Origin: Nonlabens tegetincola
GTDB lineage: Bacteria; Bacteroidota; Bacteroidia; Flavobacteriales; Flavobacteriaceae
Assembly (NCBI RefSeq): GCF_002954355.1
Contig: NZ_MQVV01000014.1
Coordinates: 186,001 to 250,000, forward strand
Length of the DNA: 64,000 nucleotides
Direction of reading: 5' to 3'
How positions within the stretch are numbered: the stretch's first letter is position 1; every line of letters starts with the position of its first letter. Below are positions 1 through 64,000 of this stretch, one piece after another. The translations under genes were made by a program, and so were the position numbers. Below the pieces are notes generated by a model. That model was not told the DNA's origin. It saw only the letters and a program-made list of their open reading frames with translations, and made no database searches.

Positions 1-62
1 GAGCTACAATCCATTGAGAAATAAATAAAAATAAGAGGCTGGCTACTGTTCTCAAGAAGGTC

Positions 63-593
63 TTATTTTATTTTTCTTTTCATCATATTACCAATTAGGA
101 TAGGTTTAGAAACTTCTTCGGCGTCCTCACAGTAATCAATATCTAAAGAAGTATCCATGATAAAATCACCACTAAAACTTTGGTTAAATTCAATCGTTTT
201 ATTGTCGGGAGCGCCTTGTTCAAAAACGATTACCATTTTATACTTATCATCTTCGTTTATAATTTGAGCATCGGTAACGTATCCTATATCATTAGCAATG
301 GTATGAAACGTACCACTTACTAAAGTTACAGTTTCATCGTTGGTCCCACTAGGTTCCCAGGTAAAATCTGCTTTTACGATAGGAGCATTTTCTTTTGAGG
401 CAAGAATTACATTTTCATCTTCGTAATAAAAGTCTACCGTTATAGCAGGATCGATAGTGTAATTGCATTCCATTGATGCTGCTTTCTTCTCAATTGTGGT
501 TTCCATTTCCTGCATATTTTCTGGCTTTTTTTCTTCTTTACAGGCGGTCATTAAAGTTGCAACGGCGATTAATGCAAGTGAAATTCTTTTCAT
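63..593 (-). CDS. Putative lipoprotein of unknown function
   Basis: The 176-residue product starts with a signal peptide and a lipobox-like LMTAC at about residues 14-18, so Cys18 would be the lipidated residue. After it comes a Lys/Glu-rich linker typical of exposed flavobacterial lipoproteins. The remainder is soluble and probably mostly beta-stranded, with no motif I recognise. It stands alone: no gene is close on the same strand and 250 bp separate it from the phosphoesterase gene upstream. Function unknown; the lipoprotein call is well supported. Confidence 0.7.
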   Translation of the reverse strand: MKRISLALIAVATLMTACKEEKKPENMQEMETTIEKKAASMECNYTIDPAITVDFYYEDENVILASKENAPIVKADFTWEPSGTNDETVTLVSGTFHTIANDIGYVTDAQIINEDDKYKMVIVFEQGAPDNKTIEFNQSFSGDFIMDTSLDIDYCEDAEEVSKPILIGNMMKRKIK

Positions 594-800
594 AATTAAT
601 TGGTTTATAGAATGAGTAAATTAAGTTAAATGGCTAGCATTATTCAATACCCTTTATGGGGTACGTCTAGCTATGTAAATGTAAAAATTCTTTACAATAT
701 GAATATTCCTACAACTAGCAGTCGTCTCAAATGGATTACAGATTATTCAACTTAATTAAATAATTGATAATTAATTATTTGAAGGTGAGATGGTGTTTTC

Positions 801-814
801 GCTTTCGCGAAAGC
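801..814. repeat. Dispersed palindrome GCTTTCGCGAAAGC (copy 1, intergenic)
   Basis: Perfect 14-bp palindrome. Here the symmetry extends to 24 bp (796-819). It lies 25 bp downstream of the phosphoesterase stop codon. The flanking TGGTGTTTTC is shared with the copy at 32259. Confidence 0.85.
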
Positions 815-843
815 GAAAATCATTAAATAAAAGTAAGTAAGAT

Positions 844-1698
844 TTATTTAAGGAATTCCTGAAGAATATATTGATAAAGTTGTTTTTGATTCATGTCTAC
901 TAAGCTCATTGAATCATCGAGTAGTTCACTCTCTATAGCATTTACAAGATTATTATTATTCAAATCATGTTTATGAAGTTTCCACTTGTCATCATGATAT
1001 TCCAAGGCTGTGCAATGTTCAACCCAGTCACCACTATTTAAATATCGTATTGACGAGCCATTTTTAAAATCTATCGTTTTGTCGGTAGGTTGGTGAATGT
1101 GACCGCAAATCACATAGTCATAACCTTGTTGACGAGCCATTTCTATAGCAGTTTGCTCAAAGTTGCTGATAAATTTTACTGCACCTTTTACACTGGTTTT
1201 TATTTTACGAGATAGTGAAACTTTACCTTTACCTAGTTTTCTAGACAAATAATTAATAGCGGTGTTTACTAAAATCAAGCTATCATAGCTCATCGCACCT
1301 ATTTTTGCCAACCATTTACTATTTTGAATGGAAACATCAAAAATATCACCGTGAAAAAACAGGGCAGTTTTTCCGTTACAATTCCATTCTAGCTTATTTA
1401 CAATTTTGATATTACCCAGTTCAAGGCCATTGAATTTTCTGAGCATTTCATCGTGATTACCAGTGATATAATAAATTAGAGTTCCTTTGGATGCTAGTTG
1501 AAATAGTTGTTTTACTACTTTCATGTGACTTTTGGGCCAGTAGCGTTTTGAGAACTGCCACATATCAATAATATCGCCGTTAAGAACTAAAGTGTCTGGT
1601 TTTATACTTTTTAAATAGCTATAGATTTCTTTTGATTGACAACCATAGGTTCCCAAATGTACATCGCTTATTACTACAAGATCCACTTTTCGTTTCAT
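844..1698 (-). CDS. Metallophosphoesterase, UDP-2,3-diacylglucosamine diphosphatase (LpxH)-like
   Basis: The 284-residue calcineurin-like phosphoesterase shows the full set of metal-binding motifs in order: SDVHLG near residue 11, GDIID near 41, GNHDE near 80, FHGDIFD near 115 and CGHIHQP near 198. Together these are typical of the LpxH/LpxG-like branch, which hydrolyses UDP-2,3-diacylglucosamine to lipid X in lipid A synthesis. No signal peptide is present, so it should act at the inner face of the cytoplasmic membrane. Lipid A context genes are not adjacent, so the exact substrate is inferred from family only. It appears monocistronic. Confidence 0.8.
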   Translation of the reverse strand: MKRKVDLVVISDVHLGTYGCQSKEIYSYLKSIKPDTLVLNGDIIDMWQFSKRYWPKSHMKVVKQLFQLASKGTLIYYITGNHDEMLRKFNGLELGNIKIVNKLEWNCNGKTALFFHGDIFDVSIQNSKWLAKIGAMSYDSLILVNTAINYLSRKLGKGKVSLSRKIKTSVKGAVKFISNFEQTAIEMARQQGYDYVICGHIHQPTDKTIDFKNGSSIRYLNSGDWVEHCTALEYHDDKWKLHKHDLNNNNLVNAIESELLDDSMSLVDMNQKQLYQYILQEFLK

Positions 1699-1807
1699 AT
1701 AACCCTTTAATAATGATGTTTATAAAACTAATTGAAAGGGTTGATTACTAGGTTATAAGAATTTTATGTGTTCTTTATTTAAAGGCTATCACTTAATGAA
1801 ATAATTG

Positions 1808-1835
1808 TAAAAAAGCCGTCATTAAAATGACGGCC
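1808..1835 (-). terminator. Intrinsic terminator candidate
   Basis: Inverted repeat GCCGTCATT / AATGACGGC (1815-1823 / 1826-1834), followed on the minus strand by six U residues. It is about 240 nt beyond the fadE stop codon, as a second terminator after the one at 2015-2050. Confidence 0.6.
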
Positions 1836-2013
1836 TAGCATAACATTGAATTTAGTTTAATTATCTTATTTCAAACTGAGAATCAATAGTTAACCATTTA
1901 TTTATGTTAGAATTATTATACAATCTTTAACCAAACCTAATCTCGCTTAAGCTTACTTAACTTTTTGACTAATCAACAAATATTGAATTAGTTGAAATGA
2001 AAATTTCATCGAT

Positions 2014-2050
2014 AAAAAAACCGCTATTTCTAATTAAAGAATAGCGGTTT
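2014..2050 (-). terminator. Intrinsic terminator of the fad operon
   Basis: Stem CCGCTATT / AATAGCGG (2021-2028 / 2040-2047), followed on the minus strand by a U-run (A7 on the plus strand, 2014-2020). It lies about 25 nt downstream of the fadE stop. Confidence 0.8.
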
Positions 2051-2075
2051 CCAACATTTAAAATTAACTTTCTAA

Positions 2076-3887
2076 TTAGAAAGGATAAGCATTACTATCA
2101 GTTACTTTATCTGCGATCGTATTTCTTAACGCTACGATATTAGGCAGATTTGTATATTTAGTAAATCGTTTAAGTCCCATAAGCATCATGCGTTGTTCGT
2201 CACCTTCTGCAAAGCTTGCGATACCTTCTTCAGCTCTGTTTTGGATGATTTTCACTGCATTGTATAAGTATAGCTGAGACATAGCAATTTGCTCTTTTTG
2301 CGCTTCTTCACTTGACCTAGCGATATTTTTCTGAGTTCTAAGGATAGCACTTTCAGCCATATAAATCTCAATAAGAATGTCTGATGCAGCCATAAGTAAC
2401 TGTTGGTGTTGTTCAAGTTCAGTTCCAAATTTTTGAACTGCACTACCAGCTACCATTAAGAATACTTTTTTAAGTTTCTTAATCATATCCATTTCTTCAC
2501 TTAATGGCTCAGAAAAATCTGGTACATCAAAAGAAGGAATAGAGGTAAGTTCATTTGCCACAGCCATTGCTGGTTCCAGTAAATTTACATGACCTTTCAT
2601 CGCCTTTTTAACAAGCATACCAACGGCAAGCATTCTATTTATTTCATTTGTACCTTCATATATTCTTGAGATACGAGCATCACGCCACGCTGCTTCCATA
2701 GGAGCATCGGCACTGAATCCCATACCACCGTATATTTGAATACCTTCATCACTACAGTTTTGAATATCTTCAGATACAGCTACCTTAAGAATAGAACATT
2801 CAATCGCAAACTCTTCAACTCCTTTCAGTTCTGCAGTTGCAAATTCATCTCCTTGTTCTTGTCTAATATGGATACGATTTTCTATGTCTTTTGCTGCACG
2901 ATATGAAGCACTTTCACCTACGTAAGCACTTGTAGCCATGTCGGCTAATTTCTTACGAATAGCACCAAATTTTGCGATTGGAGTTTTAAACTGCTCACGT
3001 TCATTTGCATATTGAGTAGCTAAAGAAATTACACGACGCTGTGCATCTAAACAAGCTGCAGCAAGTTTGATACGACCTACGTTAAGAGCGTTCATAGCAA
3101 TTTTAAATCCTTCACCACGTCCAGCCAGCATATTTTCAACAGGAACTAGGCAATCATTAAAAAATACTTGACGGGTAGAAGAGGAGTGAATTCCTAACTT
3201 GTGTTCTTCCTCACCTAATGTAATACCATTTGACGGGTCATTTTCTACAATGAAACCTGTGATATTTTTATCATCTTCTAAACGGGCAAATACTACAAAT
3301 ACGTTACAAAAACCTGCATTTGAGATCCACATTTTCTGACCGTTGATTTTGTAGTGTTTACCGTCCTCAGTAAGTTCAGCTTTAGTCTTACCCGAATTTG
3401 CATCTGATCCAGCACCAGGCTCTGTCAAACAGTAAGCTCCAAACCACTCACCTGTAGCAAGTTTTGGAACATATTTTTTCTTCTGCTCTTCAGTTCCATA
3501 AAGTGTAATAGGCATAGTACCTATTCCAGTATGAGCACCAAAAGCTGTAGCAATAGAACCAGTTGCTCCTGATATGTAATCACATACTAACATGGTTGAG
3601 ACGAATCCCATTCCTAGACCATCATATTCTTCAGGTACAGCTACACCTAAGAATCCCATTTCACCTGCTTTACGCATTACTTCTTCAGTAAGAGCGTAAT
3701 CTTTCTTTTCAAATCTTTCTTTATGCGGTACAACTTCTTTGTCTACAAATTCTGTTACCGACTCTTTCATCATGATTTGTTCCTCAGAAAAATCTTCAGG
3801 AGTAAATACGTCCTGTGGATTTGTTTCTTTCACGATAAATTGACCACCACGGATTATACCGCTTTCATTTGTTGTTTCTGTTGCCAT
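2076..3887 (-). CDS. fadE: Acyl-CoA dehydrogenase, FadE type
   Basis: The 603-residue flavoprotein catalyses the first step of beta-oxidation, acyl-CoA to trans-2-enoyl-CoA. The acyl-CoA dehydrogenase core is clear: N-terminal helical domain, CLTEPGAGSD near residue 153, the WISNAG motif, GGMGFSADAPMEAAWRD near 388 and RIYEGTNEIN near 410 at the flavin/catalytic-Glu region. A C-terminal extension of about 170 residues makes it longer than ordinary ~380-residue dehydrogenases and close to the ~594-residue FadE of Bacillus subtilis. It is the last gene of the marR-fadN-fadA-fadE operon and is followed by a terminator. Confidence 0.93.
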   Translation of the reverse strand: MATETTNESGIIRGGQFIVKETNPQDVFTPEDFSEEQIMMKESVTEFVDKEVVPHKERFEKKDYALTEEVMRKAGEMGFLGVAVPEEYDGLGMGFVSTMLVCDYISGATGSIATAFGAHTGIGTMPITLYGTEEQKKKYVPKLATGEWFGAYCLTEPGAGSDANSGKTKAELTEDGKHYKINGQKMWISNAGFCNVFVVFARLEDDKNITGFIVENDPSNGITLGEEEHKLGIHSSSTRQVFFNDCLVPVENMLAGRGEGFKIAMNALNVGRIKLAAACLDAQRRVISLATQYANEREQFKTPIAKFGAIRKKLADMATSAYVGESASYRAAKDIENRIHIRQEQGDEFATAELKGVEEFAIECSILKVAVSEDIQNCSDEGIQIYGGMGFSADAPMEAAWRDARISRIYEGTNEINRMLAVGMLVKKAMKGHVNLLEPAMAVANELTSIPSFDVPDFSEPLSEEMDMIKKLKKVFLMVAGSAVQKFGTELEQHQQLLMAASDILIEIYMAESAILRTQKNIARSSEEAQKEQIAMSQLYLYNAVKIIQNRAEEGIASFAEGDEQRMMLMGLKRFTKYTNLPNIVALRNTIADKVTDSNAYPF

Positions 3888-4016
3888 TTTTTTACTTTTT
3901 ATTACGATACTTAGAAGAAAGAATGGTACTCAAATCTATTTTGAAATTGATTACCTAGTCCCAGCATATTAATTTGTGCCTAGCAGATCAGTCTTCTAAC
4001 TTTTTTAATGATTGTT

Positions 4017-5210
4017 TTATTTAAGGAATTCGTAAACACCACAAGCTCCTTGACCTGTCCCTACACACATAGTTACAAGACCATATTTATTCTCTAAATT
4101 TTGACGTCGCATTTCATCAAATAATTGTACACTTAATTTTGCTCCTGTACATCCTAGTGGATGTCCTAGTGCAATAGCTCCTCCATTTGGGTTCACTATA
4201 TCTTGGTTAAGGCCCAATTCTCTGATTACTGCAAGTGATTGAGAAGCAAATGCTTCATTTAATTCAATCATACTTACATCATTTAAAGTAATTCCTGCTT
4301 GTTTAAGTGCCTTTGGAATAGCCTTTACTGGACCAATACCCATAATTCTAGGAGGAACACCTGCAGCTGCAAAGTTTACCATACGTGCGATAGGTTCAAG
4401 ATTTAATTCTTTTACCATTTCTTCACTCATCACTAGAACCATAGCTGCTCCATCACTCATTTGTGATGAGTTACCAGCGGTTACCGAACCACCAGCAGCA
4501 AATACAGGTCTTAATTTTCCTAAAACCTCCAGTTTTGTATCAGCACGTGGTCCTTCATCTTTGTTTACAGTGTAGGAGCGTGTTTCCTTTTTACCAGCAG
4601 CGTTAATAAAAGTTTCCTCTACTTCTATAGGAACGATTTGGTCTTGAAATCTATCTTCAGCAAGTGCTTTCAAAGCTTTTTGATGAGAATTAAAGGCAAA
4701 CTCATCTTGGTCTTCTCTAGAAACTTTGAATTCGTTTGCAACAGCCTCTGCAGTTAACCCCATTCCCCAGTAATAGTCTTCGTTACCGGCTTTTGCTACT
4801 CGGTAATCTGGAGTAGGTTTATAACCACCCATTGGAATATAGGACATCGACTCTGCACCACCGGCAATAATACAATCTGCCATTCCCGATTGTATTTTTG
4901 CGGTCGCCATGGCAATAGTTTCTACACCACTAGCACAATATCTATTTACAGTTACACCAGGAACATCATCAATTTTTAATCCCATTAATGAAATTAAACG
5001 CGCCATATTAAGTCCTTGTTCAGCCTCGGGCATTGCGTTACCTATGATAACATCATCAATTCTTGTTTTATCCAAGGCAGGAACATCTTTAAGCATAGCT
5101 TCAATTGTTTCTGCTGCCAGTTCATCTGGTCTTTTAAATCTGAATACTCCTTTAGGAGCTTTTCCCACTGCTGTTCTTTTAGCAGCAACTATATATGCAG
5201 TCTTGTTCAT
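4017..5210 (-). CDS. fadA: Acetyl-CoA C-acyltransferase (3-ketoacyl-CoA thiolase)
   Basis: The 397-residue thiolase performs the thiolytic last step of beta-oxidation. The nucleophilic cysteine lies in NRYCASG near residue 92, followed by NEAFASQ near 319, the catalytic His in GGAIALGHPLGCTGA near 347 and the second Cys in CVGTGQGACG near 381. Length is normal for the family. It sits between fadN and fadE, as in the fadNAE operon of Bacillus subtilis, supporting a degradative rather than a biosynthetic thiolase. Confidence 0.95.
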   Translation of the reverse strand: MNKTAYIVAAKRTAVGKAPKGVFRFKRPDELAAETIEAMLKDVPALDKTRIDDVIIGNAMPEAEQGLNMARLISLMGLKIDDVPGVTVNRYCASGVETIAMATAKIQSGMADCIIAGGAESMSYIPMGGYKPTPDYRVAKAGNEDYYWGMGLTAEAVANEFKVSREDQDEFAFNSHQKALKALAEDRFQDQIVPIEVEETFINAAGKKETRSYTVNKDEGPRADTKLEVLGKLRPVFAAGGSVTAGNSSQMSDGAAMVLVMSEEMVKELNLEPIARMVNFAAAGVPPRIMGIGPVKAIPKALKQAGITLNDVSMIELNEAFASQSLAVIRELGLNQDIVNPNGGAIALGHPLGCTGAKLSVQLFDEMRRQNLENKYGLVTMCVGTGQGACGVYEFLK

Positions 5211-5318
5211 TTCTTTAATATTATAACAGGATTATAGATTTATGTTTGAGAACAAGTTATCTAATTGAAATCCTATCATTTGTTATTTTTTTATTTGCTG
5301 TGAAACTGTTTTATTAAA

Positions 5319-7727
5319 TTAGTTTCTTAACGGTTTACCTTTTTGCAACATGTGCTGTAAACGTTCCAAAGTTTTACGTTCACCAGTTAAACTTAAAAAG
5401 GCTTCTCTTTCAAGATCTAATAAATATTGCTCGGATACCAGAGTTGGAGCACTTAAATCACCACCAGCCATTACGTAAGCTAATTTATTGGCGATTTTCT
5501 TATCATGCTCGCTTATGTATTTTCCAGCTTCCATACTGTCTGTACCTACTAAGAACATTCCTAATGCTTGTTTACCAAGCACCTTAATATCTTTACGTGG
5601 TGCAGGTTGTGTGTATCCTTTATCTGCCATTAGGCGTGCCTGCGCTTTCGCGAAAGCGATACGACGATTGTCATTAACAACAACTTGATCAATTCCTCTT
5701 CTTAAGATACCTAGATCGTAGGCTTCGTAAGCACTAGTTGCTACCTTGGCCATACCTACAGTTAAGAAATATTCTTGTAAACGGTTAAGTTCTACATCGT
5801 TCTTTTCGAAAGTATCACTTGCACGTAGTGCCATTTCCTTTGATCCACCACCACCTGGAATAACTCCTACTCCAAATTCTACTAGACCTATGTAGGTTTC
5901 GGCACTGGCTACTGCCATATCACTGTGCATCGTAATTTCACAACCACCACCTAATGTCATTTGGTGAGGTGCAACAACTGTTGGAATACTGCTGTAACGT
6001 AATCTCATTACGGTATTTTGGAATTGCTTAATAGCCATATTAAGCTCATCATATTCTTGCTCTACAGCCATCATGAATATCATACCGATATTTGCTCCAA
6101 CGGAGAAATTTGCTCCATTGTTTGCAACTACAAGTCCATCAAAGCGGTCTTCGGCAATATCTATAGCTTTATTAAGTCCAGCTAATACATCGCCACCAAT
6201 CGAATTCATTTTTGAAGTGAACTCTACATTTAAAATACCATCACCTATATCATGAACAGTAACACCACTGTTTTTAAATACTGGCACTTGTGCTCTAAGG
6301 TTGTCTAGAATAATAAAACCATCTTGTCCTGGTTTCTTAACGTAATCCTTATCAGGAATAGAGTAGTAATAAGTTGCTCCATCGCGTACAGTGTAAAAAG
6401 AGTCATAACCTTTTTCTAGCATTTCTGTCACCCAAGCAGCTGGTTCCTTACCTATGGCTTTCATAAGTTCTACACCTTTTGCAACGCCTACAGCGTCCCA
6501 AACCTGGTATGGACCATGTTCCCATCCGAATCCAGCACTCATCGCATCGTCAATACGGTATAACTCGTCTGAGATTTCAGGAATCCTATGTTGTACGTAA
6601 GCAAATAGTGATGCAAATGATTTTCTATAAAACTCTCCTGCTTTATCTTTTCCTTTTATCAGAACAGGAAAACGATCTGCAACATTATCAATAGTCTTAG
6701 TTAACTCTAATGTTGCAAATTTTGCTCTAGGCTGTTTAACATATTCTAGTGTATCTAGATCTAGAGCTAAAATTTCCTTTTTACCCTCGTTTGAAACACT
6801 TTTCTTATAGAAGCCTTGGCCTGTTTTTGAACCTAACCATTTGTTTTCCATCATAGTGCTGATGAAATCTGGTAATTTAAACGTGTCACGGTGCTCGTCT
6901 TGCGGACAGTTTTCATAGACTCCGTTTGCTACGTGTACCAACGTATCCAATCCTACAACGTCTACTGTCCTAAAAGTAGCAGACTTAGCACGTCCAATAA
7001 CAGGACCGGTAAGTTTGTCTACTTCTGTAACTGTAAGGCCCATTTCTTTTACCGTATGAAATAGACTTTGTATAGAAAAAATTCCGATTCTATTTCCGAT
7101 AAATGCTGGTGTATCTTTAGCTAGTACTGAAGTTTTTCCTAAGTATTTTTCACCGTACTCCATAAGAAAATCGGTAACTGATGGATCACAGTTAGGTCCT
7201 GGAACTACTTCGAATAATTTTAAATATCTAGGAGGATTAAAGAAGTGGGTTACTGCAAAATGCTTTTGAAAATCCTCACTACGACCTTCATTCATAAATC
7301 CAATTGGAATTCCAGAAGTGTTTGAGGTTATTAAGGTACCAGGTTTACGGTACTTTTCAATTTGTTCAAAAACAGATTTTTTAATATCCAATCGCTCAAC
7401 AACAACTTCTATTACCCAATCTGTATTTGAGATTTTTTTCAAATCATCTTCTAGGTTTCCTGTCGAAATACGATTTGCAAAAGCTTTATTATACAGAGGA
7501 GCTGGCTTACTTTTTATTGCAGCAGCAAGATTATCATTTACCATACGATTACGTACAGCTTTGTCTTCAAGGGTTAAACCTTTAGCTTTTTCTTTATCTG
7601 TAAGCTCTCGTGGAACAATATCTAATAATAATACCTCACAGCCAATATTGGCAAAGTGACAGGCAATTCCACTACCCATGATTCCAGAACCGATTACGGT
7701 TACATGTTTGATTCTTCTTTTTCCCAT
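5319..7727 (-). CDS. fadN: 3-hydroxyacyl-CoA dehydrogenase / enoyl-CoA hydratase, FadN type
   Basis: The 802-residue bifunctional enzyme hydrates enoyl-CoA and oxidises 3-hydroxyacyl-CoA. The NAD-binding dehydrogenase part is N-terminal (GSGIMGSGIACHFANIG at residues 13-29; HFFNPP near 167). The hydratase/isomerase part lies in the C-terminal half (GANFSVGANIG near 540, GGGCEITMHSD near 593). This order is the reverse of E. coli FadB and matches FadN of Bacillus subtilis. The start codon is separated by one base from the marR stop, indicating translational coupling. One copy of the genomic palindrome falls in frame as AFAKA near residue 695. Confidence 0.92.
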   Translation of the reverse strand: MGKRRIKHVTVIGSGIMGSGIACHFANIGCEVLLLDIVPRELTDKEKAKGLTLEDKAVRNRMVNDNLAAAIKSKPAPLYNKAFANRISTGNLEDDLKKISNTDWVIEVVVERLDIKKSVFEQIEKYRKPGTLITSNTSGIPIGFMNEGRSEDFQKHFAVTHFFNPPRYLKLFEVVPGPNCDPSVTDFLMEYGEKYLGKTSVLAKDTPAFIGNRIGIFSIQSLFHTVKEMGLTVTEVDKLTGPVIGRAKSATFRTVDVVGLDTLVHVANGVYENCPQDEHRDTFKLPDFISTMMENKWLGSKTGQGFYKKSVSNEGKKEILALDLDTLEYVKQPRAKFATLELTKTIDNVADRFPVLIKGKDKAGEFYRKSFASLFAYVQHRIPEISDELYRIDDAMSAGFGWEHGPYQVWDAVGVAKGVELMKAIGKEPAAWVTEMLEKGYDSFYTVRDGATYYYSIPDKDYVKKPGQDGFIILDNLRAQVPVFKNSGVTVHDIGDGILNVEFTSKMNSIGGDVLAGLNKAIDIAEDRFDGLVVANNGANFSVGANIGMIFMMAVEQEYDELNMAIKQFQNTVMRLRYSSIPTVVAPHQMTLGGGCEITMHSDMAVASAETYIGLVEFGVGVIPGGGGSKEMALRASDTFEKNDVELNRLQEYFLTVGMAKVATSAYEAYDLGILRRGIDQVVVNDNRRIAFAKAQARLMADKGYTQPAPRKDIKVLGKQALGMFLVGTDSMEAGKYISEHDKKIANKLAYVMAGGDLSAPTLVSEQYLLDLEREAFLSLTGERKTLERLQHMLQKGKPLRN
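5644..5657. repeat. Dispersed palindrome GCTTTCGCGAAAGC (copy 2, inside fadN)
   Basis: Perfect 14-bp palindrome, read in the fadN frame as Ala-Phe-Ala-Lys-Ala. Confidence 0.85.
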
Positions 7728-7728
7728 A

Positions 7729-8196
7729 TTACTTTCTAACTAAAAAGGGTTGATTTTTAAATATCTTTTTTGAATTAACTATTTCATTTATTCGGTAAGC
7801 TACTTCTAGAAATGTTTCTAGTTTATCTTCTTCAATTTCCTCACGTATGTGGTTGTCAAAGGTTTTTACAACGGATTTAGAAAATTCTCTCATTTCCCTA
7901 CCGAATGGTGTTAAATGAATTAAAACACTACGACCATCTTCTGGATTTTTTTTCCTTTCAATAAGTCCTTTGTTTTCCATCATTTTAAGTGTTCGAGATA
8001 ATGATGTCGCTTCCATTCCCATCTTTGGACCTAAGGCTGTACTAGGAGTTCCATTCTCGGGATCTATACTTATTAAAGCAAAACCTGTAGCCATTGTACT
8101 GCCTTTTACTGCGGCTTGTTCGTTGTACATTTTAGACACTGACATCCAGGTAGCTCTTAAAATATAATCTATTGTTTTATTATGTCTCATACTCAT
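7729..8196 (-). CDS. MarR-family transcriptional regulator
   Basis: The 155-residue protein has a MarR winged-helix core: ATSLSRTLKMMENKGLIER (about residues 67-85) is the recognition helix and start of the wing, then NPEDGRSVLIHLTPFG (about 87-102) is the DxRS wing motif. It heads the beta-oxidation operon with one base to fadN, so it is probably a local repressor responding to acyl-CoA or free fatty acid; that ligand is inference. A near-perfect inverted repeat lies 24 bp upstream at 8220-8241 and would allow autoregulation of the operon. An alternative ATG lies two codons downstream. Confidence 0.88.
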   Translation of the reverse strand: MSMRHNKTIDYILRATWMSVSKMYNEQAAVKGSTMATGFALISIDPENGTPSTALGPKMGMEATSLSRTLKMMENKGLIERKKNPEDGRSVLIHLTPFGREMREFSKSVVKTFDNHIREEIEEDKLETFLEVAYRINEIVNSKKIFKNQPFLVRK

Positions 8197-8219
8197 TAAT
8201 AGACCGCAAGATAAAACAT

Positions 8220-8241
8220 TTTACTATGCACGCATAATAAA
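8220..8241. promoter_or_regulatory. Candidate MarR operator
   Basis: Inverted repeat TTTACTATGC - AC - GCATAATAAA: two 10-bp half-sites around a 2-bp centre with a single mismatch. It is placed 24 bp in front of marR, in the expected promoter/leader of the fad operon. Spacing and symmetry fit a dimeric MarR protein. Binding is inferred. Confidence 0.55.
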
Positions 8242-8378
8242 TTAACAAAAAACTTCAATCGTTATAGTAGTTTGAATAATCATAAAATTACTAATTATAT
8301 TTTAATTATACTCGAGTTGAATAGCTCAATTTTAGAGTTAAATATCTGACTATAAGTTTATAAAAGTTCGATAAATAA

Positions 8379-8415
8379 AAAAGCCTCTGATTTTTTATAA
8401 TCAGAGGCTTTAAAG
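8379..8415 (-). terminator. Intrinsic terminator after the T9SS adhesin cluster
   Basis: Stem AAAGCCTCTGATT / AATCAGAGGCTTT (8381-8393 / 8400-8412), with a U-run on the minus strand, 27 nt beyond the last gene of the cluster. The symmetric A/T flanks mean it could stop transcription from either side. Confidence 0.8.
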
Positions 8416-8438
8416 AGTCGGTTACTTAAAAATCTTTG

Positions 8439-11348
8439 TTAGTAATTGATATAAACCCAACTAGCTGTATCTTCTTCATCAGGATCATTATACTCAATAG
8501 TATAGAAATATACTCCTACAGGTACTAGGCCATCGCCAGCAAGTAAACCTTTATTTGGTATTCCTGCAAATTCTTCATAATTATTTGCTGACGTTTCATA
8601 AATCATACTTCCATTACGATTAAAAATCTTCAATACAAAATTAGGGAACTGTTCTGCTAGTCCTGGAATAGAGAATGTGTCGTTTACTCCATCATCATTT
8701 GGTGAGAATCCTTCTGGAAAAATGATTTCACATCTTTCGAAAATTATTGTAAATGCAACTACATTGAAACAACCTGTTTGTATATTCTCTAAGCGTGCAA
8801 AAAGAGTTCCTGTAGTAACACCGGCCTGAAAAGGCGTTGAGTAATTTGTTCCTAATGCATTAGAATCAGCTTCAGCATCTGCTTGAGATTCATAGTAGTT
8901 AACGATGTGATTAGCTGGATCATTACCATTAAGCACAGCATCATCTTGTACTGATAAATCAAATGTATTTTGATCTAAAGAGCTATTTTCATCACAGATA
9001 TTTGCAAGATCTTGAGGTTGACCAATACTTGGAGCATCTAAAACTGAGATATCAAACTGTGTAGTATTTGAACAACCATTTGAGTCAGTCAATCTTACAT
9101 AAATTGTTTGAGTTCCAGTTACAGTATATGGCGAGGATAATGGATTAGCTCCAGTTTCAGCATCTCCTTGTGAAGCATGATAGCTTACTGAACCTAGACC
9201 ATTTGGATCTACTTCAATATCTTGTTCTGTTAGATCAAAGTCTGAACTACCGTCTAAAGGAGCATCGTCACAAACTTCTATATTCATAGGAGTTCCGATT
9301 GTAGGCTCGCTTAAAACTACCAGATTAAATTGAGCAGTACTGTAGCAGTCTTGATCAACGTCGTTCTCAACTCTTACATAAATGGTTTCAGTACTAGTTG
9401 TGTTAGTGTAAGCGACAGATGTGTCGATAGCATTCATGCCAGTATCTGCATCCATTTGAGTAGGGTGTAAGGTAATGGTAACATTGAATGAAGTACTTAC
9501 AGCTGATTGTATGGTAGGTAAATATGAAGCAAGATCAAAATCTTCAATTCCGTCTTGTGAAATATCATCACAAGTTTCAAAATCTGGTATCGGATTGATT
9601 GCTGGAGTAGGACTTACCATTAAATCAAATGAATCAATAGCACTACATCCATCGTCAATAGGTGAGGTATTGTTTGCTATCCTTACCCAAATTGTTGTAG
9701 TTCCTAAAGGAGCATCAAAATTCAATGGTAATTCATTTACACCTGCATCTGCATCGGTTTGATTTGCGTGGTAAGTGATATCAAATGTAGTAGCATCTTG
9801 GCTACCTAAAACATCTGCTGTGAACTGACTTAAGTCAACAATCTCACTACCTGAAGCGTCATCATCACAATAGTTAAGTAATGTAGTATCAATAGGATCA
9901 ACGATTCCATTTTCATAAATGGTAATTTCTTGAGTAAAGTTTCTTGTATCTCCTGAAACGTTAGTCACGTTTACACTCACTACATAAGTTCCTGCAGAAG
10001 CATAAGTATTGTATACAGCAACAGGTCCTGTAACACTCGCTGTATTACCATCACCGAAATCCCATGTACTTGCTGCTACCTGTGGTAAACAAGCTAAAAG
10101 GAATTCAGTTGCATCACCTTGACACTGATCATTAAGAGTGAAAGAACTGGAGAAACTAGATTGAACAAATACAGGTAACCCTTGTTTTGATACACCAGGG
10201 CTGATGTCAAATCCGTTTGCATTATAGGTTGCGGTAGGAGTTTCAGGCCCTACTATCATTCCTAATTCTGTTTGATCAAAACGACCAACATAAATATTTC
10301 CATCACGAGCTAATTGTAACGTAGATCTCCCTTCTGAAACATCAGCTATTTCTCTTTTGGTTGCTAGAATATTATTAGCATCACACAACTCGTATTGAAA
10401 GATCTTTTTATTTCCATTAAATCCGTAGGTGCTACTTTCATCATGATACAAATACTGAGAAGAAGGAGAGAATTCTGCTCCATAAACAGGACCGTTATGA
10501 AGGACTAAACCATTTCCACCAAATTGACCATTTCCTGGGTTAAAGTCGTACAAAACAGTACCTTCAAAACCATTAAAGCTATTTTGGTTACATATTACTA
10601 GCTTTGTACCATCAGGACTTACTCTAAGTTGTCCTCTGTCTGCACTAGAAGATGCAGTTGGAACTGAATAGTATGGAAGATTTCCATTTCCTTGTTGTAA
10701 AACAGGATTTGGGAATACAAATGAAACATTAGGACCTGGAATACCTCTTACTTCCCATGTAAATAATGCGTTGAAGTTACCAGTACCATTTACAGTTGAA
10801 GTGGCATTACTTTCAGCAAAGGTCATTACATAGGCATTATTACTACCTGTTTGAATAGTAGCAGCTACTTTCTCTGCACAGGATTGGATAAGTACTACGT
10901 TTTTAACACCGGCAACAACATCTCCTAATCCACCGTTAAGAGACATCTCAACTCTAGAGTATGATAAAGGGCCATTACCACCAGCACCTACTGTAAAAAT
11001 AAAATATACTCCAGGTGATTCCGGAGCTTTTACGATTATGGCACTTTGGGTACTAGAGAAGTTACCATCTAAACCTGTACCGTTAGGCATAATGTTACCA
11101 TTTCTATTCCATACTGTGATTCCGTCTGTAAAAAATAAAAGGTTTCCTGAATCATCTGAAATCGATGCAACACCTTCATCCGTATCATATCCAGATGTAG
11201 CTACTGCTGGATCTAGTGAACGATTTTGAGGGTTTGGAGTGAATTCTACACCAGCTTGATCCCCAAAGATCCACCATGAGGATTCTTCTTGGGCAAGCAT
11301 GGTTGTACTTACAAAAATTAAGAGTAATAAAGAGTAAATTGTTTTCAT
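8439..11348 (-). CDS. Secreted T9SS type B adhesin-like protein, four repeats
   Basis: The likely start is the ATG at 11348 (969 aa; a longer frame begins with TTG at 11360). It gives a clean signal peptide ending in MLAQ. Residues ~20-400 form a propeller-like module beginning WWIFGDQAG and containing the GNLLFFTDG motif. A PKD domain (WDFGDGNTASV) follows near 430. Then come four ~100-residue repeats with the hallmark CDD..(D)G..DFDL, ETIYVR and YHA.Q.DA. The last ~95 residues (FSPNDDGVNDTF ... GVYFYTIEY) are a gliding-associated, type B T9SS sorting domain. It should be exported across the outer membrane by the type IX system and anchored or released. First of three paralogues by position, last in the transcript. 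Confidence 0.88.
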   Translation of the reverse strand: MKTIYSLLLLIFVSTTMLAQEESSWWIFGDQAGVEFTPNPQNRSLDPAVATSGYDTDEGVASISDDSGNLLFFTDGITVWNRNGNIMPNGTGLDGNFSSTQSAIIVKAPESPGVYFIFTVGAGGNGPLSYSRVEMSLNGGLGDVVAGVKNVVLIQSCAEKVAATIQTGSNNAYVMTFAESNATSTVNGTGNFNALFTWEVRGIPGPNVSFVFPNPVLQQGNGNLPYYSVPTASSSADRGQLRVSPDGTKLVICNQNSFNGFEGTVLYDFNPGNGQFGGNGLVLHNGPVYGAEFSPSSQYLYHDESSTYGFNGNKKIFQYELCDANNILATKREIADVSEGRSTLQLARDGNIYVGRFDQTELGMIVGPETPTATYNANGFDISPGVSKQGLPVFVQSSFSSSFTLNDQCQGDATEFLLACLPQVAASTWDFGDGNTASVTGPVAVYNTYASAGTYVVSVNVTNVSGDTRNFTQEITIYENGIVDPIDTTLLNYCDDDASGSEIVDLSQFTADVLGSQDATTFDITYHANQTDADAGVNELPLNFDAPLGTTTIWVRIANNTSPIDDGCSAIDSFDLMVSPTPAINPIPDFETCDDISQDGIEDFDLASYLPTIQSAVSTSFNVTITLHPTQMDADTGMNAIDTSVAYTNTTSTETIYVRVENDVDQDCYSTAQFNLVVLSEPTIGTPMNIEVCDDAPLDGSSDFDLTEQDIEVDPNGLGSVSYHASQGDAETGANPLSSPYTVTGTQTIYVRLTDSNGCSNTTQFDISVLDAPSIGQPQDLANICDENSSLDQNTFDLSVQDDAVLNGNDPANHIVNYYESQADAEADSNALGTNYSTPFQAGVTTGTLFARLENIQTGCFNVVAFTIIFERCEIIFPEGFSPNDDGVNDTFSIPGLAEQFPNFVLKIFNRNGSMIYETSANNYEEFAGIPNKGLLAGDGLVPVGVYFYTIEYNDPDEEDTASWVYINY

Positions 11349-11361
11349 GTTGTTTTTCAAG

Positions 11362-13413
11362 TTATCTTAAGTATACATAGCCGGCTTGTGGCTTTGTGTT
11401 TGGTTCGTTTAATTCAATCACGTAAAAGTATGTCCCTGTAGGTAGCAAACCTGTGGTCGAGGTAAGTCCAACATTACTTGTTCCATCCCAAGATGCAGAG
11501 TTATTATCTCCTTCCCATACTTTTTGACCGTATCTAGTAAAAATAGAAATTTTATGATTTTCATAAACATTTTTTAACCCAGAAACGATGAACGTATCAT
11601 TTAATCCGTCGTTATTAGGCGTTACTACGTTAAACACCTCTATTGGACAGTTTTCTACTTGTAAATTCAGTTGAGAAATGTTAAAACAGTTGTCGTTTTC
11701 GACTCTAATAAAAATACTTTCAGGATTGGAAATATTTCTATAAATCATATTACTATTTATAATGTTACTTCCATTTGTCGCATCTTCCCTTGAGGTATGA
11801 AAGGAAACGATTTGATCGCTTCTAGTCGAAATTATATCAGCGATTTCGCTTAGATCAAATGAAGCTGTATCAAAACCTTCATCACATTTAGTTATTTGAT
11901 CAGGAATGCTATTAATAACTACGTTTGGATATACTTGTATTTCTTTTTCTAAATCAATTGTTTGAGTAGGCGTTTGAATGGTTACTCGTACTATAAAAGT
12001 ACCTACTTGAGAAAAAGTGTGTGTAGGGCTAAGATTGATAGATGAGTTGTTTATTCCACTTGCAGGATCGCCAAAATCCCATGTAATACTATCAATTTGA
12101 GCTGAAGTTTGAACGGTAAATAAATGATTTTCACCAAAACAATGATCCTCAGCTACTATTTCTCCTGAAATTAAAAAACTTTGGACAAATATCGGTAATC
12201 CGTATATCGCAAACGAGTTTTGCGATAACTGAAAACCATTAAATCTATAATCGGCCGAGATACCAGAAAAATTAGGAGTATTGATTACACTAAGCGCATT
12301 TTGATTAATCCGACTGTGATAAATTTTGTTATCTGGACCTAGCTGTAAAGCTCCTCTAAAGGTCACTAAATTATCTTCATAAACAACTGTCCTTGAATTT
12401 GCTATATTATTTGATGTTAAATCAAATTGTAGTATTTGACCATTAACAAATTCAAAAGTTTGAGTAGTTGATGGATTCATAAAATCGACTTCGGCATATA
12501 AAAATTGACCATTGCTTGAAAACTCTACACCGTAAAAGGAACCTCCATCGGCTTTGGTCATTAACGGTTGTGGATTGGATACTATACCAGTGGAATTGTC
12601 AAAATCATACAGGTATAACTCTCCGCCGTTCGTGTAGGCGATACTGCGTGCTTCTAATAGGGTAGTGGTATTTGAAAAATCTGATAAAGTATTATTTGAA
12701 AAATGAGCAGCTACTAATTTGTCACCTCTAGGGTTTACCTTAATATAGCCTCGCATTGCAGCAACGTCAATATTCGTAAGATTTGTATTTACAAGCTCTA
12801 TAAACGGTGAAACTATAGATACTACAGGTGTTGTGGTTAATCCGCTAGATGTTAATTCATAACTAAAGAATTTGTCTTCGAATTGAGTAATTACCCAAAA
12901 ACCTGTACCGCTTGAATTAGAAATTGCAGTAAGTTTCTCTGACGTAAGAGCTAGTAAATTTATATTTTTTTCAGTGGTGATAACATCACCATCACCATTA
13001 TTCAAACTTAGATCTACTACGGAATAAAAGAATCCTTCATTATTGCGATATAAGATGTCATCCGTGTCTACCGTAAAAACATAAAACCTAGTTGAACTTC
13101 CTGGTTGTGGTACAATTATCGCGCTACTGGTGCTGCTGGAATTACCTTTGAGTCCTGTACCATTAGGCATTAAATTATGATTACGGTCATAGATTACACT
13201 TCCATCAGTATAGAATAGAAGGTTTCCTTGATTGTCAGATATTGTGGCACAACCTTCTCCTGTAACTAGTTGACCATCATTGAGAGCGGTAACGGTGTTG
13301 TTACTAAAATTAATACCAGCGTTAATACCAAAATACCAATTGTTAGATTGTAATTGCGCTTTCGCGAAAGCGAAACAACAACAAATAAGTAGAAAGGATA
13401 AATGCTGTTTCAT
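11362..13413 (-). CDS. Secreted T9SS type B adhesin-like protein, single-repeat form
   Basis: The 683-residue protein has the same plan as its two neighbours: signal peptide ending AFAKAQ (encoded by a copy of the genomic palindrome), propeller-like module starting NWYFGINAG, GNLLFYTDG motif, PKD domain (WDFGDPASG near residue 445), then only one copy of the CDEGFDTASFDL-type repeat, and a C-terminal type B sorting domain (VVTPNNDGLNDTF ... GTYFYVIEL). It is separated from its downstream paralogue by 13 bp and from the upstream one by about 20 bp, so the three are co-transcribed. Role is inferred as surface adhesin or matrix protein. Confidence 0.87.
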   Translation of the reverse strand: MKQHLSFLLICCCFAFAKAQLQSNNWYFGINAGINFSNNTVTALNDGQLVTGEGCATISDNQGNLLFYTDGSVIYDRNHNLMPNGTGLKGNSSSTSSAIIVPQPGSSTRFYVFTVDTDDILYRNNEGFFYSVVDLSLNNGDGDVITTEKNINLLALTSEKLTAISNSSGTGFWVITQFEDKFFSYELTSSGLTTTPVVSIVSPFIELVNTNLTNIDVAAMRGYIKVNPRGDKLVAAHFSNNTLSDFSNTTTLLEARSIAYTNGGELYLYDFDNSTGIVSNPQPLMTKADGGSFYGVEFSSNGQFLYAEVDFMNPSTTQTFEFVNGQILQFDLTSNNIANSRTVVYEDNLVTFRGALQLGPDNKIYHSRINQNALSVINTPNFSGISADYRFNGFQLSQNSFAIYGLPIFVQSFLISGEIVAEDHCFGENHLFTVQTSAQIDSITWDFGDPASGINNSSINLSPTHTFSQVGTFIVRVTIQTPTQTIDLEKEIQVYPNVVINSIPDQITKCDEGFDTASFDLSEIADIISTRSDQIVSFHTSREDATNGSNIINSNMIYRNISNPESIFIRVENDNCFNISQLNLQVENCPIEVFNVVTPNNDGLNDTFIVSGLKNVYENHKISIFTRYGQKVWEGDNNSASWDGTSNVGLTSTTGLLPTGTYFYVIELNEPNTKPQAGYVYLR
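13358..13371. repeat. Dispersed palindrome GCTTTCGCGAAAGC (copy 3, in a signal peptide)
   Basis: Perfect 14-bp palindrome encoding Ala-Phe-Ala-Lys-Ala immediately before the predicted signal-peptide cleavage site of the 683-aa adhesin. Confidence 0.85.
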
Positions 13414-13434
13414 AGCATTTAAAGATAGCCTTTT

Positions 13435-16400
13435 TTACCTTTTCAAGGAGAAGTGGCTAGAAAATTGCGTACCATCCATAAGTGTCGCAGTGAACCAATA
13501 GTCACTAGACGGTAGAGGATTACCGTTAAATGTTCCATCCCAGCCTACACTTTCTGGTGAGATTTGTTTTAATAATTTTCCAAATCGATCGTAGATAAAT
13601 ATTGTGGAATTAGGTTCAAACACAGTATTAACACCTATTAATTGCCAGTAATCATTAAAACTATCACCATTTGGTGTGAAAAACCTAGGATATCCCACAA
13701 TACTGAAATCTTTTCTAGTTACACCACAGCCGTTTTTATCTCGTACATATAAGGTATAAAAGCCTGGTTCAATGTCTGTAAAGATCGGACTATCCTGATA
13801 AGGAGTTAAAATATCAATACTGTACTCGTAATCACCTAATCCGCTAGCTACTACCTCCATAGATCCTGAACTATTAGTGCCGGCATGATTGATAATTAAA
13901 TTATCAATTGTTGCTGGTTCACTTATAACTACTGTAACTATACGTTGAGATGAGCAGCCTTCGGCATTAGTAACGGTTACCGTATAATCTCCACCGGTTG
14001 AAACTAATATTTCATTTGTAGTCTCACCGTTACTCCATGAATAAGTAAAATCATCAGGATTTCCAGAGATGAGACCTGCATCTATTGAGAGCGGTTGTGG
14101 ATCATTACCACAATATTCAAATAATGCCTGAGGTTCAATATTAGGTAAAGCATTTACTGTAAGTTCTACTTCACTAATTCCGTAACAGTTCCCATCAGGA
14201 GATTCGGCTCTGGCAAAAATGGTTTGTGAAAAAGGTGTCGTATTGGTAAATGGACTAGTTAACGGATTCTGCTCTGTAAGTGCATCATCTCTAGTTTCGT
14301 AATAATTCACTGTAACATCAGCTGGAGCGTTGGTTAAAACATCGCTATCGGCTAGGGTTAGTGTAAAATCTGCTATTCCATCATTAGATAGGTCATCACA
14401 TGCTTGTAAAGTGGTGTCTTGCGCATCGCTTGCACTTACTCTTAATATAACTTGAGATGTTGAATAACATCCTGTAACATCATTGGTTACACGTGCGTAA
14501 ACTATCTCGGCAGGAGTAGTGTTTGTGTAACTTGTTGTGTTTAATGGATTGGTATTTGAATCTGCATTGGACTGTGTACTGTGGTAGGAAACTGTAACAT
14601 CACTTGCATTGTTTGATATAGCATCGTTAAAACTATCAAAACTAAAGGTAGTTCTTCCATCAGGAATACCATCTTCATCACATTGAAATGCGTCAAAATC
14701 AATAGCTTCTGGTTTGTCTTGCACTATAAGATTGAAAGATTGAGAAGTATCTGCACAGGTAGTGTTGTTTCTATTTTCTAACCGCACATAAACTGTTTCT
14801 AAAAACGGAGTGTTATTGGTGTATGGACTGCTTATTGGATTGGATCCTGAGTCTGCATCACCTTGTGAAGTATGAAAAGTAATTTCAAAATCGGTACTAC
14901 TTTGATTTCCGAGTATTAAAGCGTTAATAGAGGTGAGATCAAATTGTTGAATTCCGTCAAAATCGTCATCACAAACTTCAATATCTTGAACAGATTGAAT
15001 TACAGGTTGTTGAAAAATATTAACATCGAATGAGGTCGTGTCAAAACATTCTGTATTATTACGGTTATAGATACGAACATATATAGTTTCTGAAGGAGTA
15101 TTAACGGTATATGGACTTGATAATTCATTTACATTGTCAATCGCATTTTGTTGACTCGTAAAATACCTTACGTTGAAAGTCGTGGCATCTTGAGTTCCTA
15201 AAATAATAGGAGTCACATCTGTATCTAGGTCTAAAGTTTCGTTCCCATTATTGTCTAGATCACAAATATCTTGATCTACAACATTATTTGCAGTTGGAGA
15301 ATCAAAAATCTCTACTGTTTTTCTATATGTTCTAGATGCACCACCAGTAGTTAGAGTAAGCGTAACTTGATATACGCCAGGTGTATTATAAACATTGGTC
15401 CCTATGGTTTGGGACGACGTGTTACCATCTCCAAAATCCCAAAGAACACTATCAGGTAAATTATCGGTTTCAAATGTAAATTCTGTCGTGTCTCCTAGAC
15501 AAGTATTTTCAACATCAATCAGTGCAAAAAAGCTTTGAATGAACGGAGGCAGACCTTGTGTAGACAGTCGCCCAGAAAGTGGAATTGCGTCGGCCACAAA
15601 ATTACAACCTGTACCTCTTACATTGGGATTATTAATGACGCTTAAAAAAGGTCTCCCGTTATCATAGGTGTCTGAAGTGGTTCTATATATTTTCCCGTCA
15701 ATCCCTAATTGCATAGAGTTACGGTAACCTTGCCTTGTGTCTAATAATATTTCTGATCCTGGAATATTAGGTGCATTAAGGTCATATTGAAACAATGACG
15801 TTGAATAAGCGGTAGGATTATTTCCTGAAGCATTATTTAAGGTTGAGATATACAGTAAACTACTATCTGGAGAAAATTCAACACCATAACCAAGGTTGTC
15901 GCTTGAAGCAAAATTGAATCGTCTCTCATTACTCAAGGCACCAGTGGTCTGATCAAAATCATAGATGTAAGTTCCACCTACCATGTTGCAGGATACTAAA
16001 TATTGTCCGTCTGGTGATACTTTGATGTTACCTCTAGGGTCTGTCACTGAGGTTGTAAAGGTAGACCTTACGGGAACTGGATCAACACCAGTTGGAGTCA
16101 CTTTATAAGTGTAAAAGGTATTAAAGTTTCCACTTGCACCGTTTTGATTTGCATAAACGATAATAAAAATCTCATCATTGGTCGCATGATTAATAGCGGT
16201 AAGTTTTTCAGAGGTTCTACGTAAAAGATTGTTTGGAGTATTTAAATTGGTGGTAACAGCACCTTGTCCTAGATTTAAAGACATGTCCACTTCATACCAG
16301 TGAAATCCAGTATTAGCATCACCACCTACTTGAGTATCAACTGTGAATATGTAGTAAATGTCAGAATCTTGAGGCTTGGGTATGATTATCGCACTTTGAG

Positions 16401-16704
16401 TACTTGACGGATCTCCTAAAAGTCCGTTACCATTTTGCATTACTCCATGATTTCTATCATATACAGTGATACCATCCGTATAAAATAAGAGGTTTCCTTG
16501 TGCGTCGCTTATACTCGCGCAACCTTCATTTGTACTGAGCTGTCCATTAACTAAAGGAGTAACTGTATTTGAAACAGGATCAAATCGCAAACCTGCATTA
16601 AATCCAAAATACCAATTTGAAGCTTCTAATTGTGCATAAACACTGGTGTTTATAAATAAAAATAGCACAATAAAAAAAGCGGAATAAATATTTTTCAATT
16701 TCAT
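13435..16704 (-). CDS. Secreted T9SS type B adhesin-like protein, long form
   Basis: This 1089-residue protein is the largest of the three paralogues. It has a signal peptide ending VYAQ, a propeller-like module from NWYFGFNAG, a PKD domain (WDFGDGNTSS near residue 425), and at least four ~95-residue repeats (CDLDNNGNETLDL, CDDDFDGIQQFDL, CDEDGIPDG, CDDLSNDGIADF), each closing with an IYVR/VYARV strand. A degenerate fifth unit and another Ig/SprB-like segment follow. The C-terminus (RFFTPNGDSFNDYWQL ... DYWFTATL) is a type B T9SS sorting domain, more divergent than in its neighbours. It is the first gene of the adhesin transcript and starts 32 bp after the ABC permease gene. Confidence 0.87.
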   Translation of the reverse strand: MKLKNIYSAFFIVLFLFINTSVYAQLEASNWYFGFNAGLRFDPVSNTVTPLVNGQLSTNEGCASISDAQGNLLFYTDGITVYDRNHGVMQNGNGLLGDPSSTQSAIIIPKPQDSDIYYIFTVDTQVGGDANTGFHWYEVDMSLNLGQGAVTTNLNTPNNLLRRTSEKLTAINHATNDEIFIIVYANQNGASGNFNTFYTYKVTPTGVDPVPVRSTFTTSVTDPRGNIKVSPDGQYLVSCNMVGGTYIYDFDQTTGALSNERRFNFASSDNLGYGVEFSPDSSLLYISTLNNASGNNPTAYSTSLFQYDLNAPNIPGSEILLDTRQGYRNSMQLGIDGKIYRTTSDTYDNGRPFLSVINNPNVRGTGCNFVADAIPLSGRLSTQGLPPFIQSFFALIDVENTCLGDTTEFTFETDNLPDSVLWDFGDGNTSSQTIGTNVYNTPGVYQVTLTLTTGGASRTYRKTVEIFDSPTANNVVDQDICDLDNNGNETLDLDTDVTPIILGTQDATTFNVRYFTSQQNAIDNVNELSSPYTVNTPSETIYVRIYNRNNTECFDTTSFDVNIFQQPVIQSVQDIEVCDDDFDGIQQFDLTSINALILGNQSSTDFEITFHTSQGDADSGSNPISSPYTNNTPFLETVYVRLENRNNTTCADTSQSFNLIVQDKPEAIDFDAFQCDEDGIPDGRTTFSFDSFNDAISNNASDVTVSYHSTQSNADSNTNPLNTTSYTNTTPAEIVYARVTNDVTGCYSTSQVILRVSASDAQDTTLQACDDLSNDGIADFTLTLADSDVLTNAPADVTVNYYETRDDALTEQNPLTSPFTNTTPFSQTIFARAESPDGNCYGISEVELTVNALPNIEPQALFEYCGNDPQPLSIDAGLISGNPDDFTYSWSNGETTNEILVSTGGDYTVTVTNAEGCSSQRIVTVVISEPATIDNLIINHAGTNSSGSMEVVASGLGDYEYSIDILTPYQDSPIFTDIEPGFYTLYVRDKNGCGVTRKDFSIVGYPRFFTPNGDSFNDYWQLIGVNTVFEPNSTIFIYDRFGKLLKQISPESVGWDGTFNGNPLPSSDYWFTATLMDGTQFSSHFSLKR

Positions 16705-16736
16705 CCCGCTAAAATAACATCCAAAACGTTAATATT

Positions 16737-17582
16737 TTACAAATCCCTGCGCTTTAATAAGGCAAAACTCCAATAGACAAACAGTCCAGACCATATAAGT
16801 ACTGAGATTATGTCTAACCATTCAATATCGTAAGTAAATTCTAGACCTTCTATAGGAATTTGACTAGTGGTAGATTTGACCAAGTCAATCTTAGTAAAAG
16901 GTTGTTTGATTAAATTACTCATTGCATTTAAAGGAAGTATGTGAACAAGGTAACCATCGTAGATGTTCCAATCATAGTAGGTATCCAGTCCTTTTGCAAC
17001 TGCATTAATAATACTTTCAAATATGTAGTAAACAAATACCAGCCCTAGTGCAAAGGCACCACGTTTCACCAAAATTCCCGCGAATAGGCAGAAGGTGAAA
17101 AAGACTAAATGAGCTAGAAAAAATCCACCTAGATAACCCATTTGAGAAAATATTATTGATGGTTCATCAAAATCAGAGTAAATTAATCCAAGTATTAATG
17201 ATGCCAAAAAGACGATAACTGTGGCGGTAATAGCTAATACAATAGTGAAATACACTTTGGATAACAACAATTCTTTTTTACTCAATCCATCGATAAGATT
17301 TTGTTTGAGTGTTCTATTGCTGTACTCACTTGCAGTAAGTGAAACTATCACAATCGCAATAAAGACTTTTAGAAAACTAGCAAAATATGTACTTAAATGC
17401 CATACTAGGGGAAAATTAAAAAGACCTAAATCGCTAAGAGCATATTTTTCACCATTTATAGTAATGGGAATAATACCGGTAAGCATTAAAACCACAATAA
17501 TCGTTAGGTAAATAATGGTTAAAACCTTACTGCTTTTACTGTGTTTGAATTTGTGAAATTCTATATCGAGTAATCGTAACAT
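16737..17582 (-). CDS. ABC-2 type transporter permease
   Basis: The 281-residue membrane protein has about six hydrophobic segments: one near residue 20, a second near 60-80, then four in the second half. A cytosolic loop holds a TLKQNLIDGLSK-type sequence seen in ABC-2 permeases of the NatB/bacitracin-export type. The gene begins 10 bp after the ATPase gene, so the two form one exporter. Substrate is not evident. It is not clear whether transcription continues into the adhesin genes 32 bp downstream. Confidence 0.85.
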   Translation of the reverse strand: MLRLLDIEFHKFKHSKSSKVLTIIYLTIIVVLMLTGIIPITINGEKYALSDLGLFNFPLVWHLSTYFASFLKVFIAIVIVSLTASEYSNRTLKQNLIDGLSKKELLLSKVYFTIVLAITATVIVFLASLILGLIYSDFDEPSIIFSQMGYLGGFFLAHLVFFTFCLFAGILVKRGAFALGLVFVYYIFESIINAVAKGLDTYYDWNIYDGYLVHILPLNAMSNLIKQPFTKIDLVKSTTSQIPIEGLEFTYDIEWLDIISVLIWSGLFVYWSFALLKRRDL

Positions 17583-17592
17583 ATTCTATTGG

Positions 17593-18486
17593 TTAGTTTT
17601 TGGTTAATTCTAGGAATTGATCTTCTAGGCTTTGTTTCTTAAAGGCAAGTTCAGTTAAAACAATACCCTTTTCAAAAGCCTCTTTATTGATTTGGGCTGT
17701 CGTTACCGGACTGGATAGTTTTACTTCTAGTAGACTATCCTGTTCAATCAATTCTGCGACAAAGGATTTTTCATTTAGAAAACTACGTAATTGAGCAATA
17801 TTTTGAGAACTTAAGAATATAGAACCGTGATTTTGAACCATCTGATCAACTCTGCCTTGATACAGCATGTTGCCTTGTCGTAATACAATAACGTGAGAAC
17901 AAACCTTTTCAACCTCGTCTAATAAATGAGAGGCGAGCAAAATGGTAGTGCCAGATTTTGCAATATGTTTTATAAGGTCTCTAATCTGTCTTATTCCTTG
18001 AGGATCCAGACCATTAGTAGGTTCGTCTAGAATTAAAATTTCTGGATTATTCAATAAAGCACTCGCTATTGCAAGTCTTTGTTTCATACCTAAAGAATAG
18101 GTTTTGAAGGGACTATGCTTTCGCGAAAGCAAACCTACCAACTCAAGTGTTTCATCAATTCTATCATAAGCAACACCTTTAATTTTACAAACCAACTTTA
18201 AATTTTGCACAGCATTCATTGATGGATAAAAATTAGGTCTTTCTATAATAGCGCCTATTTTTTTTAATGCATCATGGGTAGACATGCTACCGTCAAACCA
18301 TTTGTATGAGCCACTTGTTGGATTTACAACATTAAGGACCATTCCCAAGGTAGTACTTTTACCGCTACCATTTGGGCCTAGTATACCATAAACGTTACCT
18401 TTCTCTATTTTAAAGGAGACTTTATTTACTGCTGTAAGCGCTCCGTAATTTTTATGAAGATGATTTACTTCAAGAATGTTTTTCAT
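17593..18486 (-). CDS. ABC transporter ATP-binding protein
   Basis: The 297-residue ATPase has Walker A GPNGSGKST near residue 38, the signature YSLGMKQRLA near 133, Walker B ILILDEPTNGLDP near 152 and the H-loop LLASHLLDE near 183. The C-terminal ~80 residues resemble the regulatory tail of bacitracin/Nat-type ABC-2 exporters. It pairs with the permease encoded 10 bp downstream. A copy of the genomic palindrome falls inside, read as LLSRKH between the Q-loop and the signature. Substrate unknown. Confidence 0.9.
   Translation of the reverse strand: MKNILEVNHLHKNYGALTAVNKVSFKIEKGNVYGILGPNGSGKSTTLGMVLNVVNPTSGSYKWFDGSMSTHDALKKIGAIIERPNFYPSMNAVQNLKLVCKIKGVAYDRIDETLELVGLLSRKHSPFKTYSLGMKQRLAIASALLNNPEILILDEPTNGLDPQGIRQIRDLIKHIAKSGTTILLASHLLDEVEKVCSHVIVLRQGNMLYQGRVDQMVQNHGSIFLSSQNIAQLRSFLNEKSFVAELIEQDSLLEVKLSSPVTTAQINKEAFEKGIVLTELAFKKQSLEDQFLELTKN
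18117..18130. repeat. Dispersed palindrome GCTTTCGCGAAAGC (copy 4, inside ABC ATPase)
   Basis: Perfect 14-bp palindrome, here read in a different frame (LSRK) from the AFAKA copies. Confidence 0.85.
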
Positions 18487-18543
18487 ATAGAAGTTATTTT
18501 GGTTATTTTATCTGACTGAAAAAAAATTGATTTGTAACAAACA

Positions 18544-19599
18544 ATGAGCGAAAATATAGCTACAGAAAAATTATTATCACGTAAAAAGCCTACTTATCCC
18601 ATAGACGACGCTCTATTTGGGTATGTGAAAAAATATCATAGGTATACTAATATACCAGTTTCCTATGACGATTTACTCAGATTTCAAGGTTCAATAAGTG
18701 TGTATAATAAAGATGATGAAGATACATTATGGGTACGATGTTATTATCCAGACCATGAGCGTGATATGATAGATAATTATCTTAAAAGAGTTTATGATAT
18801 TTTATACAGTGATGGGAAAGACAAAACTTTGGACTATTTAAACATAGATGCCATTGACTTTTGCACCTTTGGTAATACAAAACCCTTTAGAATCAAAGTA
18901 CGTAATGTATTAAACGACAGTTTCACTTATTTCTATGTAAAAAAGGCCGATGCAAGTAGGGTATACGGGCTAGAAATTGAACACTTGTTATCACCACACC
19001 GTATAAGCTTTTTGGTGCACGACGACACTTTGATTGAAGAGCATATTGCTGGTATTCCAGGTGATGAATTTATTAAGGATTATCTGGAACGTTGTGATCG
19101 TTTAGAAAAAACTCAAATAGCTAAAGAGTTTGTGAAATTCAATGAACGATGTACTATTAGATTGTTAGGAGACATGCGTGCTTATAACTACGTGGTCATT
19201 CCTACCCATGATTTTGATAGAGTAAGTTTTACCATAAGAGCTATAGATTTTGATCAACAGTCCTATGAAGGAAATTTAAAAGTTTATAGACCTCAATTCT
19301 TCAAAGAGAATTTTCCTATGGTGGATAATGTGAGCAAGCATCTTAAATTAGAAAGTGTAGAACAGTATAGGAAAGAAGAAAGATCCTTAATTGCCAAACG
19401 ATTGACAAATACTCAAACACGTTTTAGGCAACTCATGAAATGCATGAAGCAGGATGAAATTACGACCAAGGCGAAGCTTAAATCATTAAAAGCTGATTTG
19501 CACAACTTTACTGGTGATATAAAGTTTAAAAAATCAAGAACAATGGGTGGTGTGTTAAATACTGCGCTAGACTTTGTAGTTAGAAACTACAAAACCTAG
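18544..19599 (+). CDS. Uncharacterised protein with kinase-like (APH-like) motif spacing
   Basis: I do not recognise a named family. The 351-residue soluble protein has a layout that resembles an aminoglycoside-phosphotransferase/kinase fold: a candidate lysine strand (FYVKKAD near residue 140), an E-containing helix (GLEIEHLLS), a hinge (LIEEHIAGIPGDEF near 170), a catalytic-loop-like GDMRAYN near 220 with the D-x4-N spacing of HRDLKPEN, and a DFG-like AIDFDQQ about 25 residues later. The last ~90 residues are rich in Lys/Arg and helical. It is divergent from the ABC operon, with 57 bp between. The kinase reading is inference from motif order only. Confidence 0.6.
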   Translation: MSENIATEKLLSRKKPTYPIDDALFGYVKKYHRYTNIPVSYDDLLRFQGSISVYNKDDEDTLWVRCYYPDHERDMIDNYLKRVYDILYSDGKDKTLDYLNIDAIDFCTFGNTKPFRIKVRNVLNDSFTYFYVKKADASRVYGLEIEHLLSPHRISFLVHDDTLIEEHIAGIPGDEFIKDYLERCDRLEKTQIAKEFVKFNERCTIRLLGDMRAYNYVVIPTHDFDRVSFTIRAIDFDQQSYEGNLKVYRPQFFKENFPMVDNVSKHLKLESVEQYRKEERSLIAKRLTNTQTRFRQLMKCMKQDEITTKAKLKSLKADLHNFTGDIKFKKSRTMGGVLNTALDFVVRNYKT

Positions 19600-19781
19600 C
19601 GTGTAGAGGTTCTCAATCTTATTAAAGTAAGCAAAATTACCGCCACAGATAATCCAATACCTAAAAAAGGATTTTGATTAGTAGACCAGCTTAGATCTGC
19701 ATAGTTGATTTTGGTAACATTGAGGATTGCAAAAGCAAGTGCCGCAATCAAGAGAATTAAAAGTGGTGCCTTTGCTCTCAT
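19596..19781 (-). CDS. Small two-helix membrane protein
   Basis: The 61-residue protein consists of two hydrophobic segments (about residues 5-22 and 40-56) joined by a polar loop NYADLSWSTNQNP. It ends with basic residues, so the C-terminus is probably cytosolic. It starts 4 bp after the nucleoid-associated gene stop, suggesting the same transcript, and its stop overlaps the convergent kinase-like gene by 4 bp. Function unknown. Confidence 0.6.
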   Translation of the reverse strand: MRAKAPLLILLIAALAFAILNVTKINYADLSWSTNQNPFLGIGLSVAVILLTLIRLRTSTR

Positions 19782-19785
19782 GTGA

Positions 19786-20844
19786 TTATTTCTTTTCCTC
19801 TCTATTAAAGTACACTAGGTAGTAATACATTTGTCTTTCTTCGTCCCAGCCTTTTTCTATAAATTTCTCAGCGCTATCAGGATTAGTAAAATCCATTTTT
19901 ATTTGCACATGAGTGTCAAGATTAATCACGTTTTTGATTCCTTTACGCGCTTGTGTAACAGCGGTATTTGATATAGGAAACTCTGATACATCTTCAATAC
20001 TATACTTTGGTCCCTTTTCTACCTTAAAATTCTTAAACTCAGGTATTAATTCTGGATTTTCAAGGGTATCGTTTAAAAAGGCTGTTTCTTCAAAATTATC
20101 ATTTTTTGCAAAGTGGTTAACAGCTCTATTCAAAAACATCACCTCTTCCTTTTTATCCTCGGCAGGAAGTACGACCTCTTTGGCAAAGTCTTGACAAAAC
20201 TTCAAGTACTTTTTAGTAAAGAAGTTTTCATCTTCAAAAACGTCCACACCTAGAAAGCTCTCTAGCCAATATTTTGCATCATATCGATTGCTGTCTACAC
20301 TTAAAATTTTGTATCCGTTTTCTTCTGCAACATTAAAAATGATAGCTCCTTTATCCAGTTTGTTAAGATTAACACCTTGTTGTAGGATCATTTCCAGTTC
20401 AATGTCGCCTTCTTCAAACTGTAAAAAGTCTTGTTTAAGTTCACTTTTGAATATACCGATGGCATCCGTTTTCTGATTATCTACCATTACATTGTCAAAG
20501 TAACACACGTACAACTCACCGCTACGTATATGTGGATGAACCGACTGCTCATAAAGGTGCTTTGCAATTTCCTTACTTTTATCTAGCAGGATTGCAGGTG
20601 TTGAGAATATCGCTTTCGCGAAAGCGTACATATCATGAAAATCGAGATCAGTATCATGATAAAAGCTATAATAAGCTTCTTCTTTACTACGAAATGGCTT
20701 TAAGAAATATTCTTTTAATAATGAGTGCATCTCATCATCTAAAAGAGTAGATTTTGAAGAAGTATAAAGCAGTTCGCCTTTATTTTTGTTACCTATACGA
20801 TGAATCGCTAGGTCCTCTATACGTGTATTGTAAAGATTAATCAT
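19786..20844 (-). CDS. Nucleoid-associated protein, YejK/NdpA family
   Basis: The 352-residue protein matches the 37-kDa nucleoid-associated family in length and layout: an N-terminal IEDLAIHRIGNK segment, the central GELYVCYFDN and DAIGIFKSE strands, and NRYDAKYWLESFLGV near residue 190, which is a strong family marker. These proteins associate with the nucleoid in gammaproteobacteria; their role in Bacteroidota is not established. It is encoded 3 bp downstream of the pRiA4b-ORF3-like gene. A copy of the palindrome gives AFAKA near residue 74. Confidence 0.8.
   Translation of the reverse strand: MINLYNTRIEDLAIHRIGNKNKGELLYTSSKSTLLDDEMHSLLKEYFLKPFRSKEEAYYSFYHDTDLDFHDMYAFAKAIFSTPAILLDKSKEIAKHLYEQSVHPHIRSGELYVCYFDNVMVDNQKTDAIGIFKSELKQDFLQFEEGDIELEMILQQGVNLNKLDKGAIIFNVAEENGYKILSVDSNRYDAKYWLESFLGVDVFEDENFFTKKYLKFCQDFAKEVVLPAEDKKEEVMFLNRAVNHFAKNDNFEETAFLNDTLENPELIPEFKNFKVEKGPKYSIEDVSEFPISNTAVTQARKGIKNVINLDTHVQIKMDFTNPDSAEKFIEKGWDEERQMYYYLVYFNREEKK
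20612..20625. repeat. Dispersed palindrome GCTTTCGCGAAAGC (copy 5, inside ndpA-like gene)
   Basis: Perfect 14-bp palindrome read in frame as Ala-Phe-Ala-Lys-Ala. Confidence 0.85.
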
Positions 20845-20847
20845 ATA

Positions 20848-21366
20848 CTAGTAAAGTTCATAGTCATCAAAAGATTCCTCATCATAATAGTCGTCATCAT
20901 CATTGAGGTCATCATCGTCTAGATCGTTATCAAATCTAGGATCAGCTTCAAAATTTCTATCTGGTGCTTCATCTGGTAATTCTCCCATTGCAAAAAGTAC
21001 TCTAGGGTATTGTTCACCATCCTCGGCCTGATCTATATCAACAAGAGTTATCATGAAGGTCCACATGCTCAAAAAATCGTAGATATAGATAAGGTTGGGT
21101 TTTTGTTTACTCAATGCCTGATCTATAGTGGTGTCTTCCATTTTCTTGACAGGTTCCATACCACCGCTCATATCAAATAGGCAATATTCTTGCCCTTGAT
21201 TCCACTCATCGTCGGTTTCATAAAAGCTAGCCATCTCATCACCTTGAAGTTGAAATGACTGGTGAATGATATTGTGAAAGTCTTCTAGTGTACTAGTTGC
21301 TGGTATTTCAAGATCTCTCAAAACATCATCGGCGCTGTCTAGTATCACTCTAATTTTATAAATCAT
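20848..21366 (-). CDS. Plasmid pRiA4b ORF-3-like protein
   Basis: The 172-residue protein has the pattern of the pRiA4b ORF-3 family: an N-terminal strand YKIRVIL, DLEIPATSTLEDFHNIIHQSFQ, and the internal strands GQEYCLF and LIYIYDFLSMWTFMITLVDI. The last ~35 residues are almost entirely Asp/Glu/Tyr. Function is unknown; the family has been linked to mobile elements by name but here lies in an ordinary chromosomal cluster. It precedes the nucleoid-associated gene by 3 bp. Confidence 0.75.
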   Translation of the reverse strand: MIYKIRVILDSADDVLRDLEIPATSTLEDFHNIIHQSFQLQGDEMASFYETDDEWNQGQEYCLFDMSGGMEPVKKMEDTTIDQALSKQKPNLIYIYDFLSMWTFMITLVDIDQAEDGEQYPRVLFAMGELPDEAPDRNFEADPRFDNDLDDDDLNDDDDYYDEESFDDYELY

Positions 21367-21434
21367 GTGTAACTTTTAAAGGGCTTCAAAGATAAAATTA
21401 TTTACAAGTATCCTTAAGATTTTAACGTCATAAA

Positions 21435-22481
21435 TTATGAACGATAATGAACGGTTCTTAAACGCATCCAAAGATAAAATTGCACTCCTAAAATAATAGA
21501 TGCTAGCACTAAATGTGATGCCTGTGAGCCAAATGGGAAGTCAACATAATTCATTAATACTCCACCAATAATAGTTAAAATAAAAAGGACAGCTAGCCAG
21601 TAGTAATAATTACGAGGATGTTTGTAAAAACGTACTGCTTTATAAATAAAATATCCATGTAGTAGTACTAATAAAATGGAATAACTCCTGTGTATTAAAA
21701 ATACTAACGGTGCATTATTTTCTAGCCAGGTACTTTTTACAGGATAACCAAAAATATCTATTTGATGATCGATGTACTGCCTTACTTGTGTTCCTAGTGC
21801 TACTTGAATTAATGTGAGAACGATAAGCACCAAAGCGAATTGATGCCATTTACCCTTATGCGCATATCTGTTATCTACTGGCTGCACTTCGTGCAATAAA
21901 TATATAAGCAGTCCTACAATAAGTAATGCCACTATCATATGTATGGTTATGAGTAGTGGTGATAGGTTGGTGTCCACTACTATTTTTCCGATAACGGCTT
22001 GTACAAGCATAGCTAATAAGGCAACGGCTGTTAGGATGGTGATGTATTTCTTTTTTCTGAAAAACTGAAAAGAAATAATAGTTGCTATCAATACTACTAG
22101 TCCACCTAATGCGCCTATTAACCTATTGATATATTCTGTCCAAGTATGATACTTATTAAATATACTATAATCGTGTTTTGTGTAAGGTTCCCAATTATTG
22201 GCATTGTAAGAATTTGATGAAGTAAAATCTTTCTTTGCAACCCTTAAACTTTTATCAACGATAATGACCATTCCTTCTTCGTATGAGGTCAACGGTTGAA
22301 AATCTAGTTGAGCTCGCTCAGTAGGTGGGATTAAATATCCGAAGCATTTAGGCCAATCTGGACATCCCATTCCAGATCCAGTCATTCTAACTACTGCGCC
22401 AGCCACGATTATGAGGTATATTACGACAATACTTAATCGTAACCACTTGCGATATGTTTTTTCGGTGAAGATATTTTTCAT
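21435..22481 (-). CDS. ctaA: Heme A synthase, COX15/CtaA family
   Basis: Oxidises heme O to heme A for cytochrome c oxidase. With the ATG at 22481 the product has 348 residues; a longer frame from 22511 adds ten unlikely residues. The first helix ends in GAVVRMTGSGMGCPDWPKCFG, typical of the family, and the protein has about eight hydrophobic segments with conserved His residues in the helices (HTWTEYINRLIGA, ITIHMIVAL, FLIHRSYS, ASHLVLAS). The loop between helices 1 and 2 is long, as in Bacteroidota homologues. Monocistronic. Confidence 0.92.
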   Translation of the reverse strand: MKNIFTEKTYRKWLRLSIVVIYLIIVAGAVVRMTGSGMGCPDWPKCFGYLIPPTERAQLDFQPLTSYEEGMVIIVDKSLRVAKKDFTSSNSYNANNWEPYTKHDYSIFNKYHTWTEYINRLIGALGGLVVLIATIISFQFFRKKKYITILTAVALLAMLVQAVIGKIVVDTNLSPLLITIHMIVALLIVGLLIYLLHEVQPVDNRYAHKGKWHQFALVLIVLTLIQVALGTQVRQYIDHQIDIFGYPVKSTWLENNAPLVFLIHRSYSILLVLLHGYFIYKAVRFYKHPRNYYYWLAVLFILTIIGGVLMNYVDFPFGSQASHLVLASIILGVQFYLWMRLRTVHYRS

Positions 22482-22570
22482 AAAGAAATTCCTAGCACAA
22501 AAATACTTCACAAGAATTAAGCTGAAGTATTTTATTTAAGAAGTCTATTTACTTGGAAGTTCTTACAAAA

Positions 22571-22595
22571 AAAATGGAGCACGAGCTCCATTTTT
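22571..22595 (-). terminator. Intrinsic terminator candidate
   Basis: Stem AATGGAGC - ACGA - GCTCCATT (22573-22580 / 22585-22592), with A-runs to the left and T-runs to the right, so it can work in both directions. It lies about 185 nt past the M28 peptidase stop codon. Confidence 0.65.
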
Positions 22596-22778
22596 CATAT
22601 CCATTCCCCATCATGGATATTAATGCAAAAAAAATGATTTCCCCTACAAAATCAAAAAAATATTTTGCCTTCTAAAATAATTTTTCCTCTAGGATTTTTG
22701 TAGATTTCTAGCAGATTTTTGTTAAAATACTTGTTTTTACGATTAATTGAGTGTGTTCATTACTCATTTGATTAACAA

Positions 22779-24113
22779 TTATCTACTTACTTTATTAGGA
22801 AAGACAACTATACTTTCTGTTCCATCGGCAGCAACAGCTGCAACACCAAAGTAATAATTATCAATAACAATACCTTCCAAAGTATGGTTATTGGTGTTTC
22901 CTACAAATCGACTGTGGTCCCATGTAGGACTTGTGGTGTCTCTCCAATATATTTTATAACCAACCGCATTAGGGACTTTACTCCATTCTAATCTAGCACT
23001 AGCTTCAACCATTCCACCAATTTTCACGGTTTTTGGTGGAGCAGGAGCCCAAGCTAGTTGCGCAAGGTTGATAGCGTTTACTGCGGTTAATTTTTTGGCA
23101 TATGGAAAGTTCACATGCTTTACAACATCGCCATATTCAATTCCATTCTCAGTTCTAATATCTTGATGTTGCTGTGTGTAGTTCTCATGAGCTTCCATAA
23201 TCCTAATTCCTGGAAAACCTAAGTCATTAAAGGGTCTATGGTGTCCACCACGTCCAAACCTATCCAGTCTATAAATCATCATAGGATTCATTTCGGGCAT
23301 ATAACTTTTAACGGAATTATGAATATACCTAGCAAGCTGTCTAGAATGTCCGTCGACTTCACCTCCATAAAATCTTCTTAAACGTTTAGTTCTCTCATCA
23401 TCTGTAACGTTGGTAGGTTCACTAAAAATCCTGAAACTTCTATTATCTATGACACCATCTACACCTTTAATATTGCCTATCATGTCATTATTAAGAATTC
23501 CTAAAACATTCCAATCATTATCCTTGGCATATCGTGCAAGCCCTGCACCACCAAATAACCCTTGTTCTTCTCCGCTAAGGCCAACATAAACGATGCTGTT
23601 TGCAAACTTTCGTTTGCTTAGTACTCGTGCAGCCTCAATTGTTCCTGCCATTCCGCTCGCATTGTCATTAGCACCTGGAGCGTCGGTTGTGAAGTCCATA
23701 GTATCACTTGCTCTTGAATCAATATCACCGCTCATAATCACAAAATTGTTAGGCTGTGATGTACCTCTTTGAATAGCAACAACGTTTACAACCCAAGCGT
23801 CTTTTGGTACGCGACTACCCATTTCTTTAGTAACATAATCTCTTTGATAAAATACTTCTAGACATCCACCGCATTCTGCAGATATCTTATCAAACTCGGC
23901 TTTTATCCATCTTCTTGCAGCACCTATACCACGTGTATTACTCAATGTATCAGAAAACGTGTTTCTAGTTCCAAAACCTGCTAATTTTTTAACATCGTTC
24001 TCAATACGTTTTTCACTTACTTCATCAATGATTGAATATAAATCTTGTTGGTGGTCACTAGGTACTTGCGCAGTGGCATAAAGTCCTAATAAAGCTATTA
24101 TTATGTATCGCAT
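22779..24113 (-). CDS. Secreted M28-family metallopeptidase with C-terminal FnIII-like domain
   Basis: The 444-residue protein has a signal peptide ending ATAQ. Its zinc-peptidase core shows GANDNASG near residue 147, GLSGEEQGLFGG near 177, NNDMIGN near 207 and a late His in GRGGHHRPFND near 288. The first expected metal-ligand motif, usually G-H-x-D-S, reads GDIDSRAS near 128, so the usual His is Asp here. Residues ~355-440 look like a fibronectin type III domain (ASARLEWSKVPNAVGYKIYWRD). Predicted aminopeptidase exported to the periplasm or outside. It lies just downstream of the amidohydrolase gene. Confidence 0.85.
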   Translation of the reverse strand: MRYIIIALLGLYATAQVPSDHQQDLYSIIDEVSEKRIENDVKKLAGFGTRNTFSDTLSNTRGIGAARRWIKAEFDKISAECGGCLEVFYQRDYVTKEMGSRVPKDAWVVNVVAIQRGTSQPNNFVIMSGDIDSRASDTMDFTTDAPGANDNASGMAGTIEAARVLSKRKFANSIVYVGLSGEEQGLFGGAGLARYAKDNDWNVLGILNNDMIGNIKGVDGVIDNRSFRIFSEPTNVTDDERTKRLRRFYGGEVDGHSRQLARYIHNSVKSYMPEMNPMMIYRLDRFGRGGHHRPFNDLGFPGIRIMEAHENYTQQHQDIRTENGIEYGDVVKHVNFPYAKKLTAVNAINLAQLAWAPAPPKTVKIGGMVEASARLEWSKVPNAVGYKIYWRDTTSPTWDHSRFVGNTNNHTLEGIVIDNYYFGVAAVAADGTESIVVFPNKVSR

Positions 24114-24126
24114 ATGGTTAAAAATT

Positions 24127-24170
24127 AAAAACCCTTATTCCTAAATGTTTAATTGAGAATAAGGGTTTTG
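24127..24170 (-). terminator. Intrinsic terminator between amidohydrolase and M28 peptidase region
   Basis: Stem AAAACCCTTATTC / GAATAAGGGTTTT (24128-24140 / 24157-24169), which follows the amidohydrolase stop by about 15 nt and precedes the peptidase start. It should limit read-through from the amidohydrolase gene. Confidence 0.7.
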
Positions 24171-24184
24171 AGTTAGATTAATAG

Positions 24185-27100
24185 TTACTGATTGGTACGT
24201 TGTGGTTTTTCACCAAATTTTTTCATGTAACGCTCGTATAATTCGGTTTGATGAGAATTCAAAGAGATATCTCTTCCATCAATAAAGGCTCTTGTAAGTT
24301 GATTTCCTCTCATGTCTAGAGCATCGCCTTTTGAAATAAATAGCGTTGCACTTTTACCTTCTTCTAGACTACCATACTCTTTATCAATTCCTAAAATTTG
24401 AGCAGGAGTAAGTGTGATCATTTTAAGGGCTTGTTCTTTATCCATACCATAACCAGCAACAGTTCCTGCGTAGAATGGAAAATTACGCGTTTGATGACGT
24501 TCCATGTCACCAGAATTTTCAAGTGCAACGGTTACACCAGCTTTAGCAAGTAAATATGGGAATTTATAAGGCATATCATAGTCTGAATCTTCACGTGCTG
24601 GTAAATCGTGAACTCTACCTGCAAGCACAGGAATGTTATTCTGTTTAAGAAGATCTGTCACATTTTGCGCTCCTTGAGCTCCAACTAAAACTGGTTTCTT
24701 AATGTTGTTCTTTTTTATAAAAGTAACGACATCTCGTATTGATTTTTCACCGTTCACGTGAAAATAGAACCTTCCATTTCCATTTAACTCTTCTCTCATG
24801 GCTTCAAACTTTAAGTTTGATTCATTGTCTTGAGTCATATTGTGTGCCACAGCATCGTTAAAAAAGTCTTGTAATTCAATGATGTTTTCGTCATATTTCT
24901 TATTAGGTTCAATTGGACCAGGGTTGTACCAGCTACCTGATCTACTAAAACTACTAGGCCAGTTTATATGGATGCCTTCGTCCATTGATATGACCGCATC
25001 TTCCCAATTCCAAGCGTCTAATTGCACTACACTGGATTGACCAGAAATTCTTCCACCACGAGGCACTACTTGAGCTATTAAAACTCCATTAGGTCTCATT
25101 GATTCGACTACTCGACTTTCCGCATTGTAAGCTATTATACTGCGTATATGTGGATTGTACACACCTATTTCACGTTGATCGACACTGGCTTTCACTGCAT
25201 CTACTTCGACAAGTCCTAGAGTACTATTCATGGCTATAATTCCTGGATAGACGTGCATACCGCTAGCCTCGATTACCTCACCTACAGGATCGATACGTAC
25301 TACACGTGCATCTGCTACGGCTGTTATCACACCTTTATCAACGATAATAACAGAATTTTCAATTACATCACCATTACCTATATGAGCAGTTGCGTTCATA
25401 ATAGTAAAGGATTTTTTTATGCTTGCCGGAGTTTGTTGTGCACTCACCGCTACGGTAAAAAGAGCACAAAAAGCTATCACTAAGTTTTTCATTTTATTCA
25501 ATTTACCAGTTAATGGTTTCACATTCATACAATTCTTTTTCTCGCTTTTTAGGGTTTGCGTTTTCATTCCCTTATTTTTTGCTTCTATCATCTCGTTTAC
25601 GAGTTGTTGTCTTTCTTTTTTTATGCTTTCGCGAAAGCGTAAATCATTTTCCTTGCTAAAGAAAATAATACCATCAATCATAGTATAATCTGCACTCGCT
25701 GTTACACTCATAGGATGATCGTTCCAAAGTACCAAGTCGGCATCTTTACCTACTTTGATACTTCCTGTACGGTCGTCAATATGTAAAAGTTTTGCAGGGT
25801 TTAGGGTAACAAACTTCCAAGCATCTTCCTCATTTACATTCCCATATTTAACGGCTTTGGCCGCTTCTTGATTTAATCTACGTGACATTTCTGCATCGTC
25901 TGAATTAAAAGCTGTAACAACTCCTTGAGAATGCATGATCGCACCGTTGTACGGTATAGCGTCGTTTACTTCATATTTGTAAGCCCACCAGTCACTAAAG
26001 GTTGAACCACCTACACCGTGCTCGGCCATTTTATCTGCTACTTTATAACCTTCTAGAATATGGGTAAAAGTATTTACTCTAAATCCGTGACGTTCGGCTA
26101 ATTTCATAAGCATATTAATCTCGCTTTGTACGTAGGAATGACATGAAATAAATCGCTCTTTATTCAAAATTTCTAGCATTACTTCCATTTCCTCGTCGTA
26201 TCTAAATGAATCTGTTCCTTTAGTTTTTTCGTATTCTCTTGCTCTTGTGAAGTAATCTTCAAAGACTTGTTCAACACCCATACGACTTTGTGGAAATCTT
26301 GTACCGTTTTGATAACGAGATTGTTTAACGTTTTCACCTAATGCAAATTTGATGAACTTTGGTGAGTTTTCTAAGATCATTTCATCGGCAGGATAACCCC
26401 ATTTAGGTTTAATAATAGCGCTACGACCACCTATAGGATTTGCACTACCATGTAATAGTTGCATGGTGGTAACTCCACCAGCTAGGTCTCTATATAGATT
26501 TATATCTTCATGATCTACTACATCCTCAATAGTAACCTCGGCAGTGCTATTGTGACCAGCTTCATTAACTCCATTGTCTATAGCAATATGACTGTGTTCA
26601 TCGATAATACCACTAGTAAGGTGTTTACCTGTTGCATCAATTACACGTGCTCTTCCTGCATTTAAATTTGTTCCAATTTTTGCAATTTTACCATCTTTTA
26701 CAAGTACATCGGTATTTTTTAATATACCATCATCCTCGTTTGTCCAAACTGTAGCATTACGATATAGAATTGTTTCTTGCTGTGGTCTTTGAGAAGCTCC
26801 ATATGCTAGGTTAGGGTAGGTGAGTGCACCTAAACTTTTAACTTCCTTATCCTTATTGTCTTCTTCTTTTTCTTGGTCTTCTTCTTTTTCTTCAGTAGAA
26901 GATGCTACAAGAGTAACAGGCAAGGTATCACCACTAGGTAAATGTACAGTTCCCGTAAGATCTTTACCATCGGGTTGTACCACTATACGTGAATAGCTTT
27001 TATCATCACTCTCTTTTTGAGTCATCATCAAATTAAGCCATTGTCCATCAAAACTTGATTTACTACCTAATTTTAAGGTATCGATTTTAATAGTGGCCTT

Positions 27101-28459
27101 TTTACCATCTCCAGAAACAACAAACTTGTATTCATCACCATTCAAGGTGGTCGTGTAGGTTCCATCTACGTCTGGCGTATGACGATTTTTAATGATGTGT
27201 TTTGATCCTTGCACCCAGTTTTCAAATATTTTAGTTTCCTTATCAAACAAGGGACCAGAGGTCATGATGAAATTTGCAAGTTTTCCTTTTTCTAGAGAAC
27301 CTACAAGATCATCAGCTTTTAGTATACGGGCTGGTGTTAAAGTAAGGGCTTGTAGGATATCCTCTTCACTTAAACCATACTCCATTGCTTGACGTATATT
27401 CTCATGAAGTTTTTTAACATCCTTAAGGCCATGTGCTGTTATTGAGAATGTGATGTTGTTTTCTTTAAGCACTTTAAGATTTGCAGGCGACTGTTTCCAT
27501 TCTCTCATATCTCCCAGGCTTACGTACCACTCTTGATAAGGATTTGAAACGTCATAAGCGTCAGGAAAATTTATAGGAACGATAAGAGATGCGTTTGTGT
27601 TTTTAATCTCACCTATCATTTCATAAGCATCTTCACCACCTACAATTACAAATTGTTTTCCAACTAAATCACCTACTTTATCAACTCTTAAAATATTTTT
27701 TTTATCACCAGCTTCAATTATTTGAGTAAGGTTCTTGTTTTTTATGAGTGCCTCTAAAGAGAGATCTCGAGTGTTTGAGTTTCCTTTTTCATACCAATTT
27801 GCATCAAAATGAGCCTGTCTAAGTAAGGCAAGGGTTCCCATAAGTGAAGTAGGGTAGGCTTGATTAGTTTGAACACTACGATCTAGAGAAAAATGCTCTG
27901 CATTTTCTCCACGCAAAATTCGATTACCATCATCACCATTATTATTTAAGGCAACTAACATTCCAGTACCACGAGCAATACCATCATGTAAGTGGGTTTG
28001 TACTGTTCCATAACCAACTTCTAAAAGCTTTTTGGCAGCCTTTTCATCGTACTTAAAATAATCAATAGCATTTTGTTCTGCTCTTATGTGATCATTCCAA
28101 TAGTATCCTTTACGACCTTCATCATATTGTTGTGAGCGACTGCGTTCCGCTCGGCTTGGTTTTTTCATAGAAAAATCGCCATATGCTTCGACAAATGAAG
28201 GATAAATATGATTCCCATTTGCATCTTCTATAACGGCATCCTTAGGTATGGATACATTTTTACCTATGCTTTGAATTTTACCATCTTTAATAAGAATAGT
28301 TGCATTTTTGATGACATCACCTGTTCCTGTGTGAACAGTAGCGTTTGTAATTGCTCTTGAAACATTATTTACAGCGCTTATATCATCGTTGTTAGGGAAA
28401 TATTCCTGTGAATGCCCAATAAAACACCACAAGAAGAAAAGGAAAAGAATTTTTTTCAT
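24185..28459 (-). CDS. Very long secreted amidohydrolase, apparent in-frame fusion of two genes
   Basis: The 1424-residue frame begins with a signal peptide (to about residue 17, ending GHSQ). Residues ~35-410 form one amidohydrolase-like module that lacks clear metal-binding HxH (ITAHGL and a PARIL...GSLEKGKLAN tail remain). Residues ~560-960 form a second, with DEHSHIAI near 620, LLHGSANP, CHSYVQ and AFNSDDAEMS near 865, an imidazolonepropionase-like active site. At residue ~990 a second signal peptide appears in frame (MKNLVIAFCALFTVAVSAQ, ATG at 25492), followed by a ~415-residue amidohydrolase-like domain. The layout suggests two normally separate genes, 25493-28459 and 24185-25492, joined by loss of a stop codon. 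Confidence 0.8.
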   Translation of the reverse strand: MKKILFLFFLWCFIGHSQEYFPNNDDISAVNNVSRAITNATVHTGTGDVIKNATILIKDGKIQSIGKNVSIPKDAVIEDANGNHIYPSFVEAYGDFSMKKPSRAERSRSQQYDEGRKGYYWNDHIRAEQNAIDYFKYDEKAAKKLLEVGYGTVQTHLHDGIARGTGMLVALNNNGDDGNRILRGENAEHFSLDRSVQTNQAYPTSLMGTLALLRQAHFDANWYEKGNSNTRDLSLEALIKNKNLTQIIEAGDKKNILRVDKVGDLVGKQFVIVGGEDAYEMIGEIKNTNASLIVPINFPDAYDVSNPYQEWYVSLGDMREWKQSPANLKVLKENNITFSITAHGLKDVKKLHENIRQAMEYGLSEEDILQALTLTPARILKADDLVGSLEKGKLANFIMTSGPLFDKETKIFENWVQGSKHIIKNRHTPDVDGTYTTTLNGDEYKFVVSGDGKKATIKIDTLKLGSKSSFDGQWLNLMMTQKESDDKSYSRIVVQPDGKDLTGTVHLPSGDTLPVTLVASSTEEKEEDQEKEEDNKDKEVKSLGALTYPNLAYGASQRPQQETILYRNATVWTNEDDGILKNTDVLVKDGKIAKIGTNLNAGRARVIDATGKHLTSGIIDEHSHIAIDNGVNEAGHNSTAEVTIEDVVDHEDINLYRDLAGGVTTMQLLHGSANPIGGRSAIIKPKWGYPADEMILENSPKFIKFALGENVKQSRYQNGTRFPQSRMGVEQVFEDYFTRAREYEKTKGTDSFRYDEEMEVMLEILNKERFISCHSYVQSEINMLMKLAERHGFRVNTFTHILEGYKVADKMAEHGVGGSTFSDWWAYKYEVNDAIPYNGAIMHSQGVVTAFNSDDAEMSRRLNQEAAKAVKYGNVNEEDAWKFVTLNPAKLLHIDDRTGSIKVGKDADLVLWNDHPMSVTASADYTMIDGIIFFSKENDLRFRESIKKERQQLVNEMIEAKNKGMKTQTLKSEKKNCMNVKPLTGKLNKMKNLVIAFCALFTVAVSAQQTPASIKKSFTIMNATAHIGNGDVIENSVIIVDKGVITAVADARVVRIDPVGEVIEASGMHVYPGIIAMNSTLGLVEVDAVKASVDQREIGVYNPHIRSIIAYNAESRVVESMRPNGVLIAQVVPRGGRISGQSSVVQLDAWNWEDAVISMDEGIHINWPSSFSRSGSWYNPGPIEPNKKYDENIIELQDFFNDAVAHNMTQDNESNLKFEAMREELNGNGRFYFHVNGEKSIRDVVTFIKKNNIKKPVLVGAQGAQNVTDLLKQNNIPVLAGRVHDLPAREDSDYDMPYKFPYLLAKAGVTVALENSGDMERHQTRNFPFYAGTVAGYGMDKEQALKMITLTPAQILGIDKEYGSLEEGKSATLFISKGDALDMRGNQLTRAFIDGRDISLNSHQTELYERYMKKFGEKPQRTNQ
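25625..25638. repeat. Dispersed palindrome GCTTTCGCGAAAGC (copy 6, inside amidohydrolase)
   Basis: Perfect 14-bp palindrome, read as FRES in the frame of the first amidohydrolase, shortly before the fusion junction. Confidence 0.85.
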
Positions 28460-28541
28460 CTTTTAAGACTGATTATTATGATATAAATTTTTGTTAAGGC
28501 TTAAAGATAGTTGAGCCGTTGCTAAATAAAAGTTAAAACTA

Positions 28542-29645
28542 CTAGTAGTAATTCACTAGTAATGCAACTACGTAATTGTAGGTGTCAATTCCTTTAGGTT
28601 GATTATTAACTTTTAAATAGGAATCATAGACAGAATGTGAAACCTTTTCCACCAATCCATCTTGATATGGTTTCCAAAAATCTCTTAATTCTTGATAGTT
28701 TTTGAAAATACCTGGTTTAATTTCTTTAGCTACCACAGCATACTTTTCAGGGTCTCGTAAGTACAAATCATTCAAACAAAATTTAAGGGCGTATAAACTA
28801 GCACTGTATTGAAAATGACGATCAGGATGTTTTAATCCAGCATCAATAGCTATAAAATTTGCTTCGTTTTCTTTGGCAAACCCTAGTTGATGAGCCATTT
28901 CATGCAAGCATAGCACTGGAGTTTTGTATGCGTTTATCCAGCCATTAATTTGAGCTTCTCCTGTTAATGGATTTAAATAACCACTGTAACCCATATAAGT
29001 AAGTGGTACTGTAAGCAATGATTTTTTCAAACTTACGTTTGAATACTTTATCCTAGTATTATTGAGGTGGTAATTCTCAAAAGCCATAGGAGCCATATTC
29101 ATCCAAACCATTTGGTCGTTTCCAAAATCTACTTTTAGAGAATCGTTGTCTTGGATTGATTCATGTAAATTATTGCTAAGCTCAATGAAATCTTTAGTCA
29201 CCTGGAGTAACTGCTCTGTAGAATAATCTTCTTCAATTTCCAGTATTTCGTGCATGGGTAATCGATAGTAATTAAAACCCCAAGCCATATGAAAATAAAA
29301 AATAATAACATTGAGCGTAATTAAGATCTTTGCAACTTGTTTACCTATTTTTCTTTTAAGAATCGGATTGTTTACTGAATTCTTATTCTTAATTAAATAA
29401 AGACTTTTGGCTATCAACTTAATGATCCATTTTATAAGCAAAAGGATAAGTAATGAATAAATAAAATCACCAAAGGAAAAGGGAATCCAGCCTAGTCCTA
29501 TGCGCATAGCATCTGCTATAAAGGGATAGATACCGTTGCTGTAATAAACCTCGATAAAATCATTTGCATATTTTAACCCGAAAAATACCATAAACTGGCC
29601 AACGAGTATGACGCTATATAATAGAATTTTTGCTTTGACTTTCAT
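28542..29645 (-). CDS. DUF3810-type membrane protein with HExxH motif
   Basis: The 367-residue protein has three N-terminal hydrophobic segments (about residues 8-25, 55-75 and 105-125) and then a soluble domain. Around residue 230 the sequence CLHEMAHQLGF carries a zinc-metalloprotease HExxH motif, followed by KENEANFIA with a possible third ligand Glu. This arrangement matches the DUF3810 family of Bacteroidota. A membrane-anchored peptidase is the natural inference; the substrate is unknown. It is upstream of the amidohydrolase gene on the same strand with 82 bp between. Confidence 0.8.
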   Translation of the reverse strand: MKVKAKILLYSVILVGQFMVFFGLKYANDFIEVYYSNGIYPFIADAMRIGLGWIPFSFGDFIYSLLILLLIKWIIKLIAKSLYLIKNKNSVNNPILKRKIGKQVAKILITLNVIIFYFHMAWGFNYYRLPMHEILEIEEDYSTEQLLQVTKDFIELSNNLHESIQDNDSLKVDFGNDQMVWMNMAPMAFENYHLNNTRIKYSNVSLKKSLLTVPLTYMGYSGYLNPLTGEAQINGWINAYKTPVLCLHEMAHQLGFAKENEANFIAIDAGLKHPDRHFQYSASLYALKFCLNDLYLRDPEKYAVVAKEIKPGIFKNYQELRDFWKPYQDGLVEKVSHSVYDSYLKVNNQPKGIDTYNYVVALLVNYY

Positions 29646-29715
29646 CTGGTACTAAAGTAAACTATTCCTAGGTAAGCTGGCTTTTAATTGTTTATTTTAG
29701 CATTAAATTCAAGTT

Positions 29716-29907
29716 ATGACACAACGTAAAAGAAACCCCAAAATTGGAATATTATTAGCGATACTATTCGTGGGATTTGGTTCATGGCGCTTAGTAGATT
29801 ATTTTTTCTATGATCAAAATATTCCAACATGGCGTTTAGCATTTTCTGCTATTTTTATCATCTACGGTCTATTCTTGGCCTATTCAGCTTTTACAAAAAA
29901 TGAATAA
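29716..29907 (+). CDS. Small membrane protein, first of a tandem pair
   Basis: The 63-residue protein has two hydrophobic helices (about residues 10-28 and 42-58) separated by YDQNIPTW. The next gene encodes a paralogue with the same plan. The two reading frames overlap by 8 bp, so they are translationally coupled. Function unknown. Confidence 0.6.
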   Translation: MTQRKRNPKIGILLAILFVGFGSWRLVDYFFYDQNIPTWRLAFSAIFIIYGLFLAYSAFTKNE

Positions 29908-30088
29908 AAAGAACTACACCTTGTTTCTTAACCTAGCCTTCATTGGTATAGGTGGTTATAAGCTATACCAGCATTTTATTGACGGCGTTGAACTACCTAC
30001 TTATCAAATAGTGCTAGCCGGATTTCTAGTTCTTATGGGTATTTATCAATTAATAATGCTCAATAGAAATTTTAAAAAACCAGAATAA
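29900..30088 (+). CDS. Small membrane protein, second of a tandem pair
   Basis: The 62-residue protein again has two hydrophobic helices (about residues 7-22 and 36-54) separated by GVELPTYQ, aligning with the previous protein at the G-x-x-x-L/Y-x-x-F/H and P-T-W/Y positions. It probably arose by local duplication, and the two could form a heterodimer (inference). Function unknown. Confidence 0.6.
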   Translation: MNKKNYTLFLNLAFIGIGGYKLYQHFIDGVELPTYQIVLAGFLVLMGIYQLIMLNRNFKKPE

Positions 30089-30107
30089 TTAATGGTACTT
30101 ATTCAGA

Positions 30108-30659
30108 TTATTTAGATTTGCGTAAGTGATATTCAATTTCTTTTATCCATTCCTCGCGATCATTTACAGTAAATAGATATTGTTTATCCTGGGTATGAAC
30201 TATAAATTGATTTTTAATCCATCTAAACTTGTGAGTTGGTTCTATATTAAGAATGTTAGAAAACCGAATATTATGTTGACCAGCTTGAAAATTTAATTTA
30301 TGACTTTTAAAAATCAAACCTAGGTTGGTTATCAAAAGCTTTCCACCAACCATCTCATATTTTTTCTTAAAGTTTGCTGGACCTTGGGCTATAATTTCTT
30401 CTTCATGTTCAAGAGTAGGTTGAGACTTTTTGTTCCAGCCTTTTCCCATTTTTATCATGATTGTAGGAAATACAAAAGTGAAGAACAGAGCAAAAAAGAA
30501 GGCGTTAAATAAAACGTATTGCCACGTGAATAAATCTTTATCCATGTAATATGTCATGAGCGCCATAATACCACCGTAAGTAATCGAGGTGAATAAAAAG
30601 GTAACTAGTCTAACTTTCCAGTTTGCTTTGTATTTTATTCCTATCTCCTTAATCGCCAT
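30108..30659 (-). CDS. Membrane protein with GRAM-like C-terminal domain
   Basis: The 183-residue protein has two hydrophobic helices (about residues 15-37 and 45-68) followed by a soluble domain with the GRAM/PH-like pattern GGKLLITNLGLIFKSHK ... FSNILNIEP ... FIVHTQDKQYLFTVNDREEWIKEIE. Such domains bind lipids or proteins at membranes; no specific partner is visible. It begins 6 bp after ribH, so it is probably in the same transcript. Confidence 0.65.
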   Translation of the reverse strand: MAIKEIGIKYKANWKVRLVTFLFTSITYGGIMALMTYYMDKDLFTWQYVLFNAFFFALFFTFVFPTIMIKMGKGWNKKSQPTLEHEEEIIAQGPANFKKKYEMVGGKLLITNLGLIFKSHKLNFQAGQHNIRFSNILNIEPTHKFRWIKNQFIVHTQDKQYLFTVNDREEWIKEIEYHLRKSK

Positions 30660-30665
30660 ATAGGG

Positions 30666-31187
30666 TTATATACTCATTTTCAGGTTACCCATTTTAATCG
30701 CTACCACTGCCGCTTCAGACCCTTTATTGCCGTGAACGCCACCGCTGCGAGCAACAGATTGCTCGTGAGTATCATCTGTAAGAACACAAAAAACTACAGG
30801 GATATTAGTGCTATTTAAATTTAAATCTTTTATTCCTTGCGTAACTCCTTGACATACAAAATCAAAATGAGCTGTTTCACCACGAATTACACTACCTATA
30901 GCAATAATAACATCTAATTGCTTTTTTAGATTGCGTTCTTTCATAGGATAGGTGCTCTTTTGCATTTGAGAACAACCGTAAATAAGTTCAAATGAACCAG
31001 GGACATTCATTCTGAAAATACGCTCTTCATCCACGCCGCAATCTAGGAGTGTTTCATACGCACCTTTAAATAGATTTTCGGTAATATCATCGTTCCATTC
31101 ACTTACCACAATTCCTACTCGCAGTTCACTAGAATCTGGTAGTTCATTTTTATTGTATTCTGAAAGGTTTTTTCCTGCTGTTGCCAT
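30666..31187 (-). CDS. ribH: 6,7-dimethyl-8-ribityllumazine synthase
   Basis: The 173-residue enzyme condenses 5-amino-6-ribitylamino-uracil with 3,4-dihydroxy-2-butanone 4-phosphate in riboflavin synthesis. Family motifs are present: VVSEWNDDITENLFKGA near residue 28, VPGSFELIYG near 65, GSVIRGETAHFDFVC near 97 with the catalytic His, and the GNKGSEAAVVAI end helix. Length is slightly above the usual ~155 because of an N-terminal extension. No other rib gene is adjacent. Confidence 0.95.
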   Translation of the reverse strand: MATAGKNLSEYNKNELPDSSELRVGIVVSEWNDDITENLFKGAYETLLDCGVDEERIFRMNVPGSFELIYGCSQMQKSTYPMKERNLKKQLDVIIAIGSVIRGETAHFDFVCQGVTQGIKDLNLNSTNIPVVFCVLTDDTHEQSVARSGGVHGNKGSEAAVVAIKMGNLKMSI

Positions 31188-31201
31188 GGTTACAATTTTG
31201 T

Positions 31202-31219
31202 GACTGTAAAAATACAGTC
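31202..31219. promoter_or_regulatory. Short inverted repeat in front of ribH
   Basis: GACTGTA - AAAA - TACAGTC, two 7-bp arms, 15 bp upstream of the ribH start. It could be an operator or a small leader hairpin. It does not resemble an FMN riboswitch, which would be much longer. Function not established. Confidence 0.3.
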
Positions 31220-31250
31220 GGTTTGATAGTTACTTAGTTAAATTAACTAA

Positions 31251-31287
31251 AAAAGCCGTCGTAGAAAAGTGTTCTGCGACGGCCTTT
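31251..31287 (-). terminator. Intrinsic terminator after the TPR-protein gene
   Basis: Stem GCCGTCGTAGAA / TTCTGCGACGGC (31255-31266 / 31272-31283, one mismatch), preceded on the plus strand by an A-run that gives the U-tract of a leftward transcript. It is about 20 nt past the stop codon. Confidence 0.75.
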
Positions 31288-31304
31288 AGGTAGTTTAAAA
31301 TACA

Positions 31305-32105
31305 CTAGTTTTTTGAAGCTCTAGCTTGAGCTAATAAAACTTGTGCTGTAGTTTTTTCATCAGACTCTGGGAATTCTGATTCAATTTTTTCTAATGCATC
31401 AACTGCTGTACTATTATCTCCTGCTTGTAGAGCAGCCTGTGCAGCTTTTAATAAGTACTTAGGTGATGTGAATTCATTTGATTCTATTTCTGCAGCCTCT
31501 AGGTAGTAAGGAATAGCTTGTTCTGCTTGATTAGCTTGTACTAGAGCATCTGCGATACCAGCCTTAGCAAGAGATGCAAGTACAGAACCGTTACCATCGT
31601 ATTCAGATAAATAATCGATAGCTTTTTGATATTTGTCACCACCTATGTTCAGGTAAGCCATTCCCGCTTTATAGTTAGCTATGTTTGCAGCATCAGTACC
31701 AGCGTATTCTTCAGCTATTTTGGCATATCCGTATTTACCATTTACACCTTCTATAGAAAGCATGAATAGCGAGTCTTTTTCTTGAGTGCTAGTTGAGTTC
31801 ATTGCTAGGTCAAAGTACTTGTCAGCCTCTTTACTTTCAACGATAGCTTCATCGGCTTTAGGCGCCATAACAAAATTGTTGTAAGCCCAGTATCCTAATG
31901 CTACAAGAGCAGCTACACCAACGATAGCAAAAATGATATTTTGATTTTTACTTACCCATTCTTCAGTTTTACTCGCACCTTCATCTAGGGTGCTAAAAAC
32001 TTCGGCAGTAGTAGATTCACTCTCGTCAAAGATTTCTTCTACGTCATTATCAATCTTTTCTTTCTTCGTTTTAGGTTTATATCCGCGCTTATTATACGTT
32101 GCCAT
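31305..32105 (-). CDS. Membrane-anchored tetratricopeptide-repeat protein
   Basis: The preferred start is the ATG at 32105 (MATYNKRGYKPKTKKEK...), giving 266 residues; the longer frame to 32189 adds an unlikely hydrophobic leader. After a basic/acidic N-terminal segment there is one transmembrane helix (IIFAIVGVAALVALGYWAY, about residues 56-74). Then come helical TPR-like repeats (AKIAEEYAGTDAANIANYKAG, YQKAIDYLSEY, AIPYYLEAAE). The plan resembles the YfgM/PpiD-associated family but sequence-level identity is not claimed. It is divergent from recF. Confidence 0.75.
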   Translation of the reverse strand: MATYNKRGYKPKTKKEKIDNDVEEIFDESESTTAEVFSTLDEGASKTEEWVSKNQNIIFAIVGVAALVALGYWAYNNFVMAPKADEAIVESKEADKYFDLAMNSTSTQEKDSLFMLSIEGVNGKYGYAKIAEEYAGTDAANIANYKAGMAYLNIGGDKYQKAIDYLSEYDGNGSVLASLAKAGIADALVQANQAEQAIPYYLEAAEIESNEFTSPKYLLKAAQAALQAGDNSTAVDALEKIESEFPESDEKTTAQVLLAQARASKN

Positions 32106-32258
32106 AATTTGATTGTTAAACGCGCAAAAATATAACAATTCTGCAATTATAAAAACGTGTGAAAGCTTTATTGTTAACACCTGCATCAATTACATTTGCA
32201 GGAAATAGATTTCTGTTAAGATCTATGATATAATTAATGCTTTGTTTGTGGTGTTTTC

Positions 32259-32272
32259 GCTTTCGCGAAAGC
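32259..32272. repeat. Dispersed palindrome GCTTTCGCGAAAGC (copy 7, intergenic)
   Basis: Perfect 14-bp palindrome in the divergent gap between the TPR gene and recF. The flank TGGTGTTTTC is the same as at copy 1. Confidence 0.85.
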
Positions 32273-32360
32273 GTACTTAATCTAATAAAAATAGCCAATA
32301 ATAAGTTATTGTTATTCTTGTTTATAACAGGTGTTAATATCTCTAATGAGTCTAAAAATC

Positions 32361-33440
32361 ATGCATTTAACTAACTTACATCTTATAAACTACAAAAGTT
32401 TTGAAGCGGCAGATTTTGATCTGGATGAACGCATCAATTGTTTTGTTGGTAATAATGGAATAGGTAAGACTAATGTGCTCGATGCTATATATCACCTAGC
32501 ACTTACTAAAAGTTATTTCAATCCAATAACGGTTCAAAACATTAAGCATGGCGAAGAGTTTTTTGTTATAAGCGGTGAATTTCTCAAAAATGAACAAGTA
32601 GAAAAAATTACTGTAAGCGCCAAACGAGGAAACAAAAAGGTAGTTAAACGCAATGGTAAGATTTACGACAAATTAAGTGAGCACATAGGTTTAATCCCTG
32701 TGGTGATTATATCACCTGCTGATAGGGATTTGATTACCGAAGGCAGTGATACTAGACGTAAATTTCTGGATAGTGTGATATCCCTAGAAAACTCGGTCTA
32801 TTTCAATAGTTTAATAAAGTACAACAAGCTTATTCAACAACGTAATGCGTTGCTCAAGTATTTTGCAGCCAATAGAAAATTTGACAGTGCAGCTTTACAA
32901 GTTTATGACGAGCAATTGATTCCTTTAGTCAAAGAAATTCACTTAACAAGGGTTGATTTTTTAGAGCAGTTCTTACCAATATTTAAAGATTTTTATGCTC
33001 AAATTTCGAGTAGTAGTGAAGATGTTACGATTCATTATAAATCGGACCTTCATAATACTGATGCGGCACAGCTCTTTACACAAGCACAGCAAAAGGACAT
33101 GCATTTACAATACACTAGTGTAGGTGTGCATAAGGATGATTTAATTTTTACTTTGCAAGATTATCCCATAAAAAAATATGGTAGTCAAGGACAACAAAAA
33201 AGCTTTTTGACAGCTTTAAAGTTGGCCCAATTTCAATTCATCAAAGAACGTAGTGGTGTAACTCCTATTTTGTTATTGGATGATATTTTTGATAAATTAG
33301 ATGAAAACCGCGTGAGTCAGCTCATCAATATGGTAAATGACGATAGATTCGGTCAAATTTTTATAAGTGATACGCACACAGATAGGACTGAAGCCGTTAT
33401 TAAAACTACTGATCAATCTTATAAGATCTTTGAATTATGA
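32361..33440 (+). CDS. recF: DNA replication and repair protein RecF
   Basis: The 359-residue SMC-like ATPase loads RecA at gaps with RecO and RecR. The start chosen is the ATG at 32361 ([15 protein letters not shown]), matching the canonical RecF N-terminus; the longer frame adds ten residues. Walker [14 protein letters not shown] is near residue 30, the signature YGSQGQQKS near 270 and Walker [16 protein letters not shown] near 305. The next lipoprotein gene overlaps its stop codon by 4 bp. Confidence 0.95.
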
Positions 33441-33850
33441 AACTAAGAATAGTACTGTTAATAGCTAGCTTATTATTTATTTCATGTAGTAGTGATAGTG
33501 ATAAAAAACTTGAATTACTGGATGGTTATTGGAATATCGATACGGTTACTTTACCCGATGGTAGTGAGAAGGAATTCCCTTTCTCCAACCATATGGATCA
33601 TTTTGAAGTAGAAGGACTGAACGGTGTAAAACACAGAGTGAGCCCTACTTACGATGGTGGTTTTGTAAATTATGGCAGTCCGGTGTACTTTAAATGGCAA
33701 GAAAACGAAGATGAACTAATTCTTATTTTTAAGGAAGGAGATAATTCTTACCAGCAAAGTGTTGAAGAAGTGACAACTACCGATCTAGAACTGAAACACG
33801 AAAACGGTACTATTTATTCATACAAACGATATACGTCTAATGAGGAATAA
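33437..33850 (+). CDS. Putative lipoprotein, lipocalin-like
   Basis: The 137-residue protein has a signal peptide with lipobox LFISC (Cys17) and a short Ser/Asp linker. Its beta-rich domain opens with [16 protein letters not shown], reminiscent of the lipocalin-like (DUF5004/lipocalin_4 type) lipoproteins of Bacteroidota. It overlaps recF by 4 bp and the DUF721 gene starts inside its last codons, so the three are one operon. Function unknown. Confidence 0.7.
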
Positions 33851-34138
33851 TAAAAAAGAAGATTTTGTAGATATGAAAGAGGTCTTAAAAATTTTAAGAC
33901 TGAAAATAACCTACAAAAAGGTTTTGATAAAGTTGACGTTAATAAAGCCTGGGAACAAGTAATGGGTCCTGGAATTTCAAACTATACCACTCATGTAAAG
34001 TTTGATAACGGAACTTTATTAGTTTCTCTATCTTCTTCTGTACTTAGACAGGAATTGCTTTACGGAAGATCAAAAATTGTAGAAAATCTAAATGAGCATT
34101 TAGGAAAGGAGCTCATCCAGAAAATTATATTGAGGTAA
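33840..34138 (+). pseudogene. DUF721 / DciA-like gene with a frameshift
   Basis: Translation from the ATG at 33840 gives [17 protein letters not shown] and then runs out of homology. From 33890 a different frame gives NFKTENNLQKGFDK, VDVNKAWEQVMGPGISNYTTH, LLVSLSSSVLRQELLYG and ends in KELIQKIILR at the TAA 34136-34138. Joined, these make a standard ~100-residue DUF721 (DciA-like) protein. The break is at a run of five A (33887-33891), where six would restore the frame. DUF721 next to recF is usual in Flavobacteriia. DciA is a replicative helicase loader in other bacteria. The shift may be a sequencing error, a real mutation or a -1 recoding site. Confidence 0.75.
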
Positions 34139-37100
34139 TTATTTAAAATTAACTACTGTTTCTTCCTCTTCTTCGCGACGTGCTTTCTTTTTGTTCTCTA
34201 GTGCAAGTTGTTTTTTGAAAATCTTATTATAGAGTTCTTTTAAGCTATCAAAATCCACCGAATATTGTAATCCAATTCCTTGGGTAAAGTCCTCTTGTTG
34301 ACCTAATTGCTGTAAAGTGTTTTCTCTATTAAATAGTTTTAATCTTAATGAGCCGTCGTCATTAAGTAAAAATTCAATTTGTACATTTCCTATCACCGTA
34401 CGTTCTGTAGATGATGTGTTACCAACTGGAACCCCTAATTTCCCGTTTATAAGTACACGGTCATTGATCTGTGTACTTAAGGTTATACCGAATCGATCGG
34501 ATCTTTGTAAATCAGAATTTGGATTACGTTCTGACGCCTCGTAATTCACACCAAATTGTAGCTTACTGTCTTCTCTATTCACCAAATCATTTACAATTCC
34601 CGTAACACTTTCTACTACGTTTCCTGTTACAGCATTTTGCCCAATACTATTTGGATTGTAAAAGGAACCAGTTGCAACTAGGGATAGTGCCTGTAATTGA
34701 CGTTGTGCTTTATCTTGTAAACGGTATTGAAGCTCGGAACTTACAACACTGCCGGCGCTAGGAAATTGTATGTCAAATTCTGGATCAAAATAGGTTAAAT
34801 CACCTTGTAATTCTGTAACAACTTCTACTGGGATTTGGGCATTAAGGTTAGGATTATCTAATAGGATTGATGGGTTTGCATTGGTATAATAGGTGGCTTT
34901 AACATCAATATTTGCATTGAATGGATCACCATTCCAGTCGATTGTACCACCAGGTTGAATGATAAAGTTCTTATTTACGATACCTGCATATTTGAAATTG
35001 TAAATACCATCGGTAACAATAAAGTCACCATTCATAATAAATTTACCATTTGTATTGATCTCTAATAATAAATTTCCTGCACCGCTACCTTTAAGATAAC
35101 TACCGTTAGTAGGATCTACGGTAATTTCAACCTCAGCTTCAGGAGTAATATTTAAATCAAAATTGAGTTCTAGACCGTCTACATCGTTTATAGCCACATC
35201 TTCTCCATTAAGTCTAGCTTCTTTTTCTTCTGGGCTTAAAAAATAAATCGCGCTTGTATCTCCTAAAGATTCACCATCATCTATAGGTATTTTAAATACA
35301 GTGCCAGCACCAGTAGTAGCTACAACATCGATTACTAGAGATTCTGCAGGGCCTTTAATGGTTGCATCACCATTGATGAATGCTGTACCGTAATACAGAG
35401 CGTCAGGTGTGAGTTCCGTATTTAGAACTAATAACCTATCAGAAGCAAGAGCTAAATCCAATTCCCAGAAACCAAAGTTTTTATGTCGTATTTCGCCAGT
35501 TAACTCACCTATTGTTCCGTATTTAGTATCTGTAAGTTCTACTGTGTTAAAATCAAAACTGCCAGTTGTTATAGTAATTTCTTCCTCTTCACCAAAATCA
35601 AAGTCTGTATTTAGATAAGGAACTCTTAAACCTGCATTTTTTAATAATAATTCACCGTCAAGATCAGGTTCGACTAATCTACCTGTAATGGCAACTTCGC
35701 CACTTGCAAAACCTCTCATGTTATCTAATACAATACCACCTAGTGGACTGAGCGCTATTAAGTTGAAATCATTAAAATAAGTGTCTACATTTATGGTACT
35801 GTATTTTCCACTTGTGTCTATGGTTCCTTTAGCCTGAAAAGATTTGTCGTTTTTATTTTTAAGTTGAGCATTGACGTTATAGGCGGTAAGGGCATCGTTT
35901 CCTTTAACTTCTAATGCAAAATCTCCTAATGGTGTTTCATTTACGTTTAAATCAGTCACCGTAAAATCAGATACTGGTGCATAATTTCCATCTTTTTGTG
36001 AAACCGATAGATAGCCGTCTAATTTACCTTTCATACTTAAGCTATCAATAGGTTTAAGTAAACTAGAAAGTCTTACGTTTTCAAAATCTAAAAAGAGATC
36101 TTTATCTTGAGTTCCATTCATGTTTCCAGAAACAACAACTTTCTCTTTTTTATGTTGAGCTACTATCGTATCCAATTTGAAGTCCTTAAAGTCATGATCA
36201 AAAACTAATTGAACATTCTCCTGCTTTTTGTTGAGCAACCATTCCTTTCCTCTAAAATTGATGTCGCTTTTACGAACTCCTATTACCGAATTATTGTCAC
36301 TGTTAACTGTATGATAGAAACTTAAGTTGAATTTTTCACTATTATCGTCGGACCCTACAAACTCTGTTCTAAATAGTAAAGTGTCTTGTCTAGTAACATT
36401 AATGAGCTGAAAATCGTCTATATCATAAATACCATTTTTAAAGTTTTCAACTTTAATATATGTATTAAAAAGTGGGTTTTGATTATTCACCTGAACGTTT
36501 ACATCGTCCAATTTCATGTCATAAACTTGTACTTCTGGAGTTCTAAAGTTCATTCGGAACTCGGCTTCATTACTAGCCACCTCGCCCTTAAGAATCGTGT
36601 TTTCACCAAAATCTAAAAAAGGAAAAACAAGGTCAACTATTTTATCATATATTTTAAATTCATATTTCAAATATTGATCTTGAGTTATACTTTCTGATTT
36701 ATAATTTGTGTATACATTACCTATACTATTCTTAAATAACTCAGGAATTTCCTCAATTATAAATTTACCCGATAGTTCACCTTCAATAATATCTGTACTA
36801 TTAATGGTAATAAATCGTTCTTCTTCCTTAAAATAAGAGGTGATTAAAAAGTCTTCAAAGAAGAATTTTTTATTAGGATTTGTATACGAAGTATTTTTAA
36901 ACTCAATAGTTCCTGCTGCGTCGTCAAGGTTAGTACCCTTCATTTTCATAGCAACATTTCCCTGTAGAATGGCAATTGAATCACGAGTGAATAAATTAAT
37001 GGCATTCAAATCTGCTTTTTCAATATTGGCAGTGAAGTCATAAGTATTTATGTCGTCAGAAAAGTCCGCCAGTCCATCAAATGTAAGTTTCAAATTAGGG

Positions 37101-38680
37101 TCGTTGACAACGAGCTCACCATTGAACAAAGGTTTCTTTAAGCTACCGTTAACTCTAATATTTCTGTAAGTGTAACCATTGAATTCAAACCTACTAATAC
37201 TTCCTTTAAGTTGACTGTTTGCATTATTAGGATTAAAACCACGTCCATTCACATCGAGGTTAAGTGTAGTTTTACCTAAGGAAGCTACGCCTAATAATTC
37301 GCCTAGATTAACAGATTTTAAAATTATATTACCATTATAACCTATTTGATCTGATTGTATTTCAGTCAAGGTTAATTGAGTATCAAAATTACCTTTACGA
37401 GTAGTTCCTGTTAGGTTAGAAACAACAGTGTTTGCATTTACACTAGCATACCCTTTAGCCTTTACGATACCTAGACTATTAAGCTCTTTAGGCATTTTTC
37501 CGTTAAGAATATTAGGCAAAAACTTCTCTAGGCTACTTTTTGAAACTTGCAGATTTTCAAAATCACCTTCAATAAAAAAGTTTTCCTCATTTTCAATGAG
37601 GTTTTTAAAATGCATATCACCTTCTATAACTATTTCATCAAGGGTTTGTGCTTTTAAATTATCAACTTTAAAATCATTTAAAACACCAGTCAAATTGCCA
37701 GATATGGTTACCCTTTCATTTGGTGTTATCTCGTTATAGAACCTTCTTAAATCGTTAGTGTCAAAATCACCTTCACTTATCTTAAAATCCCAATTTACTT
37801 TATTGACAAAATCAACAAAGTCTTTTCTGTCATAGGTAAGTTGTAGATCACCTTTAAGAGTAGAGTTTTCAGTTTTTATAGAAAGGTTAGGGACCGATAT
37901 ATTCTGTGGAGTATACGTTAAGTCGGCAATGAGGTCAGTTATTTTTAAATATTTTGTACCGTTTATTTCTGTCATTGCACCATTGTACATGTCAAAATTA
38001 GACGACTCAATAGGCACAATAATGTCGGATCCATCAATGGTTAAAGAAGCAGCAGTAGCATTAAAATTGGTAGCTATAAATGATTCTGGATACCTTAAAT
38101 TTTCATCTATTATTTTAATATCTGAATTTGTAATTTCAAGATCACCTGTAGTTAGTACGAATCTACTGCTTGATGTAGATGTACTGTCAGAAAGCTTTTC
38201 AATAAATATTTGCAGGTTATCGTCCTCTTCACCTTTATACCTTTTCAAATTGAAAACCACACCATCTAAAGAGGTGGAACCAAGGTTAGGTTGCCCATCA
38301 AGTAAATTCCCTAAACTCAAAATAGAACTCTCTAATTTGTTGATAAAAAATAAGGTATCACCACGATGATCTAGGCTCAAAACTTCTTTAAGAGCCACAT
38401 TGCCGTCATACGTGATTTGAACTCTTTTGACATCTAGATTAATATCATAATCCTCATTTAAAGAGTTAGTTAAGTATTGCGCGGTTGAGGTTTGAACACT
38501 AGGAATACTAAATACTATAACTACTACCAAAAATAGTAGGAGTAAAATAAGCACCGTGCGTATTAGTATTTTAAAGAGTCTTTTTATGGTAGAACAGTTA
38601 TTTTTGCAAAGATGACCAAATTTTGTGCCTAAAAGACATAATGAAACTACAAAATTCTTACATACTTGCCATAGAATCAT
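34139..38680 (-). CDS. TamB-like translocation and assembly module protein
   Basis: The ~1,500-residue protein has one N-terminal transmembrane segment (RTVLILLLLFLVVVIVF) followed by long repetitive beta-strand sequence. The C-terminal ~350 residues form the DUF490/TamB domain (FIMNGDFIVTDGIYNFKYAGIV, GGTIDWNGDPFNANIDVKATY, LQYRLQDKAQRQLQALSL). It is an inner-membrane-anchored AsmA-like protein that spans the periplasm, linked to outer-membrane protein assembly or lipid transport. The start is uncertain: the first ATG (38680) lies inside tsaD and no ATG/GTG/TTG follows before the membrane helix. An ATA at 38587 would give the expected IKRLFKILIRTVL N-terminus. Confidence 0.85.
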   Translation of the reverse strand: MILWQVCKNFVVSLCLLGTKFGHLCKNNCSTIKRLFKILIRTVLILLLLFLVVVIVFSIPSVQTSTAQYLTNSLNEDYDINLDVKRVQITYDGNVALKEVLSLDHRGDTLFFINKLESSILSLGNLLDGQPNLGSTSLDGVVFNLKRYKGEEDDNLQIFIEKLSDSTSTSSSRFVLTTGDLEITNSDIKIIDENLRYPESFIATNFNATAASLTIDGSDIIVPIESSNFDMYNGAMTEINGTKYLKITDLIADLTYTPQNISVPNLSIKTENSTLKGDLQLTYDRKDFVDFVNKVNWDFKISEGDFDTNDLRRFYNEITPNERVTISGNLTGVLNDFKVDNLKAQTLDEIVIEGDMHFKNLIENEENFFIEGDFENLQVSKSSLEKFLPNILNGKMPKELNSLGIVKAKGYASVNANTVVSNLTGTTRKGNFDTQLTLTEIQSDQIGYNGNIILKSVNLGELLGVASLGKTTLNLDVNGRGFNPNNANSQLKGSISRFEFNGYTYRNIRVNGSLKKPLFNGELVVNDPNLKLTFDGLADFSDDINTYDFTANIEKADLNAINLFTRDSIAILQGNVAMKMKGTNLDDAAGTIEFKNTSYTNPNKKFFFEDFLITSYFKEEERFITINSTDIIEGELSGKFIIEEIPELFKNSIGNVYTNYKSESITQDQYLKYEFKIYDKIVDLVFPFLDFGENTILKGEVASNEAEFRMNFRTPEVQVYDMKLDDVNVQVNNQNPLFNTYIKVENFKNGIYDIDDFQLINVTRQDTLLFRTEFVGSDDNSEKFNLSFYHTVNSDNNSVIGVRKSDINFRGKEWLLNKKQENVQLVFDHDFKDFKLDTIVAQHKKEKVVVSGNMNGTQDKDLFLDFENVRLSSLLKPIDSLSMKGKLDGYLSVSQKDGNYAPVSDFTVTDLNVNETPLGDFALEVKGNDALTAYNVNAQLKNKNDKSFQAKGTIDTSGKYSTINVDTYFNDFNLIALSPLGGIVLDNMRGFASGEVAITGRLVEPDLDGELLLKNAGLRVPYLNTDFDFGEEEEITITTGSFDFNTVELTDTKYGTIGELTGEIRHKNFGFWELDLALASDRLLVLNTELTPDALYYGTAFINGDATIKGPAESLVIDVVATTGAGTVFKIPIDDGESLGDTSAIYFLSPEEKEARLNGEDVAINDVDGLELNFDLNITPEAEVEITVDPTNGSYLKGSGAGNLLLEINTNGKFIMNGDFIVTDGIYNFKYAGIVNKNFIIQPGGTIDWNGDPFNANIDVKATYYTNANPSILLDNPNLNAQIPVEVVTELQGDLTYFDPEFDIQFPSAGSVVSSELQYRLQDKAQRQLQALSLVATGSFYNPNSIGQNAVTGNVVESVTGIVNDLVNREDSKLQFGVNYEASERNPNSDLQRSDRFGITLSTQINDRVLINGKLGVPVGNTSSTERTVIGNVQIEFLLNDDGSLRLKLFNRENTLQQLGQQEDFTQGIGLQYSVDFDSLKELYNKIFKKQLALENKKKARREEEEETVVNFK
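38599..38606 (+). promoter_or_regulatory. Candidate -7 element for tsaD
   Basis: TATTTTTG fits the Bacteroidota -7 consensus TAnnTTTG and lies 35 bp ahead of the tsaD start. A clear -33 TTTG was not seen. Confidence 0.35.
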
Positions 38681-39657
38681 CTTGTGACGATACGTCTTGC
38701 GCAATTTTAAAAAATAATCAGGTGCTTAGCAACGTAACTGCGGCACAAGCTATTCATGAACAATATGGTGGAGTAGTGCCAGAATTAGCTTCAAGAGCTC
38801 ATCAATCCAATATTGTTCCCACAGTTGATGTCGCTATCAAAAATGCCGGTATTGATAAAAATGAACTTACAGCTATAGCCTTTACAAAAGGTCCAGGTCT
38901 TATGGGAAGTTTATTAGTAGGAACAAGTTTTGCAAAATCTCTTGCTCTTTCGCTTAATATTCCGTTAATCGATGTTCACCACATGCAAGCTCATATACTA
39001 GCTCATTTTATTGATCATGGTCAACGAGTTCCTGAGTTTCCTTTTTTAGGAGTTACTATAAGCGGTGGACACACACAAATCGTAAAGGTGACCGATTATC
39101 ACAAAATGGAGGTTATAGGAACCACTCAAGACGATGCAATAGGTGAGGCTTTTGACAAGTCTGGAAAGTTGATGGGACTAGGATATCCTGCTGGACCTCA
39201 AATCGACAAACTAGCTCAATTAGGTAATCCGTCTGCCTTTGAATTCCCTATTCCCAAAGCTCCTGGGCTCAACTTTAGTTTCAGTGGATTTAAAACTGCA
39301 GTATTGTACTTTTTACAAAAGGAGAAAAGTAAAAACCCAAATTTTGTAGAAGAAAATCTAGCCGATTTGTGCGCTAGTATTCAACACACGCTCATTAAAA
39401 TTCTATTTAAAAAGCTAGAAAAGGCTGTCAAAGAAACTGGGATTAAAAGAGTGGCAATAGGCGGTGGAGTAAGTGCAAATTCAGGAATAAGGACTGCTTT
39501 ACAAGCAAAACAGCAGCAAGGTTGGGACATCTTTATTCCTCCATTTGAATACACAACAGACAACGCTGCCATGATAGGAATAAGTGCCTATTTTAAATAT
39601 TTGAATAAAGAATTCTGCGGTTTGGACGTGAGTGCCGCACCTAGATTATCCATGTAA
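38641..39657 (+). CDS. tsaD: tRNA N6-threonylcarbamoyltransferase TsaD
   Basis: The 338-residue protein transfers the threonylcarbamoyl group to A37 of ANN-decoding tRNAs. The start at 38641 gives MKLQNSYILAIESSCDDTS, the canonical N-terminus. Metal-binding HHMQAH is near residue 111, SGGHTQ near 139 and the GEAFDKSGKLMGLGYPAGP segment near 167. NAAMIG near the end is also typical. It overlaps the following rsmE gene by one base (TAATG). Confidence 0.96.
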   Translation: MKLQNSYILAIESSCDDTSCAILKNNQVLSNVTAAQAIHEQYGGVVPELASRAHQSNIVPTVDVAIKNAGIDKNELTAIAFTKGPGLMGSLLVGTSFAKSLALSLNIPLIDVHHMQAHILAHFIDHGQRVPEFPFLGVTISGGHTQIVKVTDYHKMEVIGTTQDDAIGEAFDKSGKLMGLGYPAGPQIDKLAQLGNPSAFEFPIPKAPGLNFSFSGFKTAVLYFLQKEKSKNPNFVEENLADLCASIQHTLIKILFKKLEKAVKETGIKRVAIGGGVSANSGIRTALQAKQQQGWDIFIPPFEYTTDNAAMIGISAYFKYLNKEFCGLDVSAAPRLSM

Positions 39658-40358
39658 TGCAATTATTTTATTTCGGAAAAATAGAACCAAACCAATCTTC
39701 TATAGAATTACCTAAAGATGAGACACGGCACATTTCACGAGTTTTACGTAAGAAACAAGGCGATCAAATTCATATTACCGATGGTAATGGTAGACTTTTT
39801 CTAGGGACAATTATGTCAATTACTAGTACAAAATGTGTGGTTAATCTCGCTTTCGCGAAAGCGGAATCACAACCAACATCTAGTTTACACATTGCCATTG
39901 CACCTACCAAAATGAACGACCGTATGGAGTGGTTTTTAGAAAAGGCCACAGAAATGGGAATAGCTAGGATAACTCCTATACTATGCGACCATAGTGAGCG
40001 TAAAAAAATCAATCTTGAACGTTTTGAAAAAATAGTGGTAAGTGCGATGAAGCAAAGTAACAGATTGTTTTTACCTGTCCTTGATGAACTCACGGATTTC
40101 AGAGAATTTCTTTTATCAACTCACGGAAGTAGATTAATTGCGCACTGTGAAGAGGACGGAGAAAAAAGTGAACTTATCAATGAATTACAACCTCACACAT
40201 GTTTATTAATAGGTCCAGAAGGAGATTTTTCAAATGAAGAAATAGAACTCGCAAAATCTTCAGGTTTTAAACCGGTGTCTTTAGGACCTACTCGACTGCG
40301 TACAGAGACTGCTGGAGTCTACGCTGCAGCAATATTTAATGCTACTAAATTGAATTAG
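39657..40358 (+). CDS. rsmE: 16S rRNA (uracil1498-N3)-methyltransferase RsmE
   Basis: The 233-residue SPOUT methyltransferase has an N-terminal PUA-like part (HISRVLRKKQGDQIHITDGNG) and the C-terminal knot with IGPEGDFSNEEIE near residue 181 and LGPTRLRTETA near 206, the SAM-binding loops. It methylates U1498 in the decoding centre. Coupled to tsaD by a one-base overlap. A palindrome copy gives AFAKA near residue 66. Confidence 0.95.
   Translation: MQLFYFGKIEPNQSSIELPKDETRHISRVLRKKQGDQIHITDGNGRLFLGTIMSITSTKCVVNLAFAKAESQPTSSLHIAIAPTKMNDRMEWFLEKATEMGIARITPILCDHSERKKINLERFEKIVVSAMKQSNRLFLPVLDELTDFREFLLSTHGSRLIAHCEEDGEKSELINELQPHTCLLIGPEGDFSNEEIELAKSSGFKPVSLGPTRLRTETAGVYAAAIFNATKLN
39849..39862. 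repeat. Dispersed palindrome GCTTTCGCGAAAGC (copy 8, inside rsmE)
   Basis: Perfect 14-bp palindrome read in frame as Ala-Phe-Ala-Lys-Ala, in the linker of RsmE before the catalytic domain. Confidence 0.85.
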
Positions 40359-41103
40359 TTATAGTTGCGGCTATAATTTCGTTGTTTGTGTTTTTTACGA
40401 TAAGAGCAATTTTATAGCTGTTGGTTAAGGGAAAGCGATTAGGGATGTCTATACTGGATTGCCCTTTTTTGTCTATTGTTCCTATGCGTTCTTTGTATAA
40501 AACAATGTGAGTTTGATGTAATTCATTACCTTCATTTTCTCCGGAATCAATAAGGGTGGTTTGTTCCTCTAATAATAAGGCTAGGTGAGCATCTTCATAA
40601 TCTTCTACATTAGATAAATCATAGGTTATATCTAGATGATTTTTTTTACGCTTTACGATAGGAGTGGTTATTTTTTTTATCTGATGGCTGTTATTAAGAT
40701 AGGTGTTCAGTTTTTTAATATCATTACCAGAAAACTCTTCCATTCCATTGACTACCACTTGTGGTGTGTAGTTATTGAGTTCAAATTTTGAATTGTAAGC
40801 GGTTTGATATTCGTCAAAGTCTCTTCTTGAAAAACGATCTACCCAACCTAGTTTATTCCAATATGTTACCGGATAGCACAGTGTTACAACGTTAGGGTAA
40901 TGTTTTATTTGGCTAATGGTAGCCTCTGCACTAGGACAATCTGCACATCCTTGTGAGGTAAATAATTCTAGCACCACAGGATAATCGCGCTCTACCGCTG
41001 GAATGGGTAGTTGCTTATTACTGTAATGGCTGTATGTTATAATTCCTACTATACCAAAAAAACTTAGCAAGGGAACTATGTATTGGAGTTGGTTAAATTT
41101 CAT
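40345..41103 (-). CDS. DUF1223 thioredoxin-like secreted protein
   Basis: The 252-residue protein has an N-terminal membrane anchor or signal segment (IVPLLSFFGIVGIITYSHY). The domain opens with VVLELFTSQGCADCPSAEATI, the DUF1223 signature with a CxxC pair that resembles a thioredoxin active site, and WNKLGWVDRFSRRDFDEYQ follows. A redox role is inferred. It converges on rsmE with a 14-bp tail-to-tail overlap. Confidence 0.85.
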   Translation of the reverse strand: MKFNQLQYIVPLLSFFGIVGIITYSHYSNKQLPIPAVERDYPVVLELFTSQGCADCPSAEATISQIKHYPNVVTLCYPVTYWNKLGWVDRFSRRDFDEYQTAYNSKFELNNYTPQVVVNGMEEFSGNDIKKLNTYLNNSHQIKKITTPIVKRKKNHLDITYDLSNVEDYEDAHLALLLEEQTTLIDSGENEGNELHQTHIVLYKERIGTIDKKGQSSIDIPNRFPLTNSYKIALIVKNTNNEIIAATITNSI

Positions 41104-41212
41104 TTTATTATTTTCAAATATAACAAAGTCAGTAATCTACTCTCTTATCTATATTCATCTACAGGTAAATATTTGTTCCTTTTGAAAATGGAATGTTGTA
41201 TTTTGCAAAACT

Positions 41213-41854
41213 ATGAGAAAGATTTTAATCTTATTGTTATTTCTTACAGTATCTGTGTTAAACGCGCAACAGCTGGCTGTTTTGAAGTATAATGGCGGTG
41301 GTGATTGGTATTCAAACCCAACTGCTGTTCCCAATCTTATTACGTATTGTAATGAAAATATAGGCACTACCATTGATCGAGAGGTAGCTACTGTAGAACC
41401 TGGTTCGGTGGATATTTTTCAATTTCCATACGTGCACATGACAGGTCATGGTAATGTAATTTGGAATAATGATGAGGTTGAAAATTTACGTAATTACTTA
41501 ATGAGTGGCGGTTTTTTGCATATAGACGATAATTACGGAATGGAACAGTATTTAAACAAGGAGTTAATAAAACTATTTCCACAACAGGAATTAATCGAAT
41601 TGCCAGCGACTCATCCTATATTTAACAATTATGCCAGTTTTCCATCTGGTTTGCCTAAAATTCATGAACACGATGGTAAAAGACCACAAGCTAAAGGATT
41701 ATTTTATGAAGGTAGATTGGTATTATTGTTTACAGTAGAAAGTGATCTAGGCGATGGTTGGGAAAGCCCAGAGGTTCATAATGATCCACCAGAAGTTCGC
41801 AAAAAGGCACTTGATATGGGTGCAAATATTATCAAATACGTTTTTTCTAATTAA
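41213..41854 (+). CDS. DUF4159 secreted protein
   Basis: The 213-residue protein has a signal peptide ending LNAQ and a domain with LKYNGGGDWYSNP, FPYVHMTGHGNV and GGFLHIDDNYG, hallmarks of DUF4159 as found in Bacteroidota. These motifs resemble a glutamine-amidotransferase-like fold without its catalytic triad (family knowledge, not tested here). First gene of a three-gene rightward operon in which each stop overlaps the next start (TAATG). Confidence 0.85.
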   Translation: MRKILILLLFLTVSVLNAQQLAVLKYNGGGDWYSNPTAVPNLITYCNENIGTTIDREVATVEPGSVDIFQFPYVHMTGHGNVIWNNDEVENLRNYLMSGGFLHIDDNYGMEQYLNKELIKLFPQQELIELPATHPIFNNYASFPSGLPKIHEHDGKRPQAKGLFYEGRLVLLFTVESDLGDGWESPEVHNDPPEVRKKALDMGANIIKYVFSN

Positions 41855-42954
41855 TGAGTTCGTCTGTGTCATCAAAAACTATATCCTTTGGTATTTTAAG
41901 AGCATTAGCTTTTTTACTGGGATTATTTGTTCTAGCTTGGTTTCTATGGTCCATTACTGCTGTTCTAGCATATATTGGAATTGCAGCAGTATTATCTCTT
42001 ATAGGTAGGCCTATTGTCATGTTTTTAAGAGACCGGTTAAAGTTTGGAAACACGTTTGCTGTTTTACTTACTTTGGTTTTTTTACTTATACTCATATTAA
42101 GTGCAGTTTCATTATTAATTCCACTAGCCATTGAGCAAAGTGACAACTTGAAGTTGTTAGATAATGATGAGGTGTCTCGAAATTTAGAAATTTTTGCCAA
42201 TCAAGTAAGTGAGTTTTTTGGTATACAGCGTGTAAACATCTATGAGCTAGTTAAAGAAACGGAGTATTATCAAAAATTTAATCTTGGATTTTTCTCAGAC
42301 CTGATTATTCAACTTTTTAGTGCCTTAGGAGATTTTGCAATAGGATTATTTTCTATAATGTTCATTACTTTTTTCTTACTAAAAGACAGTCGACTGTTAT
42401 TAGAAGGAATATTGGTTTTTTCAAAGGAAGGTAATGAAGGTAGGTTTTTGAGAGCCTTTACAAAAATCAAACAGCTTTTATCCCGATATTTCATAGGTCT
42501 TGTTTTTCAAGTACTAATTTTATTTGTCCTTTACACCATTATTCTGATTATCACCGGTACAGAAAATGCCATATTAATAGCATTTTTCTGTGCGCTATTA
42601 AATCTTGTACCCTACCTAGGTCCGGCAGTAGGATACGTTCTTATGAGTGCATTTGTAATTACAGATAATTTAGGAGCAAACTTTAGTGAAGTCATCTTCC
42701 CTAAATTGATCATTATTGCGGTAGGATATGGAATAGTTCAAACTATCGATAACTTTCTTAATCAACCTTTAATATTTGGTAAGAGTGTAAAATCACATCC
42801 ATTAGAAATTTTCATCATTATCTTAATAGCAGGAATAGTATTTGGAGTGGTAGGATTAGTTCTAGCAGTACCGACGTACACAGCTATTAAAGTAATCGCT
42901 CAAGAGTTTTTAAGTGAGTATAAAATTGTTAAGAAGTTAACTCGTAATTTGTAA
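41854..42954 (+). CDS. AI-2E family (PerM-like) transporter
   Basis: The 366-residue membrane protein has about eight hydrophobic segments. Family features are the long amphipathic middle region, the segment ENAILIAFFCALLNLVPYLGPAVGYVL near residue 230 and the C-terminal NFLNQPLIFGKSVKSHPLEIFIIILIAG. Some members export autoinducer 2 or act as Na+/H+ antiporters; no specific substrate is indicated here. It overlaps both neighbours by one base. Confidence 0.9.
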   Translation: MSSSVSSKTISFGILRALAFLLGLFVLAWFLWSITAVLAYIGIAAVLSLIGRPIVMFLRDRLKFGNTFAVLLTLVFLLILILSAVSLLIPLAIEQSDNLKLLDNDEVSRNLEIFANQVSEFFGIQRVNIYELVKETEYYQKFNLGFFSDLIIQLFSALGDFAIGLFSIMFITFFLLKDSRLLLEGILVFSKEGNEGRFLRAFTKIKQLLSRYFIGLVFQVLILFVLYTIILIITGTENAILIAFFCALLNLVPYLGPAVGYVLMSAFVITDNLGANFSEVIFPKLIIIAVGYGIVQTIDNFLNQPLIFGKSVKSHPLEIFIIILIAGIVFGVVGLVLAVPTYTAIKVIAQEFLSEYKIVKKLTRNL

Positions 42955-44126
42955 TGAATGAGCATCTTACTGATAAAGAAGTAGTAGCCTATTTAAAAAA
43001 GATAATTCATAGCAATCCGCTTGATATAGCTCTTAAAAAATCTCCGTTTCCCCATGTATCATCTAACCAACTAGCACAACAGCTAGCTGGTATGCAAATC
43101 GCTTGTAAAAAATTTCCAGATCTCTATGAAAATGGAGAAATTATCTATCCACCTAAAGTAAATCTTGAACAAACGAGTTCACAAACGGCCGCTTCTTACA
43201 AAGCATCACGAATTAAAGGACCCATTATCGACCTCACAGGTGGCTTTGGGATTGATTGTTGTGCGTTTTACCAACACTCGAATAAAGATGTCACTCACGT
43301 TGAATTAAATCGAGATTTACAAACGTACTCTGAGCATTTATTTAAAACTTTGGATTATAGCATTCATTCGGTTAATGCAAATGGACTCACGTATTTAAAG
43401 GAAACTGATAGGCACTTTGAATCGATTTATTTAGATCCTAGTCGTAAGACTAGCTCAAAAAGCAAAGCATTATTTATTGAAGATTACGAGCCCAATGTGT
43501 TAGAATTTAAGGAATTGTTGTTAGCTAAAGCAAATCAAGTCTGGATTAAAACGTCACCCATGTTAGATTTGTCACAAGGCATTCAACAATTGCAAAATGT
43601 TCGAGAAATACATATTGTCGCCGTTAAAAATGAAGTGAAAGAGGTTTTATGGAAATTAGATAAATCCATTAATTACTCTCCTGTTATTCATTGTGTTAAT
43701 TTGGAAACAAATCAAAACGTATTTCAATTCCCATGGGATAGTATTGCTCCTACCTCGAATTATGAATCGCCACAAACTTACTTAATTGAACCTAATGCGG
43801 CTATAATGAAGTCTCAAGGGTTCAGCGAGTTTTCAAAGAAGTATGGTTTAGATAAGATAGACGCAAACAGCCATTTATTCACAGCTACGACAATTGAGCC
43901 TGGTATCCCTGGTAGAGTTTTTAAAATAAAAGAGATTGCTCCTTATCAACCTAAATCTGTAAAAAAGAAGTATGGAAATCAAAGATTTGGTGTAGTAACT
44001 CGTAACTTTAAATTGAGTGTACAACAACTCAGGCAAAAATTTAAACTAGGAGAGCATGAGACAGACTATTTATTTTTTACTACTGTAAAAGGAAGTCTTT
44101 CGGTCATACGAGCACAAAAAATTTAA
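42954..44126 (+). CDS. Class I SAM-dependent methyltransferase with THUMP-like C-terminal domain
   Basis: The 390-residue protein has an N-terminal helical region, then a Rossmann methyltransferase core with IIDLTGGFGIDCCAF near residue 87 (SAM loop), THVELNRDL and the acidic-loop SIYLDPSRKTSSKSKA near 156. The last ~90 residues (GIPGRVFKIKEIAPYQPKSVKKKYG ... FFTTVKG) form the THUMP-like domain of this family. RNA is the likely substrate but none is assigned. Its last 4 bp overlap the convergent PlsC gene. Confidence 0.85.
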   Translation: MNEHLTDKEVVAYLKKIIHSNPLDIALKKSPFPHVSSNQLAQQLAGMQIACKKFPDLYENGEIIYPPKVNLEQTSSQTAASYKASRIKGPIIDLTGGFGIDCCAFYQHSNKDVTHVELNRDLQTYSEHLFKTLDYSIHSVNANGLTYLKETDRHFESIYLDPSRKTSSKSKALFIEDYEPNVLEFKELLLAKANQVWIKTSPMLDLSQGIQQLQNVREIHIVAVKNEVKEVLWKLDKSINYSPVIHCVNLETNQNVFQFPWDSIAPTSNYESPQTYLIEPNAAIMKSQGFSEFSKKYGLDKIDANSHLFTATTIEPGIPGRVFKIKEIAPYQPKSVKKKYGNQRFGVVTRNFKLSVQQLRQKFKLGEHETDYLFFTTVKGSLSVIRAQKI

Positions 44127-44926
44127 TATTCCCACATACGTTTTTTATTCAATTCCTCTTGTGCGTTCAATTCTTCTTGTGGAATTACTTTTAAAAAACT
44201 CGGGTGTTGTTCAATAGCATATTCAATTTTCTCCACAAGGTCATCTACACTAATAGTATCATAATCAATGTCTAGAGGTTCTTTTATAATAAAGGATTGT
44301 AGAATATTTCTCTTTTTAATTCGAAGACCTTTTTTATCAAAGCTTCTTCTAAAACCATCAATAACAATAGGAACCACTATAGGCTTGTATTGTTTGATTA
44401 TGTGAGCGGTTCCTTTTCTAATAGGTTTAAACGGTTTAGTTGTTCCTTGCGGAAAAGTAATTACCCAACCATCCTCTAAAGCTACACCTATATTTTTTGT
44501 GTCATCAGGATTTACAGATCGTTGAATCTCCTTACCCTTTGCTCGCCAGGTTCTTTCTACTGATATGGCACCAGCATAAGCAAGAATTTTAGGCAGTAGT
44601 CCACTGCGCATGGTTTCTTTTGCTGCTACGTAATAGATGTTAAGTTTAGGCTTCCATAAGTAGCCTATATTTTTAATCGTGTTTTCTCTTCCTTTTAACG
44701 CGGCATTGAATACATGAAACATGCAAACTACATCGGCAAAATAAGTTTGATGATTAGATATAAATAAAACATGACGATCTGGAAGATCTCTTATGATCTC
44801 ACTACCTTCTATATGTAATTCATTAAATCCTTGATAGCGTCTATGAGAAAGTAGACCTGCAATTCTAATCAACCACTTTTTCAAAAAAAGAATATGTCCG
44901 AAAGGATTTTTCTTTAATAATCCCAT
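44123..44926 (-). CDS. 1-acyl-sn-glycerol-3-phosphate acyltransferase family (PlsC-like)
   Basis: The 267-residue protein carries the PlsC acyltransferase blocks ISNHQTYFADVV near residue 58 and FPQGTTKPFKPIRKGTAHI near 155, with VVPIVIDGFRR near 178. The first motif reads H-x5-D (HQTYFAD) rather than the standard H-x4-D, with one extra residue. It should acylate lysophosphatidate or a related lipid at the inner membrane. Standalone gene convergent with the methyltransferase operon. Confidence 0.82.
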   Translation of the reverse strand: MGLLKKNPFGHILFLKKWLIRIAGLLSHRRYQGFNELHIEGSEIIRDLPDRHVLFISNHQTYFADVVCMFHVFNAALKGRENTIKNIGYLWKPKLNIYYVAAKETMRSGLLPKILAYAGAISVERTWRAKGKEIQRSVNPDDTKNIGVALEDGWVITFPQGTTKPFKPIRKGTAHIIKQYKPIVVPIVIDGFRRSFDKKGLRIKKRNILQSFIIKEPLDIDYDTISVDDLVEKIEYAIEQHPSFLKVIPQEELNAQEELNKKRMWEY

Positions 44927-45000
44927 ATAAATCCTAGAATTTTAGAGTCTGCTAAGATAGGTATAGATAAATAAATAAAAACTTATTGACTAGCAATTAG

Positions 45001-45717
45001 TTAGCTTATGCTCAGTTGGGCGAGGTAGTCGTAATGATCGCCATCCATTACTTTAATGCAAGAAAAACCTGCTTCTTGGGCATGCTCTTTAAGAGTTTTA
45101 AAATCGCAGTACAACCAGGGAAACGGATCACTTATTAAGTTCTTATACTTAAATTGAAAACTCACTTCACCATAGTAATCAATGCCGGCAGGAATCCATA
45201 AACCACCATCTTCATCATCTTCATAAAGGAATTTTAGGTCAGAGCTGTCTATTAAAATCTGCCCGTTTTCTGAAAGCAACGCTTTTAATCGCCTTAAATA
45301 ATCGGTAAGTTTATTCAGAGATTGCATGATTCCTGTACCATTCATCAACATTAAAATAGTATCATAGGTTCCTTTATGATCCCACACAGATTGTTGCATT
45401 ACCATCAAGTGATCAAAATTAAATCTATTTTTAACCACATCAATAGCTCCGGCACTTATGTCAATTGCAGTCACAGGCAAGGAACGAGATAAAAGAACGG
45501 CAGTATGGCATCCGGCGGCACAACCTACCTCGAGCACGCTACCAGAACTTAAAGACAATGCCTTGCGTTCTATCTTTGGCATGTCATCAATAGATCTAAA
45601 TAAATAGGATACCGGTAAAACATCATCCTCCATAGTTGGACTTAATACCTCGATATCGGTAGGGTCGTCTTGAAAATAATAATTGCGAATAGCGGTTCCT
45701 AATACATCTTGATCCAT
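45001..45717 (-). CDS. Class I SAM-dependent methyltransferase
   Basis: The 238-residue protein has the SAM-binding motif VLEVGCAAGCHTAVLL near residue 63, VTAIDISAGAIDVV about 20 residues later, and ILMLMNGTGIMQSL as motif IV. The C-terminal part contains DSSDLKFLYEDDEDG and a FSCIKVMDGDHYDYLAQL ending. No substrate-specific domain is visible, so the substrate is unknown. Divergent from htpG. Confidence 0.85.
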   Translation of the reverse strand: MDQDVLGTAIRNYYFQDDPTDIEVLSPTMEDDVLPVSYLFRSIDDMPKIERKALSLSSGSVLEVGCAAGCHTAVLLSRSLPVTAIDISAGAIDVVKNRFNFDHLMVMQQSVWDHKGTYDTILMLMNGTGIMQSLNKLTDYLRRLKALLSENGQILIDSSDLKFLYEDDEDGGLWIPAGIDYYGEVSFQFKYKNLISDPFPWLYCDFKTLKEHAQEAGFSCIKVMDGDHYDYLAQLSIS

Positions 45718-45830
45718 AGTGCAAAGTTACTCTTTAAACTTTTCAATTGTGACATAATTACTGCCAGCTTGACACCCATTTTATAATTGGTACTAGGTTT
45801 GAATAGTGGGCTAGTGATGTAAATAATTAC

Positions 45831-45844
45831 GCTTTCGCGAAAGC
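45831..45844. repeat. Dispersed palindrome GCTTTCGCGAAAGC (copy 9, intergenic)
   Basis: Perfect 14-bp palindrome in the htpG upstream region, 33 bp before the start codon. Confidence 0.85.
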
Positions 45845-45877
45845 GTAACAAACACAAACACTAATAAAACTATAACT

Positions 45878-47761
45878 ATGTCACAAAAAGGAACTATTAA
45901 TGTAGCTGTGGAGAATATTTTCCCACTGATTAAGAAGTTTTTATACAGCGATCATGAAATCTTTCTTAGAGAACTTGTTTCTAATGCAACAGATGCAACT
46001 CTTAAATTAAAACATCTTGCTAGAATAGGAGAGGCCAATGTTGAATTAGGAGATCAACAAATTGAAATCAAGATTGATAAAGAGGCAAAAACATTAAGTA
46101 TTATCGATCGAGGTATCGGGATGACGGAAGATGAGGTGCAAAAGTATATTAATGAAGTCGCTTTTTCTGGTGCCGAGGAGTTTCTTGAAAAGTATAAAGA
46201 CACAGCCCAAGATAGTGGAATAATTGGTCACTTTGGTCTAGGGTTTTATAGTGCCTTTATGGTTGCCGATAAAGTAGAGATCATTACAAAATCCTTTAAA
46301 GACGAACCTGCTGTACACTGGACCTGTGATGGATCACCACAATATACGCTAGAGCAAGCGGATAAAACAGAGTTTGGAACTGAGATCGTTTTACATATAT
46401 CTGAAGACGAGACAGAATTTTTAGAGGATCATAGAATTACCGAGCTATTAAACAAGTATAATAAGTTTATGCCGGTACCTATTAAATTTGGTACACGAAC
46501 AGAGACTTTACCAAAAGCAGAAGATGCTAAAGAGGAAGATCCTGCACCTACTCAAGAAGTAGACAATATTATAAACAATCCAGATCCAGCTTGGACTAAA
46601 CAACCTGCTGATCTTGAGGATCAAGATTATAAAAATTTCTATCGTGAACTGTATCCTATGCAGTTTGAGGAACCATTATTCCATATCCATCTAAATGTAG
46701 ATTATCCATTTAACTTAACGGGTATTTTGTTTTTCCCAAAAATGACGGGAGATTTAAATATTCAAAAAGACCGCATACAACTGTATCAAAATCAGGTATT
46801 TGTTACAGATAATGTAGAAGGTATTGTTCCAGAGTTTTTGACCATGTTGCGTGGTGTGATAGACAGTCCTGATATTCCATTGAATGTATCTCGCTCATAC
46901 TTACAGGCTGATGGTGCTGTTAAGAAAATCTCTAGCTACATTACAAGAAAGGTAGCAGATAAGTTGAAATCATTATTTAATAATGATAGAGAAGGATTTG
47001 AGAAAAAGTGGAACGACATTAAACTGGTGATTGAGTATGGAATGTTGAGCGAGGAGAAGTTTTTTGAAAAAGCTGATGCTTTTGCACTTTACCCAACCGT
47101 GAATGATACTTTCTTCACTTGGAACGAACTTATTGAAAAAGTAGGTGAATCACAAAAGGATAAAGATGGTAAGACCGTTCTGTTATATGCTTCAAATAAA
47201 GAAGAGCAAGACAGTTATATTACCGCTGCTCATGAAAAAGGCTATGAGGTATTGTTGCTAGATAGTCCAATAGTTTCTCATCTTATGCAGAAATTAGAAA
47301 CTAGTAAGGAGAACATATCATTTGCTAGAGTTGATGCTGACCATATTGATAACCTCATTAAAAAGGAAGAGAACACAGTATCCAAACTTAATGAAGAAGA
47401 ACAAGAGCAATTGAAAACTGCTGTAAGTGACGTAATCGCAAGTACTAATTACAACGTTCAGGTAGAGGCGATGAGCAGTGATGCAGCTCCTTTCATGATT
47501 ACTCAGCCAGAATTCATGCGACGAATGAAAGAAATGCAAGCTACTGGTGGTGGAATGATGGGTATGGGAAATATGCCAGATATGTATAATCTTGTCGTGA
47601 ACAGTAATCATGAATTAATATCAAAGATTGTTGCTGCACCAGATGGTAAAAAACAGGAATTGATTAAACAATCTGTAGATCTTGCCAAGCTCAGCCAAGG
47701 TCTTTTAAAAGGCAAAGATTTAACAGACTTCATTAAACGTAGTTACGATTTAGTGAATTAA
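45878..47761 (+). CDS. htpG: Molecular chaperone HtpG (Hsp90)
   Basis: The 627-residue protein is the usual length for bacterial Hsp90. The N-terminal ATPase domain has FLRELVSNATDATLKL near residue 27, IIDRGIGMTEDEV near 74 and GHFGLGFYSAFMVAD near 113. The middle domain has RIQLYQNQVFV near 300 and LNVSRSYLQ near 340, and the C-terminal dimerisation part follows. It is a cytosolic ATP-dependent chaperone. Monocistronic, with a strong terminator after it. Confidence 0.96.
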   Translation: MSQKGTINVAVENIFPLIKKFLYSDHEIFLRELVSNATDATLKLKHLARIGEANVELGDQQIEIKIDKEAKTLSIIDRGIGMTEDEVQKYINEVAFSGAEEFLEKYKDTAQDSGIIGHFGLGFYSAFMVADKVEIITKSFKDEPAVHWTCDGSPQYTLEQADKTEFGTEIVLHISEDETEFLEDHRITELLNKYNKFMPVPIKFGTRTETLPKAEDAKEEDPAPTQEVDNIINNPDPAWTKQPADLEDQDYKNFYRELYPMQFEEPLFHIHLNVDYPFNLTGILFFPKMTGDLNIQKDRIQLYQNQVFVTDNVEGIVPEFLTMLRGVIDSPDIPLNVSRSYLQADGAVKKISSYITRKVADKLKSLFNNDREGFEKKWNDIKLVIEYGMLSEEKFFEKADAFALYPTVNDTFFTWNELIEKVGESQKDKDGKTVLLYASNKEEQDSYITAAHEKGYEVLLLDSPIVSHLMQKLETSKENISFARVDADHIDNLIKKEENTVSKLNEEEQEQLKTAVSDVIASTNYNVQVEAMSSDAAPFMITQPEFMRRMKEMQATGGGMMGMGNMPDMYNLVVNSNHELISKIVAAPDGKKQELIKQSVDLAKLSQGLLKGKDLTDFIKRSYDLVN

Positions 47762-47780
47762 TCTTAGAAATCTAATTGTA

Positions 47781-47817
47781 AAACCGCCAGATTTTTTAAA
47801 ATCTGGCGGTTTTTTTG
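47781..47817 (+). terminator. Intrinsic terminator of htpG
   Basis: Stem AAACCGCCAGATTTT / AAAATCTGGCGGTTT (47781-47795 / 47798-47812) followed by a T-run, 20 nt beyond the htpG stop. Confidence 0.9.
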
Positions 47818-48267
47818 TTGAAGCTAGAATAGTCGTTGATTTTTCATCCGATAAAATACTTAAAAAGAGGTTTTTAAGTAAAATACTCTAGAATAATACT
47901 AGGGTTTTAAGCTCTACTCATCGTATTTAAGTGTTTTTATCTATTTAACTTAAAATTAACATAAATTTTTAACTATTGAATTTACTAGTGTTTTCATCGA
48001 TTTGTACCCATTAATGGGAATAGCGCGAGCAATGATGTACTTGCTTAACACTTTTTTTTATGTGTACATTTGGAATGTCTTCAACGGCCAACCCTAATTG
48101 CACTAGAAGATAACGACAAAATCCCTTATGTCGTTTTATCGTACCCTACTACGGTTTTAAATAGTCCCCTTTAGAATAATTAACATTATTCCAACTGTAA
48201 ATAATGCGTAAGATTATTTAGAGTGCTCAAAATGAATGTGTTTTTATTAATTCTAAATATTCTAATT
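47818..48267 (+). other. Upstream region and long leader of the curli operon
   Basis: About 450 bp without a supported gene. It holds a near-consensus promoter (48041-48072), after which the transcript would carry a leader of about 190 nt. The leader has two small stem-loops, AACGACA / TGTCGTT (48112-48118 / 48129-48135) and GAATAAT / ATTATTC (48174-48180 / 48185-48191), then the TTCTAAAT element 10 bp before the first curlin start. An AATGGGAATAGC at 48013-48024 recurs after the operon at 58421-58432. Confidence 0.5.
48041..48072 (+). promoter_or_regulatory. Candidate promoter of the curli operon
   Basis: TTG at 48041-48043 and TACATTTG at 48065-48072, separated by 21 bp, fit the flavobacterial -33/-7 consensus (TTG ... 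TAnnTTTG). Transcription would start near 48080. Confidence 0.5.
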
Positions 48268-49572
48268 ATGAACCGAGTAAATTTAAGTGTAGCAGCACTT
48301 CTTGTGGCTGGATTTGCCTTTGCGCAATCTCCACAAACTGTAGCAAGCCCAGGTCAGCAAACGGCACCTGTAGCTGTATTACCAGCTGCTTCTGCTGGAG
48401 GTAACTATTCCAATATTGACCAGAAAGCAGTAGGTAGTGATGCCACGGTACAACAACAAGGTACCTCAAACATCTCATTTATTGATCAAACAGGATCAAA
48501 TGCATCAAAGAAAAATAATGTAGATGTACTACAATGGGGTAACGTACAACCAGGTATTAGTGGTTACCTGAACTATTCTGATATTAAACAGACTGGTGAA
48601 GGAAACAACTTTGACCTTATGCAACAAGGAGATAAAAACGAAAACTTTGGTCTACAAAATGGTGTAGACAATAGTGTAGTTGTGCAACAAGGTGCTAATA
48701 CTCCACAGCAAGCTGAAGAAAATCTTGCTTTATCAGACCAAGACGGTCTTGAAAACTATGCTGAAATCCAGCAAAGATATGACAACAACAAAGCAACGAT
48801 CACGCAACGTAATGACGTGTCATCAGGTGCTGGTAACTGGTCCTATCAAGAACAAATTGCAAATCCTAACCAAAGTGCAGGTCACACTGCAGTAGGTGAG
48901 CAATGGGGTGACGATAATACGTTAATCCAATTGCAAGAAGGATCTGCATCAGGACCTAACTCTTTAGGTAACTACGCTCAAGCAAATCAAGGAGACGCTC
49001 TTGCAGCTCCAGACAGCGCAACAGGTGCATTTGCTCAACAAGTACAATTAGGTGACGGTAACGAAGCTTATGCAGGTCAAAAATTGACTAACGATACTTC
49101 TTTCCAAGAGCAAATAGGTGATCTTAACCTTGCTGAGGTTAAGCAGAACTTAAGTGGTTCAAATGCAGGTGGTGATAACCATGCTGAGCAATACCAAGAC
49201 GGTAACTTGAACGAGGCTAGAATCGATCAGAATGGTAATAACAACATAGCTTTACAAGAGCAATATGGTGATGACAACTACTCTAAGATTAAGCAACGTT
49301 ACGGGCAAGTAACTGGTAATGAAGCTATTTCTTATCAAAATGGTACATTGAACAACTCTGTTATTAATCAACAAGCTAATGCAAACATGGCGCTTGTAGA
49401 TCAAACAGGTGATGGTCAAATGTCTGTAATCAACCAAAACAACCCACTTAACGGTTCTCCAGCAGCTACTTCTGGATCTAACAGTGCAACTGTTATTCAA
49501 AGAAACGCTAACGTGGCATTAACTCCATCTACGCTTAAAGCGGCTCAAACAAGAGCAGATCGTCGTAGATAG
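48268..49572 (+). CDS. Large curlin-repeat protein 1 (CsgA-like amyloid subunit)
   Basis: The start at 48268 gives MNRVNLSVAALLVAGFAFAQ, a clean signal peptide; the longer frame from 48223 is unlikely. The 434-residue protein is built of about fifteen curlin-type units of 19-25 residues (pattern x-Q-x-G-x2-N-x5-Q; for example VQQQGTSNISFIDQTGSN, LQEQYGDDNYSKIKQ). A central NPNQSAGHTAVGEQWGDDN block and a C-terminal NSATVIQRNANVALTP are shared with the next three proteins. It should be secreted unfolded through CsgG and polymerise as an extracellular amyloid. A stem-loop follows the gene. Confidence 0.88.
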   Translation: MNRVNLSVAALLVAGFAFAQSPQTVASPGQQTAPVAVLPAASAGGNYSNIDQKAVGSDATVQQQGTSNISFIDQTGSNASKKNNVDVLQWGNVQPGISGYLNYSDIKQTGEGNNFDLMQQGDKNENFGLQNGVDNSVVVQQGANTPQQAEENLALSDQDGLENYAEIQQRYDNNKATITQRNDVSSGAGNWSYQEQIANPNQSAGHTAVGEQWGDDNTLIQLQEGSASGPNSLGNYAQANQGDALAAPDSATGAFAQQVQLGDGNEAYAGQKLTNDTSFQEQIGDLNLAEVKQNLSGSNAGGDNHAEQYQDGNLNEARIDQNGNNNIALQEQYGDDNYSKIKQRYGQVTGNEAISYQNGTLNNSVINQQANANMALVDQTGDGQMSVINQNNPLNGSPAATSGSNSATVIQRNANVALTPSTLKAAQTRADRRR

Positions 49573-49580
49573 TATAACTA

Positions 49581-49629
49581 ATCCAGCACCTACCGAGAAT
49601 CTTCATTCCCTGTCTGGTGCTGGATTTTA
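49581..49629 (+). terminator. Stem-loop after curlin 1 (terminator or attenuator)
   Basis: Stem ATCCAGCACC / GGTGCTGGAT (49581-49590 / 49616-49625) followed by TTTAATT. Because curlin 2 starts 33 bp later with no obvious new promoter, partial read-through is likely. Confidence 0.65.
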
Positions 49630-49630
49630 A

Positions 49631-49651
49631 TTCTAAATTCTAAATTCTAAA
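49631..49651 (+). repeat. Three tandem TTCTAAA units before curlin 2
   Basis: Period-7 tandem repeat of TTCTAAA ending 10 bp upstream of the curlin 2 start. Single TTCTAAAT copies occupy the same distance before curlins 1 (48251-48258) and 3 (51023-51030). Confidence 0.6.
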
Positions 49652-49661
49652 TATCAAAACC

Positions 49662-50966
49662 ATGAAAAATATATTATTAAGTGCGGGAGCTATGCTTATC
49701 GCTAGCGTTGCATTTGCACAAACACCAGCAACGGTACCAGCAACAACTTCTTCTGCGATTGCAGTGCCTACTCCACAAGTGTCTCCAACTCTTGGAGCAA
49801 CAGTAGGAGGAAACTATTCTAATATCAATCAAAAAGCTGTAGGTAGTAACGCTTTAGTAGAACAGCAAGGTACTGCTAATGCTTCATACATAGACCAAAC
49901 AGGATCTGATGTTGGTAATAAAAATAACGTTTACGTTAAACAATGGGGTAATGTTCAACCATCTATTTCAGGTTATCAAAACCACTCTGAAATTACGCAG
50001 GATGGTGCAGGAAACGACTTCACAGCCTTACAACAAGGTGATACCAATATGAACTTTGGATCGCAAATAGGTCTAAATAATACCGTGATGGTTAAGCAAG
50101 GGGCTAATGCTGCTCAACAAGCACAAGATAATGTTGCTCTTTCTGATCAAGATGGTAAAGACAACAGTGCAGAAATCGAGCAATATTATGATAACAATAT
50201 GGCTTCTATCACACAACGCAATGATCAAGTAGCTGGTGTAGAAAACCAATCTTATCAATTACAAACAGCTAACCCTAACCAAACTGCTGGACACACAGCT
50301 ATTGGTGAGCAATGGGGTGATGACAACAAATTAGTTCAAATGCAAGATAGCGGTAGCCCTGCTAGTGGTGGAGCTAATCATGCTGAGGCTTATCAAGGTA
50401 ACGCAACTGCTGGAGCAGTGAATGCTTTTGCTCAACAACTACAGTCTGGAGATAATAATGAGGCATACTCTAACCAATTTGGTGTAAATGACGAGTCTTT
50501 CCAAGAGCAAAATGGTTCTGCAAACGTAGCTGTAGCTAAGCAAAATACTAGTCCAACTAGTGGAGGCGACAATTTATTAGAGCAATATCAAGAAGGTACT
50601 GGTAACAGAGCTAGTGCAGATCAAAATGGTAGTAACAACCAGTCTTTCCAAGAACAGTACGGTACAAATAACAGTGCTGTATTAACTCAACGTCAAGGTC
50701 AAATAGCTGGTAACGTTGCCTTATCTATTCAAGAAGGTATGAACCACCAGTCTGAAATCAACCAAAAGACTTCTGGTAACATGGCTACTGTAGATCAAAC
50801 TGGTCACGGACAAATGAGTATTGTTAATCAAAACTTCCCAGCTGGTAACGGTACTACTGCTCAGGCAGGTGCTGGTTACAACAGTGCAACGGTTATTCAA
50901 AGAGATGCAAACGTAGCATTAACTCCACAAATTCAGAGAGCTAACGCAACTAGAGCTAGATTCTAA
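49662..50966 (+). CDS. Large curlin-repeat protein 2 (CsgA-like amyloid subunit)
   Basis: The 434-residue paralogue has a signal peptide ending ASVAFAQ and about fifteen Gln/Asn-rich curlin units (VEQQGTANASYIDQTGSD, FQEQYGTNNSAVLTQ). It is closest to curlin 3: the stretch HTAIGEQWGDDNKLVQMQDS is identical, pointing to local duplication. The C-terminus is NSATVIQRDANVALTPQ followed by a basic ANATRARF tail. Predicted major or co-major amyloid subunit, secreted through CsgG. Confidence 0.88.
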   Translation: MKNILLSAGAMLIASVAFAQTPATVPATTSSAIAVPTPQVSPTLGATVGGNYSNINQKAVGSNALVEQQGTANASYIDQTGSDVGNKNNVYVKQWGNVQPSISGYQNHSEITQDGAGNDFTALQQGDTNMNFGSQIGLNNTVMVKQGANAAQQAQDNVALSDQDGKDNSAEIEQYYDNNMASITQRNDQVAGVENQSYQLQTANPNQTAGHTAIGEQWGDDNKLVQMQDSGSPASGGANHAEAYQGNATAGAVNAFAQQLQSGDNNEAYSNQFGVNDESFQEQNGSANVAVAKQNTSPTSGGDNLLEQYQEGTGNRASADQNGSNNQSFQEQYGTNNSAVLTQRQGQIAGNVALSIQEGMNHQSEINQKTSGNMATVDQTGHGQMSIVNQNFPAGNGTTAQAGAGYNSATVIQRDANVALTPQIQRANATRARF

Positions 50967-50979
50967 TAAAACCATAAAT

Positions 50980-51018
50980 AAACATCTAGTCTATAATTAA
51001 AATAGGCTAGATGTTTTC
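50980..51018 (+). terminator. Stem-loop after curlin 2 (terminator or attenuator)
   Basis: Stem AAACATCTAG / CTAGATGTTT (50980-50989 / 51007-51016) followed by TTCAAT, just before the curlin 3 leader. Confidence 0.6.
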
Positions 51019-51039
51019 AATATTCTAAATCTATAAACT

Positions 51040-52317
51040 ATGAAAAATTTATTCTTAACTGCTGGGGCAATGTTAATAGCAGGTGCAGCTTTTGCTCAAA
51101 CACCTTCTATGGTACAAGTTCCTACTCAGCAGAGCTCGCCTACCGCGACAGCCACAGTAGGTGGAAACTACTCTAATATCAATCAAAAGGCTGTGGGTAG
51201 TAATGCCTTGGTAGAGCAACAAGGAACTGCAAATGCTTCTTTTATTGATCAAACTGGATCTGACCAGAGTAATAAAAATGAAGTTTATGTGAAGCAATGG
51301 GGTAATGTGCAACCATCCATTTCTGGTCATTTGAATTATTCTGATATAACTCAAAATGGTGCAGGTAATGATTTTACTGCTTTACAACAAGGTGATGAAA
51401 ACCAAAACTTTGGTACCCAAGCTGGTTTTGATAACACTGTAATGGTTAAGCAAGGTGCAAACAGTGCACAGCATGCAGAGCACAACATTGCTATTTCTGA
51501 TCAAGATGGTAAAGAAAACAGCGCAGAAATTGAGCAATATTATGACAATAACGTGGCGACAATTAAGCAACGTAATGATCAAACTGCTGGAATCCGTAAC
51601 CAATCTTACCAACTTCAAACTGCAAATCCTAATGCTAGCGCTGGTCACACAGCTATTGGTGAGCAATGGGGTGATGATAATAAGTTAGTTCAAATGCAAG
51701 ATAGCGGTAGCCCTGCGTCTGGTGGTGGTAACTATGCAGAGTCTATGCAAGGTAGTGCTGCACACTCAGCTACAAATGCATTTGCTCAACAAAAACAGTC
51801 AGGAGATCTTAACCAAGCATATGCATCTCAATTAGGAGCAAATAATACATTATTCCAGGAACAATTAGGATCTGGAAACAAAGCGGTTGCATCTCAAGCA
51901 GATAACCCTGTAAATGGAAGTAACCTATATGCTGAGCAGTACCAAGACGGTACCGATAATGAAGCAAGATCAAAGCAGAATGGACGTAACAATGAAGCGT
52001 ACCAAGAGCAATATGGTCTTATGAACTACTCTACGATTGAACAAAGAGGTGGAGTAAACCCAAATGACGGTAATGTAGCATTATCTATCCAAGATGGTAC
52101 ATTAAACGACAGTAGAATTAAGCAACAAGCTCGTGGTAACACAGCTTTTGCAGATCAAACTGGAGACGGACAAATGAGTGTAATTAATCAAAATCTTACT
52201 TCTAACTCATCTCCTAATGGACATGGATACAACAGTGCTACTGTTATCCAAAGAAATGCTAATGTATCACTAGCACCTCAAGTACAAAGAGCTGGTGCAA
52301 CTAGAGCTAGATTCTAA
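51040..52317 (+). CDS. Large curlin-repeat protein 3 (CsgA-like amyloid subunit)
   Basis: The 425-residue paralogue has a signal peptide ending AGAAFAQ. The curlin units continue throughout (VEQQGTANASFIDQTGSD, YQEQYGLMNYSTIEQ), with the central NPNASAGHTAIGEQWGDDN block and the C-terminal NSATVIQRNANVSLAPQ plus GATRARF tail. The high Gln/Asn/Gly content, absence of Cys and regular spacing fit amyloid beta-helix-like stacking. The preceding leader has TTCTAAAT 10 bp before the ATG. Confidence 0.88.
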   Translation: MKNLFLTAGAMLIAGAAFAQTPSMVQVPTQQSSPTATATVGGNYSNINQKAVGSNALVEQQGTANASFIDQTGSDQSNKNEVYVKQWGNVQPSISGHLNYSDITQNGAGNDFTALQQGDENQNFGTQAGFDNTVMVKQGANSAQHAEHNIAISDQDGKENSAEIEQYYDNNVATIKQRNDQTAGIRNQSYQLQTANPNASAGHTAIGEQWGDDNKLVQMQDSGSPASGGGNYAESMQGSAAHSATNAFAQQKQSGDLNQAYASQLGANNTLFQEQLGSGNKAVASQADNPVNGSNLYAEQYQDGTDNEARSKQNGRNNEAYQEQYGLMNYSTIEQRGGVNPNDGNVALSIQDGTLNDSRIKQQARGNTAFADQTGDGQMSVINQNLTSNSSPNGHGYNSATVIQRNANVSLAPQVQRAGATRARF

Positions 52318-52328
52318 TAATTATTAAT

Positions 52329-52364
52329 GATCTCGTTCTAGTAACACTAGAACGAGATTATTTT
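52329..52364 (+). terminator. Stem-loop after curlin 3 (terminator or attenuator)
   Basis: Perfect 13-bp stem ATCTCGTTCTAGT / ACTAGAACGAGAT (52330-52342 / 52346-52358) with a 3-nt loop and a TATTTTC tail. The most stable of the intercurlin hairpins. Confidence 0.7.
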
Positions 52365-52381
52365 CATTCAATTACAACCCA

Positions 52382-53650
52382 ATGAAACTCTTAATAGGTA
52401 TAGCGTTTTTCCTTCAGGTAAGCATTCTTGTGGCTCAAAATCCACAACAGGTTGTTTCTCCTGGGCAGCAAGGTTATCCTACAAACAATGCTTCGCAAGG
52501 AGGAAATTATTCTTCCATTGATCAAAAGCAAGTAGGTAGTGATGCCGTTGTAGCCCAGCAAGGTACAGCAAATGCTTCTTTTATTGAACAAACGGGAACT
52601 AGTGTAACAAATCGCAACACAGTTTCTGTTTTACAATGGGGAAATGTACAACCAGGAACCAGTGGTGAGCAGAATTATTCTGACATAAAACAAAATGGAG
52701 CTGGTAACCAGTACACGCTAATTCAGCAAGGCGATATGAATGAAAACTTTGGTACTCAAGTAGGAGATAACAATAAAGTTCTTGTACAACAAGGCGCAAC
52801 TATTCCTCAACAAGCACAAAATAACCTAACTCTAGTAAACCAAAATGGTTCACAGAATTATGCACAGGTTCAACAGCGTTTTGACAACAGTCGTGCGCAA
52901 ATAACACAGCATAATGTAGGAAGTGCCGGAATAGGTAACCGTTCTTATACAGAACAAATTGCAAATCCTAATCAAAGTGCAGGTCATACTGCTATTGTAT
53001 CACAATATGGCGACGATAACGAGGCGATTCAAAAACAAAGTGGATTTATCTTCTTTCCAAATAACAATGGGAATTACGCTCAAATCGATCAAGGTGATTC
53101 AACAACTGCAGCTCATGGAAATGTCGCTCAACAGTTACAAGCTGGTGATGACAACGAGGCGTATATTACTCAATATGGTAATGACAACACAGTATTCCAA
53201 GAGCAATGGGGCAAATCAAATACAGCAATAGCCTCACAGAATGCAAGTTCTTTGACAGGTGATTCTAATTACATAGAACAATATCAAGCAGGAACTCATA
53301 ATCTTGCTAGTGCAACACAAAATGGATCAAATAATCATGCTTATCAGGAACAATATCTTTCTCACAATACCTCAATTATTACTCAAAACGGTGGTCAAAA
53401 TGGTATGAACGAGGCGATAAGTTTACAGCGTGGTTTACATAACAACTCTTTGATACAACAACAAGCAAGTAACAACTTTGCCTCTGTAGATCAAGTAGGT
53501 AACGGTCATACAAGTGTGATTCAACAAAATCAAGGAAGTGTAACACCAAATGCTGGTTCAAACAGTGCTGTTGTTATACAACGTAATGCAAATGTTTCTC
53601 TAGCAGGATACTCAAGAAGAGCCGCTGCTACAAGAGCACACCAATTTTAA
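52382..53650 (+). CDS. Large curlin-repeat protein 4 (CsgA-like amyloid subunit)
   Basis: The 422-residue protein is the most divergent of the four large curlins. The signal peptide ends ILVAQ. Curlin units include VAQQGTANASFIEQTGTS and YQEQYLSHNTSIITQ. The central block reads NPNQSAGHTAIVSQYGDDN, with Trp replaced by Tyr, and the C-terminus NSAVVIQRNANVSLAG ends ATRAHQF. It lacks the TTCTAAAT leader found before the other three, so its expression or translation may differ. Confidence 0.87.
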   Translation: MKLLIGIAFFLQVSILVAQNPQQVVSPGQQGYPTNNASQGGNYSSIDQKQVGSDAVVAQQGTANASFIEQTGTSVTNRNTVSVLQWGNVQPGTSGEQNYSDIKQNGAGNQYTLIQQGDMNENFGTQVGDNNKVLVQQGATIPQQAQNNLTLVNQNGSQNYAQVQQRFDNSRAQITQHNVGSAGIGNRSYTEQIANPNQSAGHTAIVSQYGDDNEAIQKQSGFIFFPNNNGNYAQIDQGDSTTAAHGNVAQQLQAGDDNEAYITQYGNDNTVFQEQWGKSNTAIASQNASSLTGDSNYIEQYQAGTHNLASATQNGSNNHAYQEQYLSHNTSIITQNGGQNGMNEAISLQRGLHNNSLIQQQASNNFASVDQVGNGHTSVIQQNQGSVTPNAGSNSAVVIQRNANVSLAGYSRRAAATRAHQF

Positions 53651-53656
53651 AAATCT

Positions 53657-53692
53657 AAGAAGCTGGAGAAATCACAACTCCGGCTTCTTTTA
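53657..53692 (+). terminator. Stem-loop after curlin 4 (terminator or attenuator)
   Basis: Stem AGAAGCTGGAG / CTCCGGCTTCT (53658-53668 / 53678-53688, one G-U wobble), followed by TTTTAAT, immediately before the short curlin-like gene. Read-through here would be needed to express csgEFG. Confidence 0.65.
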
Positions 53693-53706
53693 ATAAAATA
53701 AGAGAT

Positions 53707-54210
53707 ATGAAATATTTACTAATAGTTCTTCTGTTTTCCGCTTTCGCGAAAGCGCAAACATACGTGGATGATCAAAATCTAGTTAATGGAGGAAATTTAC
53801 AGACAGAAAATGCCCAGCTTAATGTAGCTACCACTACAACACAACAAAACGCTGCAAGAGGTAATACAACTCAAAATAATTCGGTATTTATCGCGCAAGT
53901 AGGTGTAAACAACTTGGCACTTACCAATGTAGCATCGAATAATGCTGAGGTTAATATTACTCAATCAGGATCTTACAATTTAACTGATTTGAGAATTAAT
54001 TCTCTTGTTGTTAGACAAAATGTAAATCAAAATGGAGTAGGAAATCAATACTATAACTATAGTACTCAAGGTAATTTACTCAATGTTGCCAACGTAAATC
54101 AAGAAGGAAATTACAATACTACAATTAGTGTAGGTAACAATAGTGTGACTGAGAGAGTGAGAGTAAACCAGCAAGGAATAGGAAGTACCGTATATGTACT
54201 TCATTATTAA
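53707..54210 (+). CDS. Short curlin-like protein, possible nucleator
   Basis: The 167-residue protein has a signal peptide ending AFAKAQ, encoded by a palindrome copy. It has about six degenerate curlin-like units (VFIAQVGVNNLALTNV, VNITQSGSYNLTDLRI, VRQNVNQNGVGNQYYN, VNQEGNYNTTISV, VNQQGIGSTVYVLHY). Length is close to E. coli CsgA/CsgB (about 151 aa). Being single, short and divergent, it may be the CsgB-type nucleator or a capping subunit; this is inference. It begins 3 bp before csgE. Confidence 0.75.
   Translation: MKYLLIVLLFSAFAKAQTYVDDQNLVNGGNLQTENAQLNVATTTTQQNAARGNTTQNNSVFIAQVGVNNLALTNVASNNAEVNITQSGSYNLTDLRINSLVVRQNVNQNGVGNQYYNYSTQGNLLNVANVNQEGNYNTTISVGNNSVTERVRVNQQGIGSTVYVLHY
53740..53753. 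repeat. Dispersed palindrome GCTTTCGCGAAAGC (copy 10, in a signal peptide)
   Basis: Perfect 14-bp palindrome encoding Ala-Phe-Ala-Lys-Ala just before the cleavage site of the short curlin-like protein. Confidence 0.85.
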
Positions 54211-54213
54211 TCA

Positions 54214-54948
54214 ATGAAGAGATTTAAATATTTAATAGCATTCGTTTGTTTAATAGCTGCTTTTACTAGCGCACAAGAATCTCTTTACAATAGAACAGTG
54301 GCAGCAGAAATTGTGCTGGAGCAACAAGCTGAAAATATTGTGATTAAAGCACTTGCTGTAAACAAAACTCAAGTTGATACAGGTATCAGCTATAAGTTTA
54401 CTGTTTTTACTAAAGACAGTTTAAATAATTCTAGTAAAAATGAACAAAAAGGTAATGGTGTGGTCAAGGCTGGTATTAAAGCCCTTTTAGGTACTACACA
54501 GGTAGGAATTAACATTCCAGAAGAAATAAAAATAATGGTACTTATTTATGATCAACTGGATCAATTAATAGGTAAAAAAATAGAAACTATAGCGCCCTAT
54601 ACTACACAATTGGTAACAGCAAACCAATATCGAAATGACGATGAATATCTAGGGTTTAGGGGAATAGTAACTAATAAAACAAGAACAAAACCAGGTAAGG
54701 ATTTTTATATTGAATTCTTCCGATTATATAAAAAATACAATGTCAATAGTGATAAAATCGTCGTTGTCAGGGAAGTGTTTGGTCAGGGACGTACTTCACA
54801 AATTCAAATACAAGTAGGCTTTACCAAGTTAGAGCCCTTTGTACTCAGCCCACAAAAAAAATACATTGAATATATGGCCTCGCGTATGCTTCAACTAGTA
54901 TATATCGAGCTACAAAAAATGAAAGAAAAAGAAACTCGAGAATATTAA
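54214..54948 (+). CDS. csgE: CsgE-type curli secretion factor with extra N-terminal domain
   Basis: The 244-residue protein is about twice the length of E. coli CsgE (129 aa). The signal peptide ends TSAQ. The CsgE-like part is C-terminal (about residues 150-235: GKDFYIEFFRLYKKYNV ... TSQIQIQVGFTKLEPFVLSP ... YIEYMASRML) and matches E. coli CsgE in order and spacing (GHDFYRAF ... WITITVNQDVIFQTFLFP). Residues ~22-125 form a separate beta-sandwich-like domain resembling CsgH/CsgC (YKFTVFTKDSLNNSSKNEQKG ... GTTQVGINIPEEIKIMVLIYDQLDQLIGKK). CsgE caps CsgG in the periplasm and delivers subunits; the extra domain might prevent premature amyloid formation (inference). Confidence 0.85.
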   Translation: MKRFKYLIAFVCLIAAFTSAQESLYNRTVAAEIVLEQQAENIVIKALAVNKTQVDTGISYKFTVFTKDSLNNSSKNEQKGNGVVKAGIKALLGTTQVGINIPEEIKIMVLIYDQLDQLIGKKIETIAPYTTQLVTANQYRNDDEYLGFRGIVTNKTRTKPGKDFYIEFFRLYKKYNVNSDKIVVVREVFGQGRTSQIQIQVGFTKLEPFVLSPQKKYIEYMASRMLQLVYIELQKMKEKETREY

Positions 54949-54966
54949 TAACTAAAAACCAAAATC

Positions 54967-55395
54967 ATGCTCAAATCGATTACAACAATGCTCACGTTGT
55001 TTATGGTTATTCTGTTAAGCTCAACAACAGATTCCCAAGCTCAACAATTAGTGTACAGACCTATTAATCCAGCCTTTGGTGGCGATACTTTTAATTATCA
55101 ATGGTTGGTTCAAAGTGCCGAATTACAAAATAAATTTACTGATCCCAATGAAGCAGCTCTTGCAGAAGATGAGTCTGCATTAGATGCTTTTGCTCAAGGT
55201 TTGAATAGACAACTTTTAAGTTCGTTATCTCGTAGTTTATTAAACTTACAATTTGACAGCAGTCAGGATCTAGAACCAGGTACCTTCAGTTTTGGAAATC
55301 TTGAAGTTGAAGTCTTGGAATCTTTAGAAGGATTGGTAATAAATATTTTAGATACAACTACAGGTGATCAGACTCAGGTAGTCGTTCCTCAATAA
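54967..55395 (+). CDS. csgF: Curli assembly protein CsgF
   Basis: The 142-residue protein has a signal peptide ending SQAQ, directly followed by the CsgF signature QLVYRPINPAFGGDTFNY and LVQSAELQNKFTDP, which correspond to the CsgG-binding N-terminus and first helix of E. coli CsgF. A helical middle (LNRQLLSSLSRSLLNLQFD) and a beta-rich C-terminus follow. It binds the CsgG pore on the outer surface and couples secretion to nucleation. It sits between csgE and csgG, with 13 bp to csgG. Confidence 0.92.
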   Translation: MLKSITTMLTLFMVILLSSTTDSQAQQLVYRPINPAFGGDTFNYQWLVQSAELQNKFTDPNEAALAEDESALDAFAQGLNRQLLSSLSRSLLNLQFDSSQDLEPGTFSFGNLEVEVLESLEGLVINILDTTTGDQTQVVVPQ

Positions 55396-55408
55396 ACCAA
55401 CCTTTATT

Positions 55409-56935
55409 ATGAGACTTTTTAAACTAGTAGTGATACTACTGGCCTGTATGATTTTGCAGGGATGTGGTGCCTACTTTAACCAGCCTTTAGATACTCAAGA
55501 CGCTAGAATAGGTGAGACTACAAAAGTTACTGATCGCTTGCGTAATCTTCCACCACCTATCATACCAGCAGTTGTAGGAGTATATAAATTTGAAGACCAA
55601 ACAGGACAATTTAAATTGAGTGAGGTAGGAAGTACCTTTAGTAACGCTGTTACTCAAGGAGGAACAACTATCCTAATTAAAGCTCTTGAAGATTCTGGAT
55701 GGTTTAGACCTATCGAGAGAGAAAATCTTACCAATCTAATTACAGAACGTAATTTGATACTAGATACTCGTCGCTCTTATGCCAAGCAAAGCAACACTCA
55801 AATGAAGGATTTGGATCCTTTATTATATGCAGGTATCTTAATTGAAGGTGGTATTGTATCGTATGACACAAATGTTCTCACCGGTGGCGCAGGAGCTAGA
55901 TACTTTGGCGCTGGTGGTTCAACAAAATACCGCCAAGATCGAGTAACTGTTTATTTGAGAGCAGTTTCTACTAAAAGTGGTGAAATATTAAAAACCGTAT
56001 ATGTTTCAAAAACTATTTTCTCACAAGCAGTTGATGCTAGTCTTTTTAGATATGTGAGTTTTCAAAGATTGCTAGAGGCAGAAACTGGTTTTACTAGAAA
56101 TGAACCAGGACAGCTTGCTATTAAAGAAGCCATTGAAAAGGCAGTAGAATCTTTGATTATAGAAGGTATAACTGTAAACCTATGGTCGCCTGCTGGTGGT
56201 CAAGAAGTTGCTACAGCCATGGTTCGTAAGTACAATAAAGAGAAAGAAGTGGCAGAGCGTACTGATGTGTATCAACGTGATCTACTACAACGCCGTAGTA
56301 AATTAAGAATTGATTTGGGCGCTGGTGGAACTTACATGCAAGGTGATTTGCCCAATGCCGATTATGAACACCATTTTAATGTAGGTCTTAAATACAACTT
56401 TAACCCATACCTAGGTGTGCGTGGAAATCTTAGTCAGTTGCGATTAAACAACGAGGGCTTGTTTAATGAACAATTTCGCACTGCCGATTTAAATGCCGAA
56501 GTTACCTTACTACCTTTTGAATCTTTTACTCCACATGTTTATGGTGGAGCAGGAGTTTTGGCTGTAAATGGTATTTCAAATTTTGAACCTAAACTACAAG
56601 TAGGAGCAGGCTTTGAATATGCCTTAACTCCTAGTTTTGGAATTCAAGCTTTTGGTGAATATAACATGACATTTACCGACGAGCTGGACGGAACCGTGGC
56701 AGGTAAACGAGATGATAACTATTACAGAGTAGGAGTAGGTCTCAATTTTTATCTAGGAGATAATCAAGCGAAACAAAACAATCTTACTAAACAACAACGT
56801 AAAGCTAGACGCCGTCAAAAACGTAGTGAGCGCAAGCAATTGAGAGAAAGTTTGAAAAAAGCTAAAGAATTAGATGCGCTTTCTCGTCCTGCTCAACAAG
56901 ATGATAATTCAAACGGATCTACTAACTCAAACTAA
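55409..56935 (+). CDS. csgG: CsgG curli secretion pore with C-terminal beta-barrel extension
   Basis: The 508-residue lipoprotein is nearly twice the size of E. coli CsgG (277 aa). Lipobox LQGC gives Cys19. Residues ~20-265 are the CsgG pore-forming lipoprotein: LDTQDARIGETTKVTDRL, IIPAVVGVYKFEDQTGQFK, GGTTILIKALEDSGWFRPIERENL, RRSYAKQ and ILIEGGIVSYDTN. Residues ~295-450 add an outer-membrane porin-like barrel (LRIDLGAGGTYMQGDL ... GGAGVLAV ... YYRVGVGLNFYLG). The last ~50 residues are highly basic, then Asn/Ser-rich. CsgG forms the nonameric outer-membrane channel; the extension is not part of the classical protein. Confidence 0.93.
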   Translation: MRLFKLVVILLACMILQGCGAYFNQPLDTQDARIGETTKVTDRLRNLPPPIIPAVVGVYKFEDQTGQFKLSEVGSTFSNAVTQGGTTILIKALEDSGWFRPIERENLTNLITERNLILDTRRSYAKQSNTQMKDLDPLLYAGILIEGGIVSYDTNVLTGGAGARYFGAGGSTKYRQDRVTVYLRAVSTKSGEILKTVYVSKTIFSQAVDASLFRYVSFQRLLEAETGFTRNEPGQLAIKEAIEKAVESLIIEGITVNLWSPAGGQEVATAMVRKYNKEKEVAERTDVYQRDLLQRRSKLRIDLGAGGTYMQGDLPNADYEHHFNVGLKYNFNPYLGVRGNLSQLRLNNEGLFNEQFRTADLNAEVTLLPFESFTPHVYGGAGVLAVNGISNFEPKLQVGAGFEYALTPSFGIQAFGEYNMTFTDELDGTVAGKRDDNYYRVGVGLNFYLGDNQAKQNNLTKQQRKARRRQKRSERKQLRESLKKAKELDALSRPAQQDDNSNGSTNSN

Positions 56936-56941
56936 ACAATC

Positions 56942-58408
56942 ATGAAATACACAACATACATTCTGCTAGGACTGCTACTCATGTTGACGGGTTGTAGTGA
57001 AGATACTATCGAGATTAATGGTAAAGGGATTATTAAAGGTAGGGTAGTAGAGGATATCACTTTTTTACCTCTTGAAAATGTAAAAATATCAACAAATCCA
57101 CAAACCAATGTCGTATTTACCGATGTAGATGGGAATTTTGAAATAGAGGTTGAAGAAGGACAATATGCTGTACAAGCCCAAAAGGATGATTTCTTAGCAT
57201 CATTTGAAAGCGCCGATGTCTTTACAGGAGAAACCGTAGAACTTGTTTATGAACTTAAACCATCAACAGCAAACAATCAACCACCAGCTACACCGTCATT
57301 GGTTGCTCCAGTGGATAATGCCGTTGATCAACCCTTTGAACTTACCCTAGAATGGAGTTCTGTCGATCCTGATGAGGACGAATTAAAATTTACAGTTTTA
57401 CTTAGAAACAGCAGGGATAATACGGTAGAAACTTTTGAAGATATTACCGAGGAAACACTAGATGTGCAAGTGGCTTTTAATACTACCTATTTTTGGCAAG
57501 TAATTGCAAATGATGAAATCAACACACCTGTAAACAGTCCGGTATTTACTTTTTCAACAGCAGACTTTCCGTTAAACAGATTCCATTTCGTGAGAAAATC
57601 AGGTTCTAACAATCAAATTTTTAGTGCCGATGGCGATGGAGTAGAAATAGCACTTACTGATGCCACAACTAATTCTTGGAGACCACGAATCAATCGTACC
57701 GCAAATAAGATAGCTTTTTTACGAAATGTGGGTGCTCAAATCCACGTATTTACTATGGATCCAGATGGCAATAACCAGCAACAAATAACAAGTCAAATAC
57801 CAGTTTCAGGGTTTAATCCTGATGAAATAGACATCACTTGGTCAGATGATGGTTCCTTGATTTATTATCCTGTACAAGACCGGTTGTACAGCATTCAATT
57901 GGATGGAACAGGATTAACACAAGTACATCAAACGACGGGTAATCTAATTACCGAAGTTGATTTTAATAACGGTATTCTAGCGGTAAAGACTAATAATTTA
58001 TCCGGCTATAACTGCGAGATTTATACTATTGATACTGTAGGTAATGTGCTCGATGTGGTTTTAACTGGAGTGACTGGAGCTGTAGGTGGTATTGATCTAA
58101 GTGCCGATAATTCTCAAATTTTATACACACGTGACGCTAGTGGATTTGAAAACCAGCAGTATCGCAGGCTAGATGTTAATGCTTACGTCTACAATTTCAA
58201 TACCATGAATGAGGTTAATGTGAGCTTTAATAAGGATCCAGGGACTAATGATCTGGACGTTCGTTTTTCACCGACTGAGGCTTCCATAATTGTGTACAAT
58301 CAAGACAACGATGGAATCACGCCAGGTAAAGTACAAACACTAGCCATATTAGTACCTGATACACGTGAAGATGAATTTACAAACGCAATGATGCCAGACT
58401 GGAAATAA
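56942..58408 (+). CDS. Lipoprotein with regulatory-like, FnIII and TolB-like propeller segments
   Basis: The 488-residue lipoprotein (lipobox LTGC, Cys18) starts 6 bp after csgG and is the last gene of the operon. Residues ~28-100 look like a carboxypeptidase-regulatory-like domain (GIIKGRVVEDITFLPLENVKI ... TDVDGNFEIEVEEG). Residues ~115-205 are FnIII-like (PATPSLVAPVDNAVD ... TTYFWQVIANDE). Residues ~210-480 show TolB/WD40-like strands (NQIFSADGDG, RINRTANKIAFLRN, VFTMDPDGNNQQQITSQ, ITWSDDGSLIYYP). It has no counterpart in the E. coli csg operons. Position suggests a surface accessory, such as a fibre anchor; this is inference. Confidence 0.75.
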   Translation: MKYTTYILLGLLLMLTGCSEDTIEINGKGIIKGRVVEDITFLPLENVKISTNPQTNVVFTDVDGNFEIEVEEGQYAVQAQKDDFLASFESADVFTGETVELVYELKPSTANNQPPATPSLVAPVDNAVDQPFELTLEWSSVDPDEDELKFTVLLRNSRDNTVETFEDITEETLDVQVAFNTTYFWQVIANDEINTPVNSPVFTFSTADFPLNRFHFVRKSGSNNQIFSADGDGVEIALTDATTNSWRPRINRTANKIAFLRNVGAQIHVFTMDPDGNNQQQITSQIPVSGFNPDEIDITWSDDGSLIYYPVQDRLYSIQLDGTGLTQVHQTTGNLITEVDFNNGILAVKTNNLSGYNCEIYTIDTVGNVLDVVLTGVTGAVGGIDLSADNSQILYTRDASGFENQQYRRLDVNAYVYNFNTMNEVNVSFNKDPGTNDLDVRFSPTEASIIVYNQDNDGITPGKVQTLAILVPDTREDEFTNAMMPDWK

Positions 58409-58567
58409 CATTATCTCAAAAATGGGAATAGCTGTCGTTTATCCTGTACATTGTGCGTAACAATGTCGTTTAAACTGTCCCTGAGCAAGATAGTTTATAG
58501 GATATCTGAATAGGATACTTACGCAACTTCACTATTTTTAAACGGCTATTCCCTAGGGATAATATAT

Positions 58568-58620
58568 AAAAAAAATAATGCCTGAGAAGAGTATAGGGAA
58601 ACTCTTCATCAGGCATCTTT
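58568..58620 (-). terminator. Strong hairpin, best as minus-strand terminator
   Basis: Stem ATGCCTGAGAAGAGT / ACTCTTC-A-TCAGGCAT (58578-58592 / 58601-58616, one bulged A). The U-tract is on the minus strand (A8 at 58568-58575); the plus-strand side has only CTTTCATT. It may also end the curli transcript on the plus strand with lower efficiency. Confidence 0.6.
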
Positions 58621-58652
58621 CATTCTAAATATCTATAAACCGTTATGTTTTA
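58568..58652 (-). ncRNA. Candidate small RNA downstream of the curli operon
   Basis: On the minus strand a TAnnTTTG-type -7 element (TATATTTG, plus coordinates 58660-58667) would start transcription near 58652, and the hairpin with its U-tract would end it near 58568, giving an RNA of about 85 nt. No convincing -33 element was found. Speculative. Confidence 0.25.
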
Positions 58653-58869
58653 GACGACACAAATATACAGATGAAAGGTTTATTTGTTAGATTAATTACA
58701 TAATATTTAGCATTTGTTCAATAAATAATGCATTTCATCGATGTGGTTAGTAATTCGAATTAAAAAAATGTGTTAAGGTTAAATTGCTTAGTGATTTTTA
58801 ATTTTCAATCAACCTTAATTACATGTTAATGTCATCATTTATAATTTCGGCTGCGAGTATCTTTATGCT

Positions 58870-60168
58870 ATGAATGCATTTAATATTCCTCAAAGCAATC
58901 ACCCTAGAGTCATTATAGTAGGTGGTGGTTTTGGTGGTGTTACGCTTTCGCGAAAGCTAACAAAGCTCCAACTTCAAGTGGTACTTATAGATCAAAATAA
59001 TTACCACACCTTTCAACCCTTATTGTATCAGGTCGCAACTAGCGGTTTAGAACCTGATAGTATTGCATTCCCATTACGAGGAATTACGGATAATCAGGAG
59101 AATTTCTTTTTTAGAATGGCACAGGTTACTCAGGTTGTTCCCGAAAAGAATGAAATTGAAACTAATATCGGAAAATTACAATTTGATTACTTGATTCTTG
59201 CCACAGGAACCAAAACCAATTACTTCAATAATCAACAAATAGAAAATGCTAGTATGGGAATGAAAAGCGTGGTCGAATCGCTTAACATACGTAGTACTAT
59301 GCTCAAAAATTTTGAAAAGGCTACTATTACAGCTAGTGAAAAGGAGCGTAAAAAATTAATGCGTATTGTAATATCTGGCGCTGGACCTACTGGAGTAGAA
59401 CTTGCTGGTGCTTTTGCCGAATTTAAAAAAGGAGTAGTTCCCAAGGATTATCCCGATATTAATCCTGAAAATATGGAAATTCACCTCATCGATGGGTCAG
59501 ATAGGGTATTGTCTAGTATGAGCGAGGCTTCTAGTAAGAAATCTTTAAAATATCTCGAAAAATTAGGTGTCAATATTCATTTGAATACCTTGGTTAAGAA
59601 TTATGAAGATGATGTCATCTCTACAAATACGGATCTTAATCTAGAAGCATCCACCTTTATCTGGAGTGCTGGTGTTATTGGAAATCACATTCCTGGTATT
59701 AAAGAAGATTCCTTTCATGAGAAAACACAACGTTATCGAGTAGATGAATATAACCGTATCATGGGTTACGAATCTATTTATGCTGTTGGTGATATCGCAT
59801 TAATGGAAACTGATGACTATCCCAAAGGTCATCCACAAGTTGCGCAGCCAGCTATACAACAAGGGAAAAATCTCGCCAAAAATTTTAAAAGGCTACTCAG
59901 GGAAAAACCTCTTAAACCTTTTTCATATTTTGATAAAGGAAGCATGGCTACCATAGGGCGTAATAAAGCAGTTGCCGATGTGGGATCTTTTACGATTGGC
60001 GGTTTTGCTGCCTGGTTCACATGGTTGGCAGTTCACCTTTATTTTTTGGTAGGTGTTAGAAATCGAGTGGTGGTTTTTCTTAATTGGATTTATAACTATT
60101 TCAACTTTGATCGTGCTGCACGTCTTATCTTACAACCAGAGCGATCCAAAGGGGCTCCTAAGAATTAA
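58870..60168 (+). CDS. ndh: Type II NADH:quinone oxidoreductase (NDH-2)
   Basis: The 432-residue flavoprotein oxidises NADH and reduces quinone without proton pumping. The FAD Rossmann motif VIIVGGGFGGVTLSRKL lies at residues 14-30, the NADH-binding motif VISGAGPTGVELAGAFAE near 168, and the second FAD contact YAVGDIALME near 305 with PQVAQPAIQQG following. A hydrophobic/amphipathic C-terminal region (WFTWLAVHLYFLVGVRN) fits membrane attachment. A palindrome copy gives TLSRKL in the first Rossmann helix. Tail-to-tail 4-bp overlap with the porin gene. Confidence 0.92.
   Translation: MNAFNIPQSNHPRVIIVGGGFGGVTLSRKLTKLQLQVVLIDQNNYHTFQPLLYQVATSGLEPDSIAFPLRGITDNQENFFFRMAQVTQVVPEKNEIETNIGKLQFDYLILATGTKTNYFNNQQIENASMGMKSVVESLNIRSTMLKNFEKATITASEKERKKLMRIVISGAGPTGVELAGAFAEFKKGVVPKDYPDINPENMEIHLIDGSDRVLSSMSEASSKKSLKYLEKLGVNIHLNTLVKNYEDDVISTNTDLNLEASTFIWSAGVIGNHIPGIKEDSFHEKTQRYRVDEYNRIMGYESIYAVGDIALMETDDYPKGHPQVAQPAIQQGKNLAKNFKRLLREKPLKPFSYFDKGSMATIGRNKAVADVGSFTIGGFAAWFTWLAVHLYFLVGVRNRVVVFLNWIYNYFNFDRAARLILQPERSKGAPKN
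58944..58957. repeat. Dispersed palindrome GCTTTCGCGAAAGC (copy 11, inside ndh)
   Basis: Perfect 14-bp palindrome read as LSRK, within the FAD-binding helix of NDH-2. Confidence 0.85.
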
Positions 60169-61268
60169 AACAACCAGCTGCGGTCCCAAACTATTCCTAG
60201 ATTGATAATAAATTCATACCTACTAGTTGAGGTGTTTTGTTCAAATATTTGAGCATCGTTGGTGCTAGCCAGTCTACGTGCTTCAAATCTTAAAAACGAA
60301 TACTCGGTAGGCTTGTACTCGGTCGATAGCGTTATTCCATAAACTGATAATCCTTCATCCACTGTTAGTTGAGAAGGAACGATTCCTGATATAAATCCGT
60401 TTTGATCTTTAAATAATTCTATTCGGCTTGTATAACTCCATTTGTTATTTTGTTGAAATTTTGCAGTAAGTAAAGCATTGTACATCCAGGCGGTTTTTCC
60501 CGTTTCTAATTCACTATTGGTTTGAGATCCTATATCAAATCCAGCTGTCAACCACCATCTTTCAGAAAATTGGGTGTTTAAATAGGCGTTGTGGTAGGTT
60601 CTATATCGAGAAACAGGATCATCAAGGGTAGCTTCTTGTCCAAAAATATTGGTATAAGTGATGCTTGTACGGTCATTAAACGCATAGGTAAGTAATGCTC
60701 CAACGCTGAGCTCGTCATTCTCGTCAACAAATTGGTTATACCCATTCAAAACCCATAATTCGGCATACCAATTTTCATTGAATTGATTTGAAAGTTTAGC
60801 TCCTGCTTGATAAAAGGGTTCATTAAACGTAGCTACAGCTGTAGAAGCCGTCCAATTGTTTTTTGGGAGAAAACTTTCTGTTCCTATATGGGTAGTAAAA
60901 AAACCTGCATCCAGCCATAGTGTTTTGAACAACCTTAAGCCAACTGTTGCAGTTTGTACTTCATTAAAGTCATCGGACCAGGTTGCTTTTGCGATATCAC
61001 CATAATGCAGGGTAAGGCTAGCTCGTACGTCCTTTGATTCATACTGAGCTCCTAATTGCGCTATATTTAAGCCTATTTGATTATTCCTGTTGGACGTGGT
61101 TGTAAATGATCTAAAACCATCATGACTGCCTCTAGGGACATTGGCATAGTAAGTATCCAAATAAAAGTCTACAGTAAGTTTCTTTTCTGTGGCTTCTTCT
61201 TGGCTTCTACCGGTAAAGATTCCAGTAAAAACACAAAAAAGAACGAATAGTGTATTCGATAAATTCAT
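60165..61268 (-). CDS. Outer-membrane beta-barrel porin (OmpL-like, BBP2 family)
   Basis: The 367-residue protein has a signal peptide (ending near residue 22), then LTVDFYLDTYYANVPRG and alternating amphipathic strands rich in Tyr/Trp (LGAQYESKDVRASLTLHYGD, RLFKTLWLDAGFFTTHIG, ENWYAELWVLNGYNQF). It ends with WDRSWLF, an aromatic C-terminal residue typical of outer-membrane barrels. The pattern fits the putative beta-barrel porin-2 (OmpL-like) family. Substrate unknown. Confidence 0.82.
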   Translation of the reverse strand: MNLSNTLFVLFCVFTGIFTGRSQEEATEKKLTVDFYLDTYYANVPRGSHDGFRSFTTTSNRNNQIGLNIAQLGAQYESKDVRASLTLHYGDIAKATWSDDFNEVQTATVGLRLFKTLWLDAGFFTTHIGTESFLPKNNWTASTAVATFNEPFYQAGAKLSNQFNENWYAELWVLNGYNQFVDENDELSVGALLTYAFNDRTSITYTNIFGQEATLDDPVSRYRTYHNAYLNTQFSERWWLTAGFDIGSQTNSELETGKTAWMYNALLTAKFQQNNKWSYTSRIELFKDQNGFISGIVPSQLTVDEGLSVYGITLSTEYKPTEYSFLRFEARRLASTNDAQIFEQNTSTSRYEFIINLGIVWDRSWLF

Positions 61269-61373
61269 AATACAAAAGTCAACAGCCTTGGACTTATAAT
61301 TTTGGTAAATAGGAAGAATTTAACTTAAAGTTATTGCATATAATTGGAAATTTGCCAAGTATTAAAATCCATC

Positions 61374-62729
61374 ATGGGCCACTTTTTTAAAACCTTAAAT
61401 CAGAAATATCAAAGATTTAAGTTAGGACTAAGTCCACAGCGCAATTTATTTTACGGTTTTTTCACCTACATTCTCGCAGGTTGTTTGTTATTATGTTTGC
61501 CTTGGTTTCAAAAACAGGACGTATCTTTTTTGGATAATCTATTTATAGCCACCAGTGCGGTTTCTACTACAGGTCTGGTTACTGTAAGTGTATTTGACTC
61601 TTATAACTTTTTCGGTCAATTTGTGGTAATGTCCTTATTCCAATTAGGTGGTATAGGTTACTTGACATTCACCACTTTTATGTTACTGTCTACGACGAGA
61701 AAAATAACACACTGGCACAAAAGATTACTTAGCTGTGAGTTTACATTACCGACTACGATACGCATCAAGGATTTCTTAAAATCGGTAATTTTATTCACTG
61801 TGATTATGGAATTGATAGGAGCAATCTTGTTTTTTATTGCCTTTTATCATGATGGGATGCCATTCTGGGAAGCAGTTTGGAACGCTATATTTCACAGTAT
61901 AAGTGCTTTTTGTACAGCAGGATTTAGTTTGTTCAATAGTGGTTTTACCGAATACGTTGACGACGGATTTATAAACTTCATTATTTCGTTTTTAGCGATC
62001 GCTGGGTCATTAGGATTTATAGTGGTGACTGATTTAGTATTATACCTAAAAGACAAGACTCACAAACTGAGCTTTACTACCAAAATCATTTTTATAGGTT
62101 TTGCTTTCCTATTAAGTACAGGATTTATGTTTATGTACTTTTTAGAACCTAGTGTTACTGCTTTAATGGGATCTGAACGTATTTATGCGGCTTTCTTTCA
62201 AACCATGTCTGCCATGACTACAGTAGGATTCAACACAGTTGACTACGGTATATTTTCTCTTCCTATTGTTTTGGTTACTATTTTCTTGATGTATGTAGGA
62301 GCATCTCCATCAGGAACTGCTGGTGGAATGAAAATTACCACACTTACAGCTGTTTTTGCTATTATGAAAAGCAGGTTACAAGGAGCGAGAGAAATAACCT
62401 TTTTGGGACGTAAAATACCTTTTGAACGATTGTATATCGCTACCTCTTCCTTTATATTTTATACATCACTCATCTTTCTATTTACTTTATTGCTTTCTTT
62501 TACAGAAGATTTCTCTTTTGAAAAAATACTGTTTGAGGTAAGCTCTGCATTGGGAACTGTCGGACTTAGTATGGGAATTACTGGTGATTTAACAGCTTGG
62601 GGAAAAGCCATTCTTATTGTATTAATGTTTATCGGAAGACTAGGAGTACTCACTTTTGGATTGGCTATTTGGTCCAAACAAAAGCATCAAAAACAGGTCG
62701 CAGTTTTAGAGGATGATTTGGCAGTGTAA
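61374..62729 (+). CDS. TrkH/KtrB-type potassium uptake protein
   Basis: The ATG at 61374 gives 451 residues; a longer frame begins with TTG at 61344. The membrane protein contains the four selectivity-loop segments of the superfamily: SAVSTTGLVT near residue 58, SISAFCTAGFS near 177, SAMTTVGFNTVD near 285 and SSALGTVGLSMG near 396. It has about ten hydrophobic helices. It should import K+ together with a cytosolic TrkA/KtrA gating subunit, whose gene is not in this window. Confidence 0.9.
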   Translation: MGHFFKTLNQKYQRFKLGLSPQRNLFYGFFTYILAGCLLLCLPWFQKQDVSFLDNLFIATSAVSTTGLVTVSVFDSYNFFGQFVVMSLFQLGGIGYLTFTTFMLLSTTRKITHWHKRLLSCEFTLPTTIRIKDFLKSVILFTVIMELIGAILFFIAFYHDGMPFWEAVWNAIFHSISAFCTAGFSLFNSGFTEYVDDGFINFIISFLAIAGSLGFIVVTDLVLYLKDKTHKLSFTTKIIFIGFAFLLSTGFMFMYFLEPSVTALMGSERIYAAFFQTMSAMTTVGFNTVDYGIFSLPIVLVTIFLMYVGASPSGTAGGMKITTLTAVFAIMKSRLQGAREITFLGRKIPFERLYIATSSFIFYTSLIFLFTLLLSFTEDFSFEKILFEVSSALGTVGLSMGITGDLTAWGKAILIVLMFIGRLGVLTFGLAIWSKQKHQKQVAVLEDDLAV

Positions 62730-62896
62730 GTAGTTACTTTCAAATCTGTTCGACAACTGGTTAATAATTCTCTATAAACTGTAAATCAGTGTATTAGGTA
62801 TTGATTTTTAACAATGTTTTAAGACTCCTTCTGTGGCGGTATAGGCTGCGATAATTATTCTTGCAGCCTTATTTCATTCTACTATCTCATTCTATT

Positions 62897-63592
62897 ATGT
62901 ACCGTTTACTTTTAATCACTTATTTATTTATAAGTTCCATTTCTTTAGCTCAGGTAGGAATTAACACCAATGCTCCCAGTCCTTCAACTTACCTAGATAT
63001 TCAAGGAACTGATGCCGGTGTGCTATTACCTAGAGTAGCCTTAACTGGTAGCGGTGATACAACCACCATTTCGCACGGAAATGTTGAAGGATTAATAGTC
63101 TACAATACCGCTACGGTAAGTGATGTAACACCAGGTTTTTATTACTGGAATGGTACTGCTTGGTTAAGGTTCCAAACTTCGGCACCAGTACAAACTGGAG
63201 TGATGATGCGTAATTTTACCGCAACGGGAATAGGCGGCACAGGTACCGTTTTCAATTTTCCTAACCAGCTCTTTAATACTATTACAGGTGCCAGCTTTAA
63301 TGGAAATCAAATAACCTTACCTACCGGATTGTACATTATAGAATCTGATTTGCGATTAAACTCCAACAATACTATTGATTGGAATGTACGATTAAACGGC
63401 ACACAGGTTACTACAGGAGCATCTGGATCTGCAAATCCAGCTGGATTCAATACCAATGCCAGTACGATCAAACAAATAAGCATTGTTCATATTACCGCAG
63501 CGACTGGTGAAATTGATTTTATAGTAACTAATGGTTCGGGTGCTACGATCTTAAACGGTCAAACTCACGTTCTCATTAAAAAGATAGGCTAG
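62897..63592 (+). CDS. Secreted protein with C1q/TNF-like C-terminal half
   Basis: The start at 62897 gives MYRLLLITYLFISSISLAQ, a signal peptide, and 231 residues; the longer frame uses TTG at 62861. The mature N-terminus VGINTNAPSPSTYLDIQGTDAGVLLPR is the common motif of flavobacterial surface proteins. The C-terminal ~120 residues (TLPTGLYIIESDLRLN ... NVRLNGTQVTTGA ... IDFIVTNGSGATI) are consistent with a C1q/TNF-like jelly roll, which is inference. No T9SS sorting domain was seen. Confidence 0.7.
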   Translation: MYRLLLITYLFISSISLAQVGINTNAPSPSTYLDIQGTDAGVLLPRVALTGSGDTTTISHGNVEGLIVYNTATVSDVTPGFYYWNGTAWLRFQTSAPVQTGVMMRNFTATGIGGTGTVFNFPNQLFNTITGASFNGNQITLPTGLYIIESDLRLNSNNTIDWNVRLNGTQVTTGASGSANPAGFNTNASTIKQISIVHITAATGEIDFIVTNGSGATILNGQTHVLIKKIG

Positions 63593-63602
63593 TAGCCTAG
63601 TA

Positions 63603-64000
63603 TCAATTTACATTCTCATATTTGGCACGAGCAGCTAGTAAGGTGCTAAAATAACGCACGCCATATTCAATAACCGATTCGTCAACTTGAAAAATGGTTG
63701 TATGTGGCATGGCAATAATGTTTTGTTCAAAATTAGAAGCACCCATAAAAAAATAGGTTCCTGGAATTTCTTCTTGAAACAAAGCAAAATCATCGCTACG
63801 TCCACCAGGAAAACTTCCAGAAAGCTCTGTGAGTGCATCCTCATAATGATTAGACAGGAATTGCATAGCCTCTTTAGTGGTTTCGGGATGGTTTTTAATC
63901 ACGTAAGAAACGGGTTCGATGTGGTGGTACTTATATACATCTTGCAAAGCCCCATGCTTAAACAAAGAATCCATCTTTTGACGACCTTGTTTCAGCTCTT
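63603..64000 (-). CDS. M20-family peptidase/amidohydrolase, C-terminal part (cut by window edge)
   Basis: The frame is open to the right edge (ELKQGRQK precedes the internal Met at 63974), so the gene continues outside the window. The visible ~131 residues carry the C-terminal features of M20 aminoacylase-like enzymes: GGRSDDFALFQEEIPGTYFFMGAS, where the usual S/G-E-D-F reads SDDF, then MPHTTIFQVDESVIEYGVRYF with the late metal-binding His. Predicted N-acyl-amino-acid hydrolase or related. Converges with the secreted-protein gene, 10 bp apart. Confidence 0.8.
   Translation of the reverse strand, partial: ELKQGRQKMDSLFKHGALQDVYKYHHIEPVSYVIKNHPETTKEAMQFLSNHYEDALTELSGSFPGGRSDDFALFQEEIPGTYFFMGASNFEQNIIAMPHTTIFQVDESVIEYGVRYFSTLLAARAKYENVN

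Follow-up and report, generated by a model that had tools for sequence, protein, structure and literature searches.

A Bacteroidota-type curli operon with a CsgH-like/CsgE fusion, a barrel-bearing CsgG and a conserved lipoprotein in Nonlabens tegetincola

A locus in Nonlabens tegetincola, contained in a 64,000-nucleotide stretch of DNA (hereafter the window), is well supported by homology as a complete operon of Bacteroidota form for type VIII secretion of curli, the amyloid fibres of biofilms. We judge it likely, at odds of roughly two in three, that the operon encodes a Bacteroidota variant in which inhibition, hand-over and export of subunits are physically linked, with co-polymerizing curlins and an anchoring lipoprotein. 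Giant curlins and multiple curlin copies per genome have already been published (PMC3521004, PMC10192328), and the secretion machinery is more distinctive than curlin size or copy number.

Operon organization and expression

The initial annotation proposed a curli-like operon, and profile searches matched what curli and type VIII secretion require: a CsgG channel, CsgE and CsgF, and curlin-repeat subunits. Its lengths for the four giant curlins and their smaller relative, all on one strand, also stand (Table 1). A search of this genome placed all 29 curlin-repeat matches at E ≤ 1 inside the operon, and the single CsgG match lay there as well. Intergenic gaps of 89, 73, 64 and 56 nt lie 3′ of giant curlins 1 to 4, respectively, while those from the small curlin through to the lipoprotein are only 3, 18, 13 and 6 nt. 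No csgD-type gene was seen by eye among the open reading frames beside the operon, in agreement with the earlier claim.

The start originally given for the locus, 48041, coincides with the exact first base of a match to the -33/-7 promoter consensus of Bacteroidota. The same pattern had no match within 400 nt upstream of giant curlins 2, 3 or 4 or of the small curlin; across the genus, 11 of 14 curlin-bearing loci have one no more than 400 nt upstream of a curlin (background: nine matches in the entire window, both strands). The operon is probably transcribed from one promoter. Hairpins with z < -2 were found at 30 of 31 foldable curlin-to-small-curlin junctions and at 33 of 37 curlin-to-curlin junctions; by eye their T runs are short, so terminators and stabilizers are indistinguishable. 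We infer that these hairpins, lying 3′ of the curlin cistrons, may set up an expression gradient with subunit mRNA in excess over machinery mRNA. Rfam at gathering scores found nothing in positions 40000-64000, and repeats of mobile-element or switch type were sought in 47700-48300 and 58380-58900, where the repeat finder reported one inverted repeat just 3′ of the previous gene plus short direct repeats.

Table 1. Features of the curli locus, in window coordinates
Feature	Position	Strand	Description
Putative promoter, TTG-N21-TACATTTG	48041..48072	+	-33/-7 Bacteroidota type; pattern match
Whole locus	48268-58408	+	four giant curlins, small curlin, CsgE, CsgF and CsgG homologues, lipoprotein
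Giant curlin 1	48268..49572	+	434 aa; PF07012 E 3e-16; alternative GTG start 48223; 28-strand model
Hairpin 3′ of curlin 1	49580..49626 (approximate)	+	z -6.5
Giant curlin 2	49662..50966	+	434 aa; PF07012 E 2e-12
Hairpin 3′ of curlin 2	50980..51016 (approximate)	+	z -9.1
Giant curlin 3	51040..52317	+	425 aa; PF07012 E 1e-17; 70% identity to curlin 2
Hairpin 3′ of curlin 3	52326..52362 (approximate)	+	z -8.2
Giant curlin 4	52382..53650	+	422 aa; PF07012 E 5e-16; most divergent of the four (tree)
Hairpin 3′ of curlin 4	53657..53689 (approximate)	+	z -4.9
Small curlin	53707..54210	+	167 aa; PF07012 E 0.0016, below cut-off (18.8 of 20.7 bits)
CsgH-like/CsgE fusion	54214..54948	+	244 aa; CsgH-like, residues ~21-134; CsgE, residues ~148-240
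CsgF	54967..55395	+	142 aa; PF10614 E 7e-39, above cut-off
CsgG/OMP β-barrel fusion	55409..56935	+	508 aa; CsgG, residues 55-261; barrel, residues 296-447; basic C-terminal tail
Lipoprotein	56942..58408	+	488 aa; Cys18 then SEDTIE; CarboxypepD-reg domain, FN3-like region, probable β-propeller
Terminator-like inverted repeat 3′ of operon	58578..58616	+	read by eye; absent from the repeat-finder listing

Secretion machinery and lipoprotein

CsgE, CsgF and CsgG had been recognized from the outset and all three are present; the fused CsgC/CsgH-like and β-barrel domains are added here. The CsgE profile matched the 244-residue protein above its cut-off (E 8e-8). Across 36 fusion proteins, the NCBIfam models matched CsgE in 36 and CsgH in 32 (E ≤ 0.01), the window's own protein scoring 23.3 bits for CsgH, under the 35-bit cut-off. 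Its N-terminal domain was modelled with seven strands (mean pLDDT 87.7), and the model (pTM 0.51) does not give the mutual placement of the domains. The best PDB match of the domain was CsgH (2n59; E 1e-5, TM 0.72 by target); CsgC (2xsk) ranked 14th (TM 0.77), but 115 entries matched at E ≤ 0.001, and the 50 listed were mostly unrelated enzymes: the seven-stranded Ig-like fold is common, so in a model it is weak evidence by itself for CsgC/CsgH membership.

The domain resembles the CsgC/CsgH chaperones in this seven-stranded fold, and a CsgH-like sub-family has been noted in Bacteroidetes (PMC4838910). A cysteine pattern (CxC or a distant pair) defines and sorts CsgC versus CsgH, and positive charge is held to be important (PMC4838910, PMC5135000). 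In contrast, the domain here is fused to CsgE and near neutral on average, and because it has no cysteines in 36 of 36 members we call it CsgH-like rather than CsgH; the words "fusion" and "fused" are absent from the main text of the CsgC/CsgH paper (PMC4838910). A profile of the fused domain recovered free CsgH genes, all passing NCBIfam's own CsgH cut-off, in five of 25 more distant Bacteroidota loci and found none in the other 20, so the inhibitor goes undetected in many curli loci of the phylum. One split Flavobacterium-type CsgH copy scored 34.4 bits, just below the 35-bit cut-off. A single origin of the fusion, followed by splitting in Flavobacterium, would fit a quick tree of CsgG. The initial annotation listed no free csgC-like gene and there is indeed none, but a domain of CsgC/CsgH fold is present on CsgE; the amyloid inhibitor is probably fused rather than missing.

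The channel protein matched PF03783 (E 1.5e-60) and PF13505 (E 5e-11), and a profile of its family finds solved CsgG structures at E 3e-84. CsgG-barrel proteins occur in 41 of 395 sampled Bacteroidota genomes, spread over 12 families, and these are the same 41 that have a CsgE match; at most six candidates were scored per genome, and a divergent CsgE could escape. One family (f18) has 10 genomes with CsgG-like proteins that show no barrel match; none of these genomes gave a CsgE match, and the proteins are presumably non-curli. Since the barrel accompanies every CsgE match, CsgG-barrel is likely the common form in Bacteroidota. We prefer this count to that from named relatives, where the barrel was present in 79 of 79, because that set (the best 80 of 577 relatives) was ranked by similarity to a barrel-containing query. 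The nearest named relatives of this genome, that of a marine-type bacterium, are Nonlabens among the same best 80 of 577. For the 41 genomes, csgG loci were fetched for 36 in addition to the window's own, and G208, G280, G422 and G476 were judged by match positions alone; 25 other family genomes matched, of which 20 were fetched, G119 was fetched later, and G033, G068, G074 and G091 were left out.

The lipoprotein profile has matches in 376 of the 395 genomes, mostly through generic domains, so the counts are restricted to matches that are full-length or lie in the locus. By that measure, a lipoprotein lies within the locus in 39 of 41 CsgE/CsgG-barrel genomes, and the full-length form occurs in 24 genomes, in all of them either next to csgG or closing the run of curlins; its position varies between loci while it stays with the operon. 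On this co-occurrence we reject the idea of a random neighbour, and we regard the lipoprotein, on sequence grounds, as a conserved component of these curli loci, phylum-wide and undescribed for curli in the portions of the literature covered. At least two acidic residues fall at +2 to +6 after the lipid cysteine in 35 of 35 aligned lipoproteins (more distant ones left out of the count) and in none of 34 CsgG proteins. An acidic export signal after the lipid cysteine has been described for surface-exposed Bacteroidota lipoproteins (PMC5080379), and the SEDTIE following Cys18 appears similarly surface-export-like.

Curlins, the fibre and rival readings

PF07012 matched all four giant curlins above its cut-off (E 2e-12 to 1e-17). 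A script called 31, 32, 31 and 31 strand anchors in curlins 1 to 4, of which 28 were used after dropping outer ones in the signal peptide, N-terminal stretch and tail. The resulting strand pattern is near-identical across the paralogues, with inward glutamines identical and outward positions 40% identical, and arc lengths follow a nearly fixed pattern common to all four and to most curlins of the genus. Solenoid prediction, suggested earlier as a check, gave a divided outcome: AlphaFold2 returned 28 strands for giant curlin 1 at curlin spacing (mean pLDDT 79.5, pTM 0.82), but Foldseek gave no PDB match at E ≤ 0.001, with solved curlin 8c50 ranking 38th (E 1.3), and nothing usable for assigning the fold. 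The small curlin, initially described as a relative, falls below the PF07012 cut-off, yet a 34-member profile of its kind finds curlin structures 8c50 and 8enq (E 1.6e-9 and 1e-8). It is present in 33 of 35 loci and is a candidate CsgB-like nucleator.

A common strand pattern and core in the four paralogues make the initial proposal of a multi-subunit fibre plausible. Alternatively, the giant curlins could be used at different times or serve as dosage copies, never co-polymerizing. Copy number is indeed fluid, at 1 to 9 per locus, and curlins 2 and 3 are each other's closest relatives in the tree, so duplication seems ongoing. However, the four genes form one run with a promoter match of the searched type within 400 nt upstream of curlin 1 only, the sole inverted repeat in 47700-48300 that might suit a switch lies just 3′ of the previous gene, and the shared strand pattern also speaks against separate use, which we consider rather unlikely. 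That the repeat proteins form a CsgG-secreted, non-amyloid β-solenoid adhesin or coat would agree with the lack of a significant Foldseek match to solved curli, but is highly improbable given the curlin profile in all four proteins, the Q/N pattern of their repeats and the complete csgEFG set.

The added domains may also be read as ornaments on ordinary Bacteroidota curli, the barrel and lipoprotein being lineage decorations and the CsgH-like domain serving merely in folding or targeting. Relatives share the architecture by descent, and the partner of CsgE is not fixed, as free CsgH genes occur in 5/25 distant loci and an N-terminal LysM in 10/27 CsgE proteins of more distant loci. Nevertheless, the barrel is kept in every one of the 41 genomes with CsgE and the lipoprotein remains with the operon despite its shifting place, and we find this reading doubtful, somewhat more so than separate use of the curlins.

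Co-polymerization by linked machinery, which we favor, would proceed as follows. Unfolded curlins would enter the periplasm through their N-terminal signal peptides (recognized by eye), where the CsgH-like domain may suppress their nucleation and, through its link to CsgE, hand them straight to the CsgE that caps the CsgG pore. The predicted extra barrel domain of each CsgG protomer, following its periplasmic C-terminal part, could contribute to an outer-membrane ring around the pore. Outside the cell, the fibre would be started by CsgF together with the small curlin, and the lipoprotein, flipped to the surface, may anchor or cap its base. The four co-polymerizing curlins, alike in strand pattern but divergent on their outer faces, would give a fibre of variable surface chemistry.

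Known curli systems and biological meaning

Curlin repeats and homologues of CsgE, CsgF and CsgG are common to this operon and csgBAC-csgDEFG of Escherichia coli (E. coli features in part from PMC3521004). Here, in contrast, there is a single run with one promoter match and no csgD seen beside it, the four curlins are nearly three times longer, a domain of CsgC/CsgH fold is fused to CsgE, CsgG carries a barrel, and there is an extra lipoprotein. Dueholm et al. (2012) described Bacteroidetes curli operons with up to six csgA/B copies, e.g., in Spirosoma, and, over all orders, curlins reaching 529 aa and 22 repeats; Bacteroidetes were said to be without csgC, and CsgG size to be independent of subunit size (PMC3521004). 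The words "fusion" and "barrel" are absent from its main text, and the portions covered do not mention fusions or the lipoprotein (PMC3521004). In Sleutel et al. (2023), curlins of the degenerate class, e.g., from Sediminicola, have insertions in the arcs between strands, and curlins in that study range from 4 to 62 repeats with up to 30 copies per genome (PMC10192328). The window's curlins share such insertions, but with arc lengths nearly fixed in four paralogues.

CsgC/CsgH and CsgE each inhibit curlin fibrillation in vitro (PMC5135000), and the division of labour between them is unsettled. That a CsgH-like domain and CsgE are naturally fused suggests that inhibitor and gate may act sequentially on the same chain, and the fusion offers one protein for testing their coupling. 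Tentatively, and at somewhat less than even odds, the locus may define a distinct Bacteroidota type VIII machine in which inhibitor, gate and outer-membrane seat are fused domains, with the surface lipoprotein and small curlin as a nucleation and anchoring platform. The barrel-bearing channel and conserved lipoprotein point to attachment steps absent from the E. coli model, and together with the fused domains they suggest how amyloid-prone subunits may leave the cell and become anchored.

Curli operon and its setting

Profile searches identified the four giant curlins (c1-c4), CsgE, CsgF and CsgG in the curli operon, and the small curlin, weakly matched alone, was clear with its family profile. 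Genome-wide searches found neither further curlin repeats elsewhere nor a second CsgG match. This csgG is present in 16 of 23 collection genomes of the window's genus and, among the best 80 of 577 relatives, was most similar to those of Nonlabens records and strain BBFL7 (60-68% identity). In two congeneric loci, L061 (genome G138) and L063 (genome G133), csgG is split into several ORFs and one L061 curlin is also broken; the genomes are incomplete, so misassembly could explain the breaks, the alternative being that they are pseudogenes. Below, f1, f2 and so on are family labels of the genome collection; named Flavobacteriaceae fall in f1, and f1 plus f2 presumably represent the order Flavobacteriales.

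Features of the window, with coordinates
Feature	Position	Strand	Remarks
Second surface-protein cluster	8439-16704	-	three tandem large proteins (973, 683, 1089 aa) with PKD domains and CHU_C type IX secretion signal
TamB homologue	34139-38704	-	1521 aa
Promoter match, Bacteroidota type	starts 48041		pattern match
Curli operon	48268-58408	+	contig C14 of 3.03-Mb genome

The promoter match relies on a consensus that we take to be the Bacteroidota type, and the same pattern gave no match within 400 nt upstream of c2, c3, c4 or the small curlin. Matches lay within 400 nt of a curlin in 11 of the 14 genus loci with curlins (absent from L049, L050 and L060) and in just 1 of 20 loci of other genera, so at best this motif characterizes the genus. 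At 30/31 and 33/37 foldable junctions, curlins were followed by hairpins with z < -2 (3 and 4 more junctions, each under 40 nt, were left out of folding). Median gaps between machinery genes were 3.5-10 nt.

A 2025 survey describes curli as widespread in Bacteroidota and, in the portion of its text retrieved, lists clusters by csg gene content only (PMC12822426). In the passages and sections covered by our full-text search, no report of the CsgH-CsgE fusion, CsgG barrel, LysM-CsgE or lipoprotein was found, and the search retrieved no paper on CsgE with LysM.

Giant curlins

The giant curlins share 28 strand anchors at nearly identical spacing (for example, 11,11,15,19,11,11,11,17,11,11,16,16,11,17-18,16-19), a pattern seen in most curlins of the genus (exceptions, L055 and L059), with long arcs at about every fourth strand. 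Identity among c1-c4 was concentrated at inward positions (Q, 100%; N, 89%; hydrophobic, 80%) and was 40% at outward positions and 51% in arcs. Histories are mixed in the curlin tree: c2 pairs with c3 (support 91/99), c4 sits by itself at the end of a long branch, and several forks could not be resolved. Copy number ranged from 1 to 9 across the 34 loci with curlins. Locus L077, from the window's own family, carries nine consecutive curlin-type genes (1471-12094; 285-311 aa), three recognized by motif count only.

CsgE as a fusion protein

Two domains are fused in the CsgE protein: residues 149-240 match CsgE, and residues 31-107 match NCBIfam CsgH (E 5e-5) with a score short of its cut-off. 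Among 36 fusion-family members, CsgE was matched at E <= 0.01 in 36, CsgH in 32 and CsgC in 2. In an AlphaFold2 model, seven strands are joined by a linker of low definition (135-147) to a CsgE-like domain; Foldseek returned 115 matches with E <= 0.001, led by CsgH (2n59), with CsgC (2xsk) 14th and mainly large enzymes between them, GH2 glycosidases and proteins of the transglutaminase type among others. Of 25 loci outside f1 and f2, 5 carry a free gene matched by the fused-domain profile; all of these score 53-62 bits, above the NCBIfam CsgH cut-off, and one split copy of the domain from f1 scored 34.4 bits. Counting against plain CsgH, the domain lacks cysteine in all 36 members and is near neutral (mean charge -0.3), whereas the CsgE domain averages +5.9 and the giant curlins range from -11 to -23.

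On a quick tree of CsgG (53 rows), the fusion fits a single origin in f1 and f2 with later splitting in Flavobacterium, whose three split rows nest inside. Outside f1 and f2, CsgE N-termini differ: of 27 proteins, drawn from 25 genomes, 10 have LysM there (L239, L245, L251 and others); this LysM domain could possibly tether the CsgG gate to peptidoglycan.

CsgG barrel and lipoprotein

CsgG matches OMP_b-brl over residues 296-447 (E 5e-11); the match of this region to PorG, a type IX secretion protein, did not reach cut-off. Among 395 Bacteroidota genomes, CsgE occurred in 41 and CsgG running into a barrel in the identical 41 (in G182, the barrel end was taken from the local profile); the barrel was matched in all 36 csgG loci examined from this set. 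The post-barrel tail is long and basic (50-60 residues) in the 14 genus sequences; among 20 from outside the genus, it does not exceed 32 residues in 17. The C-terminal region of CsgG is described as periplasm-facing in the retrieved text of PMC12822426; since this region precedes the barrel, the barrel can insert into the outer membrane from the periplasmic side, and we infer nine barrels per pore. Ten genomes of family f18 (G188, G260, G279, G311, G315, G334, G366, G413, G428 and G506) encode CsgG-like proteins (open frames, 296-344 aa) with neither a barrel match nor a CsgE match found in those genomes, possibly serving another secretion role.

The lipoprotein is a regular component of these curli loci. 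It follows csgG in 34 of the first 35 loci, the remaining one starting at a contig edge, and is full length in 76 of 79 named loci (from the best 80 of 577 relatives), the other three lying on contigs of 3.5-7.1 kb. Of the 41 CsgE-positive genomes, 24 have the full-length protein, 15 more have a shorter form in the locus, mostly the N-terminal domain alone, and the last two (G258 and G348) have a match away from the locus, either on a different contig or elsewhere in the same genome. At least two acidic residues occur at +2 to +6 in 35/35 lipoproteins and in 0/34 CsgG proteins, in line with the surface export signals of lipoproteins described in the accessible text of PMC5080379 (F. johnsoniae consensus, SDDFE). 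The C-terminal half is probably, if tentatively, a propeller, with matches short of cut-off to Dpp5 (E 9e-10) and to TolB (E 2e-4), and matches to DPPIV_N in 3/35 and PD40 in 1/35 lipoproteins. Outside f1 and f2 the gene ahead of the lipoprotein is often that for the small curlin (or for CsgH) rather than csgG, which suggests that the lipoprotein is paired with the fibre base.
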